Part shown: positions 1-64,000 of the stretch, in pieces
Numbering within the stretch: position 1 is the stretch's first letter
Layout: the number at the start of each line of letters is the position of its first letter
NCBI RefSeq assembly: GCF_021228235.1
Contig: NZ_JAJQRG010000006.1
Span: 1 to 64,000, forward strand
Direction: 5' to 3'
Length of the DNA: 64,000 bases
From: Pseudophaeobacter flagellatus
GTDB taxonomy: Bacteria > Pseudomonadota > Alphaproteobacteria > Rhodobacterales > Rhodobacteraceae
Notes under the pieces: model-generated
Databases searched by the model: none
Told to the model about the DNA's origin: nothing
The model's input: the letters and a program-made list of their open reading frames with translations, nothing else
Position numbers and translations under genes: made by a program

Positions 1-377
1 CCCGCCTCATTCTGCCAATAAGTGCCCCGGTCTCTCCCGAGCGTCTCAACCGTCTCTCCGGCCCGTCCGGCCGCCGAAGCAACCCACCAGACCGCGTCGC
101 CGCTGCCGGTAGAGGGGGTTCTAAGTATAACCGGCAGCACCCGCAACCCAAAAACCAAGCAAATCGCAACTTTCCGCAACAGAAATGTGAAAGTTAAACA
201 ATATCAACATATTACACGGAGAAAAAACCCGCAAACCTCACCTAAATACCGCCCAGAACCCTTGCCACAAACCACAAACATCCCAAACCAGCACTTACCC
301 ACAACATTACCCACAGACTCACTCCCGAGTCGCGCCAAACATGCGAAAGACCCGCGCTAAATCTGACAGACACACCC
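1..377. other. Non-coding stretch, A/C-rich on + strand, with two DnaA-box-like 9-mers
   Basis: I see no convincing gene here. From about 120 to 340 the + strand is very poor in G and rich in A and C, unlike the genes that follow. Two identical 9-mers TTACCCACA lie at 295-303 and 307-315. They differ by one base from the classical DnaA box TTATCCACA. A short inverted repeat GACTC/GAGTC follows at 316-331. These may be regulatory or structural, but nothing proves a function, and the region is cut by the window edge. Confidence 0.35.
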
Positions 378-1109
378 TCAAGCCTTGGCCTCAAGGGAGG
401 TCAGCCCGGCCAGCAGGGCCGCCCCCTGCCCCGCGTCGTCCATATGTTGGCGGAGCCGCTGATTATAACCGCCCGGCGTGTTCAGCACGGCAAGCAGGGT
501 TTCGGCGTCGCTCTGGGACAGGCTGGTTGCCACCAGCATCCGCAGGAAGGCCTCTCCTTTCGTGGGGTCAGACACACGCGCCCCCAGCCAGGCGGCGGCG
601 TCGGCCAGCTGACGCGCCACCGGAGACAACACGGCCTGTGCACAGAGGTAGGCGTCCAGCTCAACCGCATCCTCCAGCGTAAAGACGGTATTGGCAGGGG
701 CGAAGATCCGCTCCAGCAAAGCGGTATCCCCCAGCGCCATGATGGCAGAGCCCCCCTGGGCAATGCTGGGGAAGGGCATCATCACCGCCCCGGCCCGGGC
801 CGGGGCCACCAGGGAAGCAACCTGTGCAAGATCCGCCCCCGCCATAAAAGAGACCACCTGCAGCCCGCTGGGAAAGGTCAGCGCTCCGAGGATTTCCGGC
901 GCGTCCCCAAGCATCAGCCCGAGAAACACCACCTCACTCTGATCGAGGATCTCTTGCAGCCCGGCGATCGTCACTTCGGGATACTCTGCTGCCAGGGGTT
1001 CAGATCGGGCGGCCGAGCGCGCAGAAATGCGAATATGATGGCCCTGCCCCGTCAGGCCACGCACCACGGCTGAGGCTATTGCCCCGGTACCGATGAAGCC
1101 CAGTTTCAT
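378..1109 (-). CDS. Pyrroline-5-carboxylate reductase-like NAD(P) oxidoreductase
   Basis: The 243-residue protein starts with a Rossmann motif (GFIGTGAIASAVV, residues 4-16), as in the ProC/6-phosphogluconate dehydrogenase-like families. It ends with a ProC-like C-terminal helical part containing TPGGYNQRL. ProC enzymes reduce pyrroline-5-carboxylate to proline with NAD(P)H in the cytoplasm. The gene starts one base after the stop of the flavoprotein gene upstream, so the two are almost certainly co-transcribed. That partner resembles N-methylproline demethylases, so a role with cyclic imino acids or N-methylated proline derivatives is reasonable. This is inference; the C-terminal half is divergent, and true P5C reductase activity cannot be claimed. 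Confidence 0.7.
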   Translation of the reverse strand: MKLGFIGTGAIASAVVRGLTGQGHHIRISARSAARSEPLAAEYPEVTIAGLQEILDQSEVVFLGLMLGDAPEILGALTFPSGLQVVSFMAGADLAQVASLVAPARAGAVMMPFPSIAQGGSAIMALGDTALLERIFAPANTVFTLEDAVELDAYLCAQAVLSPVARQLADAAAWLGARVSDPTKGEAFLRMLVATSLSQSDAETLLAVLNTPGGYNQRLRQHMDDAGQGAALLAGLTSLEAKA

Positions 1110-1110
1110 G

Positions 1111-3156
1111 TCAGATATCCTTTAGCAGGCGCAGCGCATCGTAGATTGCGGCATGAGTATTGCGGGCGGCCACCGCATCGCCAATGCGAAACAGCTGAAA
1201 GCCGCCGTCAGGATTGGTGATGATGTTCTGCACCCGACCTTCGATCAGGGCAGTCTGATCGACCTCGCCACGGTTTGAGGAGAGCTCTTTGAGATCAAAA
1301 TACAGCTCGTCCAGCGGCAGGGTGCCATAGTTTACCACCACCTGATCATACTGTGCCAGCACCCGGTGGTCACTGTAATCGGTGCCAATGCTGGCCAGAA
1401 GCTGGTTGCCCTGTTGTGCGACAGATAGCAAGCGCCGGGCGATGGTGAAGGTGACATCCTTGTCCTGCAGCGCACGCATATAGGGCACTAGATTCATCGC
1501 CATGATGTCTGGAGCAAAGCTGCGATCGGGCGTCATGATTTCCACCTGCGCCCCGGCATTTGCCGCCACCTCGGCGGCCATCAGGCCGGGGTGATCGCCG
1601 CTTTCATCGTAGACCAGCACATTGGCACCGGGTTTCACGTCGCCTGAAATGATATCCCAGCTGGAGAATACATTTGCCGCCTCGGCGCTGGTTTCATGCA
1701 GCATCACATTGGCCATTCCGCCAGTTGCCACAATCACCACATCCGGGTTCAGCGCCGTCACATCTGCCGCCTCGGCCCAGGTGTTGAAGCGGAATTCCAC
1801 ATCACGCGCGGCACATTGCGCCATACGCCAATCGATGATCGAGATCATTTCGGCCCGGCGTGGGTTCTGCACTGTCAGACGGATCTGCCCGCCGGGATCA
1901 GGCTGCGCCTCAAACACGGTGACGGCATGGCCGCGTTCGGCAGCGACCCGTGCCGCCTCTAGCCCCCCTGGGCCTGCGCCGACGATCACAACTTTCTTTT
2001 TCTCGGGCGCTGGCGCAACCTCGTGCGGCATCGACAGCTCGCGCCCCGTGGCGGCATTGTGAATACATAGGGCTTCGCCCGCCTGATAAATCCGGTCCAG
2101 ACAATAGGTAGCACCAACGCAGGGGCGGATATCATCCTCGCGGCCTTCGATGATTTTTCGCACCACATGTGGGTCGGCCATATGTGCCCGCGTCATCCCC
2201 ACCATATCCAGTAACCCCGCTGCCACCGCATGGCGGGCGGTGGCCACATCGGGAATTTTTGAGGCATGGAAGGTTGGCATCCCGGTGGCGGCGCGCACCG
2301 ATCCGGCAAAATCCAGATGCGGCGCATTCTTCATGCCCTGTACCGGGATCATATCGGTCATCGCCGGATCGGTGTGGATCCGGCCACGATTGACGTTGAA
2401 AAAGTCGACCTGGCCGGTTGCTTGCAGGATCCTGGCGATCTCTACCCCCATTTCAGGGGTGATACCGCCCACATGGGCCTCATCCGGGGCGAAGCGCACC
2501 CCAAGCACGAAGTCCTGCCCCACCCGCGCCCGCACGGCGGCAATGATATCGGTGGTCAGACGCATCCGGTTTTCCAGAGTATCCTTGCCATAGATCCCAT
2601 CCAGGTCATTGGTCAGCGGCGAGATGAACTGATCCAGCAGATGGCCATGGGTCATGATTTCGACCCCGTCCATGCCGCCTTCCTTCATCCGCTCTGCCGC
2701 GTCAGCAAAGTCAGAGATCACCCGCGCAATATCCCAATCTTCGGCCAGTTTGGGAAACGCATGATGCGCAGGTTCCCGGTGGCGGGTAGAGGAAACCGCC
2801 GGCAGCCAGTCGCCCTTGTTCCAGTGTGTGCGTCGGCCCAGGTGGGTCAGCTGGATCATCGCCGCCGCGCCATGCGCATGCACCTGGTCGGTCATATTGC
2901 GGATCCAGGGTACCACCTCGTCCTTATAGGCGAGGATATTGTTAAACACCGGCGGGCTGTTGCGTGACACAGCGGCCGAGCCGGCCGTCATGGTCAGGGC
3001 CACCCCGGCCTTGGCGCGTTCAGCATGATAGGCGGCATAGCGCTCTTTCGGCATTCCGTCTTCGGGATAGGCGGGTTCATGGCTGGTCGTCATGATCCGA
3101 TTGCGCAGAGTCAGATGTTTCAGCTTATAGGGCTGCAGCAGCGGGTCGTTAGACAT
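1111..3156 (-). CDS. FMN/FAD/Fe-S flavoprotein demethylase (N-methylproline demethylase-like, TMADH family)
   Basis: The 681-residue protein has the two-part plan of trimethylamine dehydrogenase and 2,4-dienoyl-CoA reductase. An old-yellow-enzyme FMN barrel (about 1-340) is followed by a cysteine cluster and an FAD/NAD domain with GAGPGG at 393-398. The cluster region reads CVGATYC (Cys346, Cys352) with Cys364 downstream. The usual middle Cys of CxxCxxxC is Ala349. I recall a similar pattern in stachydrine/N-methylproline demethylase-type proteins, which split off formaldehyde oxidatively. The ATG is preceded by a good AGGAGAG ribosome site. The gene lies between the MttB-like methyltransferase and the ProC-like reductase in one minus-strand operon. 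Substrate is inferred, most likely an N-methylated amino acid. Confidence 0.78.
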   Translation of the reverse strand: MSNDPLLQPYKLKHLTLRNRIMTTSHEPAYPEDGMPKERYAAYHAERAKAGVALTMTAGSAAVSRNSPPVFNNILAYKDEVVPWIRNMTDQVHAHGAAAMIQLTHLGRRTHWNKGDWLPAVSSTRHREPAHHAFPKLAEDWDIARVISDFADAAERMKEGGMDGVEIMTHGHLLDQFISPLTNDLDGIYGKDTLENRMRLTTDIIAAVRARVGQDFVLGVRFAPDEAHVGGITPEMGVEIARILQATGQVDFFNVNRGRIHTDPAMTDMIPVQGMKNAPHLDFAGSVRAATGMPTFHASKIPDVATARHAVAAGLLDMVGMTRAHMADPHVVRKIIEGREDDIRPCVGATYCLDRIYQAGEALCIHNAATGRELSMPHEVAPAPEKKKVVIVGAGPGGLEAARVAAERGHAVTVFEAQPDPGGQIRLTVQNPRRAEMISIIDWRMAQCAARDVEFRFNTWAEAADVTALNPDVVIVATGGMANVMLHETSAEAANVFSSWDIISGDVKPGANVLVYDESGDHPGLMAAEVAANAGAQVEIMTPDRSFAPDIMAMNLVPYMRALQDKDVTFTIARRLLSVAQQGNQLLASIGTDYSDHRVLAQYDQVVVNYGTLPLDELYFDLKELSSNRGEVDQTALIEGRVQNIITNPDGGFQLFRIGDAVAARNTHAAIYDALRLLKDI

Positions 3157-3245
3157 GGCGGGTCTCTCCTGGGACGGGCCTTGGGGTACGTTCAGTGAAA
3201 CGGCACACGGCTGTAAAGTACAGTCCCGGTTGCCAAGGCATGTGA

Positions 3246-4808
3246 TTAGTACCAGGCGTCTGGCACAGCGGTCTTGGTCTTGGTGATGAATTCCTGCAGC
3301 GCCTCGTCCGTGCCGGGATCCATCGCGGGCGGCTGATACTGGGCCAGCTGCGCCTTCCAGCGAAGATTGGCCCGGGTTGCCGCGTCAACGCCGCCCTGCT
3401 CATCCCAGGTTTCCCAAGGCTGGTGATCATCCAGCGCACTGTCCCAATAGGCAGTCTGGTAATGGCGCAGAGTGTGCTGGGTAGCAAAGAGATGCTGCCC
3501 TGGTCCGCCCTCGGCCAAAGCGTCAAAGCCAAGCGTGTCCTCTGTGACCTCGAACCCTTTGAGATAGGCATGCAGTGCGCCGCAGAGATCGGCATCCAGG
3601 ATGAATTTTTCGTAAGACATCGACAACAGCCCATCGAGAAACCCGGCCGAGTGCAGAATGAAATTGGCGCCACATTGCACCGCCGACATCATCGACATCA
3701 TGGATTGCTGCATCGCCTGCCCGTCTGGCAGCTTGGAGGTGGAAAAATTGCCGGCGCAGCGCAGCGGCAGCTTCAACCGGCGCGCCAGTTGTCCCATGGC
3801 CAGCGACCCCAGCGCCGGTTCAGGCGTGCCGAAGGTTGGAGAGCCAGTGCGCAGCGACATCGAGCTGATGAAAGAGCCCAGAACCGCAGGCGCGCCAGGG
3901 CGCACCAACTGGGTGATGGCACAGGATACCATGCTTTCAGCCAGACACTGCGCCACCGATCCCGCAATGGTCAGCGGTGAGACCGCACCACCCAGCAAAA
4001 ACGGCAGGTGAATCGAGCCCTGCCCCGCCGCCGCATAGGCACGGATGCCCCGCGTCGTCACCCCATCCAGCACCAGCGGCGAGGTGGTGTTGAAATTCCC
4101 CATGATGACGCAATTCTGGTCAACGAATTCAGCGCCAAACAGAATACGGCACATTTCTATACTGTCTTCGGCCCGTTCCGGCGCGGTAATCGACCCCAGA
4201 AACGCCCGGTCAGAATAGCGCATATGGGCGTAAACCATATCAAGGTGACGTTTGTTCACTGCCACATCTGTTGGCTCGCATATGGTGCCACCGGAATGAT
4301 GCAGATTGGGGCTCATCTGCGCCAGTTTCACAAAGTTCTCAAAATCCGTGATGGTGCCGTAGCGCCGCCCCCCGTCCAGATCCATCACAAAGGGCGATCC
4401 GTAAGAGGGCGCAAAAACCATGGCATCACCGCCGATCTCTACGCTGTTGGCGGGGTTGCGCGCCATCTGGGTAAAGCGCTGTGGCGCCGTCGACAGGATT
4501 TGCCGGATCATGCCCGGCTCGAACTTTAGGTTCCAGCTATCAGCCGTGAGATCCGTAACCCGCGCCCCCGCCGCACGAAACAGCGCCACCACCTCGGGAT
4601 CTTCGCGAAACTCGATACCGATCTCGGCCAGGATACGGTCAGCCGTAGCCTCTATCTGCACCAGGCTGTCTTCCGACAGGATATCATAGGTCGGGATTTT
4701 TCGGGTGATGAAGGGCGTTTTCAAGTATGTGTTCTGCCCCGGCTCTGCCGAGCGCCCGTCGCCGCGTCGCGACCGCCGCCGTCGTGATGCCACCTGTGCT
4801 TCGACCAT
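3246..4808 (-). CDS. MttB-family (trimethylamine methyltransferase-like) protein, non-pyrrolysine
   Basis: The 520-residue protein matches the MttB superfamily along its length. Founder members move a methyl group from a quaternary or tertiary amine to a corrinoid protein. The reading frame has no internal UAG, so it belongs to the non-pyrrolysine branch, whose characterised members act on glycine betaine, proline betaine or carnitine. The N-terminal 25 residues are Arg-rich and probably disordered. The ATG is preceded by GGAGGGA. No corrinoid protein or corrinoid:THF methyltransferase is encoded nearby, so the methyl acceptor is not in this window. The promoter region is shared with a divergent TetR-type gene and holds a perfect palindrome. 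Together with the downstream flavoprotein and ProC-like gene, a betaine-demethylation role is likely. Confidence 0.82.
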   Translation of the reverse strand: MVEAQVASRRRRSRRGDGRSAEPGQNTYLKTPFITRKIPTYDILSEDSLVQIEATADRILAEIGIEFREDPEVVALFRAAGARVTDLTADSWNLKFEPGMIRQILSTAPQRFTQMARNPANSVEIGGDAMVFAPSYGSPFVMDLDGGRRYGTITDFENFVKLAQMSPNLHHSGGTICEPTDVAVNKRHLDMVYAHMRYSDRAFLGSITAPERAEDSIEMCRILFGAEFVDQNCVIMGNFNTTSPLVLDGVTTRGIRAYAAAGQGSIHLPFLLGGAVSPLTIAGSVAQCLAESMVSCAITQLVRPGAPAVLGSFISSMSLRTGSPTFGTPEPALGSLAMGQLARRLKLPLRCAGNFSTSKLPDGQAMQQSMMSMMSAVQCGANFILHSAGFLDGLLSMSYEKFILDADLCGALHAYLKGFEVTEDTLGFDALAEGGPGQHLFATQHTLRHYQTAYWDSALDDHQPWETWDEQGGVDAATRANLRWKAQLAQYQPPAMDPGTDEALQEFITKTKTAVPDAWY

Positions 4809-4831
4809 ATCGTTCCCTCCATCCTACGCCA

Positions 4832-4857
4832 TTAACTTGACACAAGTGTCAAGTTAA
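4832..4857. promoter_or_regulatory. Palindromic operator between mttB-like and tetR-type genes
   Basis: Two perfect 12-bp arms, TTAACTTGACAC and GTGTCAAGTTAA, flank an AA centre. The site sits in the 105-bp gap between divergent genes, 24 bp upstream of the minus-strand methyltransferase start. Size and symmetry fit a TetR-family homodimer, most simply the product of the divergent gene starting at 4914. TTGACA within the arm could also be a -35 element, so binding would block transcription. Confidence 0.7.
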
Positions 4858-4913
4858 CATTCAGACCTGTCAACTTCGTTGCGACACGGCGATGTCGGTG
4901 TTAGGACATTGGC

Positions 4914-5543
4914 ATGACATTTCAGGACCAATCCCGCCCGCCGACCTCTGCCGAGGCGTGGCTGACAGCCGCCTATGACGCGCTGACCCTTTCAGGTGTG
5001 GAAGCGGTGAAAATCATGCCTCTGGCAAAACGGCTGGGCGTGTCGCGCACCAGTTTCTATTGGCATTTCAAGCACCGCGAGGCCCTGCTGGAAGCAATGA
5101 TCCAGCACTGGGAGGACAAGAATACCGGCACCCTGGTCGCCCGCACAGAGGCCTATGCCGCAAATGTCTGCGAAGCGATCTTCAACCTGTTTGACTGCTG
5201 GCTCGACGCCGATCTGTTTGACTCCCGGCTGGATCTGGCGATCCGCAACTGGGCGCGCAAGGATGCCGCGCTCCAGCACCGGCTGGACCTGGCGGATGCC
5301 CGCCGCGAACAGGCCATGGCCGCCATGCTGGAACGCTTTGGCTATAGCCCCAAAAGCGCGCTGGCCCGCGCACGCACCATGGTCTACACCCAGATCGGCT
5401 ATATTTCGATGCAGATCCACGAACCGGAAGATCAGCGTCTTGCGCTCATGCCCGACTATATCGAAGTCTTCACCGGCCAGCGCCCGACCCAGGTGGATAT
5501 TGACCGCTTCATGGCACGCCATCAGCCCGCCACAGGGTCGTGA
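4914..5543 (+). CDS. TetR-family transcriptional regulator
   Basis: The 209-residue protein has an N-terminal TetR-type DNA-binding domain: helices around 15-65 with the recognition part GVSRTSFYWHFKHREALL. A helical ligand-binding region of usual size follows. It is divergent from the MttB-like operon, and the gap holds a perfect 26-bp palindrome, so it probably represses that operon and itself. The ligand is unknown; the betaine or amine used by the operon is the natural guess. The gene ends 288 bases before the convergent stop of the formate dehydrogenase alpha gene. Confidence 0.85.
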   Translation: MTFQDQSRPPTSAEAWLTAAYDALTLSGVEAVKIMPLAKRLGVSRTSFYWHFKHREALLEAMIQHWEDKNTGTLVARTEAYAANVCEAIFNLFDCWLDADLFDSRLDLAIRNWARKDAALQHRLDLADARREQAMAAMLERFGYSPKSALARARTMVYTQIGYISMQIHEPEDQRLALMPDYIEVFTGQRPTQVDIDRFMARHQPATGS

Positions 5544-5769
5544 ATTCATCCTGACGGGCACGAATATGCGCCTTGGGAACCAGTGCCAGGGCCGCCTTCG
5601 ACGCGGCCTCATCGCCGGTGTAAAGCCCCCAGTCGAAACGCGCGCCGGGAAAAGCGCCTACCCTGTTCGCGTGACACCGCGCCCATAAAAGAGGGGCTCC
5701 CGCCCGTCGCATGAGGGCCCAAAGGCCCCTCTGCTCCCGTTGGGCCCGGCGAAAGCAAAAAGGGCGGCG

Positions 5770-5806
5770 CAAAATAAAAGAGGCGGCATCTTTATGACAC
5801 CGCCTC
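5770..5806 (-). terminator. Rho-independent terminator of the formate dehydrogenase operon
   Basis: On the minus strand, 25 bases after the fdsA stop, a stem GAGGCGG/CCGCCTC (5780-5806) is followed by CTTTTATTTT. This is a typical intrinsic terminator. A second, weaker GC-rich inverted repeat (GAGGGCCC near 5712 with GGCCCCTC) lies between it and the tetR-type gene and may serve the opposite strand. Confidence 0.8.
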
Positions 5807-5830
5807 GCTGATTGGCCTGGCCTTGGCAGG

Positions 5831-8605
5831 TTATTCTGCCGCCACCTGGTCATTGGCCTTTTCAACCCTGACGGCTGCAAATTTGAACTCCGGGATTTTG
5901 CCATAGGGATCCAACGCCGGGTTGGTCAGGATATTGGCAGCAGCCTCGACATAGGCAAAGGGAACAAAGACCATGTCTTCGGCAATGGCGCGATCGGCGC
6001 GGGCCATGATGTCAATTGCCCCGCGCCGGGTGCTGAGCCGCACCATCTCTCCCGGTTCGACCCCGAGGGCACGCAGGGTTTTAGGGTGCAAAGAACAGTT
6101 GGCTTCGGGTTCGACCGCATCCAGCACCTTTGATCGCCTGGTCATGGAACCGGTATGCCAATGTTCAAGCTGACGCCCGGTGGTCATGATCATCGGGTAT
6201 TCGGCATCCGGTGCCTCGTCCGGGGCAATAACGCTGGCCGGGGTAAAGCGCGCGCGCCCATCGACACGGGGGAAGCCATCGCCAAAGACAATCGCCTGAC
6301 CGGGGTCGGTGTCATGCAGAGAGGGATAGGTAATGGTCTCTGTCTCCAGCCGGTCCCAGGTGATGTTGTTCAACGATTTCATGTTGAGCTTCATCTCGGC
6401 AAAGACCTCAGAGACATCTGCATAGTCCCAGGGCAGGCCAATGCGCTGCGCCAGATCTACCGTGATCTTCCAATCTTCGCGCGCATCGCCAGGGGGCGGC
6501 ACAGCCGGGCGAACCCGCTGCACTTGACGGTTGGTATTGGACACGGTGCCGTTCTTTTCATAAAGCGCCGAGGCCGGCAGGACGATGTCGGCGTAGTTCG
6601 CCGTCTCGGTCAGAAAGATATCCTGCACGATCAGCAGATCCAGCTTGGCAAAAGCCTCGCGGGCGTGATCCACATCCGGGTCCGACATGGCCGGATTTTC
6701 GCCCTGAATATACATGCCCTTGATCATACCGGCATAGGCCTGATCGACGATCTCGGTCACGGTGAGGCCCTTTTCATTTGAAAAGTCACCGCCACCCCAG
6801 ACATCGGTGAAGGAGCGGCGCACATCATCCGAGGTGACGCTTTGGTAATCAGGCAGGAACATAGGCACCAGGCCGGCGTCCGACGCCCCCTGTACATTGT
6901 TCTGGCCACGCAGCGGGTGCAGACCGGCGCCAGGTTTGCCGACATTGCCGGTCATCAGCGCCAGGGAAATCAGGCAGCGCGAATTATCGGTGCCGTGAAT
7001 ATGCTGCGAGACCCCCATGCCCCAGAAAATCATCCCGGCATTGCCCTTGGCAAAGAGCCGCGCGGTGCGGCGCAGCTGTTCGGGCTCGATGCCGCAGATC
7101 TCGGACATCTTTTCTGGAGTAAAGTCTTTCAGGTGAGCCTTTTCGGCCTCCCAGTTTTCGGTACGGTCGCGGATATAATCGGCGTCATACAATTCTTCTT
7201 CGACGATCACATTCATGATGGCATTCAGCATCGAGACATCGGCACCGGGGCGGAATTGCAGCATCTCGGTTGCATAGCGCCGCATGCCCACGCCGCGCGG
7301 ATCCATCACGATCAGCTTGCCGCCGCGCTTGGCGAACTGCTTGAAATAGGTCGCCGCGACGGGGTGGTTTTCAATTGGGTTGGACCCGATGATGATCGCC
7401 ACATCGGCGTTTTCGATCTCGTTGAACGTCGCGGTCACCGCACCAGAGCCGACATTTTCGATCAGCGCCGTAACTGACGAGGCATGGCACAGACGGGTGC
7501 AATGGTCGACATTGTTGTGCTTGAAGCCCTGGCGGATGAACTTCTGGAACAGATAGGCCTCTTCATTGGTGCATTTGGCCGAACCAAACCCCGCAACAGA
7601 ACGCGGGTCTGCCTCGCGTAGGGCCTTGAGACGGCTACCTGCCAGATCCATCGCTTCCTCCCAAGAGGCTTCGCGGAAATGCGTTGACAGATCACCGGGA
7701 TCGACATTCAGCCCCTTGGCCGGTGCATCGTCGCGGCGGATCATGGGTTTGGTCAGCCGGTGCGGATGGTGGATATAGTCAAAACCAAAGCGACCCTTGA
7801 CGCAGAGGCGGCCTTCGTTCGCGGGGCCGTTGATACCCTCGACATATTTGACCTTGCCGTCCTTGACCTTGAGGCTGACCTTGCAGCCCACGCCGCAGAA
7901 GGGGCAGACGCTTTCGGTTTCAGAGTCAAATTCCTTGCTGTCGCCGACCTGATTGTCATCAACCACCGTCGCAGGCATCAGCGCGCCTGTCGGGCAGGCC
8001 TGCACACATTCGCCGCAGGCCACACAGGACGAGGCCCCCATAGGATCAGCGATATCAAAGGTCGGATAGGCATCATGGCCCCGGCCCGCCATGCCGATCA
8101 CGTCATTGACCTGCACTTCGCGGCAGGCCCGCACACAAAGACCACAGGAAATACAGGCGTCTAGATTGACCGACATCGCCACATGGCTGTCATCCAGCAG
8201 CGGGATGCGGCCCTGCTCCAGCTTGGGGAAACGCGACTCTGAAACCCCGTTCAGATCGGCCATGTCCCACAGGTGGCTGGACTTGTCATGCGCCTCTTCC
8301 TGCTTGGGCTGGTCTGCAACAAGCAGCTCCATCACCATCTTGCGGGCGTTTTCTGCCCGCGCATTATTGGTGGTGACCACCATGCCCTCGCTGGGTTCGC
8401 GAATGCAGGAGGCCGCCAGCGTGCGCTCACCTTCGATTTCCACCATGCAGGCACGACAATTGCCATCGGGGCGATAGCCGGGCTGCGGTTTGTGGCACAG
8501 GTGCGGGATCTTGAGGCCCCGGCCATTGGCGACTTCCCAGATGGTGAGGCCAGATTCGACGGTGACGGTTTCACCATCAAGGGTAAAAGTAATATCAGTG
8601 CTCAT
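5831..8605 (-). CDS. fdsA: NAD-dependent formate dehydrogenase, alpha subunit
   Basis: The 924-residue protein oxidises formate to CO2 at a molybdopterin site in the cytoplasm. Domains in order: 2Fe-2S ferredoxin-like (Cys37, 50, 53, 67); His-Cys cluster region; two 4Fe-4S motifs (Cys151/154/157/161 and Cys194/197/200/204); Mo-domain 4Fe-4S (Cys234, 237, 241, 268); and the large molybdopterin domains. Cys373 in TRLCHASS is at the place of the Mo-ligating Cys, so this is the Cys form, not selenocysteine. The start lies three bases after the stop of the fused gamma-beta gene, so the subunits are translationally coupled. A strong terminator follows. The usual accessory genes fdsC/fdhD and fdsD are absent here. 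Probable role: burning formate from the neighbouring demethylation pathway to make NADH. Confidence 0.95.
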   Translation of the reverse strand: MSTDITFTLDGETVTVESGLTIWEVANGRGLKIPHLCHKPQPGYRPDGNCRACMVEIEGERTLAASCIREPSEGMVVTTNNARAENARKMVMELLVADQPKQEEAHDKSSHLWDMADLNGVSESRFPKLEQGRIPLLDDSHVAMSVNLDACISCGLCVRACREVQVNDVIGMAGRGHDAYPTFDIADPMGASSCVACGECVQACPTGALMPATVVDDNQVGDSKEFDSETESVCPFCGVGCKVSLKVKDGKVKYVEGINGPANEGRLCVKGRFGFDYIHHPHRLTKPMIRRDDAPAKGLNVDPGDLSTHFREASWEEAMDLAGSRLKALREADPRSVAGFGSAKCTNEEAYLFQKFIRQGFKHNNVDHCTRLCHASSVTALIENVGSGAVTATFNEIENADVAIIIGSNPIENHPVAATYFKQFAKRGGKLIVMDPRGVGMRRYATEMLQFRPGADVSMLNAIMNVIVEEELYDADYIRDRTENWEAEKAHLKDFTPEKMSEICGIEPEQLRRTARLFAKGNAGMIFWGMGVSQHIHGTDNSRCLISLALMTGNVGKPGAGLHPLRGQNNVQGASDAGLVPMFLPDYQSVTSDDVRRSFTDVWGGGDFSNEKGLTVTEIVDQAYAGMIKGMYIQGENPAMSDPDVDHAREAFAKLDLLIVQDIFLTETANYADIVLPASALYEKNGTVSNTNRQVQRVRPAVPPPGDAREDWKITVDLAQRIGLPWDYADVSEVFAEMKLNMKSLNNITWDRLETETITYPSLHDTDPGQAIVFGDGFPRVDGRARFTPASVIAPDEAPDAEYPMIMTTGRQLEHWHTGSMTRRSKVLDAVEPEANCSLHPKTLRALGVEPGEMVRLSTRRGAIDIMARADRAIAEDMVFVPFAYVEAAANILTNPALDPYGKIPEFKFAAVRVEKANDQVAAE

Positions 8606-8608
8606 GGC

Positions 8609-10294
8609 TCACACCTCGTCCGGAAAATGTTTGATGGTCAGGCGGATCGGGTTGGGGGCGGCCTGGCCCAGCCCACAGATCGACGTATCGACCATGGCGG
8701 CGCTCAGCTCTTCCAGCAGGCCCTGATCCCATTTTGCTTCGCCCATCAGTTTGACCGCCTTTTCGCAGCCCACCCGGCAGGGGGTGCATTGGCCACAGCT
8801 TTCATCTTCAAAGAACCGCAGCATGTTAAGCGCCGCATCGCGGGCGGAATCCTGATCGGACAGCACCACCACAGCGGCCGAGCCAATAAAGGTGCCATGC
8901 GGTTGCAGAGTGTCAAAATCCAGCGGCACATCATGCAGCGAGGCCGGCAGCAGACCGGACGACGGCCCCCCCGGCTGATAGGCCTTGAAGGTATGACCCG
9001 CCAGCATGCCACCGCTTGCCGCGATGATATCGGTGATGGTGGACCCTGCAGGCAGCAGGTGGACGCCGGGGTTTCGCACGCGGCCAGAGACCGAATAGCT
9101 GCGCAGGCCTTTGCGGCCGTTCTTTTCAACACTGTTCAGGCACTCGGGCCCTTCACGGTTGATCTTGCAGATCCACAACAGGGTTTCGACATTATGCACC
9201 AGGGTCGGGCGGCCAAAGACACCCACCTGCGCCACAAAGGGGGGCCGGTGGCGCGGCTCGCCGCGCTTGCCTTCGATGCTCTCGATCATGGCACTTTCTT
9301 CACCACAGATATAGGCACCCGCGCCGCGGCGCAGATCAATATAGCCGGGCTCAACGAGGCCAGCATCTTCCAGCTCCTTGATTTCAGTTGCCAGGATCTG
9401 CAGCACCGCCGGATATTCGTCACGCATGTAGATAAAGGCCTTGTCGGCCTCTACGGCCCAGGCGGCCATCAACATGCCCTCTAGGAACAGATGCGGCGTG
9501 CGTTCCAGGTAATAGCGATCCTTGAAGGTGCCCGGCTCTCCCTCGTCGCCATTGACTGCAAGGTAACGCGGGCCTTCATTGGCACGCACAAAGCCCCATT
9601 TGGTACCCGATGGGAACCCGGCCCCGCCAAGACCACGCAGGCCGGCCTCTTTGATCCTGGCCTGGACGTCTTCCCAGTTTCCGTTGGCGCGCAGCTCTTG
9701 CAGAACTGTGTATCCGCCCCCGGCCTCATATGCGGCAAACCCTTCATAGGCGGGGATGTGAACATGGGTGTCGCCTGCAGCAATCGCCGCCTGCACCTTT
9801 TCCGGCGTGGCGTGATCAATGTGGTTATGGCCCAGCTCCAACACCGGAGCGGTATCGCAGCGCCCCATGCAGGGGGCCCGTAACACCCGCACTTGGGTCG
9901 CGTCCAGCCCCTGCTCCAGCGCAGATTTCAGCTGCGCCGCGCCGGCCATCTCGCAGGACAGCGAGTCGCAGACCCGAATTGTCAGGGCTGGCGGCGGGGT
10001 GTCGCCTTCGCGCACCACGTCGAAATGGGCATAGAAGCTGGCGACCTCAAAGATTTCGGCCTGGCCGATGTGCAGCTCTTCGGCCAGAGCACGGATATGG
10101 GCGGCGCTGATGTGACCAAAGGCATCCTGCACCAGATGCAGGAATTCAATCAGCAGATCCCGATTACGGGGCCGCGCCCCGAGAAGATCCAGAACTTGGC
10201 TCTGCGCCTGATAATCCAGCTGGCGGCCCTTAGGGGTATGGCGCCCCTTGCCCTTGCCGGATTTCCACACGCCTTTGCTATTGTCCAATGGTGC
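8609..10294 (-). CDS. fdsB: Formate dehydrogenase gamma-beta fusion (FdsG-FdsB)
   Basis: The N-terminal about 150 residues are NuoE-like, with thioredoxin-fold 2Fe-2S cysteines (CDSLSC and CMGRC). The rest is NuoF-like: GLGGAGFPSGTKW and NGDEGEPGTFKDR for FMN, a Gly-rich NAD region, and a C-terminal 4Fe-4S motif SCGQCTPCRVG. In FDH this diaphorase part passes electrons from FdsA to NAD+. Many species encode the two halves separately; here they are one polypeptide. The longest frame starts with ATG at 10351 but with no ribosome site. I prefer GTG at 10294, which has GGAG about 7 bases upstream and gives the N-terminus VAPLDNSKGVWKSGKG (initiator read as Met). It lies downstream of a same-strand LysR gene. 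Confidence 0.88.
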   Translation of the reverse strand, partial: APLDNSKGVWKSGKGKGRHTPKGRQLDYQAQSQVLDLLGARPRNRDLLIEFLHLVQDAFGHISAAHIRALAEELHIGQAEIFEVASFYAHFDVVREGDTPPPALTIRVCDSLSCEMAGAAQLKSALEQGLDATQVRVLRAPCMGRCDTAPVLELGHNHIDHATPEKVQAAIAAGDTHVHIPAYEGFAAYEAGGGYTVLQELRANGNWEDVQARIKEAGLRGLGGAGFPSGTKWGFVRANEGPRYLAVNGDEGEPGTFKDRYYLERTPHLFLEGMLMAAWAVEADKAFIYMRDEYPAVLQILATEIKELEDAGLVEPGYIDLRRGAGAYICGEESAMIESIEGKRGEPRHRPPFVAQVGVFGRPTLVHNVETLLWICKINREGPECLNSVEKNGRKGLRSYSVSGRVRNPGVHLLPAGSTITDIIAASGGMLAGHTFKAYQPGGPSSGLLPASLHDVPLDFDTLQPHGTFIGSAAVVVLSDQDSARDAALNMLRFFEDESCGQCTPCRVGCEKAVKLMGEAKWDQGLLEELSAAMVDTSICGLGQAAPNPIRLTIKHFPDEV

Positions 10295-10390
10295 CACGAT
10301 GATCTCCGATGTTGCACATGCCTTTGACAGCCCATCTGGGCGGCATGCCATCAGTAAATCATATCGTCAAATCCAACGTGCAGAAGGCAC

Positions 10391-10407
10391 AATAACGATA
10401 GCTTATT
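10391..10407. promoter_or_regulatory. Candidate LysR-type site upstream of the fds operon
   Basis: AATAA-N7-TTATT is a perfect interrupted inverted repeat just upstream of the fused gamma-beta gene, overlapping the 3' end of the LysR gene. LysR regulators bind A/T-rich interrupted dyads of about this size. The motif is short and could be chance. Confidence 0.35.
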
Positions 10408-11305
10408 ACACAAAGGCGTCAACAATGCGCCGCAAAGCGGCAACCGTGGTCAGTTCCGGCGCGCGCTGCAGGCAGGCAAGACATATCGGGCGGGGCCGCG
10501 CCGTTTCCTCCTCCTCTGCGCTGTTCAGGGTCAGGGCGCGGGTGCCGCTGATCTCGCCCAGCGCCTCCACCAAAGCGCGCGGCAGGATGGTCGCAACGGC
10601 CCCGGCCCGCGCCATGACAATGGCCGACATAAATCCGCTGGATTCAGACATGATCTCTGGCTTCAGGCCCAATTCGCCAAAGATATGGTCCAGAATGCGC
10701 CGGTTCTGCATGCCAGGCTCCAACAGGCTGAGCGGCAGCTCGGCAGCGGCCTGCCAGCTGATACTATCGCCCTGCCCCGCCACCATGGCACTGGGGGCAA
10801 GCAGCACATAGGTTTCTTCGTAGAGATTGGTGATGCTGACCAGACCGGGAGGCACGCTATCCGCATAGGTCACCCCAGCGTCAATGGTACCATCCAGCAG
10901 CCGCTTCTGGATCGCCATCGAGGTCGTGACATCGGTATGCACCAGCACACGCGGATGTACCTGATGCAGCCGATTGACCACCTGCGCTGCAAAGGCCGTG
11001 GCAGTCGGCACCACCCCCAGCACCAGCGTGCCTGTCACCTCGCCGCGCGAGGCAGCGATTTCCTGATCCAGCGCCTTGGCATCATCCAGAATGCCACGGG
11101 CACGGCGCACAATCATCTCGCCCTCACCGGTCAGCCCCTGATAGCGGTTGCCCCGGCGCACGATCGACAGGCCCAGCTTTTCCTCCAGATTTCTGATCCG
11201 CATGGAAAAGGCCGGCTGCGACATGCCGCAGTCTTTTGCCGCCTTGGCAAAATGCTGATGCCGCGCCAGGGCGGTCAACAGCTGTAAGTCTCTGAGTTCT
11301 ATCAT
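10406..11305 (-). CDS. LysR-family transcriptional regulator of formate dehydrogenase (FdsR-like)
   Basis: The 299-residue protein has the N-terminal winged HTH of LysR regulators (RDLQLLTALARHQHFAKAAK with SQPAFSMRIRNLE, residues 4-44) and a C-terminal periplasmic-binding-protein-like effector domain. A longer frame reaches 11635, but its extra 110 residues look non-coding. The ATG at 11305 starts exactly at the family N-terminus. It is the first gene ahead of the formate dehydrogenase genes on the same strand, 111 bases before the preferred start of the gamma-beta gene. This supports local control of formate oxidation, with formate or a related acid as likely effector (inference). Confidence 0.88.
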   Translation of the reverse strand: MIELRDLQLLTALARHQHFAKAAKDCGMSQPAFSMRIRNLEEKLGLSIVRRGNRYQGLTGEGEMIVRRARGILDDAKALDQEIAASRGEVTGTLVLGVVPTATAFAAQVVNRLHQVHPRVLVHTDVTTSMAIQKRLLDGTIDAGVTYADSVPPGLVSITNLYEETYVLLAPSAMVAGQGDSISWQAAAELPLSLLEPGMQNRRILDHIFGELGLKPEIMSESSGFMSAIVMARAGAVATILPRALVEALGEISGTRALTLNSAEEEETARPRPICLACLQRAPELTTVAALRRIVDAFV

Positions 11306-11884
11306 CCGGCGATCATAAGGGCTGCACACAGGCAGAGGCAATCTATCCCCACAACAAAAGCCACCAACCACAGCCCATCTGACACCGCGCCACCAACAGT
11401 GATGGTTCAACCGCTCCGTAGGACAGATGTGGCCCAACCCGATCGTCATATCTACCGGTATCTGAGCGCGAAAAGCATGACGAATCATCGCTTCACGGCA
11501 GGGACAGCACGGAAAGCACAACTCAAAGATGCCCCCCCCCTCCATCGCTCGCCCGATTTCGCACCTCGCGGTCGCTTGAAAAGCTCTTTTCAGACCTTTG
11601 CAACCTAGAAACACCATTAAAACTTTCAACAACAACCGGCTATTTCCAGCTAAAATACTGTGCCGGATCAGAGACTTTCAATCCCAAGAAAACCTTTTGT
11701 ACAGGGCACTTACGCTGTGAAAATCAAAGCTGTTGCACTCCTGGGTTGCCACGCATCGACGGGCTCTCTCCCAGATCACCAGCCCCGGCACCTACCCAGC
11801 GCTGTGCAGTTAAGGCCCCGGTAAACCTCTCTCCATAGGCTGGAGGAACCTAAGTCTTGGACGGACACCCCAGAGGAGCATCAC
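11306..11884. other. 579-bp intergenic region upstream of the sensor/chemoreceptor pair
   Basis: I see no reading frame with coding character. The part from about 11590 to 11720 is more A/T-rich than its surroundings and probably carries the promoter of the 11885 gene. No clear terminator, repeat or RNA gene was found. Confidence 0.4.
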
Positions 11885-12454
11885 ATGCGTACCCTAACAC
11901 TTGCGACCCTTATCACCTTGGCGGCCCTACCGGCTGCTGCATCGGAATATACGCCAGCGATGCAGAGCTATCTTGAAAACAACATCCGCAACTGGGTGCA
12001 GTCGCCTGTTCTGGTCGAAGCGATTGCCAGTCAGAACAGCCAGACTCAGGGGTTTGATCAAGCAGCCATTGACGCCATGGATACCCGCTGGCGGGCAGAA
12101 GTGGGCACGCCGGACTCATCTTTCACCAACCAGGTGCTGAACAACAGCGCCGCAGACTTCCTGCGCGAGCAGGTCGAAAAGTCAGGCGGCCGGATCACCG
12201 AGGTCTTCATCATGGATGCGCAGGGACTCAATGTCGCCGCTTCCAGCCCCACCTCTGACATGTGGCAAGGCGATGAGGCCAAATTTCAAATGACCTATAG
12301 CGTCGGCGCCGATGCCAGCCATTTTGGCGAGGTTGAATTGGATGAATCCAGCCGCCGCTATCAAGCGCAGATCTCATTGACCATCGTAGACCCCGATACC
12401 GGCGCTGCTATTGGCGCCATGACCGTTGGCATCGACGCCGAAGCCTTAATGTAA
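11885..12454 (+). CDS. Secreted Cache/PDC-like sensor protein
   Basis: The 189-residue protein begins with a clear Sec signal peptide (hydrophobic stretch 4-18, cleavage near AAA-S). It has no other membrane segment, so the mature form is periplasmic. The rest has the look of a single Cache-type sensor: a long N-terminal helix with [32 protein letters not shown] in the core sheet, then a final strand pair ending in GAMTVGID. Such domains normally form the extracellular part of chemoreceptors or kinases; here it is a separate soluble protein. It lies 50 bases upstream of a chemoreceptor gene, so it may bind a ligand and dock on that receptor. Family assignment is by pattern and moderate. Confidence 0.65.
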
Positions 12455-12504
12455 CGTCTTTTTTTGCAAGCAGCCCCGGGCACAACTTAAACAAAGGTAC
12501 CAAA

Positions 12505-14370
12505 ATGAAAGCTCGCATCCCCTCGATCCCTCTATTCAAAGGCATGTCAGTCTTCATGAAGTGCTGCCTGCTGATCGCAACAACAACTCTGGTTGTGGCG
12601 GCCTCCCTTACTGTGCGCAGCGACAACACGTTTGTTGCCGCAGTCGAAAAAGGGGTCCGTACCCTGGGCATGGGTGTCACCATCACCTTGGCCTCACGGG
12701 CCGGCGGCGCCATTCGCTTTGGCGATGCCGACAGCCTCTCGGCTGATATCGACGAAATCCTGACCCTCTCTGAGCGGCGCGCCCTTTACGGGGTTGCGGT
12801 GAACAGCAAAGGCGAAGTCGTCACCACCGCCGGCGAAGCCAGCGAAGCCGAGCACGAAGCCCTGACGCAGATTGCCGCCGCCTCGGCTGCGTCTGGCACG
12901 CTGGAAATGAGCACCGATGGCTATTTCATCGCGGCCCCTGCAACAGCGGGCGCGGACGGCAGCCTGGTCGTCGGCTCTATTGCCATGATCTGGTCGCCGG
13001 AACGCGCCTTTGCAGAGGCTGCACCAGATCAGATGAAGACCTATATCTTTGCCGGGCTTGCCTTTGTCATCATGTGCCTACTTTCGGCCTTTGCACTGCG
13101 CAGAGTGCTGTCCAGACCGCTGAAAACGGTGGGGGATACCATCAATGTGATTGCCGATGGCGATTACACCCAACCGGTGCCGTTGCTGGATCGGCGTGAC
13201 GAAATGGGTGCCATTGCCCGCACCATCGACAATCTGAAAACCCAGCTCACCGCCGCAAAGGCCGTGGAGGAAGAGCGCCAGGCCGCGCAGGTCTCGCAGA
13301 AGCAGGTTGTCGATCGCCTGAACCGCGCCCTGCAAAGCATGTCCGAAGGCGATTTGACTCAGTCGATCAATACCCCCTTTGAGGGCGAGTACGAGAGTCT
13401 GCGCACCAATTACAACACCACCCTTTCGACCCTGGTGAACATCATGAATGCCGTTGTCGAAAGCACCACTCGGATCCGTGCCAGCGCCGAAGAAATCAGC
13501 CAATCATCCAGTGATCTGTCGCAGCGCACCGAAAGCCAGGCGGCCACTCTGGAAGAGACCGCCGCCGCGATGGAGCAGCTTACCGTTAGCGTGAAATCCG
13601 CTGCCGATGGGGCGAAACAGGTGGAAGGCATCGTCACCGAGGCCCAAAACGGCGCCAAGCAGAGCGGCCAGGTGGTGACCGACGCGGTCAATGCCATGTC
13701 TGAAATCGAAACCTCTTCCAACCAGATCTCGCAGATCATCTCGGTGATTGACGATATCTCCTTCCAGACCAACCTGCTGGCGCTCAACGCCGGGGTAGAA
13801 GCCGCCCGCGCGGGTGAAGCGGGGCGCGGGTTCGCCGTCGTGGCCTCTGAGGTGCGCGCCTTGGCGCAGCGCTCTTCCGATGCCGCACAGGAGATCAAGC
13901 AACTGATTTCGCTGAGTTCGCAGCATGTGGCCAAGGGGGTCGATCTTGTTGGCAAGGCCGGCAGCGAGCTGGACAGCATCATCGACCGGGTTGGCACCAT
14001 CTCCACCCATGTCGCAGAGATCGCCCAGGGTGCTAATGAACAGTCCACAACTCTGCTGGAAATCAACACCGGCGTATCGCAGCTGGATCATGTGACCCAG
14101 CACAATGCCGCCATGGTCGAGGAAAGCACAGCCGCCAGCCAGATCCTGCGCAATGATGCAAGCGAGCTTGCTAATCAGGTTTCAGTCTTCAAGGTGAATG
14201 CCAACAGCCCTGGCGCAACTGGCGCGCCGTCGATGGCCTCGAAGCCAACGCATGCGCCCTCCTCCGCGCCTGCGGCCCATGCAGAATTCATCAACCCAGA
14301 TGAGGACTTCTTTGCGGATAACGCCGCCAACTCTAGACTGCCAAAGGCGGTGGGTTGGGACGATTTCTAA
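12505..14370 (+). CDS. Methyl-accepting chemotaxis protein
   Basis: The 621-residue receptor has TM1 around 15-37 and a periplasmic part of about 140 residues. TM2 is at about 179-199, followed by HAMP (about 197-250, P-L-K-T-V start) and a long coiled-coil signalling domain. The conserved hairpin tip [19 protein letters not shown] lies near 420-440. It senses a periplasmic signal and controls CheA. The C-terminus ends in GWDDF, fitting the x-aromatic-x-x-aromatic pentapeptide that tethers CheR/CheB. The preceding gene encodes a secreted Cache-like protein, a likely co-sensor. No che genes are nearby, so it works with a chemotaxis system elsewhere. A terminator follows. Confidence 0.93.
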
Positions 14371-14410
14371 GCGCGCTCATCTGCGCTGCAAAACAGTCAA
14401 CATGCATCAA

Positions 14411-14447
14411 AGCCGCGCTGCCCTCCGGGTGGCGCGGTTTTGCTTTT
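14411..14447 (+). terminator. Intrinsic terminator after the chemoreceptor gene
   Basis: Stem CCGCGC (14413-14418) / GCGCGG (14432-14437), with extra CC/GG pairing in the loop, is followed by TTTTGCTTTT. It lies 42 bases after the stop of the chemoreceptor gene. Confidence 0.8.
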
Positions 14448-14602
14448 GTCCGCCCCACGCCTAAGCGTCGTTTTCAAGACGCTGTGCTTGCGCAGCCTTG
14501 CCACTGGAATGTTGCCGGACAACCGCCTATTTCACACGACAAAGACACGATCCCGCAATCCGCCCCACAATTCGCGCGATATCCCGCGCAGAAAGGCCCC
14601 AG

Positions 14603-15286
14603 ATGCAGCCGCAAGACCGCGCGCAAGACAGCCAGACACCCCCCAACCCGCTGCGTATCGACATCGTTTCCGACGTCATGTGCCCCTGGTGCATCATCGG
14701 CTATCGCCAGCTGGCAGACGCGCTAGAGGCCACGCAGACCAAATACGACCTGCATTGGCATCCCTTTGAGCTGAACCCGGATATGCCGCCCGAAGGACAG
14801 AACCTGCGCGAACATCTCGCGGAAAAATATGGCGTAAGCCCTGCGCAGTCGGAACAGAACCGGACGCAGATCACCCAGCTGGGCCAGGATCTTGATTTCG
14901 AGTTCCGCTTTGACCCCGAAATGCGCATGCACAACACCTTTGACAGCCACCAACTGCTGCACTGGGCGGATGAGCAGGGCCGCAAGCACGAGCTGAAACA
15001 GGCGCTGTTCACCGCCCATTTCACCCATCAGCGCGATCTATCGGACCAGGCCGTGCTGGTTGAGATCGCAGGCGAAACCGGGCTGGACCGGGTAGAGGCC
15101 CAGGCAGTGCTGCAAGATCAGCGCTTTGCTGCCGCGGTACGCGAAAGCCAGAACTTCTGGCGCGGCCAGGGCATTCAGGGCGTGCCTGCGGTAATCTTTG
15201 ACCAAAAACATCTGGTCAGCGGTGCCCAGGGGGTCGAGAATTTCACCAATATCCTAGAGCAACTGGCGCAGATGCGTCAGGAGTGA
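14603..15286 (+). CDS. DsbA-family oxidoreductase, FrnE-like
   Basis: The 227-residue protein shows the FrnE branch of the DsbA/thioredoxin-fold family. It has the active-site motif VMCPWCIIGY (Cys27-Pro-Trp-Cys30), a central helical insert and the C-terminal GVPAVIFD cis-Pro region. It has no signal peptide, so it is a cytoplasmic thiol-disulfide oxidoreductase; FrnE relatives assist redox stress tolerance or polyketide maturation. An upstream in-frame start at 14498 exists, but the ATG at 14603 fits the family N-terminus and has an upstream purine-rich site. It is a stand-alone gene. Confidence 0.88.
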   Translation: MQPQDRAQDSQTPPNPLRIDIVSDVMCPWCIIGYRQLADALEATQTKYDLHWHPFELNPDMPPEGQNLREHLAEKYGVSPAQSEQNRTQITQLGQDLDFEFRFDPEMRMHNTFDSHQLLHWADEQGRKHELKQALFTAHFTHQRDLSDQAVLVEIAGETGLDRVEAQAVLQDQRFAAAVRESQNFWRGQGIQGVPAVIFDQKHLVSGAQGVENFTNILEQLAQMRQE

Positions 15287-15327
15287 TCCGCCGCGACCTG
15301 CGACCTCGATCTTGCACAGCAGCCAAA

Positions 15328-15356
15328 CATCCGGGGGGGGGGCTGCCCCCCCGGAT
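15328..15356. repeat. G-run/C-run palindromic element
   Basis: CATCCGGGGGGG and CCCCCCCGGATG form a nearly perfect long stem around GGGCTGCC. Ten Gs run in a row on the + strand. Elements with GGGGGCTGCCCCC cores are, from memory, frequent between genes in Rhodobacteraceae and may act as terminators. Here it follows the FrnE-like gene by about 40 bases. Confidence 0.55.
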
Positions 15357-15434
15357 GGCCAGGGGCAAGGGGCACTTGTTTTTTCCCAGATCTTGCTGAA
15401 CACTCTTCCCGAAGGATTTGGAAGGAAGATTTTT

Positions 15435-15836
15435 ATGCCACGATTGACAAGATTTTCAAAGCCAGTGTTGGGCATGCTGACTGCGCTGATGCTGGGACCC
15501 ACTGTGGCGCAGGCAGATGAGATACTGGCGGATTATATCGCCTTTATCGGTCAGGATGACCTGCACAATTCCAAGGGCACACGCCTGCGCGAACCCTGGC
15601 AGATCCTGCGGCAGGACCGCGCCAATTATCACCGCTTTGGCATCTCACAGCTTGGGGATGAGTGGGATCCGTTATTTTCAGACAAATCCAACCGCGCAGT
15701 GATGGAGAACATGATCCGGCGGGGGTCTATCGCGCCTGAGGCAGGGCGCGATATCGTGCGTGGCGGCGTTATGGTGCGGATCACTGTCTATGACAACGGC
15801 AAGCACGACTATCTGCGCGCCAGCGTCAGCCGCTAA
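15435..15836 (+). CDS. Small secreted hypothetical protein
   Basis: The 133-residue product is not recognised. It starts with a signal peptide (FSKPVLGMLTALMLGPTVAQA, about residues 6-26, likely cut after AQA). The mature part is about 105 residues and rich in charged and aromatic residues, with no membrane segment or cysteine. The ATG at 15435 has GGAAGGAAG upstream; the frame is open further upstream but without a signal peptide. The last codon overlaps by four bases the stop of the convergent YdcF-family gene. A periplasmic location is the only thing that can be said. Confidence 0.75.
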   Translation: MPRLTRFSKPVLGMLTALMLGPTVAQADEILADYIAFIGQDDLHNSKGTRLREPWQILRQDRANYHRFGISQLGDEWDPLFSDKSNRAVMENMIRRGSIAPEAGRDIVRGGVMVRITVYDNGKHDYLRASVSR

Positions 15837-16351
15837 CCTGTGCCGCGCCCACCCGGAAGCCCAAACCGGGGGCGTAGCTTCCAGCAATAATACAGCAGCG
15901 CCGGGATCTCTCGCAGCCAGGATATCAGCACCCGGTGCGGTTTGGTGCCCGACATTTCCGGACAGGACATGGAGGCCGGGATCGCAAAATGGCGCGCAGT
16001 CAGGGCAGCGCGCCACCTGTGATAAAAATCGGTGACGATCAGCACGGGCGGCGCCCCCAGTTCCGCCAGGATTGGCCGGATATTCTGCATATTCTCCAGC
16101 GTATTGCGAGATTCTTCCTCGACCAGGATAGCGCAGTCGGGCACCCCATGAACCTGGCAGATCTGGCGCATCACCGAGGCTTCGCTTGGGCCGAAACGCC
16201 CCAGGCCACCGCTACAGATCACATGAGTCACCGCCGCCTTTTGATACAGCGAAACCGCATGCAGGCAGCGCCGCTGCAACGTTGGCGAGGGCGAGCCATC
16301 CGGGCGCACCGCCGCGCCGAGGATCACCGCAACAGGCCTGGCCTTTGTCAT
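15833..16351 (-). CDS. YdcF/SanA-like (DUF218) family protein
   Basis: The 172-residue protein has the DUF218 pattern: a first strand VAVILGAAV, CSGGLGRFGPSEASVM, EEESRNTLEN and LIVTDFYHRWRA. Family members are linked to envelope integrity and peptidoglycan precursor or SAM binding; the reaction is not settled. There is no N-terminal membrane anchor. The start codon overlaps the uvrB stop as ATGA, so it is translationally coupled to uvrB on the same strand. Confidence 0.82.
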   Translation of the reverse strand: MTKARPVAVILGAAVRPDGSPSPTLQRRCLHAVSLYQKAAVTHVICSGGLGRFGPSEASVMRQICQVHGVPDCAILVEEESRNTLENMQNIRPILAELGAPPVLIVTDFYHRWRAALTARHFAIPASMSCPEMSGTKPHRVLISWLREIPALLYYCWKLRPRFGLPGGRGTG

Positions 16352-18579
16352 CCGCCAAACTTCTTTTGCGACTTGCCCCGATAGGCCCGCGTGCCCGCCT
16401 TGCCGCCGCTGGATCGGCCGCGCGATTTCACCGCCGCTTCCGAAGCCTTTTCAACTGCATATTGTCGTGCCAGCGGATCATCAGACACCGCCAGATCCAC
16501 CGCCTCCAGGCGTTTAACCTCATCTCGCAGGCGCGCCGCCTCTTCAAACTCAAGGTTCTCTGCCGCCTTGCGCATCTCATCGCGCAACCCGTTCAGATGC
16601 GCTTCGAGATTGGCCCCATGCATTGGCTTGTCGATGCTGGCGGTGACGCGGTTCATGTCGACATCGCCCTGATACAGCCCCGCCAGAACATCTTCGACGT
16701 TCTTCTTCACCGTCGCCGGAGTGATGCCGTGTTCCTCGTTATAGGCGACCTGTTTGGCGCGGCGGCGGTTGGTTTCATCCAGCGCTCGTTCCATCGAGCC
16801 GGTGATCTTGTCGGCATACATGATGACGCGCCCTTCGGCATTTCGCGCCGCACGGCCGATCGTCTGCACCAGAGATGTTTCAGAGCGCAGAAAGCCTTCT
16901 TTGTCAGCGTCCAGAATGGCCACCAGGCCGCATTCCGGAATATCCAACCCCTCGCGCAGCAGGTTGATGCCAATCAACACATCAAAAGCCCCCAGACGCA
17001 AATCGCGCAGGATTTCGATCCGTTCCAGCGTGTCGATGTCAGAGTGCATGTAGCGCACCCGGATCCCCTGTTCATGCAGGTATTCCGTCAGATCCTCGGC
17101 CATGCGTTTGGTCAGCGTGGTCACCAGCGTGCGCAAGTCATCGGCGCTGACCTTGCGGATTTCGTCCAGCAGATCATCCACCTGCATTTTAACCGGGCGG
17201 ATTTCGATCTCAGGCTCCAGCAATCCGGTGGGGCGGATCACCTGTTCGGTGAAGACCCCGCCCGCCTGGTCCATTTCCCAGGCCGAAGGCGTCGCCGAGA
17301 CAAAGATCGACTGCGGCCGCATGGCGTCCCATTCCTCAAACTTTAGCGGCCGGTTATCCATACAGGATGGCAGCCGAAAGCCGTGTTCCGCCAGGGTGGA
17401 TTTACGCCGAAAGTCGCCTTTGTACATGCCGCCGATCTGCGGCACCGACACATGGCTTTCATCGGCAAAGACGATGGCATTGTCCGGGATGAATTCAAAC
17501 AGGGTTGGCGGTGGCTCGCCCGGGCCACGCCCGGTCAGATAGCGCGAATAGTTCTCGATCCCGTTGCAATGGCCAGCCGCCTCCAGCATTTCGATATCGA
17601 AATTGCAGCGCTGTTCCAGCCGCTGCGCCTCCAGCAGCTTACCTTCTCCATTGAATTGATCGAGACGTTTGCGCAGCTCTTGCTTGATCGAAATAACCGC
17701 CTGATTAAGAGTCGGTTTTGGCGTCACATAGTGCGAATTCGCATAGACACGGATCTGTTCGAAGCTACCAGTACGTTCACCTGTCAGTGGATCGAATTCG
17801 GTGATGGATTCCAACTCTTCACCAAAGAAGGACAGCTTCCAGGCGCGATCCTCCAGGTGGGCAGGAAAGATTTCAAGCGTGTCGCCGCGCACTCGGAATG
17901 AGCCGCGCTGAAAGGCCTGATCATTGCGTTTGTATTGCTGCGCCACCAGATCCGCCATCACCTGGCGCTGGTCGTAGTCATTGCCAACCTTCAGATCCTG
18001 GGTCATCGCCGAATAGGTCTCAACCGAGCCGATACCATAGATGCAGCTGACCGAGGCAATGATGATCACATCGTCGCGTTCCAGCAGGGCACGGGTGGCC
18101 GAGTGGCGCATCCGGTCGATCTGCTCGTTGATCTGGCTTTCCTTTTCAATAAAGGTATCCGAGCGCGCCACATAGGCCTCTGGCTGGTAGTAGTCATAAA
18201 ACGAGACGAAGTATTCAACGGCGTTGTCCGGAAAGAAGCCTTTGAATTCGCCGTAAAGCTGCGCCGCCAGGGTCTTGTTCGGGGCCAGTATGATCGCCGG
18301 GCGCTGGGTCTCTTCGATGACCTTGGCCATGGTAAAGGTCTTGCCGGTGCCCGTCGCCCCCAACAGCACCTGATTGCGCTCGCCCTCTCTTATCCCCTCG
18401 CTAAGCTCAGCAATGGCGGTAGGCTGATCGCCCGCCGGGGAAAAATCTGTGTGCATGACAAAGGCCTTTCCGCCTTCCAGCTTGGGGCGTTGCACCGCAT
18501 CACGCTCTGCCATCTGCACCTGCTCGCGATCTGCCTGCGGCATCTTGGCTTGCGATTTGTCTGAATGGGCATAGGGCAT
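16348..18579 (-). CDS. uvrB: Excinuclease ABC subunit B
   Basis: The 743-residue helicase-like damage-verification subunit of nucleotide excision repair. It has Walker A GATGTGKT, a beta-hairpin region rich in aromatics (VSFYDYYQPEAYV), helicase motifs, a C-terminal UVR motif (LRDEMRKAAENLEFEEAARLRDEVKRLE) and a Gly/Lys-rich tail. The frame is open to 18678, but the ATG at 18579 has CAGGAGAG upstream. The N-terminal extension ahead of the core (about 40 residues, Gln-rich) is longer than in E. coli. It is followed by the coupled YdcF-family gene. A degenerate LexA-type box lies 31 bases upstream. Confidence 0.96.
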   Translation of the reverse strand: MPYAHSDKSQAKMPQADREQVQMAERDAVQRPKLEGGKAFVMHTDFSPAGDQPTAIAELSEGIREGERNQVLLGATGTGKTFTMAKVIEETQRPAIILAPNKTLAAQLYGEFKGFFPDNAVEYFVSFYDYYQPEAYVARSDTFIEKESQINEQIDRMRHSATRALLERDDVIIIASVSCIYGIGSVETYSAMTQDLKVGNDYDQRQVMADLVAQQYKRNDQAFQRGSFRVRGDTLEIFPAHLEDRAWKLSFFGEELESITEFDPLTGERTGSFEQIRVYANSHYVTPKPTLNQAVISIKQELRKRLDQFNGEGKLLEAQRLEQRCNFDIEMLEAAGHCNGIENYSRYLTGRGPGEPPPTLFEFIPDNAIVFADESHVSVPQIGGMYKGDFRRKSTLAEHGFRLPSCMDNRPLKFEEWDAMRPQSIFVSATPSAWEMDQAGGVFTEQVIRPTGLLEPEIEIRPVKMQVDDLLDEIRKVSADDLRTLVTTLTKRMAEDLTEYLHEQGIRVRYMHSDIDTLERIEILRDLRLGAFDVLIGINLLREGLDIPECGLVAILDADKEGFLRSETSLVQTIGRAARNAEGRVIMYADKITGSMERALDETNRRRAKQVAYNEEHGITPATVKKNVEDVLAGLYQGDVDMNRVTASIDKPMHGANLEAHLNGLRDEMRKAAENLEFEEAARLRDEVKRLEAVDLAVSDDPLARQYAVEKASEAAVKSRGRSSGGKAGTRAYRGKSQKKFGG

Positions 18580-18609
18580 CCGGCTCTCCTGCTTTTGTGT
18601 GCTGATCTT

Positions 18610-18624
18610 GGTCTGTTTTTGTTC
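18610..18624 (-). promoter_or_regulatory. Degenerate LexA (SOS) box upstream of uvrB
   Basis: Read on the + strand, GGTC-N7-GTTC differs by one base from the alphaproteobacterial SOS box GTTC-N7-GTTC. It lies 31 bases upstream of the uvrB start. uvrB is SOS-controlled in many alphaproteobacteria, so the position fits. A second nearby GTTC makes the exact register uncertain. Confidence 0.4.
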
Positions 18625-18766
18625 TTGTTCAAGGGCATTTCTCGCGATTCTGCCACTGCGTCTGTTGCAGCGGTGCAAAACGGGTTGAATACGCTGGATT
18701 TGTCATCTTGTGGCAAATGCCCATTCGGCGCATATATAGCCAAGGACGAGTCACGAGGAGACCCCC

Positions 18767-19078
18767 ATGCGAGCGCGGATTTACCGGCCAGCCCGAAACG
18801 CCATGACCTCTGGTATGGCCAAGACCCGCAAATGGGTGTTGGACTACGCCCAGGCCAGCGCCCGCGAAGTGGACCCGCTGATGGGCTGGACCTCCTCCAG
18901 CGACACCCAAACTCAGGTACGCCTGCGTTTTGACACCAAAGAAGCGGCATTGGAATATGCCAAAGATCACGGCATTGACGTCGAGGTGGTCGAGCCCAAG
19001 CCACGCAAGGCCAATCTGCGCCCCGGCGGCTATGGCGAGAATTTCGCCACCAACCGGCGTGTCCCCTGGACCCATTGA
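18767..19078 (+). CDS. NDUFS4-like complex I accessory subunit (ETC complex I subunit)
   Basis: The 103-residue protein has the ETC_C1_NDUFS4 signature: [24 protein letters not shown], then [16 protein letters not shown] and a C-terminal basic tail with [12 protein letters not shown]. In alphaproteobacteria, as in mitochondria, this small subunit belongs to the NADH:quinone oxidoreductase hydrophilic arm. The ATG has GAGGAGA upstream. It is divergent from uvrB and encoded away from a nuo operon, as is common. The following GNAT gene overlaps its stop. Confidence 0.92.
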
Positions 19079-19578
19079 CCCGCCCTAACCAGATAGAGAT
19101 CCGCGCCGCAGACCCGGCCAACCCTGATCTGCACCCGTTGATCCTAGGCAATCAGAGACATGGCGCCGCGACAGCCCCGGCGGCCAGCGATCACACCTTT
19201 GGGATCGCTGATCTGTGCCATCCCGACATCCAGTTCTTTGCCGCATATCATGCGGGCACCCCGCTCGGCTGTGGCGCGCTCAAAGCGCTACCCGATGGCC
19301 GTGCCGAAGTGAAATCCGTCTTTGTCAGCCAGTCCGCGCGAGGCCAGGGTCTGGCCCGCCAGTTGATGCAGTACCTGGCACAGGTCGCCCAGGACGTCGG
19401 CTTTTTGGCGTTGGTTCTGGAAACCGGCTCGCCGCTCTGCCCCGGCTATGACGCCGCCCGCGCACTCTATGAAGGGCTGGGCTATGACTATTGCCCCCCC
19501 TTTGGCAGCTATGTGGAAGACCCGCAAAGCGTCTTTATGCAGCTGCCCCTGACTTCAAGCAATCGCACGACGCACTGA
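19075..19578 (+). CDS. GNAT-family N-acetyltransferase
   Basis: The 167-residue protein has the GNAT acetyl-CoA motif A ([20 protein letters not shown], with Q/RGxGxA/G) and a C-terminal LYEGLGY motif B. Substrate unknown. The start is probably TTG at 19075, whose last two bases plus A form the TGA stop of the NDUFS4-like gene (TTGA overlap). This implies translational coupling. Confidence 0.85.
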
Positions 19579-20049
19579 CCCGCACCGCCAACTGGCCAGC
19601 ACATCACATCCAAAGCGGTGCTGTCGGCATGCCCAACGCATATAGTTGCTAGCCGTCCGCTCGCAACAGATGCGCGGCAGTTGCACAAATAATTGCCAAT
19701 TGGGCATAAGTGTGCGGGAATCACTTGATGAAATCTCCCGACGCCCGGAATAATATTATTAATTCAATTACTTGCATACAGGTTGGATTTTGACGACAGC
19801 ATAAGCATGCGCGTTGGAAGCATAAGCGTGCACAGCTCGGGCACCTGACGACCGATTTGAGCGTGATCTATGGCCTTGGCGCACAGAGCCGGGGCGCGGG
19901 TCATGGAATCGTTCCCCTCAGCCCAAGTGAATCCCGGATTTCACGCACAGCACTGGGCAGTCTCAAGTTACCTGTGTGAGCCGCGATAGTAACATCATGC
20001 CGACGCGCATGTTTCTCACAACGTGTCAGTTTACGTTTTTTGGGCATAG
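19579..20049. other. 471-bp non-coding left edge of the accessory island
   Basis: No gene is supported. Base composition drops around 19690-19800, which is A/T-rich compared with the genes to the left, and coding character does not return until the small minus-strand gene at 20050. It looks like the boundary between conserved backbone and accessory DNA; no att-like repeat was found by eye. Confidence 0.4.
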
Positions 20050-20253
20050 TCAGATATCAATCAGTGCAGCGCCATAGCGTTCCTTCAGGGAACGAATGAA
20101 CGTGATTTCAGGCTCGGCTAGCTTGCGCCGATTGATATGCCGCCAGCTGCGCTCATAGATCTGAAGTGCGTCCTGTTCATCTATCTCACCCCGCTGCTTA
20201 CGAAACCAGCACAGCGCCTGAAGCTGAGGATAGTCCGAAATTTCGATCATCAT
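20050..20253 (-). CDS. Small hypothetical protein (67 aa)
   Basis: An acidic-to-neutral helical small protein with no recognised family. It includes QALQIYERSWRHINRRKL-like helices and ends in YGAALIDI. Support comes from a ribosome site GGAGAAG just upstream of the ATG and a sensible amino-acid composition. It lies in the low-GC island with no clear operon partner. Confidence 0.5.
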   Translation of the reverse strand: MMIEISDYPQLQALCWFRKQRGEIDEQDALQIYERSWRHINRRKLAEPEITFIRSLKERYGAALIDI

Positions 20254-20324
20254 CGCTTCTCCATTCTAGCTACCAGAATGGATATTAGGCTCAGCATGGG
20301 GGTAGAGAAAGCCTTGAAAAATAA

Positions 20325-20350
20325 GTCCCATCAAAGGGACACTTTTTAAG
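20325..20350. terminator. Small hairpin with T-tracts on both sides
   Basis: GTCCC (20325-20329) / GGGAC (20336-20340). It is followed by ACTTTTT on the + strand and, read on the minus strand, by TTATTTTTC. It could stop transcription either way, for instance of the minus-strand small gene at 20642-20851. Confidence 0.5.
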
Positions 20351-20641
20351 GGGATTGGCGGCAATGAGTACCTGTTCAACGGTACATTTGGTCTTTTTGC
20401 CCAGATCGAGCCCCAAGTGCGACTGCCTTCTACGTCGTCGTTCTGGATGTCGAATTTTGCAAAGGCCTCAGGTGTCAAACAAGATCTGCCCCCACAGCGA
20501 AAGACGCTGCCTTGCTGAGCATTCAAAGGAGCTTACACCTCTCAGCTAGAATGTTCGGAGGCGATCCCCCCGTATCAACTGTTTTCTTCGTGCCCTCTTC
20601 CCTTTGAGCCCCTCCGGCGGTCATGCCAGTGCTCGGTAGTT

Positions 20642-20851
20642 TCAGTCTGCTGCACCTACCATTGATACCTCAAAGTACTTCAACACGGTGGCTAGAAGAT
20701 GGGTGTGATTACCGTCAACCGCTTCTGAAAGAAATTCTTGAATATCTGCCTGAGATACCTGTGACTGTCTGGCGGCCCTTTGACACCGGGCGAGTATATC
20801 GAACGCGTTGTCGCTACAGGTGGTTAAGTCGATTTGTGCCATCTTCTTCAT
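20642..20851 (-). CDS. Small hypothetical protein (69 aa)
   Basis: Not recognised. A helical protein with the N-terminus MKKMAQIDLTTCSDNAF and a central stretch SQVSQADIQEFLSEAV. GGGGAA lies 7-12 bases ahead of the ATG. Composition and start site support it as real, but no domain can be named. It is isolated within the island. Confidence 0.5.
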   Translation of the reverse strand: MKKMAQIDLTTCSDNAFDILARCQRAARQSQVSQADIQEFLSEAVDGNHTHLLATVLKYFEVSMVGAAD

Positions 20852-21162
20852 GCATGGTTCCCCTTATGCATCTGCTTGTGAACACTTTTCTATCAATGGA
20901 ATGTTTCGCAGGGATTTAGAAAACCCTGAAGGCAAAGATATGACTCCAGTCGATCACAAGTAGAGGTTTTGTGTTCGTAGAGAAATTGGCGGCTTGTGAC
21001 AGCGCTATTCAAAAGCGGGCGGATTGTAGACATTAGCTGCATGCGCACGCATCTTCCCCCAAATCGGTGAAAGCGGTCAATGAAGAAAGATTTGAGCCTA
21101 GGTTCTTCGTCGCGAGCTGGACATTCCGGGTGTAGCGATTTGAAGTTCGGTTAAATGGTGGT
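20852..21162. other. 311-bp gap without a visible gene
   Basis: Moderate-GC DNA between two minus-strand genes. No reading frame of coding character, RNA gene or clear hairpin was seen. Confidence 0.4.
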
Positions 21163-22167
21163 TCAAAGTTTATCGCGCGCTGCTTTCATCTTTTGATAGA
21201 CCGCCCGCGAGCTATCGGCCTTTTTTGCATTGGCCTGCAAACGTTTTACCAGATTGCGTATGTCGCGCTTTGCAATCTCGACCTGACTGGCTGCTTTCTC
21301 AAGCAACTTGGCATTGGCCACCAATGCGGACCGCACCTTCCCAATTTTGGCGTTAATTTCGTCAACAGCCTTGTGCGCATCCGAGATTTCTTTCGCCGAT
21401 CCCACCATACCGCTGATTTTCATTGCCTTGCCCGCCTTGGCGAGTGCATCAGCGCCCTTGGTCAGTCCGCGTGCCTTGTATTCCAGCTCAGTACCCGAAA
21501 CAGTCATGCCCAACGTTGTGCCGACAAAATCCTCTGGTTTGCCAACCAGCAAATTTGACCCGACATCGATCAGGCCGCCAATTGCGAATTTCGAAATTGC
21601 CGACAACGCCCGCGCCTGCGGTGACACCAAAACGGCCACATCCAAAGCCAGCGACAAGCTCGCCTTGATATAGCTACCGGATTTTGACTTTTGGGCTTTG
21701 TCCAAGAGCTTTTTCAGTTCCTTCAGCTCTTTTTCCAGTTTGGGACCAGAGACTTTGATCCGATCATGGTAAACGCCAACCATCGAAATCATGGAAATCG
21801 CGGTCTTGATGACACCGCTTGCAATCACGGTTTCCCATTTGTCCGTCAGGGCACCTAGCATCTCCAGCGAGAAACAATAGGAATCGTAAGCGGTTTCAAT
21901 ATCTTTTGCCGTAACTTTCTTGCCCCCATGCAGCGCTTTCATAACCGCGACAAATTTGGCTCTGCTGGTTTCCATCGCGTTGATATCGGACTTGAAATCG
22001 TTTTTGTCATGGATGTTGAAAGACGTGTCGCCACCATCGAGTTTTGAAATCGTGGATTTTGCACGGCTGATTTCGTACTTGCAGTTCTTATGCAGCCCTT
22101 TAACCAAATTTTCGAAATCGGCGCTGCCATACTTCTCTATCTCGGTTTTTAGCGGACGACTGGACAC
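21163..22167 (-). CDS. Unrecognised Lys/Ala-rich helical protein with central hydrophobic segments
   Basis: The 334-residue protein matches no family I can name. It is almost wholly helical. Residues 1-110 are charged; 113-134 form a hydrophobic helix (VIASGVIKTAISMISMVGVY); 137-161 are Lys/Glu-rich and coiled-coil-like. Residues 166-208 are a long hydrophobic/Gly region resembling a helical hairpin, and 262-330 are a basic amphipathic coiled coil. There is no signal peptide. The start is GTG at 22167 with a perfect AAGGAG seven bases upstream. The layout recalls pore-forming or phage/secretion effector proteins, but that is only architecture. No immunity-like partner is adjacent. It is divergent from the sulfatase operon and clearly lower in GC than the core genes. 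Confidence 0.75.
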   Translation of the reverse strand: MSSRPLKTEIEKYGSADFENLVKGLHKNCKYEISRAKSTISKLDGGDTSFNIHDKNDFKSDINAMETSRAKFVAVMKALHGGKKVTAKDIETAYDSYCFSLEMLGALTDKWETVIASGVIKTAISMISMVGVYHDRIKVSGPKLEKELKELKKLLDKAQKSKSGSYIKASLSLALDVAVLVSPQARALSAISKFAIGGLIDVGSNLLVGKPEDFVGTTLGMTVSGTELEYKARGLTKGADALAKAGKAMKISGMVGSAKEISDAHKAVDEINAKIGKVRSALVANAKLLEKAASQVEIAKRDIRNLVKRLQANAKKADSSRAVYQKMKAARDKL

Positions 22168-22383
22168 AACAAATCTCCTTCAACCGACATTCCCGAAGTA
22201 GAACAACGGACAATTTATGATGCCGCCATCTTGCGCGCAGATCAAGTTTCCTTGGGACACGACGTCGTGGACGGGAAGCTGCCCTTCGCTGCTGATGCGA
22301 GCAGTTCATGCGGGGGAAGACCGAGCGGGCGTTCGGAATACGCCATTATAGTCATTGGTTGGCGTAAGCCGGGGGCAAAAAAT

Positions 22384-22433
22384 GCTTGATCCTGAGACCA
22401 AGGTGCTTAATCCTGATACAACTTGATCCTGAT
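22384..22433 (+). repeat. Three imperfect copies of an 11-13-mer upstream of the sulfatase operon
   Basis: GCTTGATCCTGAG (22384), GCTTAATCCTGAT (22404) and ACTTGATCCTGAT (22421) are spaced 20 and 17 bases apart. They lie 74-123 bases before the sulfatase ATG. Near-helical spacing suggests tandem binding sites of a regulator, or a degraded repeat from an inserted element. Confidence 0.55.
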
Positions 22434-22506
22434 GCGAGGTGAACAATACTCAAGCTTTGGTAGTGTCCAATGGATCGCGGACACGAGAGGCCAACAAGGA
22501 GTGAAC

Positions 22507-24087
22507 ATGAAACGAACGTCGATATACGCCGCAGTCATTCTGGCTGCTTTTACGGGCGGGACCGCCGCTCAGGAGGCCGACCGGCCCAATATCCTGGTCA
22601 TTTGGGGCGATGATATTGGCTGGTCCAATCTCTCTTCCTACGAAGACGGTGTGATGGGCTATCGCACGGAGAACATCGACCGGATCGCACACGACGGTAT
22701 CCGGTTTTCGGATCACTACGCGCAACCGAGTTGCACCGCGGGCCGGGCCGCCTTCATTACAGGCCAGTACCCGATCCGCTCGGGCATGACCACCGTTGGA
22801 CAGCCCGGATCACCACTAGGACTTCAACACGAATCGCCGACGCTGGCGGAAGTGCTGAAAGCAGAAGGGTACCGGACCGGGCAATTTGGCAAGAACCATC
22901 TCGGCGACCGCAACGAACATCTTCCCACGGTTCACGGTTTCGATGAATTTTTCGGCAATCTCTATCACCTAAATACGCAGGAGGAGGCCGAGCAGCGGGA
23001 CTACCAACGCTTCGGCGAAGAATTCTCAGGCAGCCTCGAGGCCTACGAAGAGCGCTTCGGCACGCGCGGCGTGTTGCACAGCTTCGCGACGGACACCTTC
23101 GACGAAACCGAGAATCCCCGTTTCGGGGTCGTCGGAAAACAAATGATCGAGGATACCGGACCTCTCACCCAGGAAAGGATGAAGGATTTCGATGCCGCCG
23201 AGATGATCCCGAAGGCACTCGACTTCATGGCAGGTGCCGCTGAAGCGGAGGAGCCCTTCTTCGTCTGGCTGAACACGAGCCGCATGCACCTTTATACCCG
23301 GCTCAATGACGAGTGGCGTTATGCCGCCGAAGAATACACCAGCGAGTACGACTACTATGGGTCGGGCATGCTTCAGCACGATCAGGATATCGGCCTCGTG
23401 CTTGATTGGCTCGATGACAATGGTCTGACCGACAACACCATTGTCTGGTATTCGACCGACAACGGCCCAGAGCATTCGTCGTGGCCACATGGCGGCACCA
23501 CGCCGTTCCGCGGCGAAAAGATGACGACCTACGAGGGAGGCATCCGCGTCCCATCCATGATCCGCTGGCCCGGCGCGCTGCCCGAAGGGACAGTTCTCAA
23601 CGGAATCCAGTCGCATGAGGACATGTTCACGTCGCTTGCCGCCGCAGCCGGCATCGAGAACGTGACCGATCACGTCCTCGAGACAATGGACCAACCAATC
23701 GACGGCGTGAACAATCTTCCCTACTGGCTTGGCGAGACAGAGGAGTCGGCCCGTCGGCACATCTTCCATTATTACGAGAACCGGATCATGGCGGTTCGTA
23801 TGGGCCCCTGGAAGATGCATTTCTCAACCAAGGAGGATTACTACGCCCCGATCCAAGCGCAGGCCTTTCCGCCAATCTACAACCTGCGCGCCGATCCGTA
23901 TGAGAGCTACGATGACCTGAGCGCCCAAGCGCATATGTTGCAGAAGGTTTCATGGCTTTTCCAACCGATGAACGTGCTGATGCAAGAGCATCTTCAAAGC
24001 CTTGCGGAATACCCTCCTGTGCAGGGTGGCACGTCCTTCGACATGTCCAACATCGTCGAGGATTTCATCAGCAAGGGGATGCAGTAA
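22507..24087 (+). CDS. Secreted arylsulfatase (formylglycine type)
   Basis: The 526-residue enzyme hydrolyses sulfate esters. After a signal peptide (cut near TAAQ, residue 21) comes [14 protein letters not shown], which gives the metal-binding aspartates. Cys76 follows in CTAGR, the motif whose Cys becomes formylglycine. Further metal/substrate motifs include GKNHLGD and [22 protein letters not shown]. The ATG at 22507 has AAGGAG upstream. The next gene, 42 bases on, encodes an exported formylglycine-generating enzyme. Substrate is unknown; marine algal sulfated polysaccharide or aryl sulfate are possible. The pair lies in the accessory island near a recombinase, so horizontal acquisition is likely. 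Confidence 0.92.
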
Positions 24088-24129
24088 CGTGCGTCTCTCC
24101 GGGCAATGTTCTAAATCAGGAATTCCTTT

Positions 24130-25086
24130 ATGACGCGCTCGGGATCACTCTTGCTGTCAATCTTGTGTGTCGTTGGCATTGAAGCCGACGCCGCTGAGTT
24201 GGTGCGGATTGAGGGAGGCCGGTTCCAGATGGGATCGGCCAACCATTACAGGGAAGAACAGCCGGTCCGGTGGGTTGAGGTCGGTCCGTTCGAGATATCA
24301 GCCACGGAAGTCACGAACGAGCAATTCGCGTCATTCGTCGACGCAACTGGATATGTCACCACAGCCGAGCGCTCGCTGGCCCCCGCCGACCATCCGAATT
24401 GGCCGGCGCTTCTTCTGCAGCCTGGCTCCATGGTGTTCGCGCAGCCGTCGGAACCGACGGAACTCGATGACGCGACTGCCTGGTGGCGTTACGTTCCTGG
24501 TGCAAACTGGCGTCACCCGACTGGTCCTGATAGTTCCATTGCGACGCTGGGGGATCGCCCTGTTGTGCAGGTATCCCCGGAGGATGCGGCGGCCTATGCT
24601 GAATGGGCTGGCGGTCGGCTGCCGACGGAAGCCGAATGGGAATTCGCAGCGCGTGGGGGACGCAAGGACAATAATTGGGACGAGCCCTACGACCCAGATT
24701 CGGGATGGAAGGCAAACAGCTGGCAGGGCACGTTCCCAAGCAGCGACCTCGAGCTCGACGGGCATCACGGCACGTCGCCCGTTGCGTCTTTCCCTGCGAA
24801 CAACTATGGCCTCCACGACATGATCGGGAACGTTTGGGAGTACGTCTCGGACTGGTGGGTGCCAGCCCATCCACGTGTCAACCAGATTGACCCGATCGGT
24901 CCGTCCGAGGCGCTGGCGGCTCAGTTTGGGCCATCTGATATCGGCGCCCACAAGGTAGTCAAGGGGGGCTCCTGGCTTTGTGCGCCCAGATACTGCAGAC
25001 GATACCGCCCGTCCGGACGTCAGTCAGCGGAACGTGGGCTTGGATCCAACCACATCGGTTTCCGTGTCGCGCGCGACATCGAATAG
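24130..25086 (+). CDS. Secreted formylglycine-generating enzyme (SUMF1/FGE family)
   Basis: The 318-residue protein has a signal peptide (hydrophobic 6-16, cut near ADA-A, about residue 21). An FGE-sulfatase domain follows: RIEGGRFQMGS, EVTNEQFASFV, RLPTEAEWEFAARGG, GNVWEYVSDWW and KGGSWLCAPRYCRRYRP. Cys284 and Cys289 (C-x4-C) match the copper-binding catalytic cysteines of true FGE, so it should oxidise the sulfatase Cys to formylglycine. It directly follows the sulfatase gene. Export of both proteins is the odd part: it suggests maturation outside the cytoplasm, or before folding in the periplasm. Confidence 0.9.
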   Translation: MTRSGSLLLSILCVVGIEADAAELVRIEGGRFQMGSANHYREEQPVRWVEVGPFEISATEVTNEQFASFVDATGYVTTAERSLAPADHPNWPALLLQPGSMVFAQPSEPTELDDATAWWRYVPGANWRHPTGPDSSIATLGDRPVVQVSPEDAAAYAEWAGGRLPTEAEWEFAARGGRKDNNWDEPYDPDSGWKANSWQGTFPSSDLELDGHHGTSPVASFPANNYGLHDMIGNVWEYVSDWWVPAHPRVNQIDPIGPSEALAAQFGPSDIGAHKVVKGGSWLCAPRYCRRYRPSGRQSAERGLGSNHIGFRVARDIE

Positions 25087-25278
25087 CACAGCTGGATGTG
25101 GACGAGGGCTTCAGGCGGCGCCCCATCACTCGCCGCACATGAAGTTACCCCACCCGGACACGCTGGCAAGAACACCAAACTTAGTAAATTCGCGCGCATC
25201 AAGCTTTGCAGCGGCAGCGAAAGCCAGCTCCGGTAAGGCTGCGCAGCGGCGAAGATCGGCACCTCGAATGACTGGAAA

Positions 25279-25300
25279 GGGCCGCCTGTAAAAGCGGCCC
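25279..25300 (-). terminator. Hairpin terminator between FGE and recombinase genes
   Basis: GGGCCGC (25279-25285) / GCGGCCC (25294-25300) form a perfect 7-bp stem with an 8-base loop. On the minus strand it lies just after the recombinase stop and runs into TTTCC. It probably serves both convergent genes. Confidence 0.6.
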
Positions 25301-25307
25301 AGAGGCG

Positions 25308-25940
25308 TTAAATTTCAATGGCTTCAGCAATGGCCAAAGCATCTTCAAGTTCGACCCCAAGATACCGGACTGTACTGTCCATCTTGGTGTGACCAAGCAG
25401 AAGCTGAACAGCGCGGAGGTTGCCGGTCTTCTTATAGATTTGCGTTACCTTAGTTCGCCGCATTGAATGCGTCCCATAGGCGCTAACCTCAAGGCCGATC
25501 GAAGTCACCCAATCCCGGACGATCCGCGCATACTGGCGGGTCGAGATGTGCAGGCGCTCATGGAACCTACCTGGCCACAGATACTCTGAGCCGACCATGA
25601 GCTCATCCTCCATCCACTTCTTGACAGAGGCACGCGTGCCTTCGGAAATCTCGAAACGTACCGGCTTCTGAGTTTTGCTTTGTAGGACGGAAGCGCGCTC
25701 TTTGATTTGGCCGGACGCCATGACGTCGACGACCTTCATCTTCACCAGATCGCAGCCGCGAAGTTTGCTGTCAATCGACATGTTGAAAAGAGCGAGATCG
25801 CGGTGGTTCTCGGCCAGCTCGAGACGAACCCTGATCGCCCAGACGTGTTTTGGTTTCAGTGGCCGCTTCTGACCGACGATGCGGCCCTTGTTCCATGCGG
25901 GGCGAAGTGCGCGAATGGCAGGTAGGTTTGACGTTTCCAT
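25308..25940 (-). CDS. Tyrosine recombinase / integrase
   Basis: The 210-residue catalytic part of a phage-integrase-family recombinase. Visible catalytic residues: Arg in SKLRGCDLVKM, HxxR in THSMRRTK, His in LLGHTKMD and the nucleophile Tyr in VRYLG. It lacks a full N-terminal core-binding domain, so it is shorter than usual (about 300-400), although similar short recombinases are common on alphaproteobacterial mobile elements. The ATG at 25940 has GGAGG upstream. It lies between the sulfatase pair and a TniQ-like gene and probably belongs to the history of this island. Confidence 0.85.
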   Translation of the reverse strand: METSNLPAIRALRPAWNKGRIVGQKRPLKPKHVWAIRVRLELAENHRDLALFNMSIDSKLRGCDLVKMKVVDVMASGQIKERASVLQSKTQKPVRFEISEGTRASVKKWMEDELMVGSEYLWPGRFHERLHISTRQYARIVRDWVTSIGLEVSAYGTHSMRRTKVTQIYKKTGNLRAVQLLLGHTKMDSTVRYLGVELEDALAIAEAIEI

Positions 25941-26647
25941 GACTAATCCTCCGATCCGCCATGCCCTCCCAGAACGACAACCCGACGTTGACACGCCATC
26001 ATATCATAGTGTACTGCGCCGCCTCAGAGGTCTGATCTGAGCCCATGTTGTATGTTGCTGCGCTTTGCACAAATGCCCCCTTAGTGGCAATCGAGGGACT
26101 CGCATGGCCAAGAACGTCACCTTCGAGTGTCATGTCAAAACTGCATTTGTGATTGAAACACCACCCCAAGTCATCAATGTGGTAACAAACCACATCAAGG
26201 CGTAGCCTACTCACGTCCGCTCTCGTTTGTACTTTTTCGATGCAAACATTTCATTCGACATCAGCAATTGCTCACTAACTGGGATCCAACGCCACTGCCA
26301 GTTTCTTTTTGTTCTCCATGTCTTAAGCGATAGCAGCAGAAGGCTCAGCCATAGCCACACAAATGTGATGAGCAGGAATGCATCAGAAAATTGCTTCAGG
26401 ATGTTGATCCCTTGCATGGGCTATAGGTCCTTTAAGTGTTCGTTCTAGAGGCAGGCTACCGCCACGATCCGAGGAACTGAAATTTTACCCTGCAAAACAG
26501 TCTAACCATTCTACCAAACACTATGCGGCTCCTCGAGAAGAGAGATAAGCACATACTGAAATCGATACAATGTTCCAAAGCTGATCTTACGGTTGTCGAC
26601 AGAAAGCGCCGCTTGGGTCCCGCGCTGCCGACCTTCACCCTCCGAAA
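25941..26647. other. 707-bp low-GC gap with one possible small membrane ORF
   Basis: No firm gene. A minus-strand frame at 26211-26417 (68 codons) has a strongly hydrophobic run (FLLITFVWLWLSLLLLSL) and a basic tail and could be a small membrane protein, but no good ribosome site is seen. The right end (about 26580-26647) may hold the decayed 5' part of the TniQ-like gene in other frames. Confidence 0.35.
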
Positions 26648-28135
26648 ATGCTGCGCGATGCACGAATGGCCGGTCTGGTGAAGCTGCGCTGCAGCCTCTG
26701 CGTCGATCACCAACACCCTTTGGTTCCGCTTTGGGAGTATAATCGCCCCGAGGAAAGGTATGATCTTTCATCACGGTTTGAGGATATCAAAGATGCCATT
26801 CTGGCTAGGAAACTCGAACAACCTCGCACAGCTCCCTCGCCCTATGATATTTGGCTCGACACACGTCTTGCGACTGGGACAGACGACACATGGCTCGCTG
26901 GTCAGTCACTCTATGCAGCAACGAAGTTCTGCACCCTTTTGGGAGCAGAACTTTTACGATTGGAAGATACATCCGACTTAGGCGAAGAGGCTCAGATTAG
27001 GCATGGCCAAGCCCTCGGCTTCAATATCGCTCGCTGTGGTGAGGTTGAAATCCGGGAAGCATTGGATGCATTGGTCTCACTCGCGAGCGGGAATACCGAC
27101 GAGCCTCACAAAGCCTTTGGAAAACTGTACGTGGAGTTGGCGCAATTTCACCTAGCCAAAGAGGATTTTGTTCCCTTTCGGAAAATCATGAGAGACTGCA
27201 TCCTTGATCACTGGCCAATAGCGCCCGGTGAAACCGTTCTCGGATACTTCCAACCTACGAGGAAATTGCATTCTGTTGGTACCGCTGCTCAAGAAGCCAA
27301 GATTGGACCTGCCCTGCTTGAACAGTTTCTAGTAGATGCCGGGGCTATTACTGCCGACGATCAACGGCCGGTCTCTCGGAAGACGTTTGACGCTGTAGCC
27401 TATGCCGATCTACTGGCAGAAGTGCCGACTTTGGTTGGTCCCGCGAGAATGCAGCACGAAATGGGGGCAACCCGTATGCAATTCAAATCACTCGCAGAGG
27501 ACGGTGTGATAAAACCTCGGATCCAGGTTGCAACGATTAACTCTCCTTGGCGCATATCCGACGGTATTGCATTGGTGGAAGAGCTCTTGGGAATTGCGCA
27601 ACCTGTGGCGCCTACTAGCACTAAATGGGAAAGTATTCAGCAGGCAAGAAAGCGCACAGGTTTGCGGGTTGGGAAGATCATCGAAGCCCTACGCAATGGT
27701 GAACTTCAGCTCGGACATTACCCTAACGTTGAAGGCTATGCTGGCTTCTGTGTTTTGAAGGCAGAAATCAATGGCATGCGACCAGCAAAACAAAAGGTCA
27801 CGGATCAAGGGTTTCTAACGGCTTCTGCATTTGGCCGGTCAGTTGGCATTCGAACATCTGGCTGGTTTAAAAAACTCGCGGCAGGGGGCCATACCCCTGA
27901 AACCCTTACGCCACACCCGAAGGGAGGCCCTGACCAATCTTACCTCTCTGCCGACGACATCGCCCAGTTTCACAAGCGCTTTATGACCCCGGCGACGATG
28001 GAGCAAAAATTTGGTCAACATCGGAAGATATTGCTGGGGAAGCTGAGAGCAGCCGGAGTGGAAATCTTTGCACCAAATGGAGAAGATTATGGGTCGGTTT
28101 ATCTCCGCAATGAGGTAGAAGCGGTCTTAGAGTGA
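26648..28135 (+). CDS. TniQ-like transposition protein, probably 5'-truncated
   Basis: The 495-residue protein resembles the TniQ family (target selection in Tn7/Tn5053-type transposons). The clearest part is the middle: RDCILDHWPIAPGETVLG followed by RKLHSVGTAAQEAKIGPALLEQFLVDAG, a pattern I recall from alphaproteobacterial TniQ proteins. The N-terminus retains only a fragment of the expected zinc-ribbon region (CSLCVDHQHPLVPLW, residues 15-29); the usual first about 100 residues are missing. No tniA or tniB is nearby. It is probably a remnant or a co-opted HTH protein. The 3' half looks intact, with several HTH-like segments. Confidence 0.55.
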   Translation: MLRDARMAGLVKLRCSLCVDHQHPLVPLWEYNRPEERYDLSSRFEDIKDAILARKLEQPRTAPSPYDIWLDTRLATGTDDTWLAGQSLYAATKFCTLLGAELLRLEDTSDLGEEAQIRHGQALGFNIARCGEVEIREALDALVSLASGNTDEPHKAFGKLYVELAQFHLAKEDFVPFRKIMRDCILDHWPIAPGETVLGYFQPTRKLHSVGTAAQEAKIGPALLEQFLVDAGAITADDQRPVSRKTFDAVAYADLLAEVPTLVGPARMQHEMGATRMQFKSLAEDGVIKPRIQVATINSPWRISDGIALVEELLGIAQPVAPTSTKWESIQQARKRTGLRVGKIIEALRNGELQLGHYPNVEGYAGFCVLKAEINGMRPAKQKVTDQGFLTASAFGRSVGIRTSGWFKKLAAGGHTPETLTPHPKGGPDQSYLSADDIAQFHKRFMTPATMEQKFGQHRKILLGKLRAAGVEIFAPNGEDYGSVYLRNEVEAVLE

Positions 28136-28342
28136 CACCTCTCAGCCCATGTTGCAGGCAAGAAACAACGAAGTCGCGGGAAGAGCATGCGCCGGTCTTC
28201 TATGATGGGGCCAATTTCTTATCAGCAAAAACGCACAGATCGTGAAGGTTGAAGGGCTAGAAGTGCAATGACAAACTTCTTGACAGGAATTCGCATGAAA
28301 CAAGCTGAATTCACACACTTATGCCCAATTGGCAATGGGAAG

Positions 28343-28369
28343 AAATGGCGAGCCGTGGAGAACCCAATA
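28343..28369. repeat. attL: 27-bp direct repeat, left end of mini-prophage
   Basis: A perfect 27-bp copy of 32244-32270. It contains the last 14 bases of the tRNA-Arg gene including CCA (read on the minus strand) plus 13 bases beyond its 3' end. It is the split-off copy produced by integration into the tRNA gene. Confidence 0.88.
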
Positions 28370-28484
28370 CCCTAATTTAAAACAGCGGGTTAGCCTGCCG
28401 AACTCAAAAAATCCGCCCCTTGAAAACACACAGAATATTCGCCGCTTGGCGAACATTTCCGAAGCCCCGAAACGGCGTTCGGCA

Positions 28485-28721
28485 ATGTCACAATTTGGCA
28501 AAGCTACCCATAAGAAAGTCGCGCGGTCCATTGGCTACGCCCTGACTCTGGGCACCCCCTGCGCCTGGAATAAGCTCTCGCTGATTTTGTTGGCCCGCCT
28601 TTCCAAAAAGGAACGGGCTGGACTGACCTATGCGGCTTTGATGAGCCTGGACAAAGACACCGCCTACGAGGTGGCAACGCTTGCCGTGTTCGGTGTTGCC
28701 AAAGGGGAGCGGGTTCAATGA
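28485..28721 (+). CDS. Small hypothetical protein of the mini-prophage (78 aa)
   Basis: Not recognised as a named family. The basic N-terminus (KATHKKVARSIGYALTLG) and the helical pattern ARLSKKERAGLTYAALMSLDKDTAYEVATL suggest a small soluble helical protein, perhaps DNA-binding. A longer frame from 28329 would run through the att repeat; ATG 28485 is the likely start. The stop overlaps the next gene as ATGA, so both are translationally coupled. A TTCGCC-gctt-GGCGAA inverted repeat at 28438-28453 lies 31 bases upstream and could be an operator. Confidence 0.65.
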   Translation: MSQFGKATHKKVARSIGYALTLGTPCAWNKLSLILLARLSKKERAGLTYAALMSLDKDTAYEVATLAVFGVAKGERVQ

Positions 28722-28969
28722 TGACCGCTCGCCCCCTCGAAGAGCTGCTGTTCTACATGAATACCGTTGCAAAGCAGGCTTCCAGTGAATGGGAAGCCAA
28801 CTTTGCCCGCTCGATCTTGAGGCAGTCAAAGAGACCCACCTGGAACCCTTCTGAAAAACAACTCTGGACCATGCAGCGCATGGTTTCGGACCTCTTCTCG
28901 CCAAACGGCTTCAACGCCGATGCTGACATTGACCTGATCGATACAGGAGACCGGCACGACGCAGCCTAA
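28718..28969 (+). CDS. Small hypothetical protein of the mini-prophage (83 aa)
   Basis: Not recognised. The N-terminus MMTARPLEELLFYMNTVAKQASSEWEANFA is helical; the C-terminal part is acidic (DADIDLIDTGD). It is coupled to the preceding gene by an ATGA overlap. It ends 10 bases before a strongly structured stretch. The function may be replication, control or packaging of the element; no motif decides. Confidence 0.65.
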   Translation: MMTARPLEELLFYMNTVAKQASSEWEANFARSILRQSKRPTWNPSEKQLWTMQRMVSDLFSPNGFNADADIDLIDTGDRHDAA

Positions 28970-28978
28970 CCGCGTCCG

Positions 28979-29214
28979 TATCAAGTGTGCGGACGACTGG
29001 AGGCGCTTGATATGTATTCCCCGTTACCTTGAGTGGGTCGTAACGGAAGGGCAGCCCTGAAGCTCAATGCCCGAGACCCTGCTGCCTGCCTAGGCGGTAA
29101 AGATGTGAGCGAACTGTGACGAAGGCCTTTGCGATCACAGTGCCCGAAACGATGGCCCGGCTCCGTTGAGCAGGACTTCACGAGAGGGATAGGGACGGGT
29201 TGGGGCAATGCCCC
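28979..29214 (+). ncRNA. Candidate structured RNA inside the mini-prophage
   Basis: Five or more perfect stems follow one another in 236 bases without a reading frame. They are TATCAAG/CTTGATA (28979-28985 / 29006-29012), CCGTTAC/GTAACGG (29021-29027 / 29040-29046) and GGCAG/CTGCC (29050-29054 / 29082-29086). Then come the palindrome GCCTAGGC (29088-29095), CTGTGA/TCACAG with inner GAAGG/CCTTT pairing (29114-29140), and GGGGC-AAT-GCCCC (29202-29214). Unpaired purine-rich runs such as GGTAAAGATGTGAGCGAAC lie between them. The strand is inferred from the flanking genes. It could be an OMEGA/HEARO-like RNA without its nuclease, an intron-like ribozyme or a phage regulatory RNA; I cannot decide. 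Confidence 0.55.
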
Positions 29215-29258
29215 GGCCTTAGTCGCCCTATGCCCTCAACTCCAGCCCTCACCATTGA

Positions 29259-29759
29259 GCAGGGGGTAAAGGGCGACGCCTGGAGGGCTATGCCGCCCTG
29301 TTCGGCGCTGAGGCCCGGATTGGTGGCGGCATGGTTGAAACCATCGCCCAAGGGGCCTTTTCTCGAACCTTGGAAGAGCGCGGCGACATTCTGGCCTTGG
29401 TCGACCATGACCCGCACCGCGTTTTGGCCCGCACCCGTTCCGGCACCCTCCGCCTGTCCCAGGACGCGCGAGGGTTGGCCTTTGATTTGGATGTGCCAGA
29501 TACCCAGGCGGGCCGCGACGTGTTGGCATTGGCTGAGCGAAACGATTTGGGCGGTATGTCCTTTGGATTTTCGGCGCGTGATGAGCATTTGGACGGAAGC
29601 CAGCGCGAACTCCGTGCTGTTGATCTGTTTGAAATCAGCGTTGTGTCTGCCTTTCCGGCCTATGAGGGCACCGTGATCAATGCGCGGGCAAAAGATAGTT
29701 CCTTCCTGTTCCGCAGCGCCGCAGCACGTCGCTTGCGCCTTTTGGAGTTGGTGAAATGA
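29259..29759 (+). pseudogene. HK97-family prohead protease, 5' end disrupted
   Basis: The frame reads RRLEGYAALFGAEARIGGG, then MVETIAQGAFSRTLEERGDILALVDHDPHRVLARTRSGTLRL and later GMSFGFSARDEH with VDLFEISVVSAFPAY. These match the core of HK97 prohead proteases, including the His and Ser regions. Family similarity begins before the first ATG (29331) and runs back to a TGA at 29256, with no start codon between. The true N-terminus was therefore probably lost when the structured region came to lie upstream. A shortened product from ATG 29331 (142 aa) is possible. Its stop overlaps the portal gene start (ATGA). Confidence 0.72.
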
Positions 29760-30973
29760 GCTTTCTTTCCCGTATCCTTGGCCGCGAGACACGCGAAACC
29801 GTTGCCACCTCCGACCCTAGCTTGGCAGAATTTCTGGGGCACCGCGCCAACGGCACTGGCGTTGTTGATCCAAACCGGGCCTCTGGCTTGGCAGTCGCAC
29901 AGGCGTGTATTTCTGTCATCAGCCAAAACTTGGCAGCTATGCCGATGAACCTCTATCAGCGCAGCAGCAACGGCGGGCGAGATCGGGCGGCAAGCCATCC
30001 GTTGCACGGCGTTTTGCATGACCGCTTCAATAGCCAAATGACCGCCTTTGAAGGGCGAGAATTTTTGCTGGTCTCGCTGCTGACCAACGGCAATGGCTAT
30101 GCCCGGATCGAGACAAACGCGCGCGGCCAAGTGGTGGCGCTACACCCTCTGCACCCGTCCAATGTCGCGGTTGAGCGGTTGGAAAATGGCCGCTTGCGCT
30201 ACCGCGTCAGCAATGCGCGCGGCCAGTCTAAGATCCTTTTGCAGGATGAAATTTTGCACCTGCGCTATCGTCTTGCCAATGACGGCGTGATGGGTGTTTC
30301 GCCCATCCAGCTTGCCCGCGAAACCTTTTCTCTGGCGCTGACCCAGCAGGACCAGGCCACGCGGCAGGCCAGCCGTGCCTTCCGTGCCGAAGGCGCTCTG
30401 GTGTTTCCGCAGTCCATCGGTGGCGACAAGAAGGCGGACGCATTGCAGATCCTGCGCGACCGTGTGGAAGGTCAGGTCGAAACCTCTGGGATCTTGGTTC
30501 TGGATGGCGGCGTGGATTGGAAAAGCCTGTCTATCACGGCCAAAGATGCTGAATTTCTGGATAGCCGCAAGCTGTCCAATATGGACGTGGCCCGCACCTT
30601 CAGCGTTCCACCAACTGTTGTGGGGATCACCGACAACGCCACCTATTCCAACGTGGATGGCGAAAGCCGCGCCCTTGTGGTGCGCTGCCTTGCCCCCATG
30701 GCCCGCCGTATCGAGCAGGCTATGAACGCGGCTTTGCTGACCGTAGAGGGCCGCAAACGGTTCTTTGTGGAGCATGATCTGGCAGGGCTGATGCGCGGCG
30801 ATATCAAGGCCCGCTATGAGGCCTATCGCATCGGCAGGGAATGGGGCTGGCTTAGCCCCAACGAGATCCGCGCCTGGGAAAACCTGAGCGAGATTGAAGG
30901 CGGTGGTGAGTACCTGTCGCCTCTGAATATGACTGTGCTCGGCGAGCGGGAGGGCGAAGACGATGGCGAATAG
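29756..30973 (+). CDS. HK97-family phage portal protein
   Basis: The 405-residue protein has the portal pattern: GVVDPNRASGLAVAQACISVISQNLAAMPMNLYQR near the N-terminus, a central LHPLHPSNVAVE region, and DGGVDWKSLSITAKDAEFLDSRKLSNMDVARTFSVPPTVVG with the stem and clip parts behind it. Portals form the dodecamer through which phage DNA is packed and ejected. It is of normal length and looks intact. It follows the protease gene, the reverse of the usual portal-protease-capsid order, and no terminase or capsid gene is present. Confidence 0.9.
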   Translation: MSFLSRILGRETRETVATSDPSLAEFLGHRANGTGVVDPNRASGLAVAQACISVISQNLAAMPMNLYQRSSNGGRDRAASHPLHGVLHDRFNSQMTAFEGREFLLVSLLTNGNGYARIETNARGQVVALHPLHPSNVAVERLENGRLRYRVSNARGQSKILLQDEILHLRYRLANDGVMGVSPIQLARETFSLALTQQDQATRQASRAFRAEGALVFPQSIGGDKKADALQILRDRVEGQVETSGILVLDGGVDWKSLSITAKDAEFLDSRKLSNMDVARTFSVPPTVVGITDNATYSNVDGESRALVVRCLAPMARRIEQAMNAALLTVEGRKRFFVEHDLAGLMRGDIKARYEAYRIGREWGWLSPNEIRAWENLSEIEGGGEYLSPLNMTVLGEREGEDDGE

Positions 30974-31136
30974 AAAAGCGCTTGTTACCCAGTCCGAATT
31001 GACGCGCTGCCTGAAGGCGCATCGAGACGCTGGAATCCCAATCGCCAAAACTGAAACCCGGCCAGATGGCACGATTGTTGTCTACTCGATTGACCTTAAC
31101 CGCCGGGAAAATGATAACCCATGGGACAAGCCGTGA
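30963..31136 (+). CDS. Small integrase-linked protein (57 aa)
   Basis: This gene overlaps both neighbours: 11 bases with the portal stop and 16 with the integrase start at 31121. The product begins MANRKALVTQSELTRCLKAH, continues with ETRPDGTIVVYSIDL and ends WDKP. The first part could be a short helix-turn-helix and the second a beta hairpin. Comparable tiny genes occur ahead of integrases in Rhodobacteraceae, as far as I recall. Excisionase or regulator of integration is a reasonable guess, not shown. Confidence 0.7.
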   Translation: MANRKALVTQSELTRCLKAHRDAGIPIAKTETRPDGTIVVYSIDLNRRENDNPWDKP

Positions 31137-32245
31137 AGCACAAAATTCAATATCCCGGCGCGACTCCTTACCAGGACCGGCATGGCAAACGCCGCTGGCG
31201 CTTTCGTAAGGGCGGCTTTTCTGCCGAATTGGGTACTGATTACGGCTCAGACGAATTTATCTCGCGCTATGAAGCTGCACTCAAGGGCCATCGCGTACGC
31301 GGATTGATCGGTGCGGATAGGACGGTTCCGGGAAGCGTCTCCGCACTGGTCGCCTCCTGGTATCGCTCGCCTGAGTTTCTGGATCTCGCAGATAGCACGA
31401 AACGGAATTACCGAGGCATTATCGAAAAATTCCGCGAAAAGCATGGCAAGAAACCGATTGCTCAACTTGAACGCCGCCACGTCCAGGCGATGCTTGCGGA
31501 AAAAGCGGAAACCCCTGCCGCAGCGAATAACCTTCGCAAGCGACTGATCCAGCTATTGGATCACGCTATCAGCTTGGATTGGCGTGGGGACAATCCTGTT
31601 CGGGCGACTAAGCCCTATCGTAACACCGGGACTGGTTTCCATTCTTGGGAAGAAAAAGAGATCGCGCAGTTTTTTGCGATCCACAAACCCGGCACATTGG
31701 CCCACCGAGCAGTTACCTTGATGCTCTACACAGGCGCGGCCCGCGTGGATGCCGTGCAACTTGGTCCTGAAAACTTGCGGGGCGACCGAATTGAATATCG
31801 CCGTCAGAAAACAGCCCGTTCGGGTGGTATCAAGGTAAGCATCCCCCTTCACGCCGATCTGGCAGAAGTCTTGGATGCTTTGCCGGATGCCGGGTCCTTT
31901 CTAGCAACAAGCAATGGCAAAACACGCTCTGCGGCCGGATTGGGCAATGCGATGCGGGACTGGTGCAATGAAGCAGGCCTGCCCAAATGCAGCTCACATG
32001 GCTTGCGTAAAGCCTGTGCCCGCAGATTGGCAGAGGCCCAAGCCACCACGCATGAAATCGCATCTGTAACCGGCCACAAAACACTGGCTTTGGTGCAGCT
32101 CTATACCGAAGCAGCCGGTCGCGAAGAGTTGGCAAATTCTGCAATGGAAAAGCTGATTGCCCGCCCAAACGGAAATAAAAACGTGACGAACCGAGCAGGA
32201 AAGTTCGCCAAGAGCGCAGATAAGTATATGAAAGGACAGGAATAA
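31121..32245 (+). CDS. Tyrosine integrase of the mini-prophage
   Basis: The 374-residue site-specific recombinase has an N-terminal AT-hook-like/arm-binding part (DRHGKRRWRFRKGG) and a SAM-like core-binding domain (about 65-150). The catalytic domain shows Arg in TGAARVDAVQL, HxxR in SSHGLRKACARR, GHK and the Tyr nucleophile in LALVQLYTEAAG. It should act at the 3' end of the adjacent tRNA-Arg gene, as the 27-bp repeats show. An alternative GTG start at 31133 overlaps the stop of the small upstream gene as GTGA. The TAA stop lies in the right att repeat. Confidence 0.93.
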   Translation: MGQAVKHKIQYPGATPYQDRHGKRRWRFRKGGFSAELGTDYGSDEFISRYEAALKGHRVRGLIGADRTVPGSVSALVASWYRSPEFLDLADSTKRNYRGIIEKFREKHGKKPIAQLERRHVQAMLAEKAETPAAANNLRKRLIQLLDHAISLDWRGDNPVRATKPYRNTGTGFHSWEEKEIAQFFAIHKPGTLAHRAVTLMLYTGAARVDAVQLGPENLRGDRIEYRRQKTARSGGIKVSIPLHADLAEVLDALPDAGSFLATSNGKTRSAAGLGNAMRDWCNEAGLPKCSSHGLRKACARRLAEAQATTHEIASVTGHKTLALVQLYTEAAGREELANSAMEKLIARPNGNKNVTNRAGKFAKSADKYMKGQE

Positions 32246-32270
32246 TGGGAAGAAATGGCGAGCCGTGGAG
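32244..32270. repeat. attR: 27-bp direct repeat, right end of mini-prophage
   Basis: A perfect copy of 28343-28369. It overlaps the integrase stop codon at its left side and the 3' end of the intact tRNA-Arg gene at its right side. Confidence 0.88.
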
Positions 32271-32333
32271 GACTCGAACCCCCGACCTGAGAATTAGAAG
32301 TTCCCTGCTCTAATCCAGCTGAGCTAACGGCCC
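32256..32333 (-). tRNA. tRNA-Arg(UCU)
   Basis: Read on the minus strand, a full cloverleaf is formed. The acceptor GGGCCGT pairs with ACGGCTC (one G-U pair), the D stem is GCTC/GAGC, and the anticodon stem GGGAA/TTCTC encloses loop CTTCTAA with anticodon TCT. The T arm is GGGGG-TTCGAGT-CCTCC, the discriminator is G and CCA is encoded. It reads AGA. Its 3' end is the integration site of the adjacent mini-prophage and stays intact after integration. Confidence 0.95.
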
Positions 32334-32705
32334 ACTCTTCTTTCGGCTATATCAGCCAAATTCCTCGCCTTGTCAATGTGGTAGAAGAATGGGATACCTA
32401 CCCTGAACTTTCCACTTATTTTCAATGCAACCCTTGTACGTGGCCGAGGCCAGGGCACTAGATATCTCTCTGCCCTAAAACCCTCTTGCGATACATAGGG
32501 CCGATAGCGCAGGACCTCCGCTCTCTGCGTTCTGTTGCAAACGCGTTCCATTTCGGATGCCATCCGTCGCGCGTTATCTGCTGTTTCCACATGCAAAAGC
32601 AGGCCATGGCCACGCGCATCTTGTTGATGCAACATGGCCACTTTGCCGCCGCTGTTGGCGATGTTTCCCCCTTCCGCATTGTTCAAGGAAAACATCCTGG
32701 CAGGG
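32334..32705. other. 372-bp region without a convincing gene
   Basis: A minus-strand frame spans most of it but runs into the tRNA gene and shows no family pattern or good start site, so I do not call it. It probably contains the tRNA promoter (upstream of 32333 on the minus strand) and the 3' trailer of the TAXI-TRAP operon. Confidence 0.4.
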
Positions 32706-34493
32706 TCAGAACGCCGCCCCAAAGCAGGCGGCAAAACCAAGGGCGGCAAGCAGCATCCGCAGCGGCAGACGCAACCGCCCGATAAGAGCGTATGACAGAC
32801 AGGTCAGGCCCGTGCCGATCAGGACAAAGGCTTTGACGGCCCCAAATGGATCGGTCGTGAGACGGATCAAATCGGGGTTTGCAATCATCGCCAGCGGAAT
32901 CACATAGAGCCCAACCCCCAGCGCCATCGCCGTCAGCGCCACCTTCAGCCAGTTCTCTCCGATCATGCCGGCCGCGATAAAGACGGCGCCGCAGACAGGG
33001 GGCGTAATGGTTGAAAGCAGTGCAAACCAAAACACAAACAGATGCGCTTGCAACGGCTCCAGCCCCAATTCCGTCAGGGCCGGGCCTGCCACCGACACGC
33101 AGATCACATAGGCAGCGGTGGTCGGGACCTCCATGCCCAGCAGCAGGCAGGCCAATGCCGTGAGCAAAAGCGCAGGCCAAAGCAGCCCGCCCGCCCCGGA
33201 CAGGATCACCGAGGTGATCTTGATGCCAAGGCCGGTGATGCCCAGCACTCCGATGATGATAGAGGCGCAGATGATAATGGAAGCAATCATCGCAACCTGC
33301 CTGCCGATCGCCGTGAAGCCACCGCCCAAACGGGCCAGGCCCTGGGTCAGGTTCATGCGCGGCGTGGCGTCAAAGAACAGCGCAGCAGCACCCGCAAGAA
33401 TAGCAAGAACAGCTGCATACTGCGGGGTAAATCCGGCGGCAAACATCGCAATCAGCAGCACCGAAAAGGGCACCAGGAAAAAGCATGAGGTCACAAAGAC
33501 CATGCGCGGGCTGGGCCGTTGGTCTTCCGGCACGGCTTTCAGTTCAAAACGTTGGGCATAGGCATTGATGCCAACCCAGACCGTCAGAAAATACAGCACC
33601 GCAGGCAGCAGCGCTGCCAGCATGATCTTCGTGTAGGGCACGCCTGTCAGTTCAACCATGACAAAGGCCCCAGCCCCCATCAAGGGCGGCATGATCTGCC
33701 CGCCGGAAGAGGCCACGGCCTCCACTGCGGCGGCCAGGCGTTTGGGATAGCCAAGCTTGGTCATCGCAGGCAAGGTTATAGCCCCTGTTGAGGCCACATT
33801 GGCCGAGGCAGAGCCAGAGATAGAGCCGAACAACGCTGAAGAAAACACCGAAACCTTGGCCGCACCACCGGTCAGACGCCCCGCAGCCGCAGCGGCCACA
33901 TTCATGAACCCCTGCCCCGCTTCGCCCGCATTCAGCACCGCGCCAAAGATCACAAAGATTGCGACAACCCCGACCGACACCCCGGTGAGACTGCCCCACA
34001 GCCCGCCTTCGGCGATAACAAGCGTGCCCAGAAAGCTGCGCAACGGGGTGCCGGCATGGCCAAATTCACCGGGGATATACTGCCCCCAAAGCCCATAAGC
34101 CAGGGCACAGAGCGCCACCAATGGCAGCGGCCAGCCGATCATCCGGCGCGCCCCCTCCATCGCGATCAGCAACAGGCTGATGGCCAACACCACCTGAAAG
34201 CCGTTTTCCAGAAAACCATATTGGTTGCGCAGCATCTGGTGGCTCAGCGCGATCCAGATACAGCCTGCAATGCCAATCACGGTAATGACCAGGCCGGACC
34301 ACCAGGCCAATGGGGTCTTGGCGGAATACAAGAATACCCAAGGCAGGATCAACGCCATGTGCAGGGGGCGCGCCACCAGATTGGGCACCAATCCGTAAAA
34401 GATCAGCCCGATGTGAAACACGGCAGTAATGGCGCCAAACAGCATCCAGACATGGCCTGCATGTGGCGCGAAGCGGAGGGATAAAGATGTCAT
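32706..34493 (-). CDS. TAXI-TRAP transporter fused permease (DctQM-like)
   Basis: The 595-residue membrane protein unites the small (about the first 4 helices) and large TRAP permease parts, as is usual for TAXI systems. Gly-rich signatures such as GSISGSASANVASTGAITLPAM and PPLMGAGAFVMVELTGVPYTKIM mark the DctM-like core. It uses an ion gradient for uptake of a substrate brought by the receptor encoded just upstream. Between the two genes lies a strong hairpin. C4-dicarboxylates or glutamate/2-oxoglutarate-type acids are typical for TAXI systems, but the substrate here is unknown. Confidence 0.93.
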   Translation of the reverse strand: MTSLSLRFAPHAGHVWMLFGAITAVFHIGLIFYGLVPNLVARPLHMALILPWVFLYSAKTPLAWWSGLVITVIGIAGCIWIALSHQMLRNQYGFLENGFQVVLAISLLLIAMEGARRMIGWPLPLVALCALAYGLWGQYIPGEFGHAGTPLRSFLGTLVIAEGGLWGSLTGVSVGVVAIFVIFGAVLNAGEAGQGFMNVAAAAAGRLTGGAAKVSVFSSALFGSISGSASANVASTGAITLPAMTKLGYPKRLAAAVEAVASSGGQIMPPLMGAGAFVMVELTGVPYTKIMLAALLPAVLYFLTVWVGINAYAQRFELKAVPEDQRPSPRMVFVTSCFFLVPFSVLLIAMFAAGFTPQYAAVLAILAGAAALFFDATPRMNLTQGLARLGGGFTAIGRQVAMIASIIICASIIIGVLGITGLGIKITSVILSGAGGLLWPALLLTALACLLLGMEVPTTAAYVICVSVAGPALTELGLEPLQAHLFVFWFALLSTITPPVCGAVFIAAGMIGENWLKVALTAMALGVGLYVIPLAMIANPDLIRLTTDPFGAVKAFVLIGTGLTCLSYALIGRLRLPLRMLLAALGFAACFGAAF

Positions 34494-34509
34494 GAGATCA
34501 GCTCAATGC

Positions 34510-34540
34510 GCCCTGCCCCGGCACAAGACCGGAGCAGGGC
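34510..34540 (-). promoter_or_regulatory. Intra-operon hairpin between TAXI receptor and permease genes
   Basis: GCCCTGC-c-CCGG pairs with CCGG-a-GCAGGGC around a short loop, lying between the receptor stop (34547) and the permease start (34493). There is no T-run, so it is more likely an mRNA-stabilising or attenuating hairpin than a full terminator. Confidence 0.6.
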
Positions 34541-34546
34541 AACAAA

Positions 34547-35503
34547 TTACATATGCGCGGCGTCCAGCGCCATACCGATTTCTTTGTAATACCGGATCGC
34601 ACCGGGGTGGATCTGTGTGGTGATGTTGCTCAGCATGTCTGAAGAAACACCCGCCCACCAAGCCGCATCCTTGGCCATGTCTTCGCGGGTTTCCCAATAT
34701 GTTTTGGTCAGCTCATAGGCCGTGTCATCGTCCATCTTGGTGGTGGAATAGGCAACAACCGGCAGCGAGGTGGTGGTGATGTCTTCCGTCTGCCCCGTAT
34801 AGGTACCCGCCGGGATCGTCAGTCGGGTCCGCTTGGACGCAGCGATCTGCTCGTCATCCAGCGACAACACGGTCACCCCGGTCGAGGCCGCAGCTTCGAT
34901 CACATTTGGCGCCGGAAAGGACCCGGCAGTGACAAAGCCGTCGATCTGACCATTTTTCAACGCGTTCACCGCATTGGACAGCTCAGAATCAGCGATGATC
35001 ACCTTGCCCTCAAGCCCGAAAAGACCCAGGTATTTTGCGCCCTCACGCGCACCAAAAGAGCCGCTGCCCAAGAGAATGGTCTTGCCTTCCATATCGGCAA
35101 AGCTGCTGATGCCGCTGTCTGTCGACATCACAAAATGCATGGTCAGCGACGGGATCGGGAACAGTGCGCGGATCTCGTCAAAGGCCGGATCGCCCTTGCC
35201 TTCAAACATCGCCTTGCCGCCCTGGGCCAGCCCCACCAGCGCCGGTGGTGTGGTAAAGACATAATCGCCCCCGCGGGCGCGCACCTCCATCACGTTTTGC
35301 ACCGACCCCTGACTTTCCTCCACCGTGACAGAGATATCCCCGCCGGTGCCTGCCTTCATGGCTTCGGCAATCTGCGCGGCCATCTGAAAATAAGACGACC
35401 CCGCCTTGGCCGATTTATAGGTAATCCGGGTTTCGGCCGAGGCCACGCCGGTCATCATCAGGGCAACAGCCGCAGCTGCGCCAATGGATTTCATAAAGGT
35501 CAT
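34547..35503 (-). CDS. TAXI family TRAP transporter solute-binding protein
   Basis: The 318-residue periplasmic receptor has a Sec signal peptide (residues 1-24, cut after ASA). The TAXI pattern follows: SSYFQMAAQIAEAMKAGTGGDISVTVEESQGSVQN near the N-terminus and LGSGSFGAREGAKYLGLFG in the hinge area. The frame is open to 35572, but the ATG at 35503 has GGGAGGG upstream and gives the signal peptide. It supplies substrate to the fused permease downstream. It lies directly after the lyase gene on the same strand. Confidence 0.92.
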   Translation of the reverse strand: MTFMKSIGAAAAVALMMTGVASAETRITYKSAKAGSSYFQMAAQIAEAMKAGTGGDISVTVEESQGSVQNVMEVRARGGDYVFTTPPALVGLAQGGKAMFEGKGDPAFDEIRALFPIPSLTMHFVMSTDSGISSFADMEGKTILLGSGSFGAREGAKYLGLFGLEGKVIIADSELSNAVNALKNGQIDGFVTAGSFPAPNVIEAAASTGVTVLSLDDEQIAASKRTRLTIPAGTYTGQTEDITTTSLPVVAYSTTKMDDDTAYELTKTYWETREDMAKDAAWWAGVSSDMLSNITTQIHPGAIRYYKEIGMALDAAHM

Positions 35504-35629
35504 TTTGATCCCTCCCATTGAATTGCCAAGACAATTGATCCTTGGCCCGTGAAATGCAAGCGGCGACGACATTCTAACTGCCGCCGCCCGCGTCTTTGTG
35601 CCAATTCAGCGCACCCCGAGTCTGCAGGT

Positions 35630-36511
35630 CTAGATCTCGTGCGTTTTGCGCGCGTTATAGGCCTGTTCAGCCGCGAAATAATCGTCAAACCCAATGCGGG
35701 TTTTCACCTCATCAAAGGGCATCAGGCGATCAGCGGGCACGGCGCCGGTCTTCAGCTCGGCCAGTGCGCCGGTCATTGCCTTCATTGCCGCCGCAATCAG
35801 GGTGATCGGATAGGCGGCGATCTGAAAACCCATCTCCTGCAATTCTGCCGGGGACAGGTTTGGCGTCAGGCCGCCTTCGATCATATTTGCCATCTTGGGA
35901 CCGGGCAGTTCCGCGCAGATCCGGCGCATTTCATCCAGATCGCGGGGGGCCTCAACAAACAGGATATCTGCGCCCAACTCGTGAAATTTTTGCGCCCGGC
36001 TGATGGCTTCGTCCAGCCCGTGGTCATGGCGGGCATCGGTACGGGCAAGGATCAGAATGTCATGGCCTTCGTTGCGCGCATCCACTGCGGCGCGAATGCG
36101 TTCAAAGGCCTCGTCCCGGCCAACCACGCTTTTGCCCGCCGTATGGCCGCAGCGTTTGGGCGCCAGCTGGTCTTCGATCATCACCGCCGCAAACCCTGCC
36201 TGGGCAAAGCCCTTGACCGTGCGCTTGGTATTCAGCGCGTTGCCATAGCCGGTGTCGCCATCGCCAATCACCGGGATATTGACCGCGTTGCAGATGTTGC
36301 GACCCTGGTCGATCACTTCGCCGTAGGACATCAACCCGGTATCGGGCATCCCCAGCCGGGCCGCCGCAGTGGCAAAGCCCGACATGAAGGTCAGTGGAAA
36401 GCCCTCCTGCTCGATCAATTTGGCCGAGAGCGGATCAAAACAGCAGGGCATGGTGATGATCTGCCCGCCCTGCAACAGGGCGCGCAATCTGTCAGAAGAT
36501 GAAACTGTCAT
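35630..36511 (-). CDS. Isocitrate lyase/PEP mutase superfamily lyase
   Basis: The 293-residue protein has the superfamily barrel with Mg-binding GDGDTGYG (Asp84, Asp86) and the catalytic loop KRCGH (119-123). That loop is typical for C-C lyases (isocitrate, 2-methylisocitrate, dimethylmalate) and less so for PEP mutase, so a 2-hydroxy di- or tricarboxylate lyase or oxaloacetate decarboxylase is likely. Start: ATG 36511; a TTG at 36532 would add seven residues. It lies between two TRAP-type transport systems on the same strand, so it may cleave an imported acid. The exact substrate cannot be read from sequence. Confidence 0.85.
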   Translation of the reverse strand: MTVSSSDRLRALLQGGQIITMPCCFDPLSAKLIEQEGFPLTFMSGFATAAARLGMPDTGLMSYGEVIDQGRNICNAVNIPVIGDGDTGYGNALNTKRTVKGFAQAGFAAVMIEDQLAPKRCGHTAGKSVVGRDEAFERIRAAVDARNEGHDILILARTDARHDHGLDEAISRAQKFHELGADILFVEAPRDLDEMRRICAELPGPKMANMIEGGLTPNLSPAELQEMGFQIAAYPITLIAAAMKAMTGALAELKTGAVPADRLMPFDEVKTRIGFDDYFAAEQAYNARKTHEI

Positions 36512-36555
36512 CGATAGATTTTCTTTCAACAAGAGATATTTAAGTCCAGCAGGCG

Positions 36556-37827
36556 CTAGAACAGCTTATACGGGATATAAAGCGCCAGATCCTGCCAGAA
36601 CCAGAGCAAGGCAGCCATGCCCAGCATCATCAGCGCAAAGGGCCAGGCACCCTTGACCACGCTTTCCAGCCGCGCCTTGCCCACTGCCTGGATGACAAAA
36701 AGGTTCAACCCCACGGGCGGGGTGATCAGCGCCGCCTCGATCAACACCACAAAGAAGATACCAAACCAGATCGGATCAATGTTCATCGCCTGCAGCGCCG
36801 GGAACAGAACCGGCACCATGATCAGCATCATCGACAGCGATTCCAGAAAGAAACCGATGATCAACAGCACCAGACCAACCGCCAGAATGAACAGGGTCGG
36901 ATCAGAGATGTTATTGATCAGATAGCCGCTGATGGTCTGCGGTATCAGATAGAGCGTGATGGCGTAGGAAAAGACCTTGGCCCCGGCCACGATGATAAAG
37001 ATCATCGCTGTGGTTTTCAGCGAATCCTCAACCGCTGCCTTCAATTTCGCCCAGTTCATGCGCCCCATCAAAAAGGTGATCAGCATCGCAATCACGAACC
37101 CCACGCCTGCACTTTCAGAGGGGGTGGCGATGCCAGCATAGATCGAGCCGATAATAGCCAGGGCCAGCACAACAGTTGGCAGGGCATAAAAGGTCGCGTA
37201 GGCGCGCTCGCTCCAGGTTGCCTTGGCGATAGATGCCGCAGCCCCCATGCGGCTGTAGATCATCGCATAGATGACAAAGACGCTGGCCATCAAAAGCCCC
37301 GGCCCAATCCCCGCCAGAAACAGCGTCGGGATTGAGGTTTCGGTAATCACGCCATAGATAATCAACGGAATGGAGGGCGGGATCAGAATCCCCAGGGTGC
37401 CCCCCGCCGCCAGTTGCCCCAGAATAAAGGGCTCGTCATAGCCGCGCTGCTTCATTTCGGGGATCGCGACGGTGCCAATGGTTGCGGCCGTCGCCACCGA
37501 AGAGCCGGAGATCGCAGAAAACAGGGTACAACTCATGGTCGTGGCAACGCCCAGGCCGCCAGGCCAATGGCCCACCCAGGCCTGTACGCTGGCAAACAGA
37601 TCACGGCCAACACCGCCTTTCAGCAGCACATTAGACATCAGCAGAAACAACGGCACCGCCAGCAATTCAAAGCTGTCCATGGTGCCAAACAGGCGCTGCG
37701 GCACCGCCACCAGCGGCAACCCCTTGAGCCAAAGCAAGCTCGCCCCTAAGGCCCCCATCGCAAAAGCAACCGGCACACGCAGCAAGAGCAACCCGATCAG
37801 GCTGCCGAGAATGAGAATGGTTTCCAT
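36556..37827 (-). CDS. dctM: TRAP transporter large permease (DctM)
   Basis: The 423-residue protein with about 12 membrane helices has typical DctM signatures (SGSSVATAATIGTVAIPEM; GGTLGILIPPSIPLIIYG). It forms the ion-driven channel part of a tripartite carboxylate importer with DctP and DctQ encoded upstream. It starts one base after the dctQ stop, so it is translationally coupled. The lyase gene follows after about 45 bases. Confidence 0.95.
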   Translation of the reverse strand: METILILGSLIGLLLLRVPVAFAMGALGASLLWLKGLPLVAVPQRLFGTMDSFELLAVPLFLLMSNVLLKGGVGRDLFASVQAWVGHWPGGLGVATTMSCTLFSAISGSSVATAATIGTVAIPEMKQRGYDEPFILGQLAAGGTLGILIPPSIPLIIYGVITETSIPTLFLAGIGPGLLMASVFVIYAMIYSRMGAAASIAKATWSERAYATFYALPTVVLALAIIGSIYAGIATPSESAGVGFVIAMLITFLMGRMNWAKLKAAVEDSLKTTAMIFIIVAGAKVFSYAITLYLIPQTISGYLINNISDPTLFILAVGLVLLIIGFFLESLSMMLIMVPVLFPALQAMNIDPIWFGIFFVVLIEAALITPPVGLNLFVIQAVGKARLESVVKGAWPFALMMLGMAALLWFWQDLALYIPYKLF

Positions 37828-37828
37828 G

Positions 37829-38356
37829 TCAGTGTACCAATGTTTGCTTGGGTAGATCGTCAGGATCCCAAGTCCATATTTTGAAGATTTCCGCCAAAGC
37901 CTGCAGCGCCATCACACCAAAACCAACCCAGATCGCAGATTGAACAAAGGTTTTGGGAACAGCAAGGTAGCTATCGGTTGTATGGCCCGCCTTGGTGGAT
38001 TTCCACCAAATATCCAGACCATATTTTACCGTGATCAGGCAGAACAAAATGATCACCACCATGGCAAAGCTGTCCACCAGCCTGCGGTTAAAGGTATGGG
38101 GGTCGCGGAAGGTCACATCAATAATGATATGGGCCTTGTGCTTCAGCACATAGCCAATCGCCAGATAGGCGGCCCAGACCTGAAAAATGCGGCTCATCTC
38201 ATCTACCCAGATCGTGGGTGAATTCAGCACATAGCGCATAAAGACCTCAAAGAAGACGATAATGCCGGTGGTGAAAAACATCCAAGCGGCGATGGCTCCG
38301 GTAGTTTCCGAAATCACATCCATACTGCGGATATAGGTTTGAATTTTAGACGCCAT
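37829..38356 (-). CDS. dctQ: TRAP transporter small permease (DctQ)
   Basis: The 175-residue protein has four hydrophobic helices and the DctQ pattern VDEMSRIFQVWAAYLAIGYVLKHKAHIIID. It binds DctM in the inner membrane. It stands between dctP and dctM; a GC-rich hairpin separates it from dctP. Confidence 0.93.
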   Translation of the reverse strand: MASKIQTYIRSMDVISETTGAIAAWMFFTTGIIVFFEVFMRYVLNSPTIWVDEMSRIFQVWAAYLAIGYVLKHKAHIIIDVTFRDPHTFNRRLVDSFAMVVIILFCLITVKYGLDIWWKSTKAGHTTDSYLAVPKTFVQSAIWVGFGVMALQALAEIFKIWTWDPDDLPKQTLVH

Positions 38357-38379
38357 CTGTACCCCATTCCCAAACAGAG

Positions 38380-38404
38380 CGCGGCCACCCCAGGGGCAGC
38401 CGCG
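38380..38404 (-). promoter_or_regulatory. Intra-operon hairpin between dctP and dctQ
   Basis: CGCGGC-ca-CCCC-a-GGGG-ca-GCCGCG forms a compact, very stable stem. It lies 17 bases after the dctP stop on the minus strand, with only a weak CTCTGTTTG tail. It probably stabilises the dctP transcript or attenuates read-through, giving more receptor than permease. Confidence 0.65.
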
Positions 38405-38421
38405 GTCTGATTTTTTATTTT

Positions 38422-39417
38422 TCAGTTCGCGGCGGCGCGCACGGCGGCAACAGCGGCGGCACCGGCATCGCCGGCCTCGGTCACGAAGCGATCAACAACA
38501 CCGGCAGTGGCAGCAACCCATTCGGCGCGTTCGGCTTTGGTCAACTCGACAACGGTCATCTTGTCGCTCACCTCGGTGATGGCCTCTGCCTCTTGCGTAT
38601 AGATCGCATCGCGCAGCTGCGCCTCGACGATGGCGGCGGAGTCCATGATGATCGCCTGATGCTCTGGCGACAGGCCTTCAAAGAAGTCATTGTTGATCAC
38701 GGCAACAAATTCGATGGCGCTGTCATAGGACAGGGTCACATGATCCATAACCTCATAGAGTTTGCGCGAGCGCACGCCGGACACCCCGGTCATGCCCACA
38801 TCAACCGCGCCCTGCTGGTAGGCCAGGAACTGCTTGGAGCCCGACATCAGGGTCGGCGCACCGCCGAGGGCTTCGACGGTCCAGCCATGCACCTTGCCGT
38901 AGGTCCGGACCTTTTGGCTGGCCAAATCCGCCGGCACCCGCAGCGCCTTGTCGTTGGACAGGTAGACATTGCGCCCATAGGCCTGCCACCACAGCACCTT
39001 GGCGTTGGTTTCTTTCAGGATTTCAGCGTCAAGTCCGCTGCGCAGCTCAGAGCCGGAGGCTACAGCGGTTCGCAGGTGGGCCTCATCTTCAAAGATGAAG
39101 GGCAGCGAGACCACATCAACCGCAGGCACCGAACCGGTAAAGCGCCCCAAGAAGGCCGTACCGGCCTCGACTGCGCCAGTTCCAACCGCCTCGGGCACTT
39201 CTTTATCCTTGAACAGCTGCGCAGAATCAAACAGCTGCAAAGTCAGCTCACCATCGGACTTTTCCTCGATCAACGATTTGAAATCCAACCAGTTTTGCCC
39301 AAGAGAATGGGTTTTGGGCAGCTGCAACGTGACCCGGATAACGGTTTCAGCCTGCACCGCCGCCGCCGAGAGCAGCAAAGACCCGGCACAAATTGCCCCG
39401 ACAAGAATTTTACGCAT
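38422..39417 (-). CDS. dctP: TRAP transporter solute receptor (DctP)
   Basis: The 331-residue periplasmic receptor has a signal peptide (1-22, cut near VQA-E). The DctP fold is seen in the conserved IRVTLQLPKTHSLGQNW start, the VRTYGKVHGWTVEALGGAP hinge with the carboxylate-binding Arg, and DVGMTGVSGVRSRKLYE. ATG 39417 has GGAGG upstream. First gene of a minus-strand transport operon and divergent from a MarR-type gene with a palindrome between. Substrate is likely an organic acid; not determined. Confidence 0.93.
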   Translation of the reverse strand: MRKILVGAICAGSLLLSAAAVQAETVIRVTLQLPKTHSLGQNWLDFKSLIEEKSDGELTLQLFDSAQLFKDKEVPEAVGTGAVEAGTAFLGRFTGSVPAVDVVSLPFIFEDEAHLRTAVASGSELRSGLDAEILKETNAKVLWWQAYGRNVYLSNDKALRVPADLASQKVRTYGKVHGWTVEALGGAPTLMSGSKQFLAYQQGAVDVGMTGVSGVRSRKLYEVMDHVTLSYDSAIEFVAVINNDFFEGLSPEHQAIIMDSAAIVEAQLRDAIYTQEAEAITEVSDKMTVVELTKAERAEWVAATAGVVDRFVTEAGDAGAAAVAAVRAAAN

Positions 39418-39494
39418 TGTATCCTCCATAGAATTTCCAGAGCAATTTCTGCCCCCCTCATTCCAGAGTTGCGCGATGCGGGAATTCTTGTCAA

Positions 39495-39508
39495 GTTACC
39501 TAGGTAAC
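39495..39508. promoter_or_regulatory. Palindromic operator between dctP and marR-type gene
   Basis: GTTACCTAGGTAAC is a perfect 14-bp palindrome in the 124-bp divergent gap. Its length and symmetry fit a MarR dimer, most simply the product of the gene starting 34 bases further on. It would allow joint repression of the transporter operon and the regulator. Confidence 0.7.
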
Positions 39509-39541
39509 CATATTCTCTGTGGCAACCGGGGGACCCTCTAG

Positions 39542-40042
39542 ATGGGCCAGGACTTAAAAGGAATGACCTCGGGCGAAATGATTTTCGCCGCGATTTACTC
39601 GCTCTCGCAGAAAATCATGCTGCTCTATTCAAAGGCGGTGCTGCGCGAAACCGGACTGAACTGGCAGGATTGGCGCATTCTGCGGGCGGCGGTCTCGCTG
39701 CAATCCTGCCGCGCCCAGGACATCTGCGAAGAAAGCGGGATCAAGAAATCCCATGTCAGCAATGGTCTGGCCCGGCTAGAGGAATACGGCCATATCGCCC
39801 GGCTGGAAAACAAGGGTGACAAGCGCAGCCGCATCATCATCTCCACCGAGCAGGGGCAAAACCTGGTCGCCCGCGCCGAGCCCAAGCTACATGAATTCGA
39901 GGCCCAGCTGGCCAACCAGCCCGATGTCGGCGATGCGGATGCCCTGCTCAACAGCCTACGCTCATACAAGGATGAACTGGGCCGGTTGCTGGATGACAAA
40001 GCGGACCCGCCGCCCCCCCAGGGCAGGATGTCTAACCCCTGA
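39542..40042 (+). CDS. MarR-family transcriptional regulator
   Basis: The 166-residue protein has the winged-helix MarR core: LNWQDWRILRAAVSLQSCRAQDICEESGIKKSHVSNGLARLEEYGHIARLENKGDKRSR in the middle, with dimerising helices at both ends. The C-terminus is Pro-rich. Divergent from the DctPQM operon, with a perfect palindrome in the gap, so it probably represses uptake until the substrate or a product is present. A terminator follows directly. Confidence 0.88.
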   Translation: MGQDLKGMTSGEMIFAAIYSLSQKIMLLYSKAVLRETGLNWQDWRILRAAVSLQSCRAQDICEESGIKKSHVSNGLARLEEYGHIARLENKGDKRSRIIISTEQGQNLVARAEPKLHEFEAQLANQPDVGDADALLNSLRSYKDELGRLLDDKADPPPPQGRMSNP

Positions 40043-40053
40043 CAGGGGCGACA

Positions 40054-40084
40054 AAAAGCCGGACCAACACATGGCCCGGCTTTT
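40054..40084 (+). terminator. Intrinsic terminator after the marR-type gene
   Basis: AAAAGCCGG (40054-40062) / CCGGCTTTT (40076-40084), followed by GTATTTT. The A-rich left side means it could also work for the minus-strand tctA transcript. Confidence 0.85.
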
Positions 40085-40108
40085 GTATTTTGAAAGGCAA
40101 AGTTTGAA

Positions 40109-40127
40109 ACAAAGGCGGTGCCTTTGT
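40109..40127 (-). terminator. Short hairpin directly after tctA
   Basis: ACAAAGGC (40109-40116) / GCCTTTGT (40120-40127) with a 3-base loop, starting two bases after the tctA stop on the minus strand and followed by TTTC. A probable terminator with the next hairpin as back-up. Confidence 0.6.
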
Positions 40128-40128
40128 C

Positions 40129-41643
40129 TTAATCCCCGTCTGCCACCCCGCGCATGCGCAACCGGGCGCGCCGGGCCCGATAGCTGGGCAACACCACCAG
40201 CAGGACTGCCAGCACCAGCAGCCCTAGTGTGATGGGGCGTTCCCAGATGAACGAGGGGCCATCAAACAGCTGCATCGAGCGCGAGAAGTTATCTTCAAGC
40301 ATGCCGCCCAGAATGAAGCCGATCAACAAGGGCGCCAGCGGATAGTCGGCAAAGCGCAACGCTGTGGCACAGATCCCAAAGCCAACCAGCAGCAAAAGCT
40401 CTGTTGCATTGTTCTGGCCAATATAGGCGCCCATCAGGGTAAAGAACAAAATGAACGGAATAAGGTAGGTGCGCGGCACCGACAGCACCTTGGCAATATA
40501 GGGGATCAAAGGCAGGTTCAAAACCAGCAAGACCAGATTGCCGATGAACATCGACATGATCACCGCCCAAAACACCTCTGGTTGGTCAATCATCAGCCGC
40601 GGCCCCGGTGTGACATTCAGCGCGATCAACGCCCCCAGCAGGATTGCCGTCGTGCCCGACCCCGGAATGCCCAGCGTTAGCAGCGGCACAAAAGACCCAG
40701 TACAGGCGGCGTTATTGGCAGTTTCCGGCGCTGCCAAGCCTTTGATAGAGCCCTTGCCAAATTCGTCCTGCTCGTGTTTGGGGGCGATATTACGCTCCAC
40801 CGCGTAGCCCAGAAAACTGGCAATGGTGGCGCCAGCACCCGGCAGCACCCCAATGAAGAAGCCCTGAACAGATTGCCGCCCGATCACCGGGGCAATGGCC
40901 TTGGCCTCCGCGCGGGTGATGCGCAGATCCTTGATCGCCGCGCCATCGCCCTGCTGGGTGGTCTTGGGGCGCAGCACCAGAAACAGCGCTTCGGGCAGGG
41001 CAAACATCGCCATCGCCAGGGTGATAAAGCCAAACCCAGACTGAAGATCCATAATCCCCATGGTAAAGCGCGGCAGATTGAACAGCGCACCCTCTCCCAC
41101 CGTGGCCATGATCAGGCCAAGGGTTGTCATCAGCATTGCCTTGGCAACCTGCCCGGTGCCGGCAAAGGCGGCAATCGCCGACAGACCTACAACCATCAGG
41201 GCAAAATACTCTGCCGAATGGAACAACAGGGCCACCGAAGACAGCGCCGGCGCAAAGACCATCAGCAACAGCGCACCAATTGTGCCACCGGCAAAACTGG
41301 CCACGGCTGCAATGGTCAGCGCCTTGCCCGCCTTGCCCTGTTTCGCCATCGGATAGCCATCAAAACTAGAGGCAACCGTCCCCGCCACCCCCGGCGCGTT
41401 CAGCAGGATCGACGAGGTCGAGCCACCAAAAATGGCACCATAATAGACCCCTGCCAGCAGGATCAGCGCCGCCGAAGGGTCCCCCATCGAAATCGCCACC
41501 GGGATCATGATCGCAATGATCGACATTGGCCCCAGCCCCGGCAACATGCCGATAAAGGTGCCAATCAGACAGCCGCCGATCACCATCAACAGGTTCTGCA
41601 TCGACAGCGCGGTTTGCAGACCAATCAAAAGTCCTTCAAGCAT
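40129..41643 (-). CDS. tctA: Tripartite tricarboxylate transporter, large permease (TctA)
   Basis: The 504-residue protein with about 12 membrane helices has the two TctA repeats (GCLIGTFIGMLPGLGPMSIIAIMIP near the start; VQGFFIGVLPGAGATIASFLGYAVE in the middle) and the GVYYGAIFGGSTSSILLNAPG motif. It forms the ion-coupled pathway of the TTT system. It starts one base after tctB. Citrate-like tricarboxylates are the classical substrates, but this family takes many carboxylates. Confidence 0.95.
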   Translation of the reverse strand: MLEGLLIGLQTALSMQNLLMVIGGCLIGTFIGMLPGLGPMSIIAIMIPVAISMGDPSAALILLAGVYYGAIFGGSTSSILLNAPGVAGTVASSFDGYPMAKQGKAGKALTIAAVASFAGGTIGALLLMVFAPALSSVALLFHSAEYFALMVVGLSAIAAFAGTGQVAKAMLMTTLGLIMATVGEGALFNLPRFTMGIMDLQSGFGFITLAMAMFALPEALFLVLRPKTTQQGDGAAIKDLRITRAEAKAIAPVIGRQSVQGFFIGVLPGAGATIASFLGYAVERNIAPKHEQDEFGKGSIKGLAAPETANNAACTGSFVPLLTLGIPGSGTTAILLGALIALNVTPGPRLMIDQPEVFWAVIMSMFIGNLVLLVLNLPLIPYIAKVLSVPRTYLIPFILFFTLMGAYIGQNNATELLLLVGFGICATALRFADYPLAPLLIGFILGGMLEDNFSRSMQLFDGPSFIWERPITLGLLVLAVLLVVLPSYRARRARLRMRGVADGD

Positions 41644-41644
41644 C

Positions 41645-42127
41645 TCAAGCCCCCCAAAAACCAGGCAACGGGCGCATGTAGATGCCCAGAACCTGTTGCA
41701 CCAGATACCACACGATAAACGCGGCGCAGGCCGCGACAGGCATCAGAATATACCACTTGCGCTCGCCCAGGATGGCCCCGCCAAGAAACAGAAACCCAGC
41801 CGTCGACAGCAAAAAGCCGACCGGGCGCAGACAGAGCGCATAGCCCACCATCAGCGCCAAGAGCAAAAGCGCCTGGCCAAGGTGGTAATCGCCCAGACGG
41901 CGGTAATCGATCTCTGCGGTTTGTTCCGCGCTCTTCTCCAGGCCAAACAGAATGATACAAGAGGCAATTACCCCCAGGGCCGACAGCACCTTGGGAAAGG
42001 TGCTGGGCCAGATTGGATTGCGTTTCATAAACGGGGCAAGCCCGCTATCCATGGTGAACCAGGCGGTATAGCCATAGGCCAGACAAATACTTAGCAGGAC
42101 CAGCGCGATCCATCGATCCAGGGCCAT
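41645..42127 (-). CDS. tctB: Tripartite tricarboxylate transporter, small permease (TctB)
   Basis: The 160-residue protein with four membrane helices matches TctB in size, position and hydrophobic profile (long loop 38-72; paired helices VGYALCLRPVGFLLSTAGFLFLGG). It supports TctA in the inner membrane. It lies between tctC and tctA; a strong hairpin separates it from tctC. Confidence 0.9.
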   Translation of the reverse strand: MALDRWIALVLLSICLAYGYTAWFTMDSGLAPFMKRNPIWPSTFPKVLSALGVIASCIILFGLEKSAEQTAEIDYRRLGDYHLGQALLLLALMVGYALCLRPVGFLLSTAGFLFLGGAILGERKWYILMPVAACAAFIVWYLVQQVLGIYMRPLPGFWGA

Positions 42128-42151
42128 CTTTCCCTCTCCCTCATTTAAAAT

Positions 42152-42179
42152 GTGGCAAAGCGATTGCCCGCTTTGCCAC
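42152..42179 (-). promoter_or_regulatory. Intra-operon hairpin between tctC and tctB
   Basis: GTGGCAAAGCG (42152-42162) and CGCTTTGCCAC (42169-42179) form a perfect 11-bp stem with a 6-base loop, 24 bases after the tctC stop. The sequence after it on the minus strand is ATTTTAAAT, so it may stop part of the transcripts and raise the receptor-to-permease ratio. Confidence 0.72.
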
Positions 42180-42202
42180 CAGTTTTCTTGCCTGTACGGG
42201 CC

Positions 42203-43189
42203 TTACAGAAAGCCCAGTTTCTTCATCAGATCGCCAATTGTCTTTTCCTGACCTTCCAGGAAGCTTTTGAAATCATCACCGGAATTATGGATGTTCACCC
42301 AGCCGTTGCGCGCGCGCACCTCTTCCCATTCAGGGGTGTCATACATCTTGGCCAAGGCGTCCTGATACAGTGCCAGCTTGTCTGCCGGCAGACCGGGGGC
42401 GCCAAAGAAGCCGCGCCAGTTGACAAAGCTGGTGTCGATCCCCTGCTCTTTCATGGTCATGGCCTCCGGGGCTGCACCGACGCGTTCCTCTGAGGTGACG
42501 CCAATGATCTTCACTTCGCCCGCGCTCGCCAGATCAACCGCTTCGGAAAACCCGGTGGACAGGGCGGCAATCTCGCCCGACAGCAGCGCTGCCATGGCCT
42601 TGCCGCCCGCATCATAGGGGATGTATTTCACCTCCAGCGCGTCTTTGCCTGCGGCCTCCATCACCATGGCGGCAACCAGATGATCCATGCCGCCAGGCAC
42701 CGAACCGCCACCAATCGCCGTCTTGGAAGGATCAGCATCATAGGCTGCCATCAAATCCGACATGGAGTTGATCGGGCTGTCTTTGCCCACAACAATTGCG
42801 GCGTAATCGCCGATGGTGCCGGCAACCAGCGTCAGGTCGCGGAAATTATGCGGAAAAACACCTGTCAGCGAGCGGATCACGATTGGCGTCGAATTGACCA
42901 TCAAGGTGCCATGGTTGCTTTCGGCGTTTTCGATCAGATAGCCAATCGCCTTGCCACCGCCGCCACCGGACATGTTTTCATAGGAGGCGGTTTCCACCAA
43001 GCCTGCCTTGGTCAAGGCCTCGCCGGTGCCGCGCGCGGTGCCATCCCAACCGCCGCCTGCGCCGCCAGGGATCAGAAAGTGAATGCTGTCCAGTACCTTT
43101 TGCCCATCGGCCAGAACAGGGGCTGCAAAGCCCAGGGTTGCAATGGCACCCGCCAGCAGGGCGCGGCGGCCCAGTTTAAATGTCATCAT
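42203..43189 (-). CDS. tctC: Tripartite tricarboxylate transporter receptor (TctC/Bug family)
   Basis: The 328-residue periplasmic receptor has a signal peptide (1-27, cut after VLA) and the Bug-family features: IHFLIPGGAGGGWDGTAR at the carboxylate-binding loop and GSVPGGMDHLVAAMVMEAAG. ATG at 43189 with GGGAGGA upstream. It gives substrate to TctBA and is divergent from tctD, which probably controls it. Confidence 0.93.
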   Translation of the reverse strand: MMTFKLGRRALLAGAIATLGFAAPVLADGQKVLDSIHFLIPGGAGGGWDGTARGTGEALTKAGLVETASYENMSGGGGGKAIGYLIENAESNHGTLMVNSTPIVIRSLTGVFPHNFRDLTLVAGTIGDYAAIVVGKDSPINSMSDLMAAYDADPSKTAIGGGSVPGGMDHLVAAMVMEAAGKDALEVKYIPYDAGGKAMAALLSGEIAALSTGFSEAVDLASAGEVKIIGVTSEERVGAAPEAMTMKEQGIDTSFVNWRGFFGAPGLPADKLALYQDALAKMYDTPEWEEVRARNGWVNIHNSGDDFKSFLEGQEKTIGDLMKKLGFL

Positions 43190-43251
43190 GTTTTCCTCCC
43201 ATTTGACAACTGTCCGAAAGGCGGCTCAGTTGAAGAGAGGCAAACACAAGA

Positions 43252-43271
43252 ACCTGTCACAGACCTGTCAC
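43252..43271. promoter_or_regulatory. Tandem 9-mers, candidate TctD binding site
   Basis: ACCTGTCAC occurs at 43252-43260 and again at 43263-43271, 11 bases apart, in the gap between tctC and tctD. OmpR-type regulators bind tandem direct repeats with this one-turn spacing. Confidence 0.6.
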
Positions 43272-43296
43272 GCGATTAAAAAAGTGAAATGAGCGC

Positions 43297-43962
43297 ATGA
43301 AATTCCTGCTGGTGGAAGACAATCCTGATCTGGCAGCTGCGGTCTGCGCTCGCCTGCAGCTGGATGGGCATACTATTGATCATGCAGGGACAATTTCGGA
43401 CGCCATCGCTTTTTCAGAGATCGGAGACTACGATCTTATCCTGCTGGATATCATGTTACCGGATGGTGATGGCCGCAGCTTTTTGAAACAGCACCGCGAC
43501 CAGAAACGCGACACCCCGGTCATCGTTCTGACCGCAAGATCGCAGGTTTCCGACAGAATCAGCATGCTGGATCTGGGCGCGGACGACTATGTCACCAAAC
43601 CCTTTGATCACGAAGAACTGCAGGCGCGCTGCCGGGCGGTTTTGCGCCGCAAGGCAGGGGCGGCCCAGACGATTTTACAACTTGCGGATGTGACCTTTAA
43701 TCCGGTGGCCGGCCATGTCACCGTCTGCGGCAAGGCCGTCAGCCTGCGCAACCGGGAATTGCGGCTGCTGGAACTTTTGTTCAACGCACCGGGGCAGATC
43801 TTTCCCAAGCAGAAGCTGGTAGATCGGCTGTTTTCCTATGACGAGGATGTCTCTGCCAATGCCATAGAGGTCTATATCGCGCGGCTGCGCAAACATCTGG
43901 AAGGCTCTGCGCTGAAGATCACCACCCTGCGCGGGCTGGGATATCGGTTGGATCATGGCTGA
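43297..43962 (+). CDS. tctD: OmpR-family response regulator (TctD-like)
   Basis: The 221-residue protein has a receiver domain with the acidic pocket VEDN (7-10), phospho-acceptor Asp51 in LILLDIMLPDGDG and the switch Lys in VTKPFD. A C-terminal winged helix follows (NRELRLLELLFNAPG, then VSANAIEVYIARLRKHLEGS). Divergent from tctC and overlapping the kinase gene by 8 bases. It should activate the TctCBA genes when the kinase senses substrate. Confidence 0.93.
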   Translation: MKFLLVEDNPDLAAAVCARLQLDGHTIDHAGTISDAIAFSEIGDYDLILLDIMLPDGDGRSFLKQHRDQKRDTPVIVLTARSQVSDRISMLDLGADDYVTKPFDHEELQARCRAVLRRKAGAAQTILQLADVTFNPVAGHVTVCGKAVSLRNRELRLLELLFNAPGQIFPKQKLVDRLFSYDEDVSANAIEVYIARLRKHLEGSALKITTLRGLGYRLDHG

Positions 43963-45319
43963 GCCAGGGCAGGTTCAGGGCAGCCTGCGCAATCGCCTTG
44001 CGGTGACGCTGATCGGGGGGGCTGCGCTCTTGGCGCTGCTGCTGTTTTTGGTTGTGCGCAGCTATGCCGCGCAGATCGCCCAACAGGGCCAGGATAGCAT
44101 TCTTACGGCTTCTGTGTCCTCTATTCTGGATGCGGCGGTGCTGCGCGACGATCAGGTCGAGATTGATTTTCCCTATGCAGCCTTTTCCATGCTGACCACC
44201 GCCGCAGATGACCAGGTGTATTACGCCATCTACCGCGATGGTGGCTTCCTGTCGGGATACGCCGACCTGCCGCAGCAGGCCAGCAGCGCCGTCCCAAAAC
44301 AGTTTCAGACCGCGCTGTATGATGGCAAGGCTGTCCGGATTTCCACCGCCTCGCGCACCCTGCTGGGGGCGGATGTCAGAACCCGCATCACTGTTTCGGT
44401 CGCCCAGACCCAGGATGCGCTCTCTGAGACTCTGAACCAGATTTCCACCAATGTGGCCTCTTTTGGCCTTGGGTTTTTCATGCTGGCGGTGCTTTTGTCC
44501 TTTTGGGTCACCTCGGTGACCATTGCCCCACTGAAACGGCTGACAACATCGGTTACCCGGCGCGGGCCGCAGGATCTGAGACCACTCACCAAGCCTGTGC
44601 CCAGCGAGATGCTTCCGCTTGTCAACTCTCTCAACACCCTGATGGGGCGGCTCAATCAGTCTCTGTCGCAATCCGAGGATTTCATCGCCGAAGCCGCCCA
44701 CCGGGTGCGCACACCGCTGGCGACAGTGCGATCCTACGCCGAAACCACGCTGCAGCGGGTCGACAAGGAAGAAAACCGTCAGGCACTGCGCTCGATGGTC
44801 CGGGCCATCGACGAAAGCTCACGCGCGGCGGGGCAACTGCTGGATCATGCCATGATCACCTTTCGCGCCGACCATCTGGAGCACGAAGACCTTGACCTGG
44901 GCGATCTGGTGCAGGAATTGGTGCAACGCCTGACCCCGGTGGCCGAGATGAAGGACATTGACCTGGTGTTGCAGATCGACAGGCCCGTGCGGCTCATTGG
45001 GGACGCGATCCTGCTGCAAAATGCCATTCGCAACCTGATCGACAATGCCCTGAAGTATTCCCCCAGCGAGAGCGTCATTGAAATCTCCGTCACTGCCAGC
45101 CCCAATCCGCAGGTGGCCGTGCGCGATCAGGGGGCGGGCTTTCCCAGCGATGAGATTGCCGATCTCGCCCAGCGGTTTTCACGTGGCAACAATGCCCGCG
45201 GCACCATCGGGTCCGGCCTGGGGCTGACAATCGCCCAGGATGTGGCCGCTGCCCATGGCGGCAGCCTGACCCTGTCCAACACAGCCGGAGGCGGCGCATG
45301 CGTTATATTTTCTGTCTGA
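43955..45319 (+). CDS. tctE: Sensor histidine kinase (TctE-like)
   Basis: The 454-residue kinase has TM1 at about 12-35, a periplasmic part of about 130 residues and TM2 at about 165-190. A DHp domain with His249 in AAHRVRTPLATV follows, then an HATPase domain with N-box (NAIRNLIDNALKYSP), VRDQGAGF and the GSGLGLTIAQ G2 box. It overlaps the response regulator at its start and the next gene (a periplasmic binding protein) by 22 bases at its end. The binding protein is thus a likely third component of the sensing unit. Confidence 0.93.
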   Translation: MAEPGQVQGSLRNRLAVTLIGGAALLALLLFLVVRSYAAQIAQQGQDSILTASVSSILDAAVLRDDQVEIDFPYAAFSMLTTAADDQVYYAIYRDGGFLSGYADLPQQASSAVPKQFQTALYDGKAVRISTASRTLLGADVRTRITVSVAQTQDALSETLNQISTNVASFGLGFFMLAVLLSFWVTSVTIAPLKRLTTSVTRRGPQDLRPLTKPVPSEMLPLVNSLNTLMGRLNQSLSQSEDFIAEAAHRVRTPLATVRSYAETTLQRVDKEENRQALRSMVRAIDESSRAAGQLLDHAMITFRADHLEHEDLDLGDLVQELVQRLTPVAEMKDIDLVLQIDRPVRLIGDAILLQNAIRNLIDNALKYSPSESVIEISVTASPNPQVAVRDQGAGFPSDEIADLAQRFSRGNNARGTIGSGLGLTIAQDVAAAHGGSLTLSNTAGGGACVIFSV

Positions 45320-46329
45320 TCCTTGGGCTCTGGCCACTGGCGCTTTCGGCGCAAAACTGGGAGGATCGCCAGATCTTTCGTGGCGCAGCCCTGCAGGACG
45401 CTGGTGCCAATGCTGACGCGGTGCAGCTGCGTATTCTCTCCAGCACCGACACCGCCTTTTTCACCCCCATCATCCACCGCTTTCTGGCTGATCGCCCAAG
45501 CGTGTCGATTGAATATCTGGTCGCCGGATCAGCGCAGATCGACCATATATTCCGCCAAGACCCGACCCAATATGACCTGATCATTTCCAGTGCCATGGAC
45601 CTGCAATTCAAGCTAACAAATGATGGCTATGCCCAACCGATCGAAGATCTGGTGACCCCCGACTGGGCGCAGTGGCGCCAGAGCCTGTTTGCCTTTACCA
45701 GCGAACCCGCCGCCATTGTCATCCGCCGGGCAGATTTTGACGGCCAGCCCATCCCACAGACCCGACAAGAGCTGATCGAAGCCCTGCGCGCACGCCCCGA
45801 GGTGTTTCGCAACCGGTTAGGCACCTATGACATTCGCCGCTCCGGGCTGGGGTATCTCTTTGCCACCCAGGATGCGCGGGCTTCGGAGACCTATTGGCGC
45901 CTGACAGAAGTCATGGGCAATCTGGGCACCCGGCTATACTGTTGCTCCGGGGACATGATCACCGATCTAGCCAATGGCAAGTTGGCTGTGGCCTATAATG
46001 TGCTGGGCAGCTATGCGCTGGCACGATCCGAAACCGCATCAGCGCTGACGGTGGTTCTGGCGGCGGATTTTCCAACCACCATGATGCGAACAGGCTTTGT
46101 CACCGCCTCGGCACCGCAGCCGGACCTGGCAAAGGAGTTCATCCGGCATCTGATCCAAATCCAAACCGAAGCAGTTGATCCTGAAAGCTTTCTCCTGCCG
46201 CCGCTGATCCAATCCCAGACAATACCGGCGCAATCGACCATCACTCTTGGGCCCGCCCTTATGACCTATCTGGATACGCTCAAGCGGCGCATGTTTTTGA
46301 AAGAATGGACCCGCGCCATCATCCGCTAG
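45298..46329 (+). CDS. Periplasmic binding protein encoded with TctDE
   Basis: The 343-residue exported protein (signal peptide 1-18, cut at LSA-Q) resembles ABC-type iron/2-aminoethylphosphonate-like binding proteins: LRILSSTDTAFFTPIIHRFLADRPSVSIEYLVAG, YDLIISSAMDLQFKLTNDGYAQP and KLAVAYNVLGSYAL. No ABC permease or ATPase is nearby. The gene overlaps tctE by 22 bases, so it is most likely a sensory binding protein that presents ligand to the kinase, as in known three-component systems such as Pgt-type sensors. Two adjacent Cys occur in LYCCSGD. Confidence 0.82.
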   Translation: MRYIFCLILGLWPLALSAQNWEDRQIFRGAALQDAGANADAVQLRILSSTDTAFFTPIIHRFLADRPSVSIEYLVAGSAQIDHIFRQDPTQYDLIISSAMDLQFKLTNDGYAQPIEDLVTPDWAQWRQSLFAFTSEPAAIVIRRADFDGQPIPQTRQELIEALRARPEVFRNRLGTYDIRRSGLGYLFATQDARASETYWRLTEVMGNLGTRLYCCSGDMITDLANGKLAVAYNVLGSYALARSETASALTVVLAADFPTTMMRTGFVTASAPQPDLAKEFIRHLIQIQTEAVDPESFLLPPLIQSQTIPAQSTITLGPALMTYLDTLKRRMFLKEWTRAIIR

Positions 46330-46403
46330 GGGCAATCCTCGCCCCGCGCCTTGCCACAGACCGCCGCCATGCTAACCTTGCACCTGTAGTGAGGAGATTT
46401 TGT

Positions 46404-47021
46404 ATGAGTGTTTTTAGATACGCAGCGCCTATTGCGGTCATGGTTGGCCTCTGGCTGGTTCCATCCGCAAGCGCCGGGAGTGAGGGAGGCGGCGGAGGCG
46501 GCGGCGACTATGGCGGCGGTTCCGGTGCCTCGCAGGGGCTGAACAACGCAACAACCCGCAGTGTTGTCAACATCCTCAACCGGGGGGCCAGTCGCTGTGG
46601 CAGGCTGCCCTGGGTCTATAAATATGATTGCTATCGCTGGGTTTACAAACGTGCGGCGGATAAATTGGCGGGAAATACCGCCTATTCCGAGGCCTATAAG
46701 GCCATGGCCAGCGTAGAAACCAGCCTAGACACCCTGGTGAGACAGAATCGCGACCCCAGCCAGCCCGTGCGGCGCCGGGCGCTGGAAACCTATACTCCGG
46801 TGAAACCCGCAAGCCGCCCCAAGGTGACCCGCGGTGCAGAGCAGGCCCTAGACAGGGCGGAAACTATTTTGCTGCGCTCGCCTGCAAATAAGCAAGTCCA
46901 CTATACCCGCATTGCCGAAGCAGTGAATTCCAACAAGACCTTGCTGCGCTCTGCCCTTCTACCCGGCGGGATAATCCGCTTTGCCGGAATTGTGTTGCAC
47001 CGTCTCCTGCAGCAGACCTGA
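46404..47021 (+). CDS. Secreted Gly-rich hypothetical protein
   Basis: The 205-residue protein has a signal peptide (1-24, cut near ASA-G), then a glycine-rich linker (about 26-43). A folded-looking part with two cysteines follows (SRCGRLPWVYKYDCYRWVYKRAADKL), which could form a disulfide, and then a basic helical C-terminus. ATG 46404 has GAGGAG upstream. No family is recognised. It is probably periplasmic or surface-bound and stands alone between the tct sensing genes and uspA. Confidence 0.72.
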   Translation: MSVFRYAAPIAVMVGLWLVPSASAGSEGGGGGGGDYGGGSGASQGLNNATTRSVVNILNRGASRCGRLPWVYKYDCYRWVYKRAADKLAGNTAYSEAYKAMASVETSLDTLVRQNRDPSQPVRRRALETYTPVKPASRPKVTRGAEQALDRAETILLRSPANKQVHYTRIAEAVNSNKTLLRSALLPGGIIRFAGIVLHRLLQQT

Positions 47022-47090
47022 ACCAGCCTGGCGCCGCTCCCTGATACCAAGGGCAAGGCCCGCGACATCACGGAGCGGCGGATCACAAAG

Positions 47091-47111
47091 ACCAAGGCAT
47101 TCCGCCTTGGT
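47091..47111. terminator. Bidirectional hairpin between convergent genes
   Basis: ACCAAGGC (47091-47098) and GCCTTGGT (47104-47111) form a perfect stem with a 5-base loop in the convergent gap before the uspA-type stop. There is no strong T-run, so termination is assumed from position. Confidence 0.5.
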
Positions 47112-47122
47112 GGCAGTGCCGC

Positions 47123-47533
47123 CTAGCGCACCACATGCACAGCGCAGGCTGCGTGGCGCACCACCTGGCTGGCAGTCGACCCCAGCAGCAGATCCTGCAT
47201 GCCGGGACGATGCGATGCCATGATGATCAGATCCGGCTTGTTCTGCTCTGCCCAGTCCAGGATAGAGCGCCCGGAATGCCCCTCGATCACCTGCCCCACT
47301 GCCTGGTCCGGCAGGGTTTTGGCCAACCCGTCTAGCTCTTGTTGCAGGGCGGCGCGGGCCTGAGCCATGTATTCGGTCGGCAGATATGAAATGGCGTAGC
47401 TCGGAACCTGCTCAACCACATGCAACAGGGTGATTTTGGCGTCTGGCGTCGCCAAAATCTGGGCCAATTTCAACGGCGCAGTGACATCGCGCTCTGGGTC
47501 GAAGGAAATCGGCACGAGAATATTGTGATACAT
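47123..47533 (-). CDS. Universal stress protein (UspA family)
   Basis: The 136-residue protein has the single Usp domain: NILVPISFDPE at the start, ITLLHVVEQVP, and the ATP-loop-like end PDLIIMASHRPGMQDLLLGSTASQVVRHAACAVHVVR (G-2x-G-9x-G type with S/T). ATG 47533 has AAAGGAGG upstream, so the longer frame to 47587 is rejected. A cytoplasmic stress-linked nucleotide-binding protein. Confidence 0.92.
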   Translation of the reverse strand: MYHNILVPISFDPERDVTAPLKLAQILATPDAKITLLHVVEQVPSYAISYLPTEYMAQARAALQQELDGLAKTLPDQAVGQVIEGHSGRSILDWAEQNKPDLIIMASHRPGMQDLLLGSTASQVVRHAACAVHVVR

Positions 47534-47692
47534 AGGAAACCTCCTTTTCTGTTCGCATGAGGGGACATTAGACCGCTTTGACCACACAGGCCTTGATCCA
47601 GGTCACGTCAGGGCTGGCCAAGTTCCATTTCCTGGCCGAACGACGTGATATCCCCACGCCCCACCATCAGATACCTCAGTCAAAGTCTGGCG

Positions 47693-48019
47693 TCAGGGTG
47701 CCTCAAAGGTGGCCGCGACCTCATACATCACTGGCTCAAAGCTGCGGCACAGCTCGTTTATCTTGCGATTGCGCGCGCGCATTTCAGAAGAGCGCAGCAT
47801 CCGCAGGAAATCCTCACGGGTCCGCCACTGTGAATAGTTCGCAATGCGGGTCTGGGCGTCATTCACATGCAGCCCAGCCGCCACGAATCCCGGCTGTTTA
47901 GAGATGAACTCGGCATAGGCATCTTGAAGAGCATCCAGCAGATCCTGGCAGGTTCCCGGCGTCATCTCAAAGGTGGTGATGACTGTCTGGATCTCTGCCG
48001 CATCGGTGATTTTAGGCAT
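47693..48019 (-). CDS. Antibiotic biosynthesis monooxygenase (ABM)-domain protein
   Basis: The 108-residue ferredoxin-like fold protein has the ABM pattern: TTFEMTPGTCQDLLDAL, FISKQPGFVAAGLHVNDAQTRIANYSQWRTREDFLRML. Such small dimers oxidise quinols/aromatics or detoxify reactive compounds. ATG 48019 has GGGAGA upstream. Stand-alone; true activity unknown. Confidence 0.82.
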   Translation of the reverse strand: MPKITDAAEIQTVITTFEMTPGTCQDLLDALQDAYAEFISKQPGFVAAGLHVNDAQTRIANYSQWRTREDFLRMLRSSEMRARNRKINELCRSFEPVMYEVAATFEAP

Positions 48020-48202
48020 TTGGGTCTCCCTCGCTGTTTCGCTGAGTGTGACCAGCCTACGATGGTTGCGGTAAAAAGCGGAACGGTTTTTCAATCGGCT
48101 GATTGCCGATGCCAGAAATACACCTATAACGTGTGTATGGATATTGGAAATTCCGGCGATTTTCTGCCCAGCCTCAGCCCGCTGACCAAAAGGCGGGGCT
48201 GC

Positions 48203-48904
48203 ATGCGGGCACGGGTGCTGATCCTAGGGCTTTGCCTTACGGTGGTGCAGCCGCTGGCCGCCACGGCTGGTGCTTGGAAGCGCCCCAAGGGCGAAGGCTT
48301 TGTAGCCACCAGCCTGATCCTGCGCGACACCGAGCAAGGGCTAGAGCCAGAGCTGAGCTATTATCGCGACTTTGGTGTCACCGGGCAGTTTGACCTTGGA
48401 ATCGACCTCGACCAATCAGACATCCAATCCGGCCATGCGCTTCTGTTTGCCCGCCTGCCGCTGCGTCAGGGCGATGGAGGAACCCAGATTGCTGCGGAAC
48501 TGGCGCTTGGGGCCAATCATGCACAGGGGCTATGGCATCCGATGTATCGCTTCACCCTGTCGGCAGGGCGCGGGGCGAAGACCCGGCTGGGCAATCTCTG
48601 GGGCAACCTCGATCTGATGCTGGAACAGCGCGGCAATGCCGCCCATCCACTGTGGAAACTCGACGGCAGCTTTGGAATGTCGACTGGTCAACGGCTCTCG
48701 CCGCTGCTCAGCTTTGAAACTGCCTTTGGCCAGAATGTTGACTTTAGATATTCAATCACCCCGGCGGTGCGCATCAATCTGGCCGGGCTATCGGTCTGGG
48801 GCAAGCAGCCGTTTGAGACCAGCGACCTGACCATCGGCCTTGAATATCGGCGCAGCCCCCGGCAAAGTCTGGGCCTTAAGATCGCCCTCTGGCAGCGGTT
48901 CTGA
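48203..48904 (+). CDS. Exported hypothetical protein, probably beta-rich
   Basis: The 233-residue protein has a signal peptide (RVLILGLCLTVVQPLAATAGA, about 4-24). The mature part is full of alternating hydrophobic strands (FVATSLILRD, FDLGIDLDQSD, HALLFARLPL, DLTIGLEYRRS, LGLKIALWQRF) and ends in Phe. This suggests a small outer-membrane barrel or a periplasmic beta protein. An upstream ATG at 48137 would add 22 residues and hide the signal peptide, so I chose 48203. No family is recognised. Confidence 0.68.
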   Translation: MRARVLILGLCLTVVQPLAATAGAWKRPKGEGFVATSLILRDTEQGLEPELSYYRDFGVTGQFDLGIDLDQSDIQSGHALLFARLPLRQGDGGTQIAAELALGANHAQGLWHPMYRFTLSAGRGAKTRLGNLWGNLDLMLEQRGNAAHPLWKLDGSFGMSTGQRLSPLLSFETAFGQNVDFRYSITPAVRINLAGLSVWGKQPFETSDLTIGLEYRRSPRQSLGLKIALWQRF

Positions 48905-48946
48905 TCCGGCCAGCGCCGATTTGCACCGCATAAATGGACGGCAGAA

Positions 48947-49450
48947 ATGGACCGCATGACCAACCCAATCCGCCCCACCGATGATGCCGCCCGTGCCCTG
49001 GCCCAACAGCTGATGCGCGACGCGCGCAGCGCCGCATTGGGCACAGTGACCTCAGAAGGCTGCCCGCTGGTAACCCGGGTTGCCTTTGGCCTAAGCCCCG
49101 CCGGGCACCCAATCAGCCTAATCTCCAGCCTGGCACAGCACAGCCAGATCCTGCGCAACAACCCGGCCTGCTCGCTCTTGGTTGGCGACCCCGGCCCCAA
49201 GGGCGACCCGCTGACCCATCCCCGGATCAGCCTTGTTGGCCGCGCCACCTTTATCGACCGACAAAGCCCCGCGCATCCGCACCTGGCAGCGCATTATCTA
49301 CGCAGCCACCCCAAAGCCAAGCTCTACATTGATTTTTCAGACTTTTCCTTTGTGCAATTCGCACTGGATCTGGGCTATCTGAATGGTGGATTTGGCAAGG
49401 CCTTTCACCTTAACCCGGCAGATCTGATCCCGCCCAGCGCCCCCCAATAA
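48947..49450 (+). CDS. HugZ-like pyridoxamine 5'-phosphate oxidase-fold protein
   Basis: The 167-residue split-barrel protein shows a start AARALAQQLMRDARSAALGTV, the core CPLVTRVAFGLSPAGHPISLISSLAQHSQILRNNPACSLLVGDPGPKGDPLTHPRISL, and an FSFVQFALDLGYLNGGFGKAF end. These fit the HugZ/CREG-like branch, which binds FMN or haem and includes haem-degrading enzymes. No haem-uptake genes are adjacent, so a general flavin/haem-binding role is all that can be said. Confidence 0.82.
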   Translation: MDRMTNPIRPTDDAARALAQQLMRDARSAALGTVTSEGCPLVTRVAFGLSPAGHPISLISSLAQHSQILRNNPACSLLVGDPGPKGDPLTHPRISLVGRATFIDRQSPAHPHLAAHYLRSHPKAKLYIDFSDFSFVQFALDLGYLNGGFGKAFHLNPADLIPPSAPQ

Positions 49451-49540
49451 AGGGATCCGGCAGCGACAAACCAGGGAAACAACGTGCCCTTCCCCGGTCG
49501 CCTTTTGTGCCGCGCAGACGGGCGCTTTTTGGGATCGGCG

Positions 49541-51826
49541 CTACTTGTCAACCCGCACCACCACCTGCACCTCACCGTGCAGGCTTTCGCCCCAGTTCAG
49601 CCGGATCTCATCTTTGTTGCTGCCCTTCTCTAGCTGCACATAGGGGCGCGGATATTTGTAGGTACCACTGGAGTCGCGCATCGGCCCAATTGCCACCACC
49701 GCATCCACCGCACGGGCATGGCCCTGAAATGGCAGCCCGCCATCCGTCGTCACCACCCAACTGCTGGCGACCGTAGCCTGTTCATGACGCAGACGCAGCG
49801 GGCTGGCTACCTCTGTGGAAATACCGTGAAAGGTATTGCCCTCAAAGAACACCGATTTGCAGCGGTTGAACTCCAGATCGGAAAAGCTGGTATCCACCCG
49901 GTCGGCCCGGTCAATATAGCCATTGATAGAGCGGAACTTATTGCCAGAAATGCTTACCCCATTCAGGAAATGCCCGGTGCCATAGGGTTTCACCACCACA
50001 TAGCTGAACCAGGGCGCCACATCACTGGACAGGAAGACATTGTCGGTGATTGACAGCGCGCTAAAGGAAAACCCATTGGAAAAATCAGGCGTAGGATCCT
50101 GTTCATTGGTCCATTCGATAAAACAGTTGTCGACATAGTTGTCCGACACTGTCGTGGCACAATAGGTCGAGGCCAGGATCACCCCCGCCGTCCGCACCCC
50201 GCCCGCGACACCGTCGCCTTGGAAAAAGTGATTGCCGGTGATGGTATTATTTGCCCCCGCAAGCAGCGCAAAATGTCTGAACTTGGTCACCCGGTTGTTG
50301 CGCAGCTTGGCGTCATTGGCATTGACGTTGATCCCGACAGAACTGCGATCAGGCACATCCTCGGCTTCTTCCGCTGACAGGAACTGGCAATTGTCTACCA
50401 GAATGCCCTGACAACCCGACCCGATAGAGGTGATCCCGCGATCCTTGGGCCGCGAAATAAAGCAGTGGTCCAGGCTGAACACCGTCCCAGCCGAGGGCAG
50501 GCGCAGCGCGCTACAGTGGGAATTGCACTGAATTTCCACCTCCGTCATGCCAAATTTGCTCAGGGCGCTAAAGCCGCTGAAATCCAGCAGATACTTGAAA
50601 TCCTTGAAGGTAAAGACCTGCGTCCCCACCGCATCATAGAGCGGCGCACTAAGCGTGATCTCACCTGCGCCGGTATTCTTGGACCGCACATAGATCTCGC
50701 GGCCAACGCCGCTGCCTTCAACCAATGCGCCAACGGGAATATTGGCGATGTTGCTCACGTTCTTCAGCTTACGCGGATCATTGATGTCATAGGTGGCCTG
50801 CTCGCTCCAGGTTTCGGTGTCCCAGGCGGCGCCGCCAGTGGCCGAAAACTGCCCGTTGCGGATCACCCGCCGGGTTGCATAAGAACTGCGATTGGGCACC
50901 GCCGCCTGCATGTCGATTGGTGCAGTGACCGTTACCATACGACCGCCCAAATCCAGCGATTCATGATCCGACGAATTCAACAGCGCCTGAAAGGCCTTTT
51001 TAAACCCCGCTTCCTCATCGGCAAAGGCAGCCGCATAGCTGGGAAAGTCAAAATTTTTGCGCAGCAGCAGCATCTTGTCCACCGGCATCCGCAGGCTGCC
51101 TTCAAAATACACCGGATTGTTCAACGACACGGTCTGCGCCAAGAAAAACGCGCCCGCAGGCACCAGGATCTGCCGCCCGGCCGCCGCCGCATCCGCCGCT
51201 TCAAACGCGGCCGTGTTGTCCGTTACATCATCGCCAATGGCGCCGTAATCCGTGACATCCACGCGCGACAGCATATCGCGCAGAAAGGCGCTGGTCACAT
51301 CGGTGACCTCGATATCATCAATCCGCACCACACCGCCATTGGGGCCAATCAGATCCAACCCCAAATGGCCATAGCTCGCCGCCAACCCCCAGGGCATATC
51401 CACCCCCTGCCGCGCCCCGGTGCCGATGATGGCCATCACCTCGACCACAGTGCCATAAGCGGTCAGCGTGGTGGTCGCACCCACCTCGATCACCCCCCCG
51501 ACATGAGTGTCGCTGCTGTCGCCAGCCCAACCCGCGATACGCACCGTTGGCAAGGCACCGCTTACCGCCTTGATCCGGGCCTTTACCTGCAGATAGCACC
51601 CCGGCAACAGCGGCGTCTTGCCCATGTAGCGAAGCTTCTGGGTTGCCTGCAGCTTCTGCATTTCCAGGCAGTCGGCAAAATCCGGATCGGCCACCACGAT
51701 GGCAGCATTCGGCGCCGTCTCATAGGTATCAGACCCCGGCGTTCCATCACCACTCGACCAGGTATCCAACCCCGCCTCGAACGCAGGCGGCATCAGTTCC
51801 AATCCCGCAGAAATCACTTTATTCAT
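49541..51826 (-). CDS. Large right-handed beta-helix protein (pectate-lyase-3/GH28-related)
   Basis: The 761-residue protein has an N-terminal jelly-roll-like part (about 1-180). A parallel beta-helix starts at VTDYGAIGDDVTDNTAAFEAADAAAAGRQILVPAGAFFLAQ, the classic opening of GH28-related/pectate-lyase-3 proteins. Repeated coils with N-ladder residues follow (GCQGILVDNCQFLS, DAKLRNNRVTKFRHFALLAGANNTITGNHFFQ). There is no classical signal peptide, as often in phage tailspike or T1SS-type proteins. It may bind or cleave polysaccharide. It is isolated between the HugZ-like gene and a repeat-rich gap. Start ATG 51826 with AAGGG upstream. Confidence 0.82.
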   Translation of the reverse strand: MNKVISAGLELMPPAFEAGLDTWSSGDGTPGSDTYETAPNAAIVVADPDFADCLEMQKLQATQKLRYMGKTPLLPGCYLQVKARIKAVSGALPTVRIAGWAGDSSDTHVGGVIEVGATTTLTAYGTVVEVMAIIGTGARQGVDMPWGLAASYGHLGLDLIGPNGGVVRIDDIEVTDVTSAFLRDMLSRVDVTDYGAIGDDVTDNTAAFEAADAAAAGRQILVPAGAFFLAQTVSLNNPVYFEGSLRMPVDKMLLLRKNFDFPSYAAAFADEEAGFKKAFQALLNSSDHESLDLGGRMVTVTAPIDMQAAVPNRSSYATRRVIRNGQFSATGGAAWDTETWSEQATYDINDPRKLKNVSNIANIPVGALVEGSGVGREIYVRSKNTGAGEITLSAPLYDAVGTQVFTFKDFKYLLDFSGFSALSKFGMTEVEIQCNSHCSALRLPSAGTVFSLDHCFISRPKDRGITSIGSGCQGILVDNCQFLSAEEAEDVPDRSSVGINVNANDAKLRNNRVTKFRHFALLAGANNTITGNHFFQGDGVAGGVRTAGVILASTYCATTVSDNYVDNCFIEWTNEQDPTPDFSNGFSFSALSITDNVFLSSDVAPWFSYVVVKPYGTGHFLNGVSISGNKFRSINGYIDRADRVDTSFSDLEFNRCKSVFFEGNTFHGISTEVASPLRLRHEQATVASSWVVTTDGGLPFQGHARAVDAVVAIGPMRDSSGTYKYPRPYVQLEKGSNKDEIRLNWGESLHGEVQVVVRVDK

Positions 51827-51998
51827 CCCGTAACCCTTTCCAGCAGCGCACATGCATTTCACCGACAAGAGCTACCCCGCCCAACTTAAGGACCCAAAAG
51901 CAGGGCGCGCGCTGCCCCCGCACTGCCACCACACGTCGCAGCTTTGCTTTGGAGCCGCCCATCACCTGAGGACCGCCCGGCAGGAATAGAGAGCAGCA

Positions 51999-52059
51999 GG
52001 CAAGGCAAATCGCCGAGGGGCCCTGCCCAGGGGGCGGGGAGACGGCTATTTGCCTTGCC
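51999..52059. repeat. 12-bp inverted repeat with GC-rich loop
   Basis: GGCAAGGCAAAT (51999-52010) and ATTTGCCTTGCC (52048-52059) are perfect inverted copies. Outer segments CCTGAGGACC near 51965 and GGACCTCA near 52081, and GGCAGGA with TCCTGCC, extend the pairing imperfectly to a structure of about 125 bases. This may be a palindromic intergenic element or a large RNA hairpin. Confidence 0.6.
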
Positions 52060-52154
52060 GGGTGCGACCGCCTCCTGCCAGGACCTCAATCAGGGGATGG
52101 GTGACTTCAAAGCTTTGCTTGGGTGAGACCCAGATCCCGCCTTGAAATCTCCAA

Positions 52155-52184
52155 AACAAAAAAGAGCGCCCCGAAGGGCGCCCA
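52155..52184 (-). terminator. Intrinsic terminator of lysS
   Basis: On the minus strand GGGCGCC-CTTCG-GGGCGCTC is followed by TTTTTTGTTTTGG. A textbook terminator about 75 bases after the lysyl-tRNA synthetase stop. Confidence 0.88.
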
Positions 52185-52259
52185 TTATTCTTAATTCTTA
52201 TGCTCCAAAGACAGGAGGGCCTGGCAGTCCCGATCTTTGCGCAGCAGGCCCGCCGCCGA

Positions 52260-53897
52260 TTACGCCTCGGCCAGGGCCTTGTCGATCATCGCGATGGTTT
52301 CCTGCACGCCGTACAGTGCGATAAAGCCGCCAAAGCGTGGGCCCTGGCTGGCCCCCAAGAGCACCTCATAGATCGCGGTGAACCAATCGCGCAGCGGGTC
52401 AAACCCGTGGATTTTGCCAATGGCAAAGACCACCGACTGCAGGAAATCGGCATCGGAAAAATCCGCCTCTGGCAGCGCTTCGTCCTTGCCGGCAATCTCG
52501 TTCTTCTTGGCAATCGCCGCCAGCGCCGCATCCGGCGATTTCAGCGCCTCTGCCAGATCTCTCAGGGCTGCGCGTTCAACGTCACTGGGGGCGCGGAACA
52601 CCTTGCCGGGTTTGACGTAGTCATTGAAATAGGCCACCGCAAAACCCGCCGCCTGATCCATGGTCGGGTTGCTTTCGGGCGTCGCATCCGGGGCATATTT
52701 GTTGATAAAGCCCCACAAGGTCGCCTTGTCTTCTGCGCTGGAGGCACTGGCCAGGTTCAGCAGCATACTGAAAGGCACCACCATATCGGACGCAGGCACA
52801 TCACCGGCGTGGATATGCCAGACCGGATTGTTCAGCTGTGCCTTTTGGTCCTGCGTCGCATAGGCCCGCAGCTGCTGGTGGTATTCATCCACCGCCTTTG
52901 GGATCACGTCAAAATGCATCCGCTTGGCAGTTTTGGGCTTTTGATACATGAAATAGGACAGGCTCTCGGCGCTGGCATAGGTCAGCCATTCGTCGATCGA
53001 AATCCCATTGCCCGACGTTTTGGAGATCTTCTGCCCATTGGCGTCTAGGAACAATTCATAGGTGAAATGATCCGGTGCCCGATGGCCCAGAATACGGCAG
53101 ATCTTGTCATAGATCGGCGTGTTGGTGCTGTGATCCTTGCCATACATCTCAAAGTCGACCTCAAGCGCCGCCCAACGGGCACCAAAATCGGGCTTCCACT
53201 GCAGCTTTACATTGCCACCGGTGACCGGCACGGTCCATTCCTTGCCCTCTTCATCATCAAAGGTGATGGTGTAATTTTCGGCGTCAACCACCTTGATCGG
53301 CACATAAAGCACCCGGCCGGTTTCGGGGTGGAAGGGCAAAAAGATCGAATAGGTCTGACGCCGCTCTTCGCGCAAAGAGGCCAGCATGACCTCCATGATC
53401 TCGTCATATTTATCAACGGCGCGCTTCAGCACCTCATCAAACCGGCCCGAGCCATAGAACTCGGTGGCTGAGTAGAATTCATACTCAAAGCCAAATGTAT
53501 CCAGAAAGCGGCGCAGCATGGCGTTGTTGTGATGGCCAAAGCTCTCGTGCGTGCCAAAGGGATCCGGCACCGAGGTCAGCGGCTTTTGCAGATGTGGCAC
53601 CAAGCTGTCGGCATCGGGCACATTGCCCGGCACCTTGCGCATACCGTCCAGATCATCAGAAAAACAGACCAGTTTGGTCGGGATATCGCTGATTACCTCA
53701 AAGGCGTTCTTGATCATCGTGGTGCGCGCCACCTCACCAAAAGTGCCGATATGCGGCAGGCCGGAGGGGCCATAGCCAGTTTCGAACAGAACAAATCCCT
53801 TATCCGGCGCGCCCTTTGCATACCGTTTGAGCACCCGGCGGGCTTCTTCAAATGGCCAGGCTTTGCTCGTCAGAGCGGTTTCGCGCAGATCAGACAT
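52260..53897 (-). CDS. lysS: Lysyl-tRNA synthetase, class I
   Basis: The 545-residue enzyme is the class I (archaeal-type) LysRS found in many alphaproteobacteria, not the class II LysS/LysU. It has the HIGH-like motif [11 protein letters not shown] (47-56), [12 protein letters not shown] and the KMSKS-like [10 protein letters not shown]. It charges tRNA-Lys in the cytoplasm. ATG 53897 has GGAGAA upstream; the longer frame to 54002 is not supported. Single-gene unit with its own terminator. Confidence 0.96.
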
Positions 53898-54254
53898 CTT
53901 ATTCTCCATCGGCGGCCGCAGTGGCCGCATACCCATGGCCCGCAGCCCCATGCCGCAGTCCCATTGACTAGGTCGGCCCGGTCTATGGCGCAGATGCAGC
54001 ATAAGTCAACAAAGACAGCTGCAGCTGCGCTGCTTTCAGCCGTGAAATTGCGCCTTTTCGACAATCCAATCGAGAATCTGGTGCAGATCTCGCCGTGCAG
54101 CCGCGCCGTCGTGCAACCCGGCAAAGTCCCCCGTGCCGAGGTGGCCCTTGGTGCCTGCAGCTGCAACAGGGCACCCGTCTCATGAAAACTATCAAAATGA
54201 CCCGCAGGCCAGAAAGATCCCCTGCCCGGCCAGCCCGGCACTCACCAACATGGC

Positions 54255-54428
54255 ATGAGAGCTGAAATCAACAATCCGCGCCCCGGTGTTGCCATCTATG
54301 TGCACGCCAATGCCGAACATGGCACCCAGGCCAGCCCGGATGATCCGCGCTTTGCCTGTGGGTTTGCCGAGGCCAGCTTTGAGAAGATCACCTATCGCTT
54401 TCCCGGCGCAGACGAAGCACTGGCATAA
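54255..54428 (+). CDS. Possible small protein (57 aa)
   Basis: An open frame beginning MRAEINNPRPGVAIYVHANAE and ending YRFPGADEALA. Third codon positions are G/C-rich like the core genes, and it sits between lysS and the TerB-like gene. There is no known family and no strong ribosome site. It could be a real small gene or the remnant of a longer one. Confidence 0.4.
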   Translation: MRAEINNPRPGVAIYVHANAEHGTQASPDDPRFACGFAEASFEKITYRFPGADEALA

Positions 54429-54582
54429 AAGTGCCCCGCCCGCAGGTCAGCACGCGCCACAAAAACAACTACGAGTGGCTGTTTCCCGCCAGTTTCGCGC
54501 CAATAGGACAGTGGCAGCAGTTGAACCTGCCTCTGGCCAAGCCTATTCTCAAGCTAGCAATTTCGCGCAAAAAGGATGTCCC

Positions 54583-55005
54583 ATGCCCGAGAAAAACGCC
54601 CAATCCATGTCCCCCCAGGACTGTCTCGTGGCCCTGATGGTGGCGGTCTCTGCCTCGGATGAAAACATCCGCACCGCCGAGCTGATCAAGATCCAGTCTG
54701 CCGTCAACATGCTGCCCGTCTTTGCTGATTACGACATCGACCGCATGACCCGGATTTCGAACACCGTTCTGGACCTGTTTGAACAGGAAGACGGGCTGGA
54801 GGCCCTGTTTGGCCTGATCCGCGACGACCTGCCCGAACATCTCTATGAAACCGCCTATGCGCTGGCCTGTGATGTGGCCGCGGCCGATGGCAAGCTGGCC
54901 GAGACCGAGCTCGAGTTCCTGGCCGAGGTCCGCTATGAGCTGAACATCGACCGGCTGCATGCGGCAGCTATTGAGCGTGGTGCCCGCGCCCGCCACATGG
55001 TCTAG
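54583..55005 (+). CDS. TerB-like (tellurite resistance) family protein
   Basis: The 140-residue all-helical protein has the TerB pattern: ALMVAVSASDENIRTAELIKIQSAVNMLPVF in the first half and ACDVAAADGKLAETELEFLAEVRYELNID in the second, with the repeated acidic D/E-x-x metal-binding-type loops. TerB domains act in stress response near membranes; no other ter genes are near. ATG 54583 has AAAGGA upstream; the longer frame from 54286 has no coding character before that point. Confidence 0.85.
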   Translation: MPEKNAQSMSPQDCLVALMVAVSASDENIRTAELIKIQSAVNMLPVFADYDIDRMTRISNTVLDLFEQEDGLEALFGLIRDDLPEHLYETAYALACDVAAADGKLAETELEFLAEVRYELNIDRLHAAAIERGARARHMV

Positions 55006-55126
55006 GCCGCCACAAGACTGAGGCGGCAGATCAAATTGGTCTGCTGAAATTTCGCATTTTTGGTGCTTAATCACGGATCCAGTTCAAGGCTACACAGGCT
55101 CCAGCCACTGCAATCGGAGCCAGCCT

Positions 55127-57178
55127 ATGAATACCCCTCGCGCGATCCGCACCCTGCCCTCGGTCTGCCCGCTGGACTGCCCCGACACCTGCAGCCTCTC
55201 TGTCAAGGTTGCGGGCGACCGCCTGGTCGAGGTCAAGGGATCTCGGGCCAACCCCTTTACCGCGAACGTGATTTGCAACAAGGTCGCCCGGTCCTACCCC
55301 GAATTTGTCCATGGCAAAAACCGTCTGCCCCATCCGCTGAAACGGGTGGGGCCTCGCGGCACCGGGCAGTTTGAACGCATCAGCTGGGACGCCGCGCTGG
55401 ATCTGGTTCATGCGGGTTTCACCAAAGCCATCGACAGCCACGGCCCGCAAAGCATCCTGCCCTTCAACTATGCCGGCCCACATGGAGAGCTGGCCGGCGG
55501 CTCGATGGATCGGCGTTTCTTTTATAAAATGGGGGCAAGCCTGCTGAACCGTGGCCCGCTCTGCGGCGGGGTGCGGGGCGGCGCCTATGCCAGCCTCTTT
55601 GGCAGTGCCCCCGGAATGCCGCCGCTTCAAGTTGTCCATTCTGATCTGGTGCTGGTCTGGGGCAACAATGTCACCGTCTCCAACCTGCATCTGGCGCCGC
55701 TGCTGAAAAAGATGCGCGCCCAGGGCGGGCGGCTGGTGGTGATCGACCCCAAGCGGGTCAAGATCGCGGAACAATGCGACATGCATCTGCAAATCAAACC
55801 TGGCACCGATGTGGTGCTGGCCATGGGGCTGGCGGCCGAGCTAGAGCGCCGCCGGGCGCTGGATCAGGATTTCATCAATCTCTGGGTCGATGGCTTTGCC
55901 CCCTTCATGGAACAGGCGCGGCGCTATAGCATCGCACAGATCGTCGAGATCTGCGGCATCACCACCGCCGAGGTCCATGCGCTTGCCGATATGATGCAGG
56001 CGGCGCAGACCATGGCCTGCGCCTTTGGCAACGGGATTGAACGCGGCCGCTCTGGTGGGTCCGGGCTGCGCGCCGCCATGGCCCTACCTGCCCTGCTGGG
56101 TCATCATGGACGGCTGGGCGCGGGCGTCCTGGCCAAATCCGGCAGCGCCACCCCAAAGACCCAAGCAAGGCTGCAGGGAGATCACCTGATCAAACCCGGC
56201 ACCCGGGTCTTTAACATCGTGGATCTGGCCGAAAAACTGCAGGATGACACGCTGGAGCCCCCGATCAAGGCCACCATGATCTACAACCACAACCCGGTTG
56301 CAACCCACCCGGATCAGGCCAATCTGATGCGCGCCCTGATGCGCGAAGATCTGTTCATTGTCGGCTGCGATGTGGTGATGACCGACAGCATGGCCTATTG
56401 CGATGTGATCCTGCCCGCCGCGTCGCATTTTGAATTTGACGACATCTATGGCGCCTATGGGCAGAACTATCTGCAGCGCGCCGCCCCGGTGATCCCCTGT
56501 GTCGGGGAAAGCCTGCCCAATACGGAAATTTTTCGCCGCCTGGCCAAGCGCTTTGGCTATGAGGATGCGCTGTTTCAGGCCAGCGACAGCCAATTGATGG
56601 ATGAAGCAATTGATGCCAGTCATCCACAGCTGGACGGCCAGCGCCCCAGCGAGATCGCGCTGGATCGCGCCATCGAAATGATGGCAGCAGATGGCGCGCC
56701 CCTGGTTATGTGTCAAAACGTCATCCCCGCGACGAAGTCGGGCAGGATTGAGCTGTTCAGCCAGGAGTATGAAACCCGCTATGGCTTTGGTGTGCCGCGC
56801 TATGACCCGGTGGCGCAGGATCTGCCGTTGGTGCTCATCAGCCCCAGCTCTGCCAAGCGCACCAATGCAACCTTTGGGTCGGACCCGGCCTCCTCTGGAC
56901 CAGAGCAGCTGGAAATGCACCCCAAAGATGCCGCAGCCCGTGGCCTGAAGGATGGCGCGCTTGTCCTGGTCTCAAACGCGCGTGGCGCGGTGACCCTGCA
57001 ATTGAAAATCTCTGATGCTACCCGCCCAGGGGTGATTTATTCCCCCAAAGGCACCTGGCGCGCCACATCGCAGACCGGCTTTACCGTGAATGCGCTGATC
57101 CCGGCTGATCTGCGCACGGATATCGAGGATGGTGCCTGCTATCACGAAACCTTTGTCGAGGTGCAAACGGCACCGTAA
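55127..57178 (+). CDS. Molybdopterin oxidoreductase family protein (DMSO reductase superfamily)
   Basis: The 683-residue protein has an N-terminal Fe4S4 site CPLDCPDTC with Cys14, Cys18, Cys22 and Cys50. The large molybdopterin domain follows (VWGNNVTVSNLHLAPLLKKMRAQGGRLVVIDPKR), with Cys146 in GPLCGGVRGG at the usual place of a Mo ligand, and then a C-terminal molydopterin-dinucleotide-binding domain. There is no Tat signal, so it is cytoplasmic. No small subunit or maturation gene is adjacent, so its electron partner and substrate (formate-like, biotin-sulfoxide-like or other) cannot be read. It converges with the PBP4-type gene. Confidence 0.88.
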   Translation: MNTPRAIRTLPSVCPLDCPDTCSLSVKVAGDRLVEVKGSRANPFTANVICNKVARSYPEFVHGKNRLPHPLKRVGPRGTGQFERISWDAALDLVHAGFTKAIDSHGPQSILPFNYAGPHGELAGGSMDRRFFYKMGASLLNRGPLCGGVRGGAYASLFGSAPGMPPLQVVHSDLVLVWGNNVTVSNLHLAPLLKKMRAQGGRLVVIDPKRVKIAEQCDMHLQIKPGTDVVLAMGLAAELERRRALDQDFINLWVDGFAPFMEQARRYSIAQIVEICGITTAEVHALADMMQAAQTMACAFGNGIERGRSGGSGLRAAMALPALLGHHGRLGAGVLAKSGSATPKTQARLQGDHLIKPGTRVFNIVDLAEKLQDDTLEPPIKATMIYNHNPVATHPDQANLMRALMREDLFIVGCDVVMTDSMAYCDVILPAASHFEFDDIYGAYGQNYLQRAAPVIPCVGESLPNTEIFRRLAKRFGYEDALFQASDSQLMDEAIDASHPQLDGQRPSEIALDRAIEMMAADGAPLVMCQNVIPATKSGRIELFSQEYETRYGFGVPRYDPVAQDLPLVLISPSSAKRTNATFGSDPASSGPEQLEMHPKDAAARGLKDGALVLVSNARGAVTLQLKISDATRPGVIYSPKGTWRATSQTGFTVNALIPADLRTDIEDGACYHETFVEVQTAP

Positions 57179-57218
57179 GCCCCCCTTGCCTCCGCCCTGA
57201 ACAGGCAAGACAGGGGGC
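57179..57218. terminator. Bidirectional hairpin between convergent genes
   Basis: GCCCCC-TTGCCT pairs with AGGCAAG-aca-GGGGGC, a long stem with a small bulge, starting at the molybdoenzyme stop and ending 17 bases before the stop of the convergent peptidase gene. No T-run is present; function is inferred from place and stability. Confidence 0.55.
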
Positions 57219-57234
57219 AGCTGGTGGCCAGGCC

Positions 57235-58743
57235 TTAGCTGCCGTAGCTTTGGCCCCAGCGTTCGATCAGTTGTTGCTGCAAACGCTTGGCCTGTTTGTT
57301 CCAGCGGCGCGCCCCCTTTGGCCTCTCGCGCTCTGCCCGGCTGATACGGGCGCGGGCCTGGGTATCGGCGGCAAAGATCGCAAAGGCCAGCACGGTACCG
57401 CCAGGGGTGGTCAAAAAGCCCCCCAGTCCGGAAACAAAATTCAACGTTCCGGTCTTGGCAGCCACTTTGATCGGGTGGTTTTTGATCACCCGGCCATTGC
57501 TGTCGCGCATGGGGAACTCTTTCAACAGCGGCTTCAGCCTGCCCCCCTTGTATGCCGCGACCAGAACCTTCAGCAGGGCGCTTGGCGTCACCCGTGACGC
57601 ATCGCCAAGGCCGGAATGGTCCACCATGCGGATGCCGCTGACCCCGTAGCGCGCCTTGACCCAGCGCGACATCTCATTGGCAGAATCCTTCAAATCCCTG
57701 GGGCGCTTGCCGCGTTTAGCCGTGGCCGACATGCCAATCATTTCGGCCATCAGGTTGTTGGAATATTTCAACATGCCCTTCAGCATCTGATCCAGCGGCG
57801 GGCTGTGATGCTGCGCCAAAAGCGTCGCCTGCGGCAGGTTCTGCACCGATTTCGCGGCCTTCAGCTTGACCCCATGCGCCCGGGCCATGGTGCGAAACAC
57901 ATCTGCCGCATAATCCGCCGGGCGCCGCACCGGCAACCAGCGCGCCCCCCCCTTGCCCAGCGCCTGGGAGGCAACGGTCCAACTGTCCACGCCGCCGCGA
58001 TCAGCATAGGTATAAACCGGCAACGCACGATTGGCGACTTTCATCCGCGCCATGCTGACCTCGGGGCGGTATTTCTCAGTGCGGGCATCCATGGTGACCG
58101 ACCAGCCCTTGCTGGCACGCTTCCATTCAAAATGCACCCGGTTGAAATTCAACGCGATACCGGAAACCGCCGGGCTATACCCCACGTGATCGGGCTGATC
58201 GCCGTCAATGCTGCGCACCTGGGGCAGCGCCCCGTCCCAGACCTTGAAACCACCGCGCACCTCGCGGATGCCGGCGTTTTTCAACGCGCGCGCCAATTGC
58301 GCCAGATGATCGGTGTTCAGCATCGGATCGCCGCCGCCGGCCAGGATCAAATCGCCCTTCAGCACGCCCCCCAGGACCGGGCCGGCAGCCAATAATCTGG
58401 TGGTAAAACGGTGTTGTGCGCCGAATGTTTCAAGCGCGTAAAGCGCCGTCAGCGCCTTGGCCACACTTGCCGGCGGCTGCCCCTCTTGGCTGCCTTCGGC
58501 TTCCAGCACCTTGCCACTGTCCACCTCGGCCACGGCGCAGACCACCTGCCCCGACAGACCGGAACGCGTAAGCAGCGTCTTGAGGCTGACAGAAGGCTCC
58601 CCAGTGCCGCCCTGAAGCAATGCGCCCCCCGCCCGTGCCTGCGGCCGCAAAGAGGTTGTAGGCGCATTGGCCAGGGCACCGGAAGCTACCGGAACGACAA
58701 GGGCTGCTGCGGCAGAGGAAAGGAAAAAGCGTCTCGAAAACAT
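57235..58743 (-). CDS. dacB: D-alanyl-D-alanine carboxypeptidase/endopeptidase (PBP4, DacB family)
   Basis: The 502-residue penicillin-binding peptidase (class C) has the three active-site motifs: SxxK as SVAK (Ser93-Lys96), SxN as SNN in YSNNLMAEMIG, and KTG in AAKTGTLNFVSGLGG. It trims or cleaves peptidoglycan peptides in the periplasm. The N-terminus SRRFFLSSAAAALVV looks like a Tat-type signal peptide. Start ATG 58743; a TTG three codons earlier is possible. The C-terminal tail is basic. The nadD gene lies just upstream on the same strand. Confidence 0.93.
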   Translation of the reverse strand: MFSRRFFLSSAAAALVVPVASGALANAPTTSLRPQARAGGALLQGGTGEPSVSLKTLLTRSGLSGQVVCAVAEVDSGKVLEAEGSQEGQPPASVAKALTALYALETFGAQHRFTTRLLAAGPVLGGVLKGDLILAGGGDPMLNTDHLAQLARALKNAGIREVRGGFKVWDGALPQVRSIDGDQPDHVGYSPAVSGIALNFNRVHFEWKRASKGWSVTMDARTEKYRPEVSMARMKVANRALPVYTYADRGGVDSWTVASQALGKGGARWLPVRRPADYAADVFRTMARAHGVKLKAAKSVQNLPQATLLAQHHSPPLDQMLKGMLKYSNNLMAEMIGMSATAKRGKRPRDLKDSANEMSRWVKARYGVSGIRMVDHSGLGDASRVTPSALLKVLVAAYKGGRLKPLLKEFPMRDSNGRVIKNHPIKVAAKTGTLNFVSGLGGFLTTPGGTVLAFAIFAADTQARARISRAERERPKGARRWNKQAKRLQQQLIERWGQSYGS

Positions 58744-58938
58744 GTCAGTCAATATCTAATAGGAAAGCTACGATACAGCAAACAAAGACCCGTTTTATGG
58801 CATGCTGTCTCGCTCATATTGCATTTAATACCGTGTCACCTACAAAAAATGCAGATTGCCAGAGTGTTCTTTTGCAATATGTGCCACTGCTCAGCCCGGT
58901 TTACTGTCTGGTTGCCTCCCTCCATGATGCCGCGCCCG

Positions 58939-59595
58939 TCAGGCAGAGGGCGGCTGATCGGCCTCTGGCCCAGCGGCACACCCGCTGGGCTCCCTGCCCG
59001 GCCATTTCCCGGCAGCCCGAATCTGACTAGAACTGGCTGCAATCAGCGGAATATTGACAAAACACCAAGCCGGCGCCTGGGCCTGGGCCAGTGCCTGGCT
59101 ATCGCGGTCACCGATCATCGCGCCCCGGTAAATCCGCGCCGCCGGAGAGAGCCGCGCCGCGATCCGGTCGCCAGGTCGCGCCAGCACCCCAATCGGCACC
59201 GTCTCCATGATCTGACGCCAGTCCTTCCAGTGGTGAAAATGGACCAGATTGTCCGCCCCCATCAACCAGGTAAATCGTACCCCCGGATAGATTCGCCGCA
59301 ACGCCCGCAGCGTTTCCGCCGTGTAACGCGTGCCAAGGTGGGCTTCGATATCGCTGACATGCACCTTTGGGTGATCCATCAGCGCAGATGCCGCCGCCAC
59401 CCGACCAGCCATGCTGGCAGGGGCATGTGCCTTCAGCGGATTGCCGGGCGAAACCAGCCACCAGAGCCGATCAAGATTAAACCGCTGCAGCGCCGCGCGG
59501 CTGATCTGCACATGGCCCTGATGGGCCGGATCAAAGGAGCCCCCCAGCAAACCGACGCGCAGCCCCGGCCGCAGATATGGAAACCCCTGTCTCAT
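58939..59595 (-). CDS. nadD: Nicotinate-nucleotide adenylyltransferase
   Basis: The 218-residue NadD enzyme makes nicotinate adenine dinucleotide in NAD synthesis. Motifs: [15 protein letters not shown] (nucleotidyltransferase HxGH type), [26 protein letters not shown] and the C-terminal [11 protein letters not shown] 59595 gives the family N-terminus; the longer frame to 59787 is rejected. It precedes the PBP4-type gene, as in other Rhodobacterales. Confidence 0.92.
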
Positions 59596-59888
59596 CCGTT
59601 CGGTGATGCACAGTTTCCAAGGTGAGATCAAGCCGACCACCCCGTAAATACAACCAGCTTTACCCGCAAAACCTGCATGGACCTTGGAAAGACATAAACC
59701 GCCGTCGTCATGCTGACCGCACGCCACTACCGGGACGGCAAAATCAGGCGCAGGGCGGGCCACAAAAGGGCTCGGACCCGAGCGCATAAAAATCGCAGGC
59801 GCTGCCTTTCAGTATCCATGATTGCCCCCGCCCCTGCCATCCGCTATCACACCAGCCAGCACGCATTCCCCCATCATGGAGCAGTCAC

Positions 59889-61556
59889 ATGGCCGCCTAT
59901 CAATACGTCTACCACATGCAGGGTGTCTCCAAGACCTACCCCGGTGGTAAGAAATGCTTTGAAAACATCCACCTCTCCTTCCTGCCCGGCGTAAAAATCG
60001 GTGTCGTCGGCGTCAACGGCGCTGGTAAATCGACCCTGATGAAGATCATGGCCGGTCTCGACAAGGATTTCACCGGCGAAGCCTGGGCCGCCGAAGGCGC
60101 CCGTGTTGGCTATCTGCCGCAGGAACCCAAGCTGGACGAGAGCCTGACGGTCCGTGAAAACGTCATGCTTGGTCTGGCTGAGAAAAAGGCCAAGGTTGAT
60201 CGCTTTAACCAGATCGCGGTTGAGATGGCCGAGAACTACACCGACGAGCTGATGGAAGAGATGACCGCGCTGCAAGACAGCATCGATGCGGAAAACCTCT
60301 GGGATCTGGACAGCCAGGTCGATGTCTCGATGGAGGCGCTGCGCTGCCCCCCCGATGACGCCGAGATCGCCAATCTGTCGGGCGGTGAAAAACGCCGGGT
60401 GGCCCTGTGCAAACTGCTGCTCGAAGCCCCCGAGATGCTGCTGCTCGATGAGCCGACCAACCACCTGGATGCGGAAACCATCGCCTGGCTGCAACAGCAC
60501 CTGATCGACTACAAGGGCACCATCCTGATCGTCACCCACGACCGCTATTTCCTAGATGACATCACCAGCTGGATTCTTGAGCTCGACCGCGGCAAGGGCA
60601 TCCCCAACGAGGGCAACTACTCGGACTGGCTGGAGCAAAAGGCCAAACGGCTGGCGCAAGAGGCCCGCGAGGACAAATCCAAGCAGCAAACACTCGAGCG
60701 CGAGCTGGAGTGGATGCGTCAAGGCGCCAAGGCGCGTCAGGCCAAATCAAAGGCCCGGATCAACGCCTATAACGATCTGGCCGAACAGTCCGAGCGCGAA
60801 AAGCTGACCCGCGCCCAGATCGTCATCCCCAATGGCCCGCGCCTGGGCAGCAAGGTGATCGAGGTCAAGGATCTGGCCAAACACTATGGCGACAAGCAGC
60901 TGGTTGAAAACCTGTCCTTTGATCTGCCGCCCGGCGGTATTGTCGGTGTGATCGGGCCCAACGGCGCCGGTAAATCCACCCTGTTCCGCATGCTGACAGG
61001 CCAGGAACAGCCCGACAGCGGCTCTGTCTCTTATGGCGACACGGTCAAACTGTCTTATGTGGATCAGTCACGCGATGATCTGAAAGACAATGAAACCGTC
61101 TGGGAAGCCATCTCTGGTGGCGCTGAAATCATTGAACTCGGCGACGCCCAGGTAAACTCCCGCGCCTATTGCTCTTCGTTCAACTTCAAAGGCGGCGATC
61201 AGCAAAAACCGCTGAACCTGTTGTCCGGTGGGGAGCGCAACCGGGTGCACATGGCGCGCCTGCTGAAAGAGGGCGGCAACGTGCTCTTGCTCGATGAACC
61301 AACCAACGATCTGGACGTGGAGACCCTGCGGGCACTGGAAGACGCGCTGGTGGATTTTGCCGGCTGTGCCGTGGTGATCTCCCACGACCGTTTCTTCCTC
61401 GACCGGATCTGCACCCATATGCTGGCCTTTGAGGGCGACGCCCATGTGGAATGGTTTGAAGGCAACTTTGAAGACTATGAGGAAGATAAAAAACGCCGTC
61501 TGGGGGCCGATGCACTGGAACCTAAGCGCCTGAAGCACAAAAAATTCGTGCGATAA
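59889..61556 (+). CDS. ettA: Energy-dependent translational throttle protein EttA (ABC-F)
   Basis: The 555-residue soluble ABC-F ATPase has two nucleotide-binding domains: Walker A GVNGAGKST and GPNGAGKST, signatures LSGGEKRR and LSGGERNR, and Walker B followed by EPTNHLD and EPTNDLD. A P-site tRNA-interaction linker lies between (LEWMRQGAKARQAKSKARINAY). EttA binds the ribosomal E site and gates translation by energy state. Length and sequence fit EttA rather than other ABC-F types. A hairpin follows. Confidence 0.96.
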   Translation: MAAYQYVYHMQGVSKTYPGGKKCFENIHLSFLPGVKIGVVGVNGAGKSTLMKIMAGLDKDFTGEAWAAEGARVGYLPQEPKLDESLTVRENVMLGLAEKKAKVDRFNQIAVEMAENYTDELMEEMTALQDSIDAENLWDLDSQVDVSMEALRCPPDDAEIANLSGGEKRRVALCKLLLEAPEMLLLDEPTNHLDAETIAWLQQHLIDYKGTILIVTHDRYFLDDITSWILELDRGKGIPNEGNYSDWLEQKAKRLAQEAREDKSKQQTLERELEWMRQGAKARQAKSKARINAYNDLAEQSEREKLTRAQIVIPNGPRLGSKVIEVKDLAKHYGDKQLVENLSFDLPPGGIVGVIGPNGAGKSTLFRMLTGQEQPDSGSVSYGDTVKLSYVDQSRDDLKDNETVWEAISGGAEIIELGDAQVNSRAYCSSFNFKGGDQQKPLNLLSGGERNRVHMARLLKEGGNVLLLDEPTNDLDVETLRALEDALVDFAGCAVVISHDRFFLDRICTHMLAFEGDAHVEWFEGNFEDYEEDKKRRLGADALEPKRLKHKKFVR

Positions 61557-61564
61557 AAATGTTG

Positions 61565-61590
61565 GGGGGCGGCCTTCTTCGGCCGTCCCT
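61565..61590 (+). terminator. Probable terminator after ettA
   Basis: GGGGCGGCC-TTCTTC-GGCCGTCCC forms a stable stem with one G-U pair nine bases after the ettA stop, followed by TCTT. The T-run is weak. Confidence 0.6.
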
Positions 61591-61878
61591 CTTGCCCACT
61601 GCCCCTGCGGCACGCTCCCTTTCCGGTGGGAACGTTCCTGGACCTCGCGCGCCCGCCTCTCATAGCAGGCCCGGCTATAGCCCACCCGGCCCGCCGGACC
61701 CGCAGGCTGCCATCTCTTCATCTTTCCCAAAATATTCTCGCCGCAGGCAAGGCCGGGTCGTGGACCCTTCGCCCACAAAGATGCATTTGGCGTTTTGCCC
61801 CGACGGCGCTATCCTGCAGGCGCGTTGTATTTTCTAACGACGGGTTATCAGTGTCATTTTTTGAGAGGTCCCCTGTCC
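61591..61878. other. Intergenic region upstream of the DUF4157 gene
   Basis: Nothing coding is supported; GC-rich at first, with TTGTATTTTCTAACG near 61826 as a possible promoter area. Confidence 0.35.
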
Positions 61879-62250
61879 ATGCCCATCACCGCTGAAGAAA
61901 TCACCAGTCAGGTCGAGGCCCTGAAGGGCAAGAAAGCAAAACGCAAAAAATTGACCACAGCGCCCGAAGGCACCAAAAGCCGCAAACTGCCCAGCGATCT
62001 GCGCAAAGGGCTGGAGGCGCATTTTGGCAGCAAGCTTTCCAAGGTAAAGCTGCATGTCGGCGGCAATGCCAAGGATCTGTGCAAAGACCTGAAAGCCAAG
62101 GCCTTTACCATTGGCAATGACGTTTATTTTGCCAAACCCGCCAGCGCCAAGAAAGCCGATTTTCTGGTGCACGAACTCGCCCATGTTCTGCAACAGGGTC
62201 GTGGCCGGATGCCGAAACCAAGGGATGGCGTGGCGCTCGTGTCAAAATAA
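61879..62250 (+). CDS. DUF4157 (eCIS-core-like) protein with HELAH motif
   Basis: The 123-residue protein has a basic N-terminal half (Lys-rich, about 16-35). A compact DUF4157 core follows: LRKGLEAHFGSKLSKVKLHVGGNAKDL, KAFTIGNDVYFA and FLVHELAHVLQQG. HELAH is the HExxH zinc-peptidase motif. DUF4157 is often found at the N-terminus of toxins and near extracellular contractile injection systems, where it may act as a self-processing protease. Here it stands alone as almost only the core, with no toxin domain and no eCIS genes nearby. ATG 61879 has GAGAGG upstream. Confidence 0.85.
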   Translation: MPITAEEITSQVEALKGKKAKRKKLTTAPEGTKSRKLPSDLRKGLEAHFGSKLSKVKLHVGGNAKDLCKDLKAKAFTIGNDVYFAKPASAKKADFLVHELAHVLQQGRGRMPKPRDGVALVSK

Positions 62251-62352
62251 TCCAACATCGGCAGGGGTAGCCCCCACCGCGAAATTAAATTTTTCGGATT
62301 ATTTGTAACACCTTGCCAATTATCTTTTGTGCGATACGCAGAAACCGGGAAG

Positions 62353-62381
62353 GTTTGAAGAAAATCTTAACCTTTTCAAAC
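62353..62381. promoter_or_regulatory. Inverted repeat upstream of the small membrane-protein gene
   Basis: GTTTGAA (62353-62359) and TTCAAAC (62375-62381) are perfect inverted copies in an A/T-rich gap, 63 bases before the gene at 62444. Possible regulator site; weak evidence. Confidence 0.35.
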
Positions 62382-62443
62382 TGTATTGAAAGGACAGGGC
62401 CGCGCTAAGCTAGGCCAAGATCGTTGAGTAAAGGTGAGACACA

Positions 62444-62659
62444 ATGGCGTTTGTCAGTATCATGTTTGGATCCCTCGTTGGCCTTGTCACGGCTGTGACC
62501 GGCTTTACCCTGTTTGATCTGCACATCTGGCACAGCCTCTTGCTCTATTCCGGCACGGGTATTGGCGTTGCCGCGCTGGCGATTGCCATGCTGGTACTGC
62601 GCAGCACTCCCGAGCCGCAGTTTTCGGCCTCTCGGCCCGGTGGCGCTAACGCGCTTTGA
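62444..62659 (+). CDS. Small membrane protein (71 aa), hypothetical
   Basis: Two hydrophobic helices (about 4-24 and 32-53, LLLYSGTGIGVAALAIAMLVL) with a short basic/polar tail. AAAGGTGAG lies upstream of the ATG. Family unknown; inner-membrane location likely. Its 3' end overlaps the convergent thioredoxin gene by 14 bases. Confidence 0.65.
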   Translation: MAFVSIMFGSLVGLVTAVTGFTLFDLHIWHSLLLYSGTGIGVAALAIAMLVLRSTPEPQFSASRPGGANAL

Positions 62660-63074
62660 CCCACGCGACAATCTGACCTTCACGCAGGGCGCCTGATTGG
62701 CGCCTTTTTTCTTTGCCACGCTCAAAAGCTACCAAGGTCGGGATCCCCTTGATCCGATAGCGCCCACCGGTGGATTGATGCCGTTGGGTATCCAGCTTGA
62801 CCAGACGGGCCTGGCCGGTCAGCTTGTCGGCTGCCTTGGTGAACTCTGGCGCCATCATCTTGCAGGGTCCGCACCAGGGTGCCCAGAAATCCACAATCAA
62901 TGGCAGATCATCGTTCTGCACCGCCTTTTGCAGGATCGCCGGATCCACATCCGCAGGCTGCTTTGACAGCAGTGCCGCGCCGCAACTGCCGCATTTGGGG
63001 CCCGCCGTCAGCCGTGCCTCGGGCACTCGGTTCAACTGGCCACAGGCCAGGCAGGTCAGGGTTTTTTCCGCCAT
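62646..63074 (-). CDS. trxC: Thioredoxin 2 (TrxC)
   Basis: The 142-residue protein has an N-terminal zinc ribbon (Cys8-x2-Cys11 and Cys28-x2-Cys31) and a thioredoxin fold with WCGPC (Cys68, Cys71), cis-Pro in GIPTLVAFERG. The zinc ribbon marks it as TrxC, a cytoplasmic reductase induced by oxidative stress in other bacteria. ATG 63074; the longer frame to 63203 has no zinc-ribbon-compatible start. Convergent with the small membrane gene. Confidence 0.94.
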   Translation of the reverse strand: MAEKTLTCLACGQLNRVPEARLTAGPKCGSCGAALLSKQPADVDPAILQKAVQNDDLPLIVDFWAPWCGPCKMMAPEFTKAADKLTGQARLVKLDTQRHQSTGGRYRIKGIPTLVAFERGKEKRRQSGALREGQIVAWVKAR

Positions 63075-63234
63075 AACAACGCTCCCAGTGCAGGCAATCG
63101 GCTTGATCATAGGCGCGCTGCTGCAATCTGCAAGGCCCAGCTCTACCCGGCCTCCCTGCCCCTCGCCGTCTTGACGGAATGGTACCAGCGCCACAAGATA
63201 CACAGGCAGGTATGTTCCAACATGTGAGGCTCAG

Positions 63235-63810
63235 ATGATTTCTCGCCGCGTTTTTTCCACCTCCGCTCTTGCAGCCGTTTCGACCTTCTCCCTGTCGGGT
63301 TTTGCCATGCCCGCCCGCGCAAAATCGGCACCCGTTTTTGACCCGACACCGCAATACGTAAGGATCAAGAAGCATTACCAACCCGGCGAAATCCTGATCC
63401 TGCCGCGATCCTACTACCTTTATTTTGTCACCGAACAGCGCAAGGCCATCCGCTATGGCGTGGGGGTTGGCAAGGCCGGGCTGGAATTCACCGGCAGCGC
63501 CATTATCCAGCGCAAACGCGAATGGCCCGGCTGGCGTCCCACCCAGGACATGATCGAACGCAGCCCGCGCATCTACCAACGCTTTGTCGATAACAGCTAC
63601 GTACAGCCAGGTGGGCCGGACAACCCGCTGGGCGCGCGGGCGCTCTATCTCTACCAAAACGGGGTGGATACCTACTTTCGCATTCACGGCACCACCCAGC
63701 CCGAAACCATTGGCACTTCGGCCTCCAATGGCTGCATCCGCATGTTGAATTCACATGTTACCGATCTCTACCAACGGGTACCGCTGGGCACCAAAGTCAC
63801 GGTTTTGTAG
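63235..63810 (+). CDS. L,D-transpeptidase (YkuD family)
   Basis: The 191-residue protein has a Tat-like signal peptide (ISRRVFSTSALAAVSTFSLSG; SRRVFS) cut near ARA-K. The YkuD catalytic motif follows: HGTTQPETIGTSASNGCIRM, with His151 and nucleophile Cys167. Such enzymes form 3-3 crosslinks in peptidoglycan or attach proteins to it in the periplasm. Stand-alone gene with normal length for the short type. Confidence 0.93.
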   Translation: MISRRVFSTSALAAVSTFSLSGFAMPARAKSAPVFDPTPQYVRIKKHYQPGEILILPRSYYLYFVTEQRKAIRYGVGVGKAGLEFTGSAIIQRKREWPGWRPTQDMIERSPRIYQRFVDNSYVQPGGPDNPLGARALYLYQNGVDTYFRIHGTTQPETIGTSASNGCIRMLNSHVTDLYQRVPLGTKVTVL

Positions 63811-64000
63811 ACCCGACAATAGGTCAGCAGGCCCGACATAATGCAGGACGTAGCCCCGATAAATCGCCAAAAAAAACATCATGCAAAAGAAATTTCTGCA
63901 ACAGCCCCGGTGACATAGGCACCTGCAGCGCCGCACAAAGGCGGATTGAAGATTTTTTCTTGCGCGAAAGCCGCTTCTGTCCAATGCTGTCATCGCGAGG
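63811..64000. other. Right window edge, non-coding
   Basis: A/T-rich in 63840-63900 and 63945-63965 (GATTTTTTCTTG). Nothing coding is seen before the window ends; it may be a promoter region for a gene beyond the edge. Confidence 0.35.

What the first reader, a model, noticed from the sequence alone, without database searches (positions are those of the whole stretch)
28979..29214. Strongly structured RNA candidate between phage genes
In 236 bases without a reading frame there are at least five perfect stems, two of them 7 bp with short loops, plus purine-rich single-stranded runs between them. This is much more than chance hairpins. It sits directly before a protease gene that lost its 5' end, as if an RNA-bearing element had inserted there. 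OMEGA/HEARO-like RNA without its nuclease, an intron-like ribozyme and a satellite regulatory RNA all fit the position.
Basis: partly seen in the sequence, partly recalled or inferred. Interest (0 to 1): 0.7.

Follow-up and report, generated by a model that had tools for sequence, protein, structure and literature searches.

The report
Conserved pseudoknotted RNA of phage satellites
A roughly 290-base RNA with several pseudoknots, matching no RNA family in the library searched, is carried by small phage satellites, some phages and integrated islands of alphaproteobacteria; two copies of a short sequence inside it change together during evolution, which suggests that it pairs with DNA at its own end, perhaps to start replication.

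Summary
Energy alone shows nothing (z -0.16). Comparison does: over 28974-29262, in 41 sequences (window included) aligned by sequence only, 50 pairs in 8 helices are 94.2% paired (37.0-43.6% when slid); 41 of 50 pairs show changes on both sides; several helices interlock as pseudoknots. No Rfam 15 family matches it. It occurs in 26 of 295 genomes of the host's family and in other alphaproteobacterial families. Of 102 distinct loci, 68 have a terminase gene downstream on the same strand; many are about 10 kb integrase-bearing satellites, 6 follow a phage helicase gene, others lie in islands. The window holds a 3.9 kb deletion relic: the protease lost its start through a deletion joined at 29269, not through an RNA insertion. 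A split direct repeat (29154-29173 and 29244-29262) changes in step across 73 sequences. Preferred mechanism, not shown: the RNA pairs with DNA at its own 3' end, like a replication primer. Late-operon antitermination is the main rival.

The parts
28334..28372 (+). left attachment-like repeat of the 3.9 kb element
   Evidence: 39-nt direct repeat, 87% identical to 32244-32282
28329..28721 (+). 130-aa ORF, resembling the first gene of related satellites (cluster 2, by reading)
   Evidence: no Pfam or PHROG family
28718..28969 (+). 83-aa ORF directly upstream of the RNA (resembles cluster 8)
   Evidence: 211 of 252 bases identical to the L088 copy; no Pfam or PHROG family
28974..29262 (+). conserved structured RNA
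   Evidence: alignments and pair counts; 289 of 291 identical to L088; G-U 110 cells against A-C 24 places it on the + strand
28977..29014 (+). outer hairpin P2 (arms 28977-28988 and 29003-29014)
   Evidence: helix of 5 bp or more in 40 of 41; permuted control mean 25.4, max 33 of 41
29000..29030 (+). helix P2b (29000-29003 with 29027-29030), interlocked with P3
   Evidence: 95.7% of cells paired, 4 of 4 pairs with changes on both sides
29022..29045 (+). helix P3 (29022-29025 with 29042-29045), interlocked with P4
   Evidence: 93.3% paired, 4 of 4 pairs with changes on both sides
29035..29078 (+). helix P4 (29035-29039 with 29073-29078)
   Evidence: 96.7% paired, 5 of 6 pairs with changes on both sides
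29049..29072 (+). helix P5 (29049-29052 with 29069-29072)
   Evidence: 97.6% paired, 4 of 4 pairs with changes on both sides
29062..29110 (+). helix P6 (29062-29066 with 29106-29110), crosses P4 and P5
   Evidence: 98.0% paired, 4 of 5 pairs with changes on both sides
29079..29099 (+). hairpin P7
   Evidence: 86.3% paired, 3 of 4 pairs with changes on both sides
29113..29141 (+). variable hairpin P8
   Evidence: 92.9% paired, 6 of 6 pairs with changes on both sides
29154..29173 (+). internal copy of the split repeat: L-arm GGCCC, core GGCTCCG, R-arm TTGAGCAG
29187..29235 (+). long 3' hairpin P10 between the two copies
   Evidence: 93.7% of cells paired, 11 of 17 pairs with changes on both sides
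29244..29262 (+). terminal copy of the split repeat: L-arm AGCCC, core TCACCA, R-arm TTGAGCAG; 3' end of conservation
29269..29270 (.). deletion junction relative to the satellite L088
   Evidence: two blastn pieces meet here with one shared base
29270..29759 (+). remnant of prohead protease without its first codons
   Evidence: Pfam Peptidase_S78 on 29280-29756, E 4.9e-39; frame closed upstream
29756..30973 (+). phage portal protein
   Evidence: Pfam Phage_portal E 1.5e-92
31121..32245 (+). tyrosine integrase
   Evidence: Pfam Phage_integrase E 1.1e-11; PHROG integrase E 6.3e-34
32244..32282 (+). right attachment-like repeat, overlapping the tRNA-Arg gene
   Evidence: tRNA-Arg(tct) 32256-32333 minus strand

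Best explanation
Shown by comparison: an RNA of about 290 nt, read from the + strand, folds into interlocked pseudoknots and is kept by selection in satellites with their own terminase and capsid genes, in some phages and in integrase islands of alphaproteobacteria; the window has one whole copy in a decayed satellite. Inferred: the RNA acts on the DNA of its own gene. The internal repeat has the same sequence as the terminal repeat, so it is complementary to the template strand at the RNA's 3' end. I propose that while or just after it is made, the folded RNA offers the internal repeat to that site, pairs with the template strand on both sides of the CACCA core, and leaves a stable RNA-DNA hybrid that primes DNA synthesis. 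That would be an origin needing no initiator protein, like RNA II of ColE1. It would let satellites without replication genes copy themselves, and fits the place after helicase and primase genes in phages.
For: RNA: pair counts, covariation list made without a structure, G-U 110 cells against A-C 24 and 92 other mismatches, and in the one close pair compared, L088, 99.3% identity of the RNA against 83.7% for the 83-aa ORF and 83.7% for the portal gene. Acting on a copy of itself: both copies agree in 66-73 of 73 distinct sequences at R2-R7 and 69-72 of 73 at L3-L5, with 13, 6, 11, 5 and 4 joint changes at R2, R3, L3, L4, L5; fixed alignment columns, with no search for a best match, agree (255/355 identical in 41 of 41, 244/345 in 41 of 41, 256/356 95%); no stretch inside the RNA stands out as a complementary partner of these columns. 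Origin: 31 bases after the annotated primase gene in Shpa; after a helicase gene in 6 of 102 loci (Pfam helicase in L158), with a Toprim-domain ORF between in L162 (E 9.3e-5, under Pfam's cut-off); no replication family among 10 proteins of satellite L088; precedent of an initiator-free, RNA-primed origin (PMC5043065, passages).
Against: No RNA, R-loop or replication was measured. Nothing here ties the RNA to DNA rather than to a protein or a second RNA that reads both copies. The cores differ (GGCTCCG, TCACCA) and are both conserved, which plain hybrid formation does not explain. R1 and R8 agree in only 55 of 73, L1 in 49 and L2 in 15 (L2 no better than permuted); at R4-R7 the bases vary too little for a permutation to exclude chance. 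A purine-rich run after the terminal copy, which would favour a hybrid, is weak or missing in several islands and elsewhere often leads straight into the next gene. GC skew of Shpa is only weakly suggestive. The place before terminase in 68 of 102 loci fits a late-operon leader as well.
Confidence: 0.4

Rival explanations
1. Leader RNA for processive antitermination: once transcribed, the folded RNA stays on RNA polymerase and lets it read through terminators into the long terminase-capsid (or cargo) operon, like put RNA of HK022, perhaps with a NusG-like partner.
For: Same-strand terminase within 7 kb downstream in 68 of 102 distinct loci and opposite-strand in 0; in phage-type contigs with enough DNA (L158, L180) it lies between helicase and terminase genes; NusG-like proteins are encoded downstream in L138 and L086 (Pfam E 1.4e-8 and 1.9e-4); put RNA acts without a protein (PMC9378689, passages).
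Against: With those two NusG-like proteins as queries, phmmer over the other ORFs held found only themselves. Islands with type I restriction-modification cargo (L137, L146; Pfam) show no late operon. It gives no reason for the co-changing direct repeat. Size and fold differ from put (about 70 nt, two stem-loops).
Confidence: 0.27
2. A trans-acting or cis-regulatory RNA whose two repeat copies are both bound by the same partner (a protein or an antisense RNA), as in the P4 immunity RNAs (recalled).
For: Identical copies are what a common partner would select; satellite L088 carries a Cro/C1-type regulator.
Against: By BLAST clusters no protein family was seen around the RNA in satellites, islands and phages alike; remote relationships were not tested. 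No complementary stretch stands out inside the RNA. Antisense transcripts could not be tested.
Confidence: 0.2
3. A DNA site for packaging (cos/pac) with direct repeats and hairpins.
For: It lies next to HNH and terminase genes in satellites.
Against: In phage Shpa it is at 32996-33299 while the 38261-base record starts at HNH-TerS-TerL; it goes with two terminase types of different Pfam families and with islands in which no terminase was seen; pseudoknot covariation and G-U pairs point to RNA.
Confidence: 0.05
4. A mobile RNA element without its enzyme (HEARO/OMEGA, IS110-type bridge RNA, group I or II intron).
For: A split guide-like segment that matches neighbouring DNA recalls guide RNAs of transposons (recalled). 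The terminal-site pattern has 56 matches in 295 genomes against 5 for the pattern read backwards, more than the RNA loci alone supply.
Against: No Rfam match; a recurring place in the elements; no enzyme gene in common seen. Of 84 site matches in newly fetched loci, 8 stand beside the RNA and 71 of the other 76 lie in open frames of 100 codons or more, so the excess looks like coding sequence, though no codon-aware control was made.
Confidence: 0.04

Closest known systems
RNA II of ColE1-type plasmids
   Same: Long RNA made by host polymerase; opens DNA and primes replication at its own template without a plasmid-encoded initiator (PMC5043065, passages). From memory, an upstream G-rich stretch of RNA II pairs with template near the origin, the same logic as the repeat here.
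   Different: No Rfam similarity; here interlocked pseudoknots and a conserved split repeat; replication function not tested.
put RNA of phage HK022
   Same: Phage-encoded structured RNA inside a transcript, active without a dedicated protein (PMC9378689, passages).
   Different: put is about 70 nt with two stem-loops downstream of early promoters; this is about 290 nt with pseudoknots, before late genes or cargo.
Capsid-forming phage satellites (cf-PICI)
   Same: Integrase plus own terminase, portal, protease and capsid genes; no tail gene among the 10 L088 proteins searched.
   Different: Helper dependence was not tested; the two searches that paired satellites with these bacteria gave no paper on such satellites of Rhodobacteraceae. 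What defines cf-PICI is recalled; only listings were seen.
HEARO / OMEGA RNA and IS110 bridge RNA
   Same: Structured RNA with guide-like segments matching DNA beside it (recalled).
   Different: No nuclease or recombinase gene common to the loci was seen, no Rfam match; both arms match the same strand, unlike the bridge RNA target loop as I recall it.
GOLLD and ROOL RNAs
   Same: Ornate RNAs associated with phages (recalled).
   Different: Much larger (recalled), and no Rfam match here.

Membership tests
HEARO / OMEGA RNA | match to the Rfam HEARO model | tested here: not met
   no match at gathering score; none at E up to 10 in 28700-29500
HEARO / OMEGA RNA | IscB/IsrB-type nuclease gene beside it | tested here: inconclusive
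   Pfam of six window proteins and ten L088 proteins shows none but a phage-type HNH gene in L088; neighbours of the other loci were only clustered or read by eye
Group I or group II intron | match to Rfam intron models | tested here: not met
Group I or group II intron | interrupts a gene | tested here: not met
   the element lies between genes in the loci looked at
ColE1-type primer RNA | transcript forms a persistent hybrid with its template | not testable with these tools
   only the same-strand repeat supports it
ColE1-type primer RNA | serves as origin without an initiator protein | not testable with these tools
   no replication family in 10 proteins of satellite L088 is compatible
ColE1-type primer RNA | similarity to any Rfam family of that region | tested here: not met
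   no family matched
put-type antiterminator RNA | two stem-loops of about 70 nt | tested here: not met
   about 290 nt with 8 counted helices and pseudoknots against the description in PMC9378689
put-type antiterminator RNA | suppresses termination downstream | not testable with these tools
   none
cos/pac packaging site | lies at the ends of packaged DNA, next to terminase | tested here: inconclusive
   Shpa: 32996-33299, record begins at HNH-TerS-TerL, which speaks against it; ends were not mapped, PMC5135824 only predicts cohesive ends (passages)
Capsid-forming satellite (element) | integrase plus packaging and capsid genes without tail genes | tested here: met
   L088, L090, L080, L074 gene tables; Pfam/PHROG of 10 L088 proteins; the ends of these elements are those of the viral-contig records
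Capsid-forming satellite (element) | mobilised by a helper phage | not testable with these tools
   none

The most novel reading that the evidence does not exclude
A new class of self-addressing RNA: a pseudoknotted RNA carries a split guide, about three bases plus six to eight, that matches a site at the 3' end of its own gene and pairs with that DNA to start replication of phages, their satellites and defence islands. Guide and site change together, so each lineage has its own address, which would keep satellite and helper origins separate.
Probability: 0.3. Interest if true: 0.9.

Novelty: new variant of a known kind. Interest (0 to 1): 0.75.

Why it matters
It is a well-supported structured RNA that Rfam 15 does not hold, and in the one close pair compared it is far better conserved than the protein genes beside it. 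In phage Shpa its place is annotated as two hypothetical proteins. It gives a handle for finding satellites across alphaproteobacteria, for which my two searches found no paper. The co-changing split repeat is a sharp, testable clue to an RNA that addresses its own gene, either for replication without an initiator or for control of the late operon.

Tried and rejected
Folding energy as evidence: rejected, z -0.16 and 0.65. Rfam at low stringency: six matches, all far under the gathering scores. Protein-coding reading of the conserved 3' end (MPFAPNLTIEQ): the translations diverge right after the repeat. A precise event at the repeat in L013/L042: the RNA there is broken by what looks like an IS5-type transposase gene (read from the translation, not searched), an accident. 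Purine-rich run as a hybrid signal: weakened. Trans targets of the terminal site: 84 matches in newly fetched loci examined, 8 beside an RNA, 67 in frames of 150 codons or more, 4 in frames of 100-150, 5 elsewhere; RNA loci already held, and genome matches that were not fetched as loci, were left out, and the pattern had 56 matches against 5 for its reversed control. Blastn of distant RNAs L138 and L086 against phages added nothing beyond Shpa. Literature searches for the RNA or for satellites of this family gave nothing on point.

Rows dropped or against: of the 12 genomes matched, three (L010-L012) have only 27-39 base matches outside the RNA's conserved part. Of 61 distinct pattern hits, L016 and L041 (unrelated) and L029 (cut by the contig end) were left out, L013 and L023 failed the 3' pattern, leaving 56, reduced by similarity to 45 and 41. 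For the repeat test the terminal copy was the best 8-mer match 50-150 nt downstream, which leans towards identity; L141 was placed by hand, and L149 and L150, whose internal motif differs, were not counted. The fixed-column test has no such lean. The tree was a single FastTree run with one parsimony reconstruction. P7, P8 and P10 have 13.7, 7.1 and 6.3% unpaired cells. In one search a third identity, for the first ORF, used guessed bounds and came out at 149 of 248; I do not use it.

Full report
What was claimed and what is there. By folding energy it is not: -83.7 kcal/mol against a shuffled mean of -82.9, z -0.16, and z 0.65 for the other strand. The proof of structure comes from relatives. 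A DNA search of 295 genomes of the same family gave matches in 12, the window's own included; eight loci (L002-L009) align with the window over about 28974-29262, three others have only short matches elsewhere. A pattern from the most conserved stretch then found 38 loci in genome contigs and 40 in viral contigs, 61 distinct hits after adding the earlier loci and removing duplicates. The named loci show the host family to be Rhodobacteraceae (titles; the window's genome itself is unnamed).

The structure. On an alignment made from sequence alone (41 sequences under 90% identity, window included) I named 50 pairs in 8 helices. 94.2% of 2014 cells form standard pairs; slid versions give 37.0-43.6%; 41 of 50 pairs have changes on both sides; covariation score 0.488 against 0.078-0.113 slid and 0.165 shuffled. 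The helices were read from covariation in the same sequences, so part of the excess over slid versions is by construction, but compensatory changes such as GGGATC/GATCCC to GATCCC/GGGATC or GGTTG/CAACC to GCTCG/CGAGC are direct. P2b crosses P3, P3 crosses P4, and P6 crosses P4 and P5, so the RNA is a chain of pseudoknots, which a nested energy fold cannot show. An outer hairpin P2 of variable sequence is present in 40 of 41 (permuted control mean 25.4, maximum 33). Among the cells of the 50 pairs 110 are G-U, 24 A-C and 92 other mismatches, so the + strand is the RNA. Against L088 the RNA is 289 of 291 identical, while the 83-aa ORF (211 of 252) and the portal gene (1019 of 1218) are each 83.7% identical. 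Rfam 15 has no match at the element in the window or in 13 related loci; the matches found are a Cis8 sRNA and a tRNA elsewhere in the window and a tRNA and a serC leader elsewhere in two loci.

Where it lives. With a covariance model of the core it is found in 26 of 295 genomes of the family, 9 of 385 of the class sample and 5 of 398 of the phylum sample, the window's own genome counted in each; by the kinship shown all hits are of the window's family or class. I examined 102 distinct loci: 68 have a terminase large subunit on the same strand within 7 kb downstream, none on the opposite strand; 38 show an integrase-like gene and 6 a helicase gene upstream; 70 of the 102 hold more than 3 kb of downstream DNA, so absences are lower bounds (assignment by BLAST clusters, one member of each terminase cluster checked by Pfam). 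Many viral-contig records with it are 9-14 kb long, in the order small genes, RNA, HNH or small terminase-like gene, large terminase, regulators, capsid, protease, portal, integrase. For L088, ten proteins were searched: HNH, terminase, Cro/C1 regulator, capsid and integrase were found, with no replication family. Two packaging modules of different Pfam families occur with the same RNA: TerL of L088, and GpA terminase with lambda-type portal in L077. In phage Shpa the RNA is at 32996-33299, 31 bases after the annotated primase gene; in L158, L162, L178, L180 and L184 it also follows a helicase gene, with terminase further downstream in L158 and L180. Further off, in L137, L139, L144, L146, L148, L149 and L150, it follows an integrase-like gene (BLAST; Pfam for L137); in L137 and L146 the next large genes are type I restriction-modification subunits (Pfam).

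The window copy. The window element runs between two attachment-like repeats, 28334-28372 and 32244-32282, the second at a tRNA-Arg gene. It keeps the two small ORFs, the RNA, a truncated protease, the portal and the integrase. Compared with L088 it lacks what is 993-6654 of that contig read in the RNA's direction; the pieces meet at window 29269, seven bases past the RNA's last conserved base, and the protease loses its start. So I infer that the RNA was there first and a deletion brought it next to the protease. Only one copy was found in the host genome.

The repeat. The RNA ends in a sequence that repeats an internal stretch: L-arm, core GGCTCCG, R-arm inside; L-arm, core TCACCA, R-arm at the end, in most loci 83-97 nt apart, 73 in L153. 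Across 73 distinct cores on a tree built without these columns, both copies agree in 71 of 73 at R2 (permuted mean 37.2, maximum 50) with 13 joint changes, 66 at R3 (maximum 55) with 6, 69 at L3 (maximum 45) with 11, 72 at L4 (maximum 67) with 5, 71 at L5 (maximum 69) with 4; R4, R6 and R7 agree in all 73 with 3, 2 and 2 joint changes, but are nearly invariant; R1 and R8 agree in 55, L1 in 49 and L2 in 15. In fixed alignment columns the best partner of each variable repeat column is its twin, with the same base, not a complementary one. So something reads both copies, or one copy reads the DNA strand opposite the other.

Mechanism. The reading I commit to is that the RNA pairs with its own template at the terminal copy and primes replication, by analogy with RNA II of ColE1 (passages of PMC5043065; the upstream G-rich contact in RNA II is recalled). 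Steps shown by comparison: RNA, fold, co-change, place. Steps inferred: pairing with DNA, priming, use by satellites. Against it stand the conserved, different cores, the lack of a hybrid-favouring run in several islands and the frequent place before terminase. Antitermination by a put-like RNA is the main rival (passages of PMC9378689), supported by two NusG-like genes downstream. Papers: PMC5043065, PMC9378689, PMC10803314, PMC6536676 and PMC5135824 were seen as passages only; others as search listings.

Noticed in passing
window 40478-40605 (+): Rfam match to the Ruegeria Cis8 sRNA, 77.4 bits, gathering 58.
   Followed up: no
L138 about 2.9 kb and L086 about 0.7 kb downstream of the RNA: NusG-like proteins encoded downstream of the RNA (Pfam).
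   Followed up: partly
L137 and L146 downstream of the RNA: Integrase islands with type I restriction-modification genes as cargo.
   Followed up: partly
L042 / L013: A copy of the RNA cut by an IS5-like insertion just after the internal repeat.
   Followed up: partly
Paracoccus phage Shpa 33048-33443: gp47 and gp48, annotated as hypothetical proteins, overlap the RNA at 32996-33299 and may not be genes.
   Followed up: no
window 28334-28372 and 32244-32282: Attachment-like repeats at a tRNA-Arg gene delimit a 3.9 kb satellite relic.
   Followed up: yes
window 26648-28135 (+): A 495-aa ORF just outside the relic, not identified.
   Followed up: no
L069 about 0.66 kb and 2.5 kb downstream of the RNA core: The same 60-residue start of an ORF appears twice in this viral contig.
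   Followed up: no
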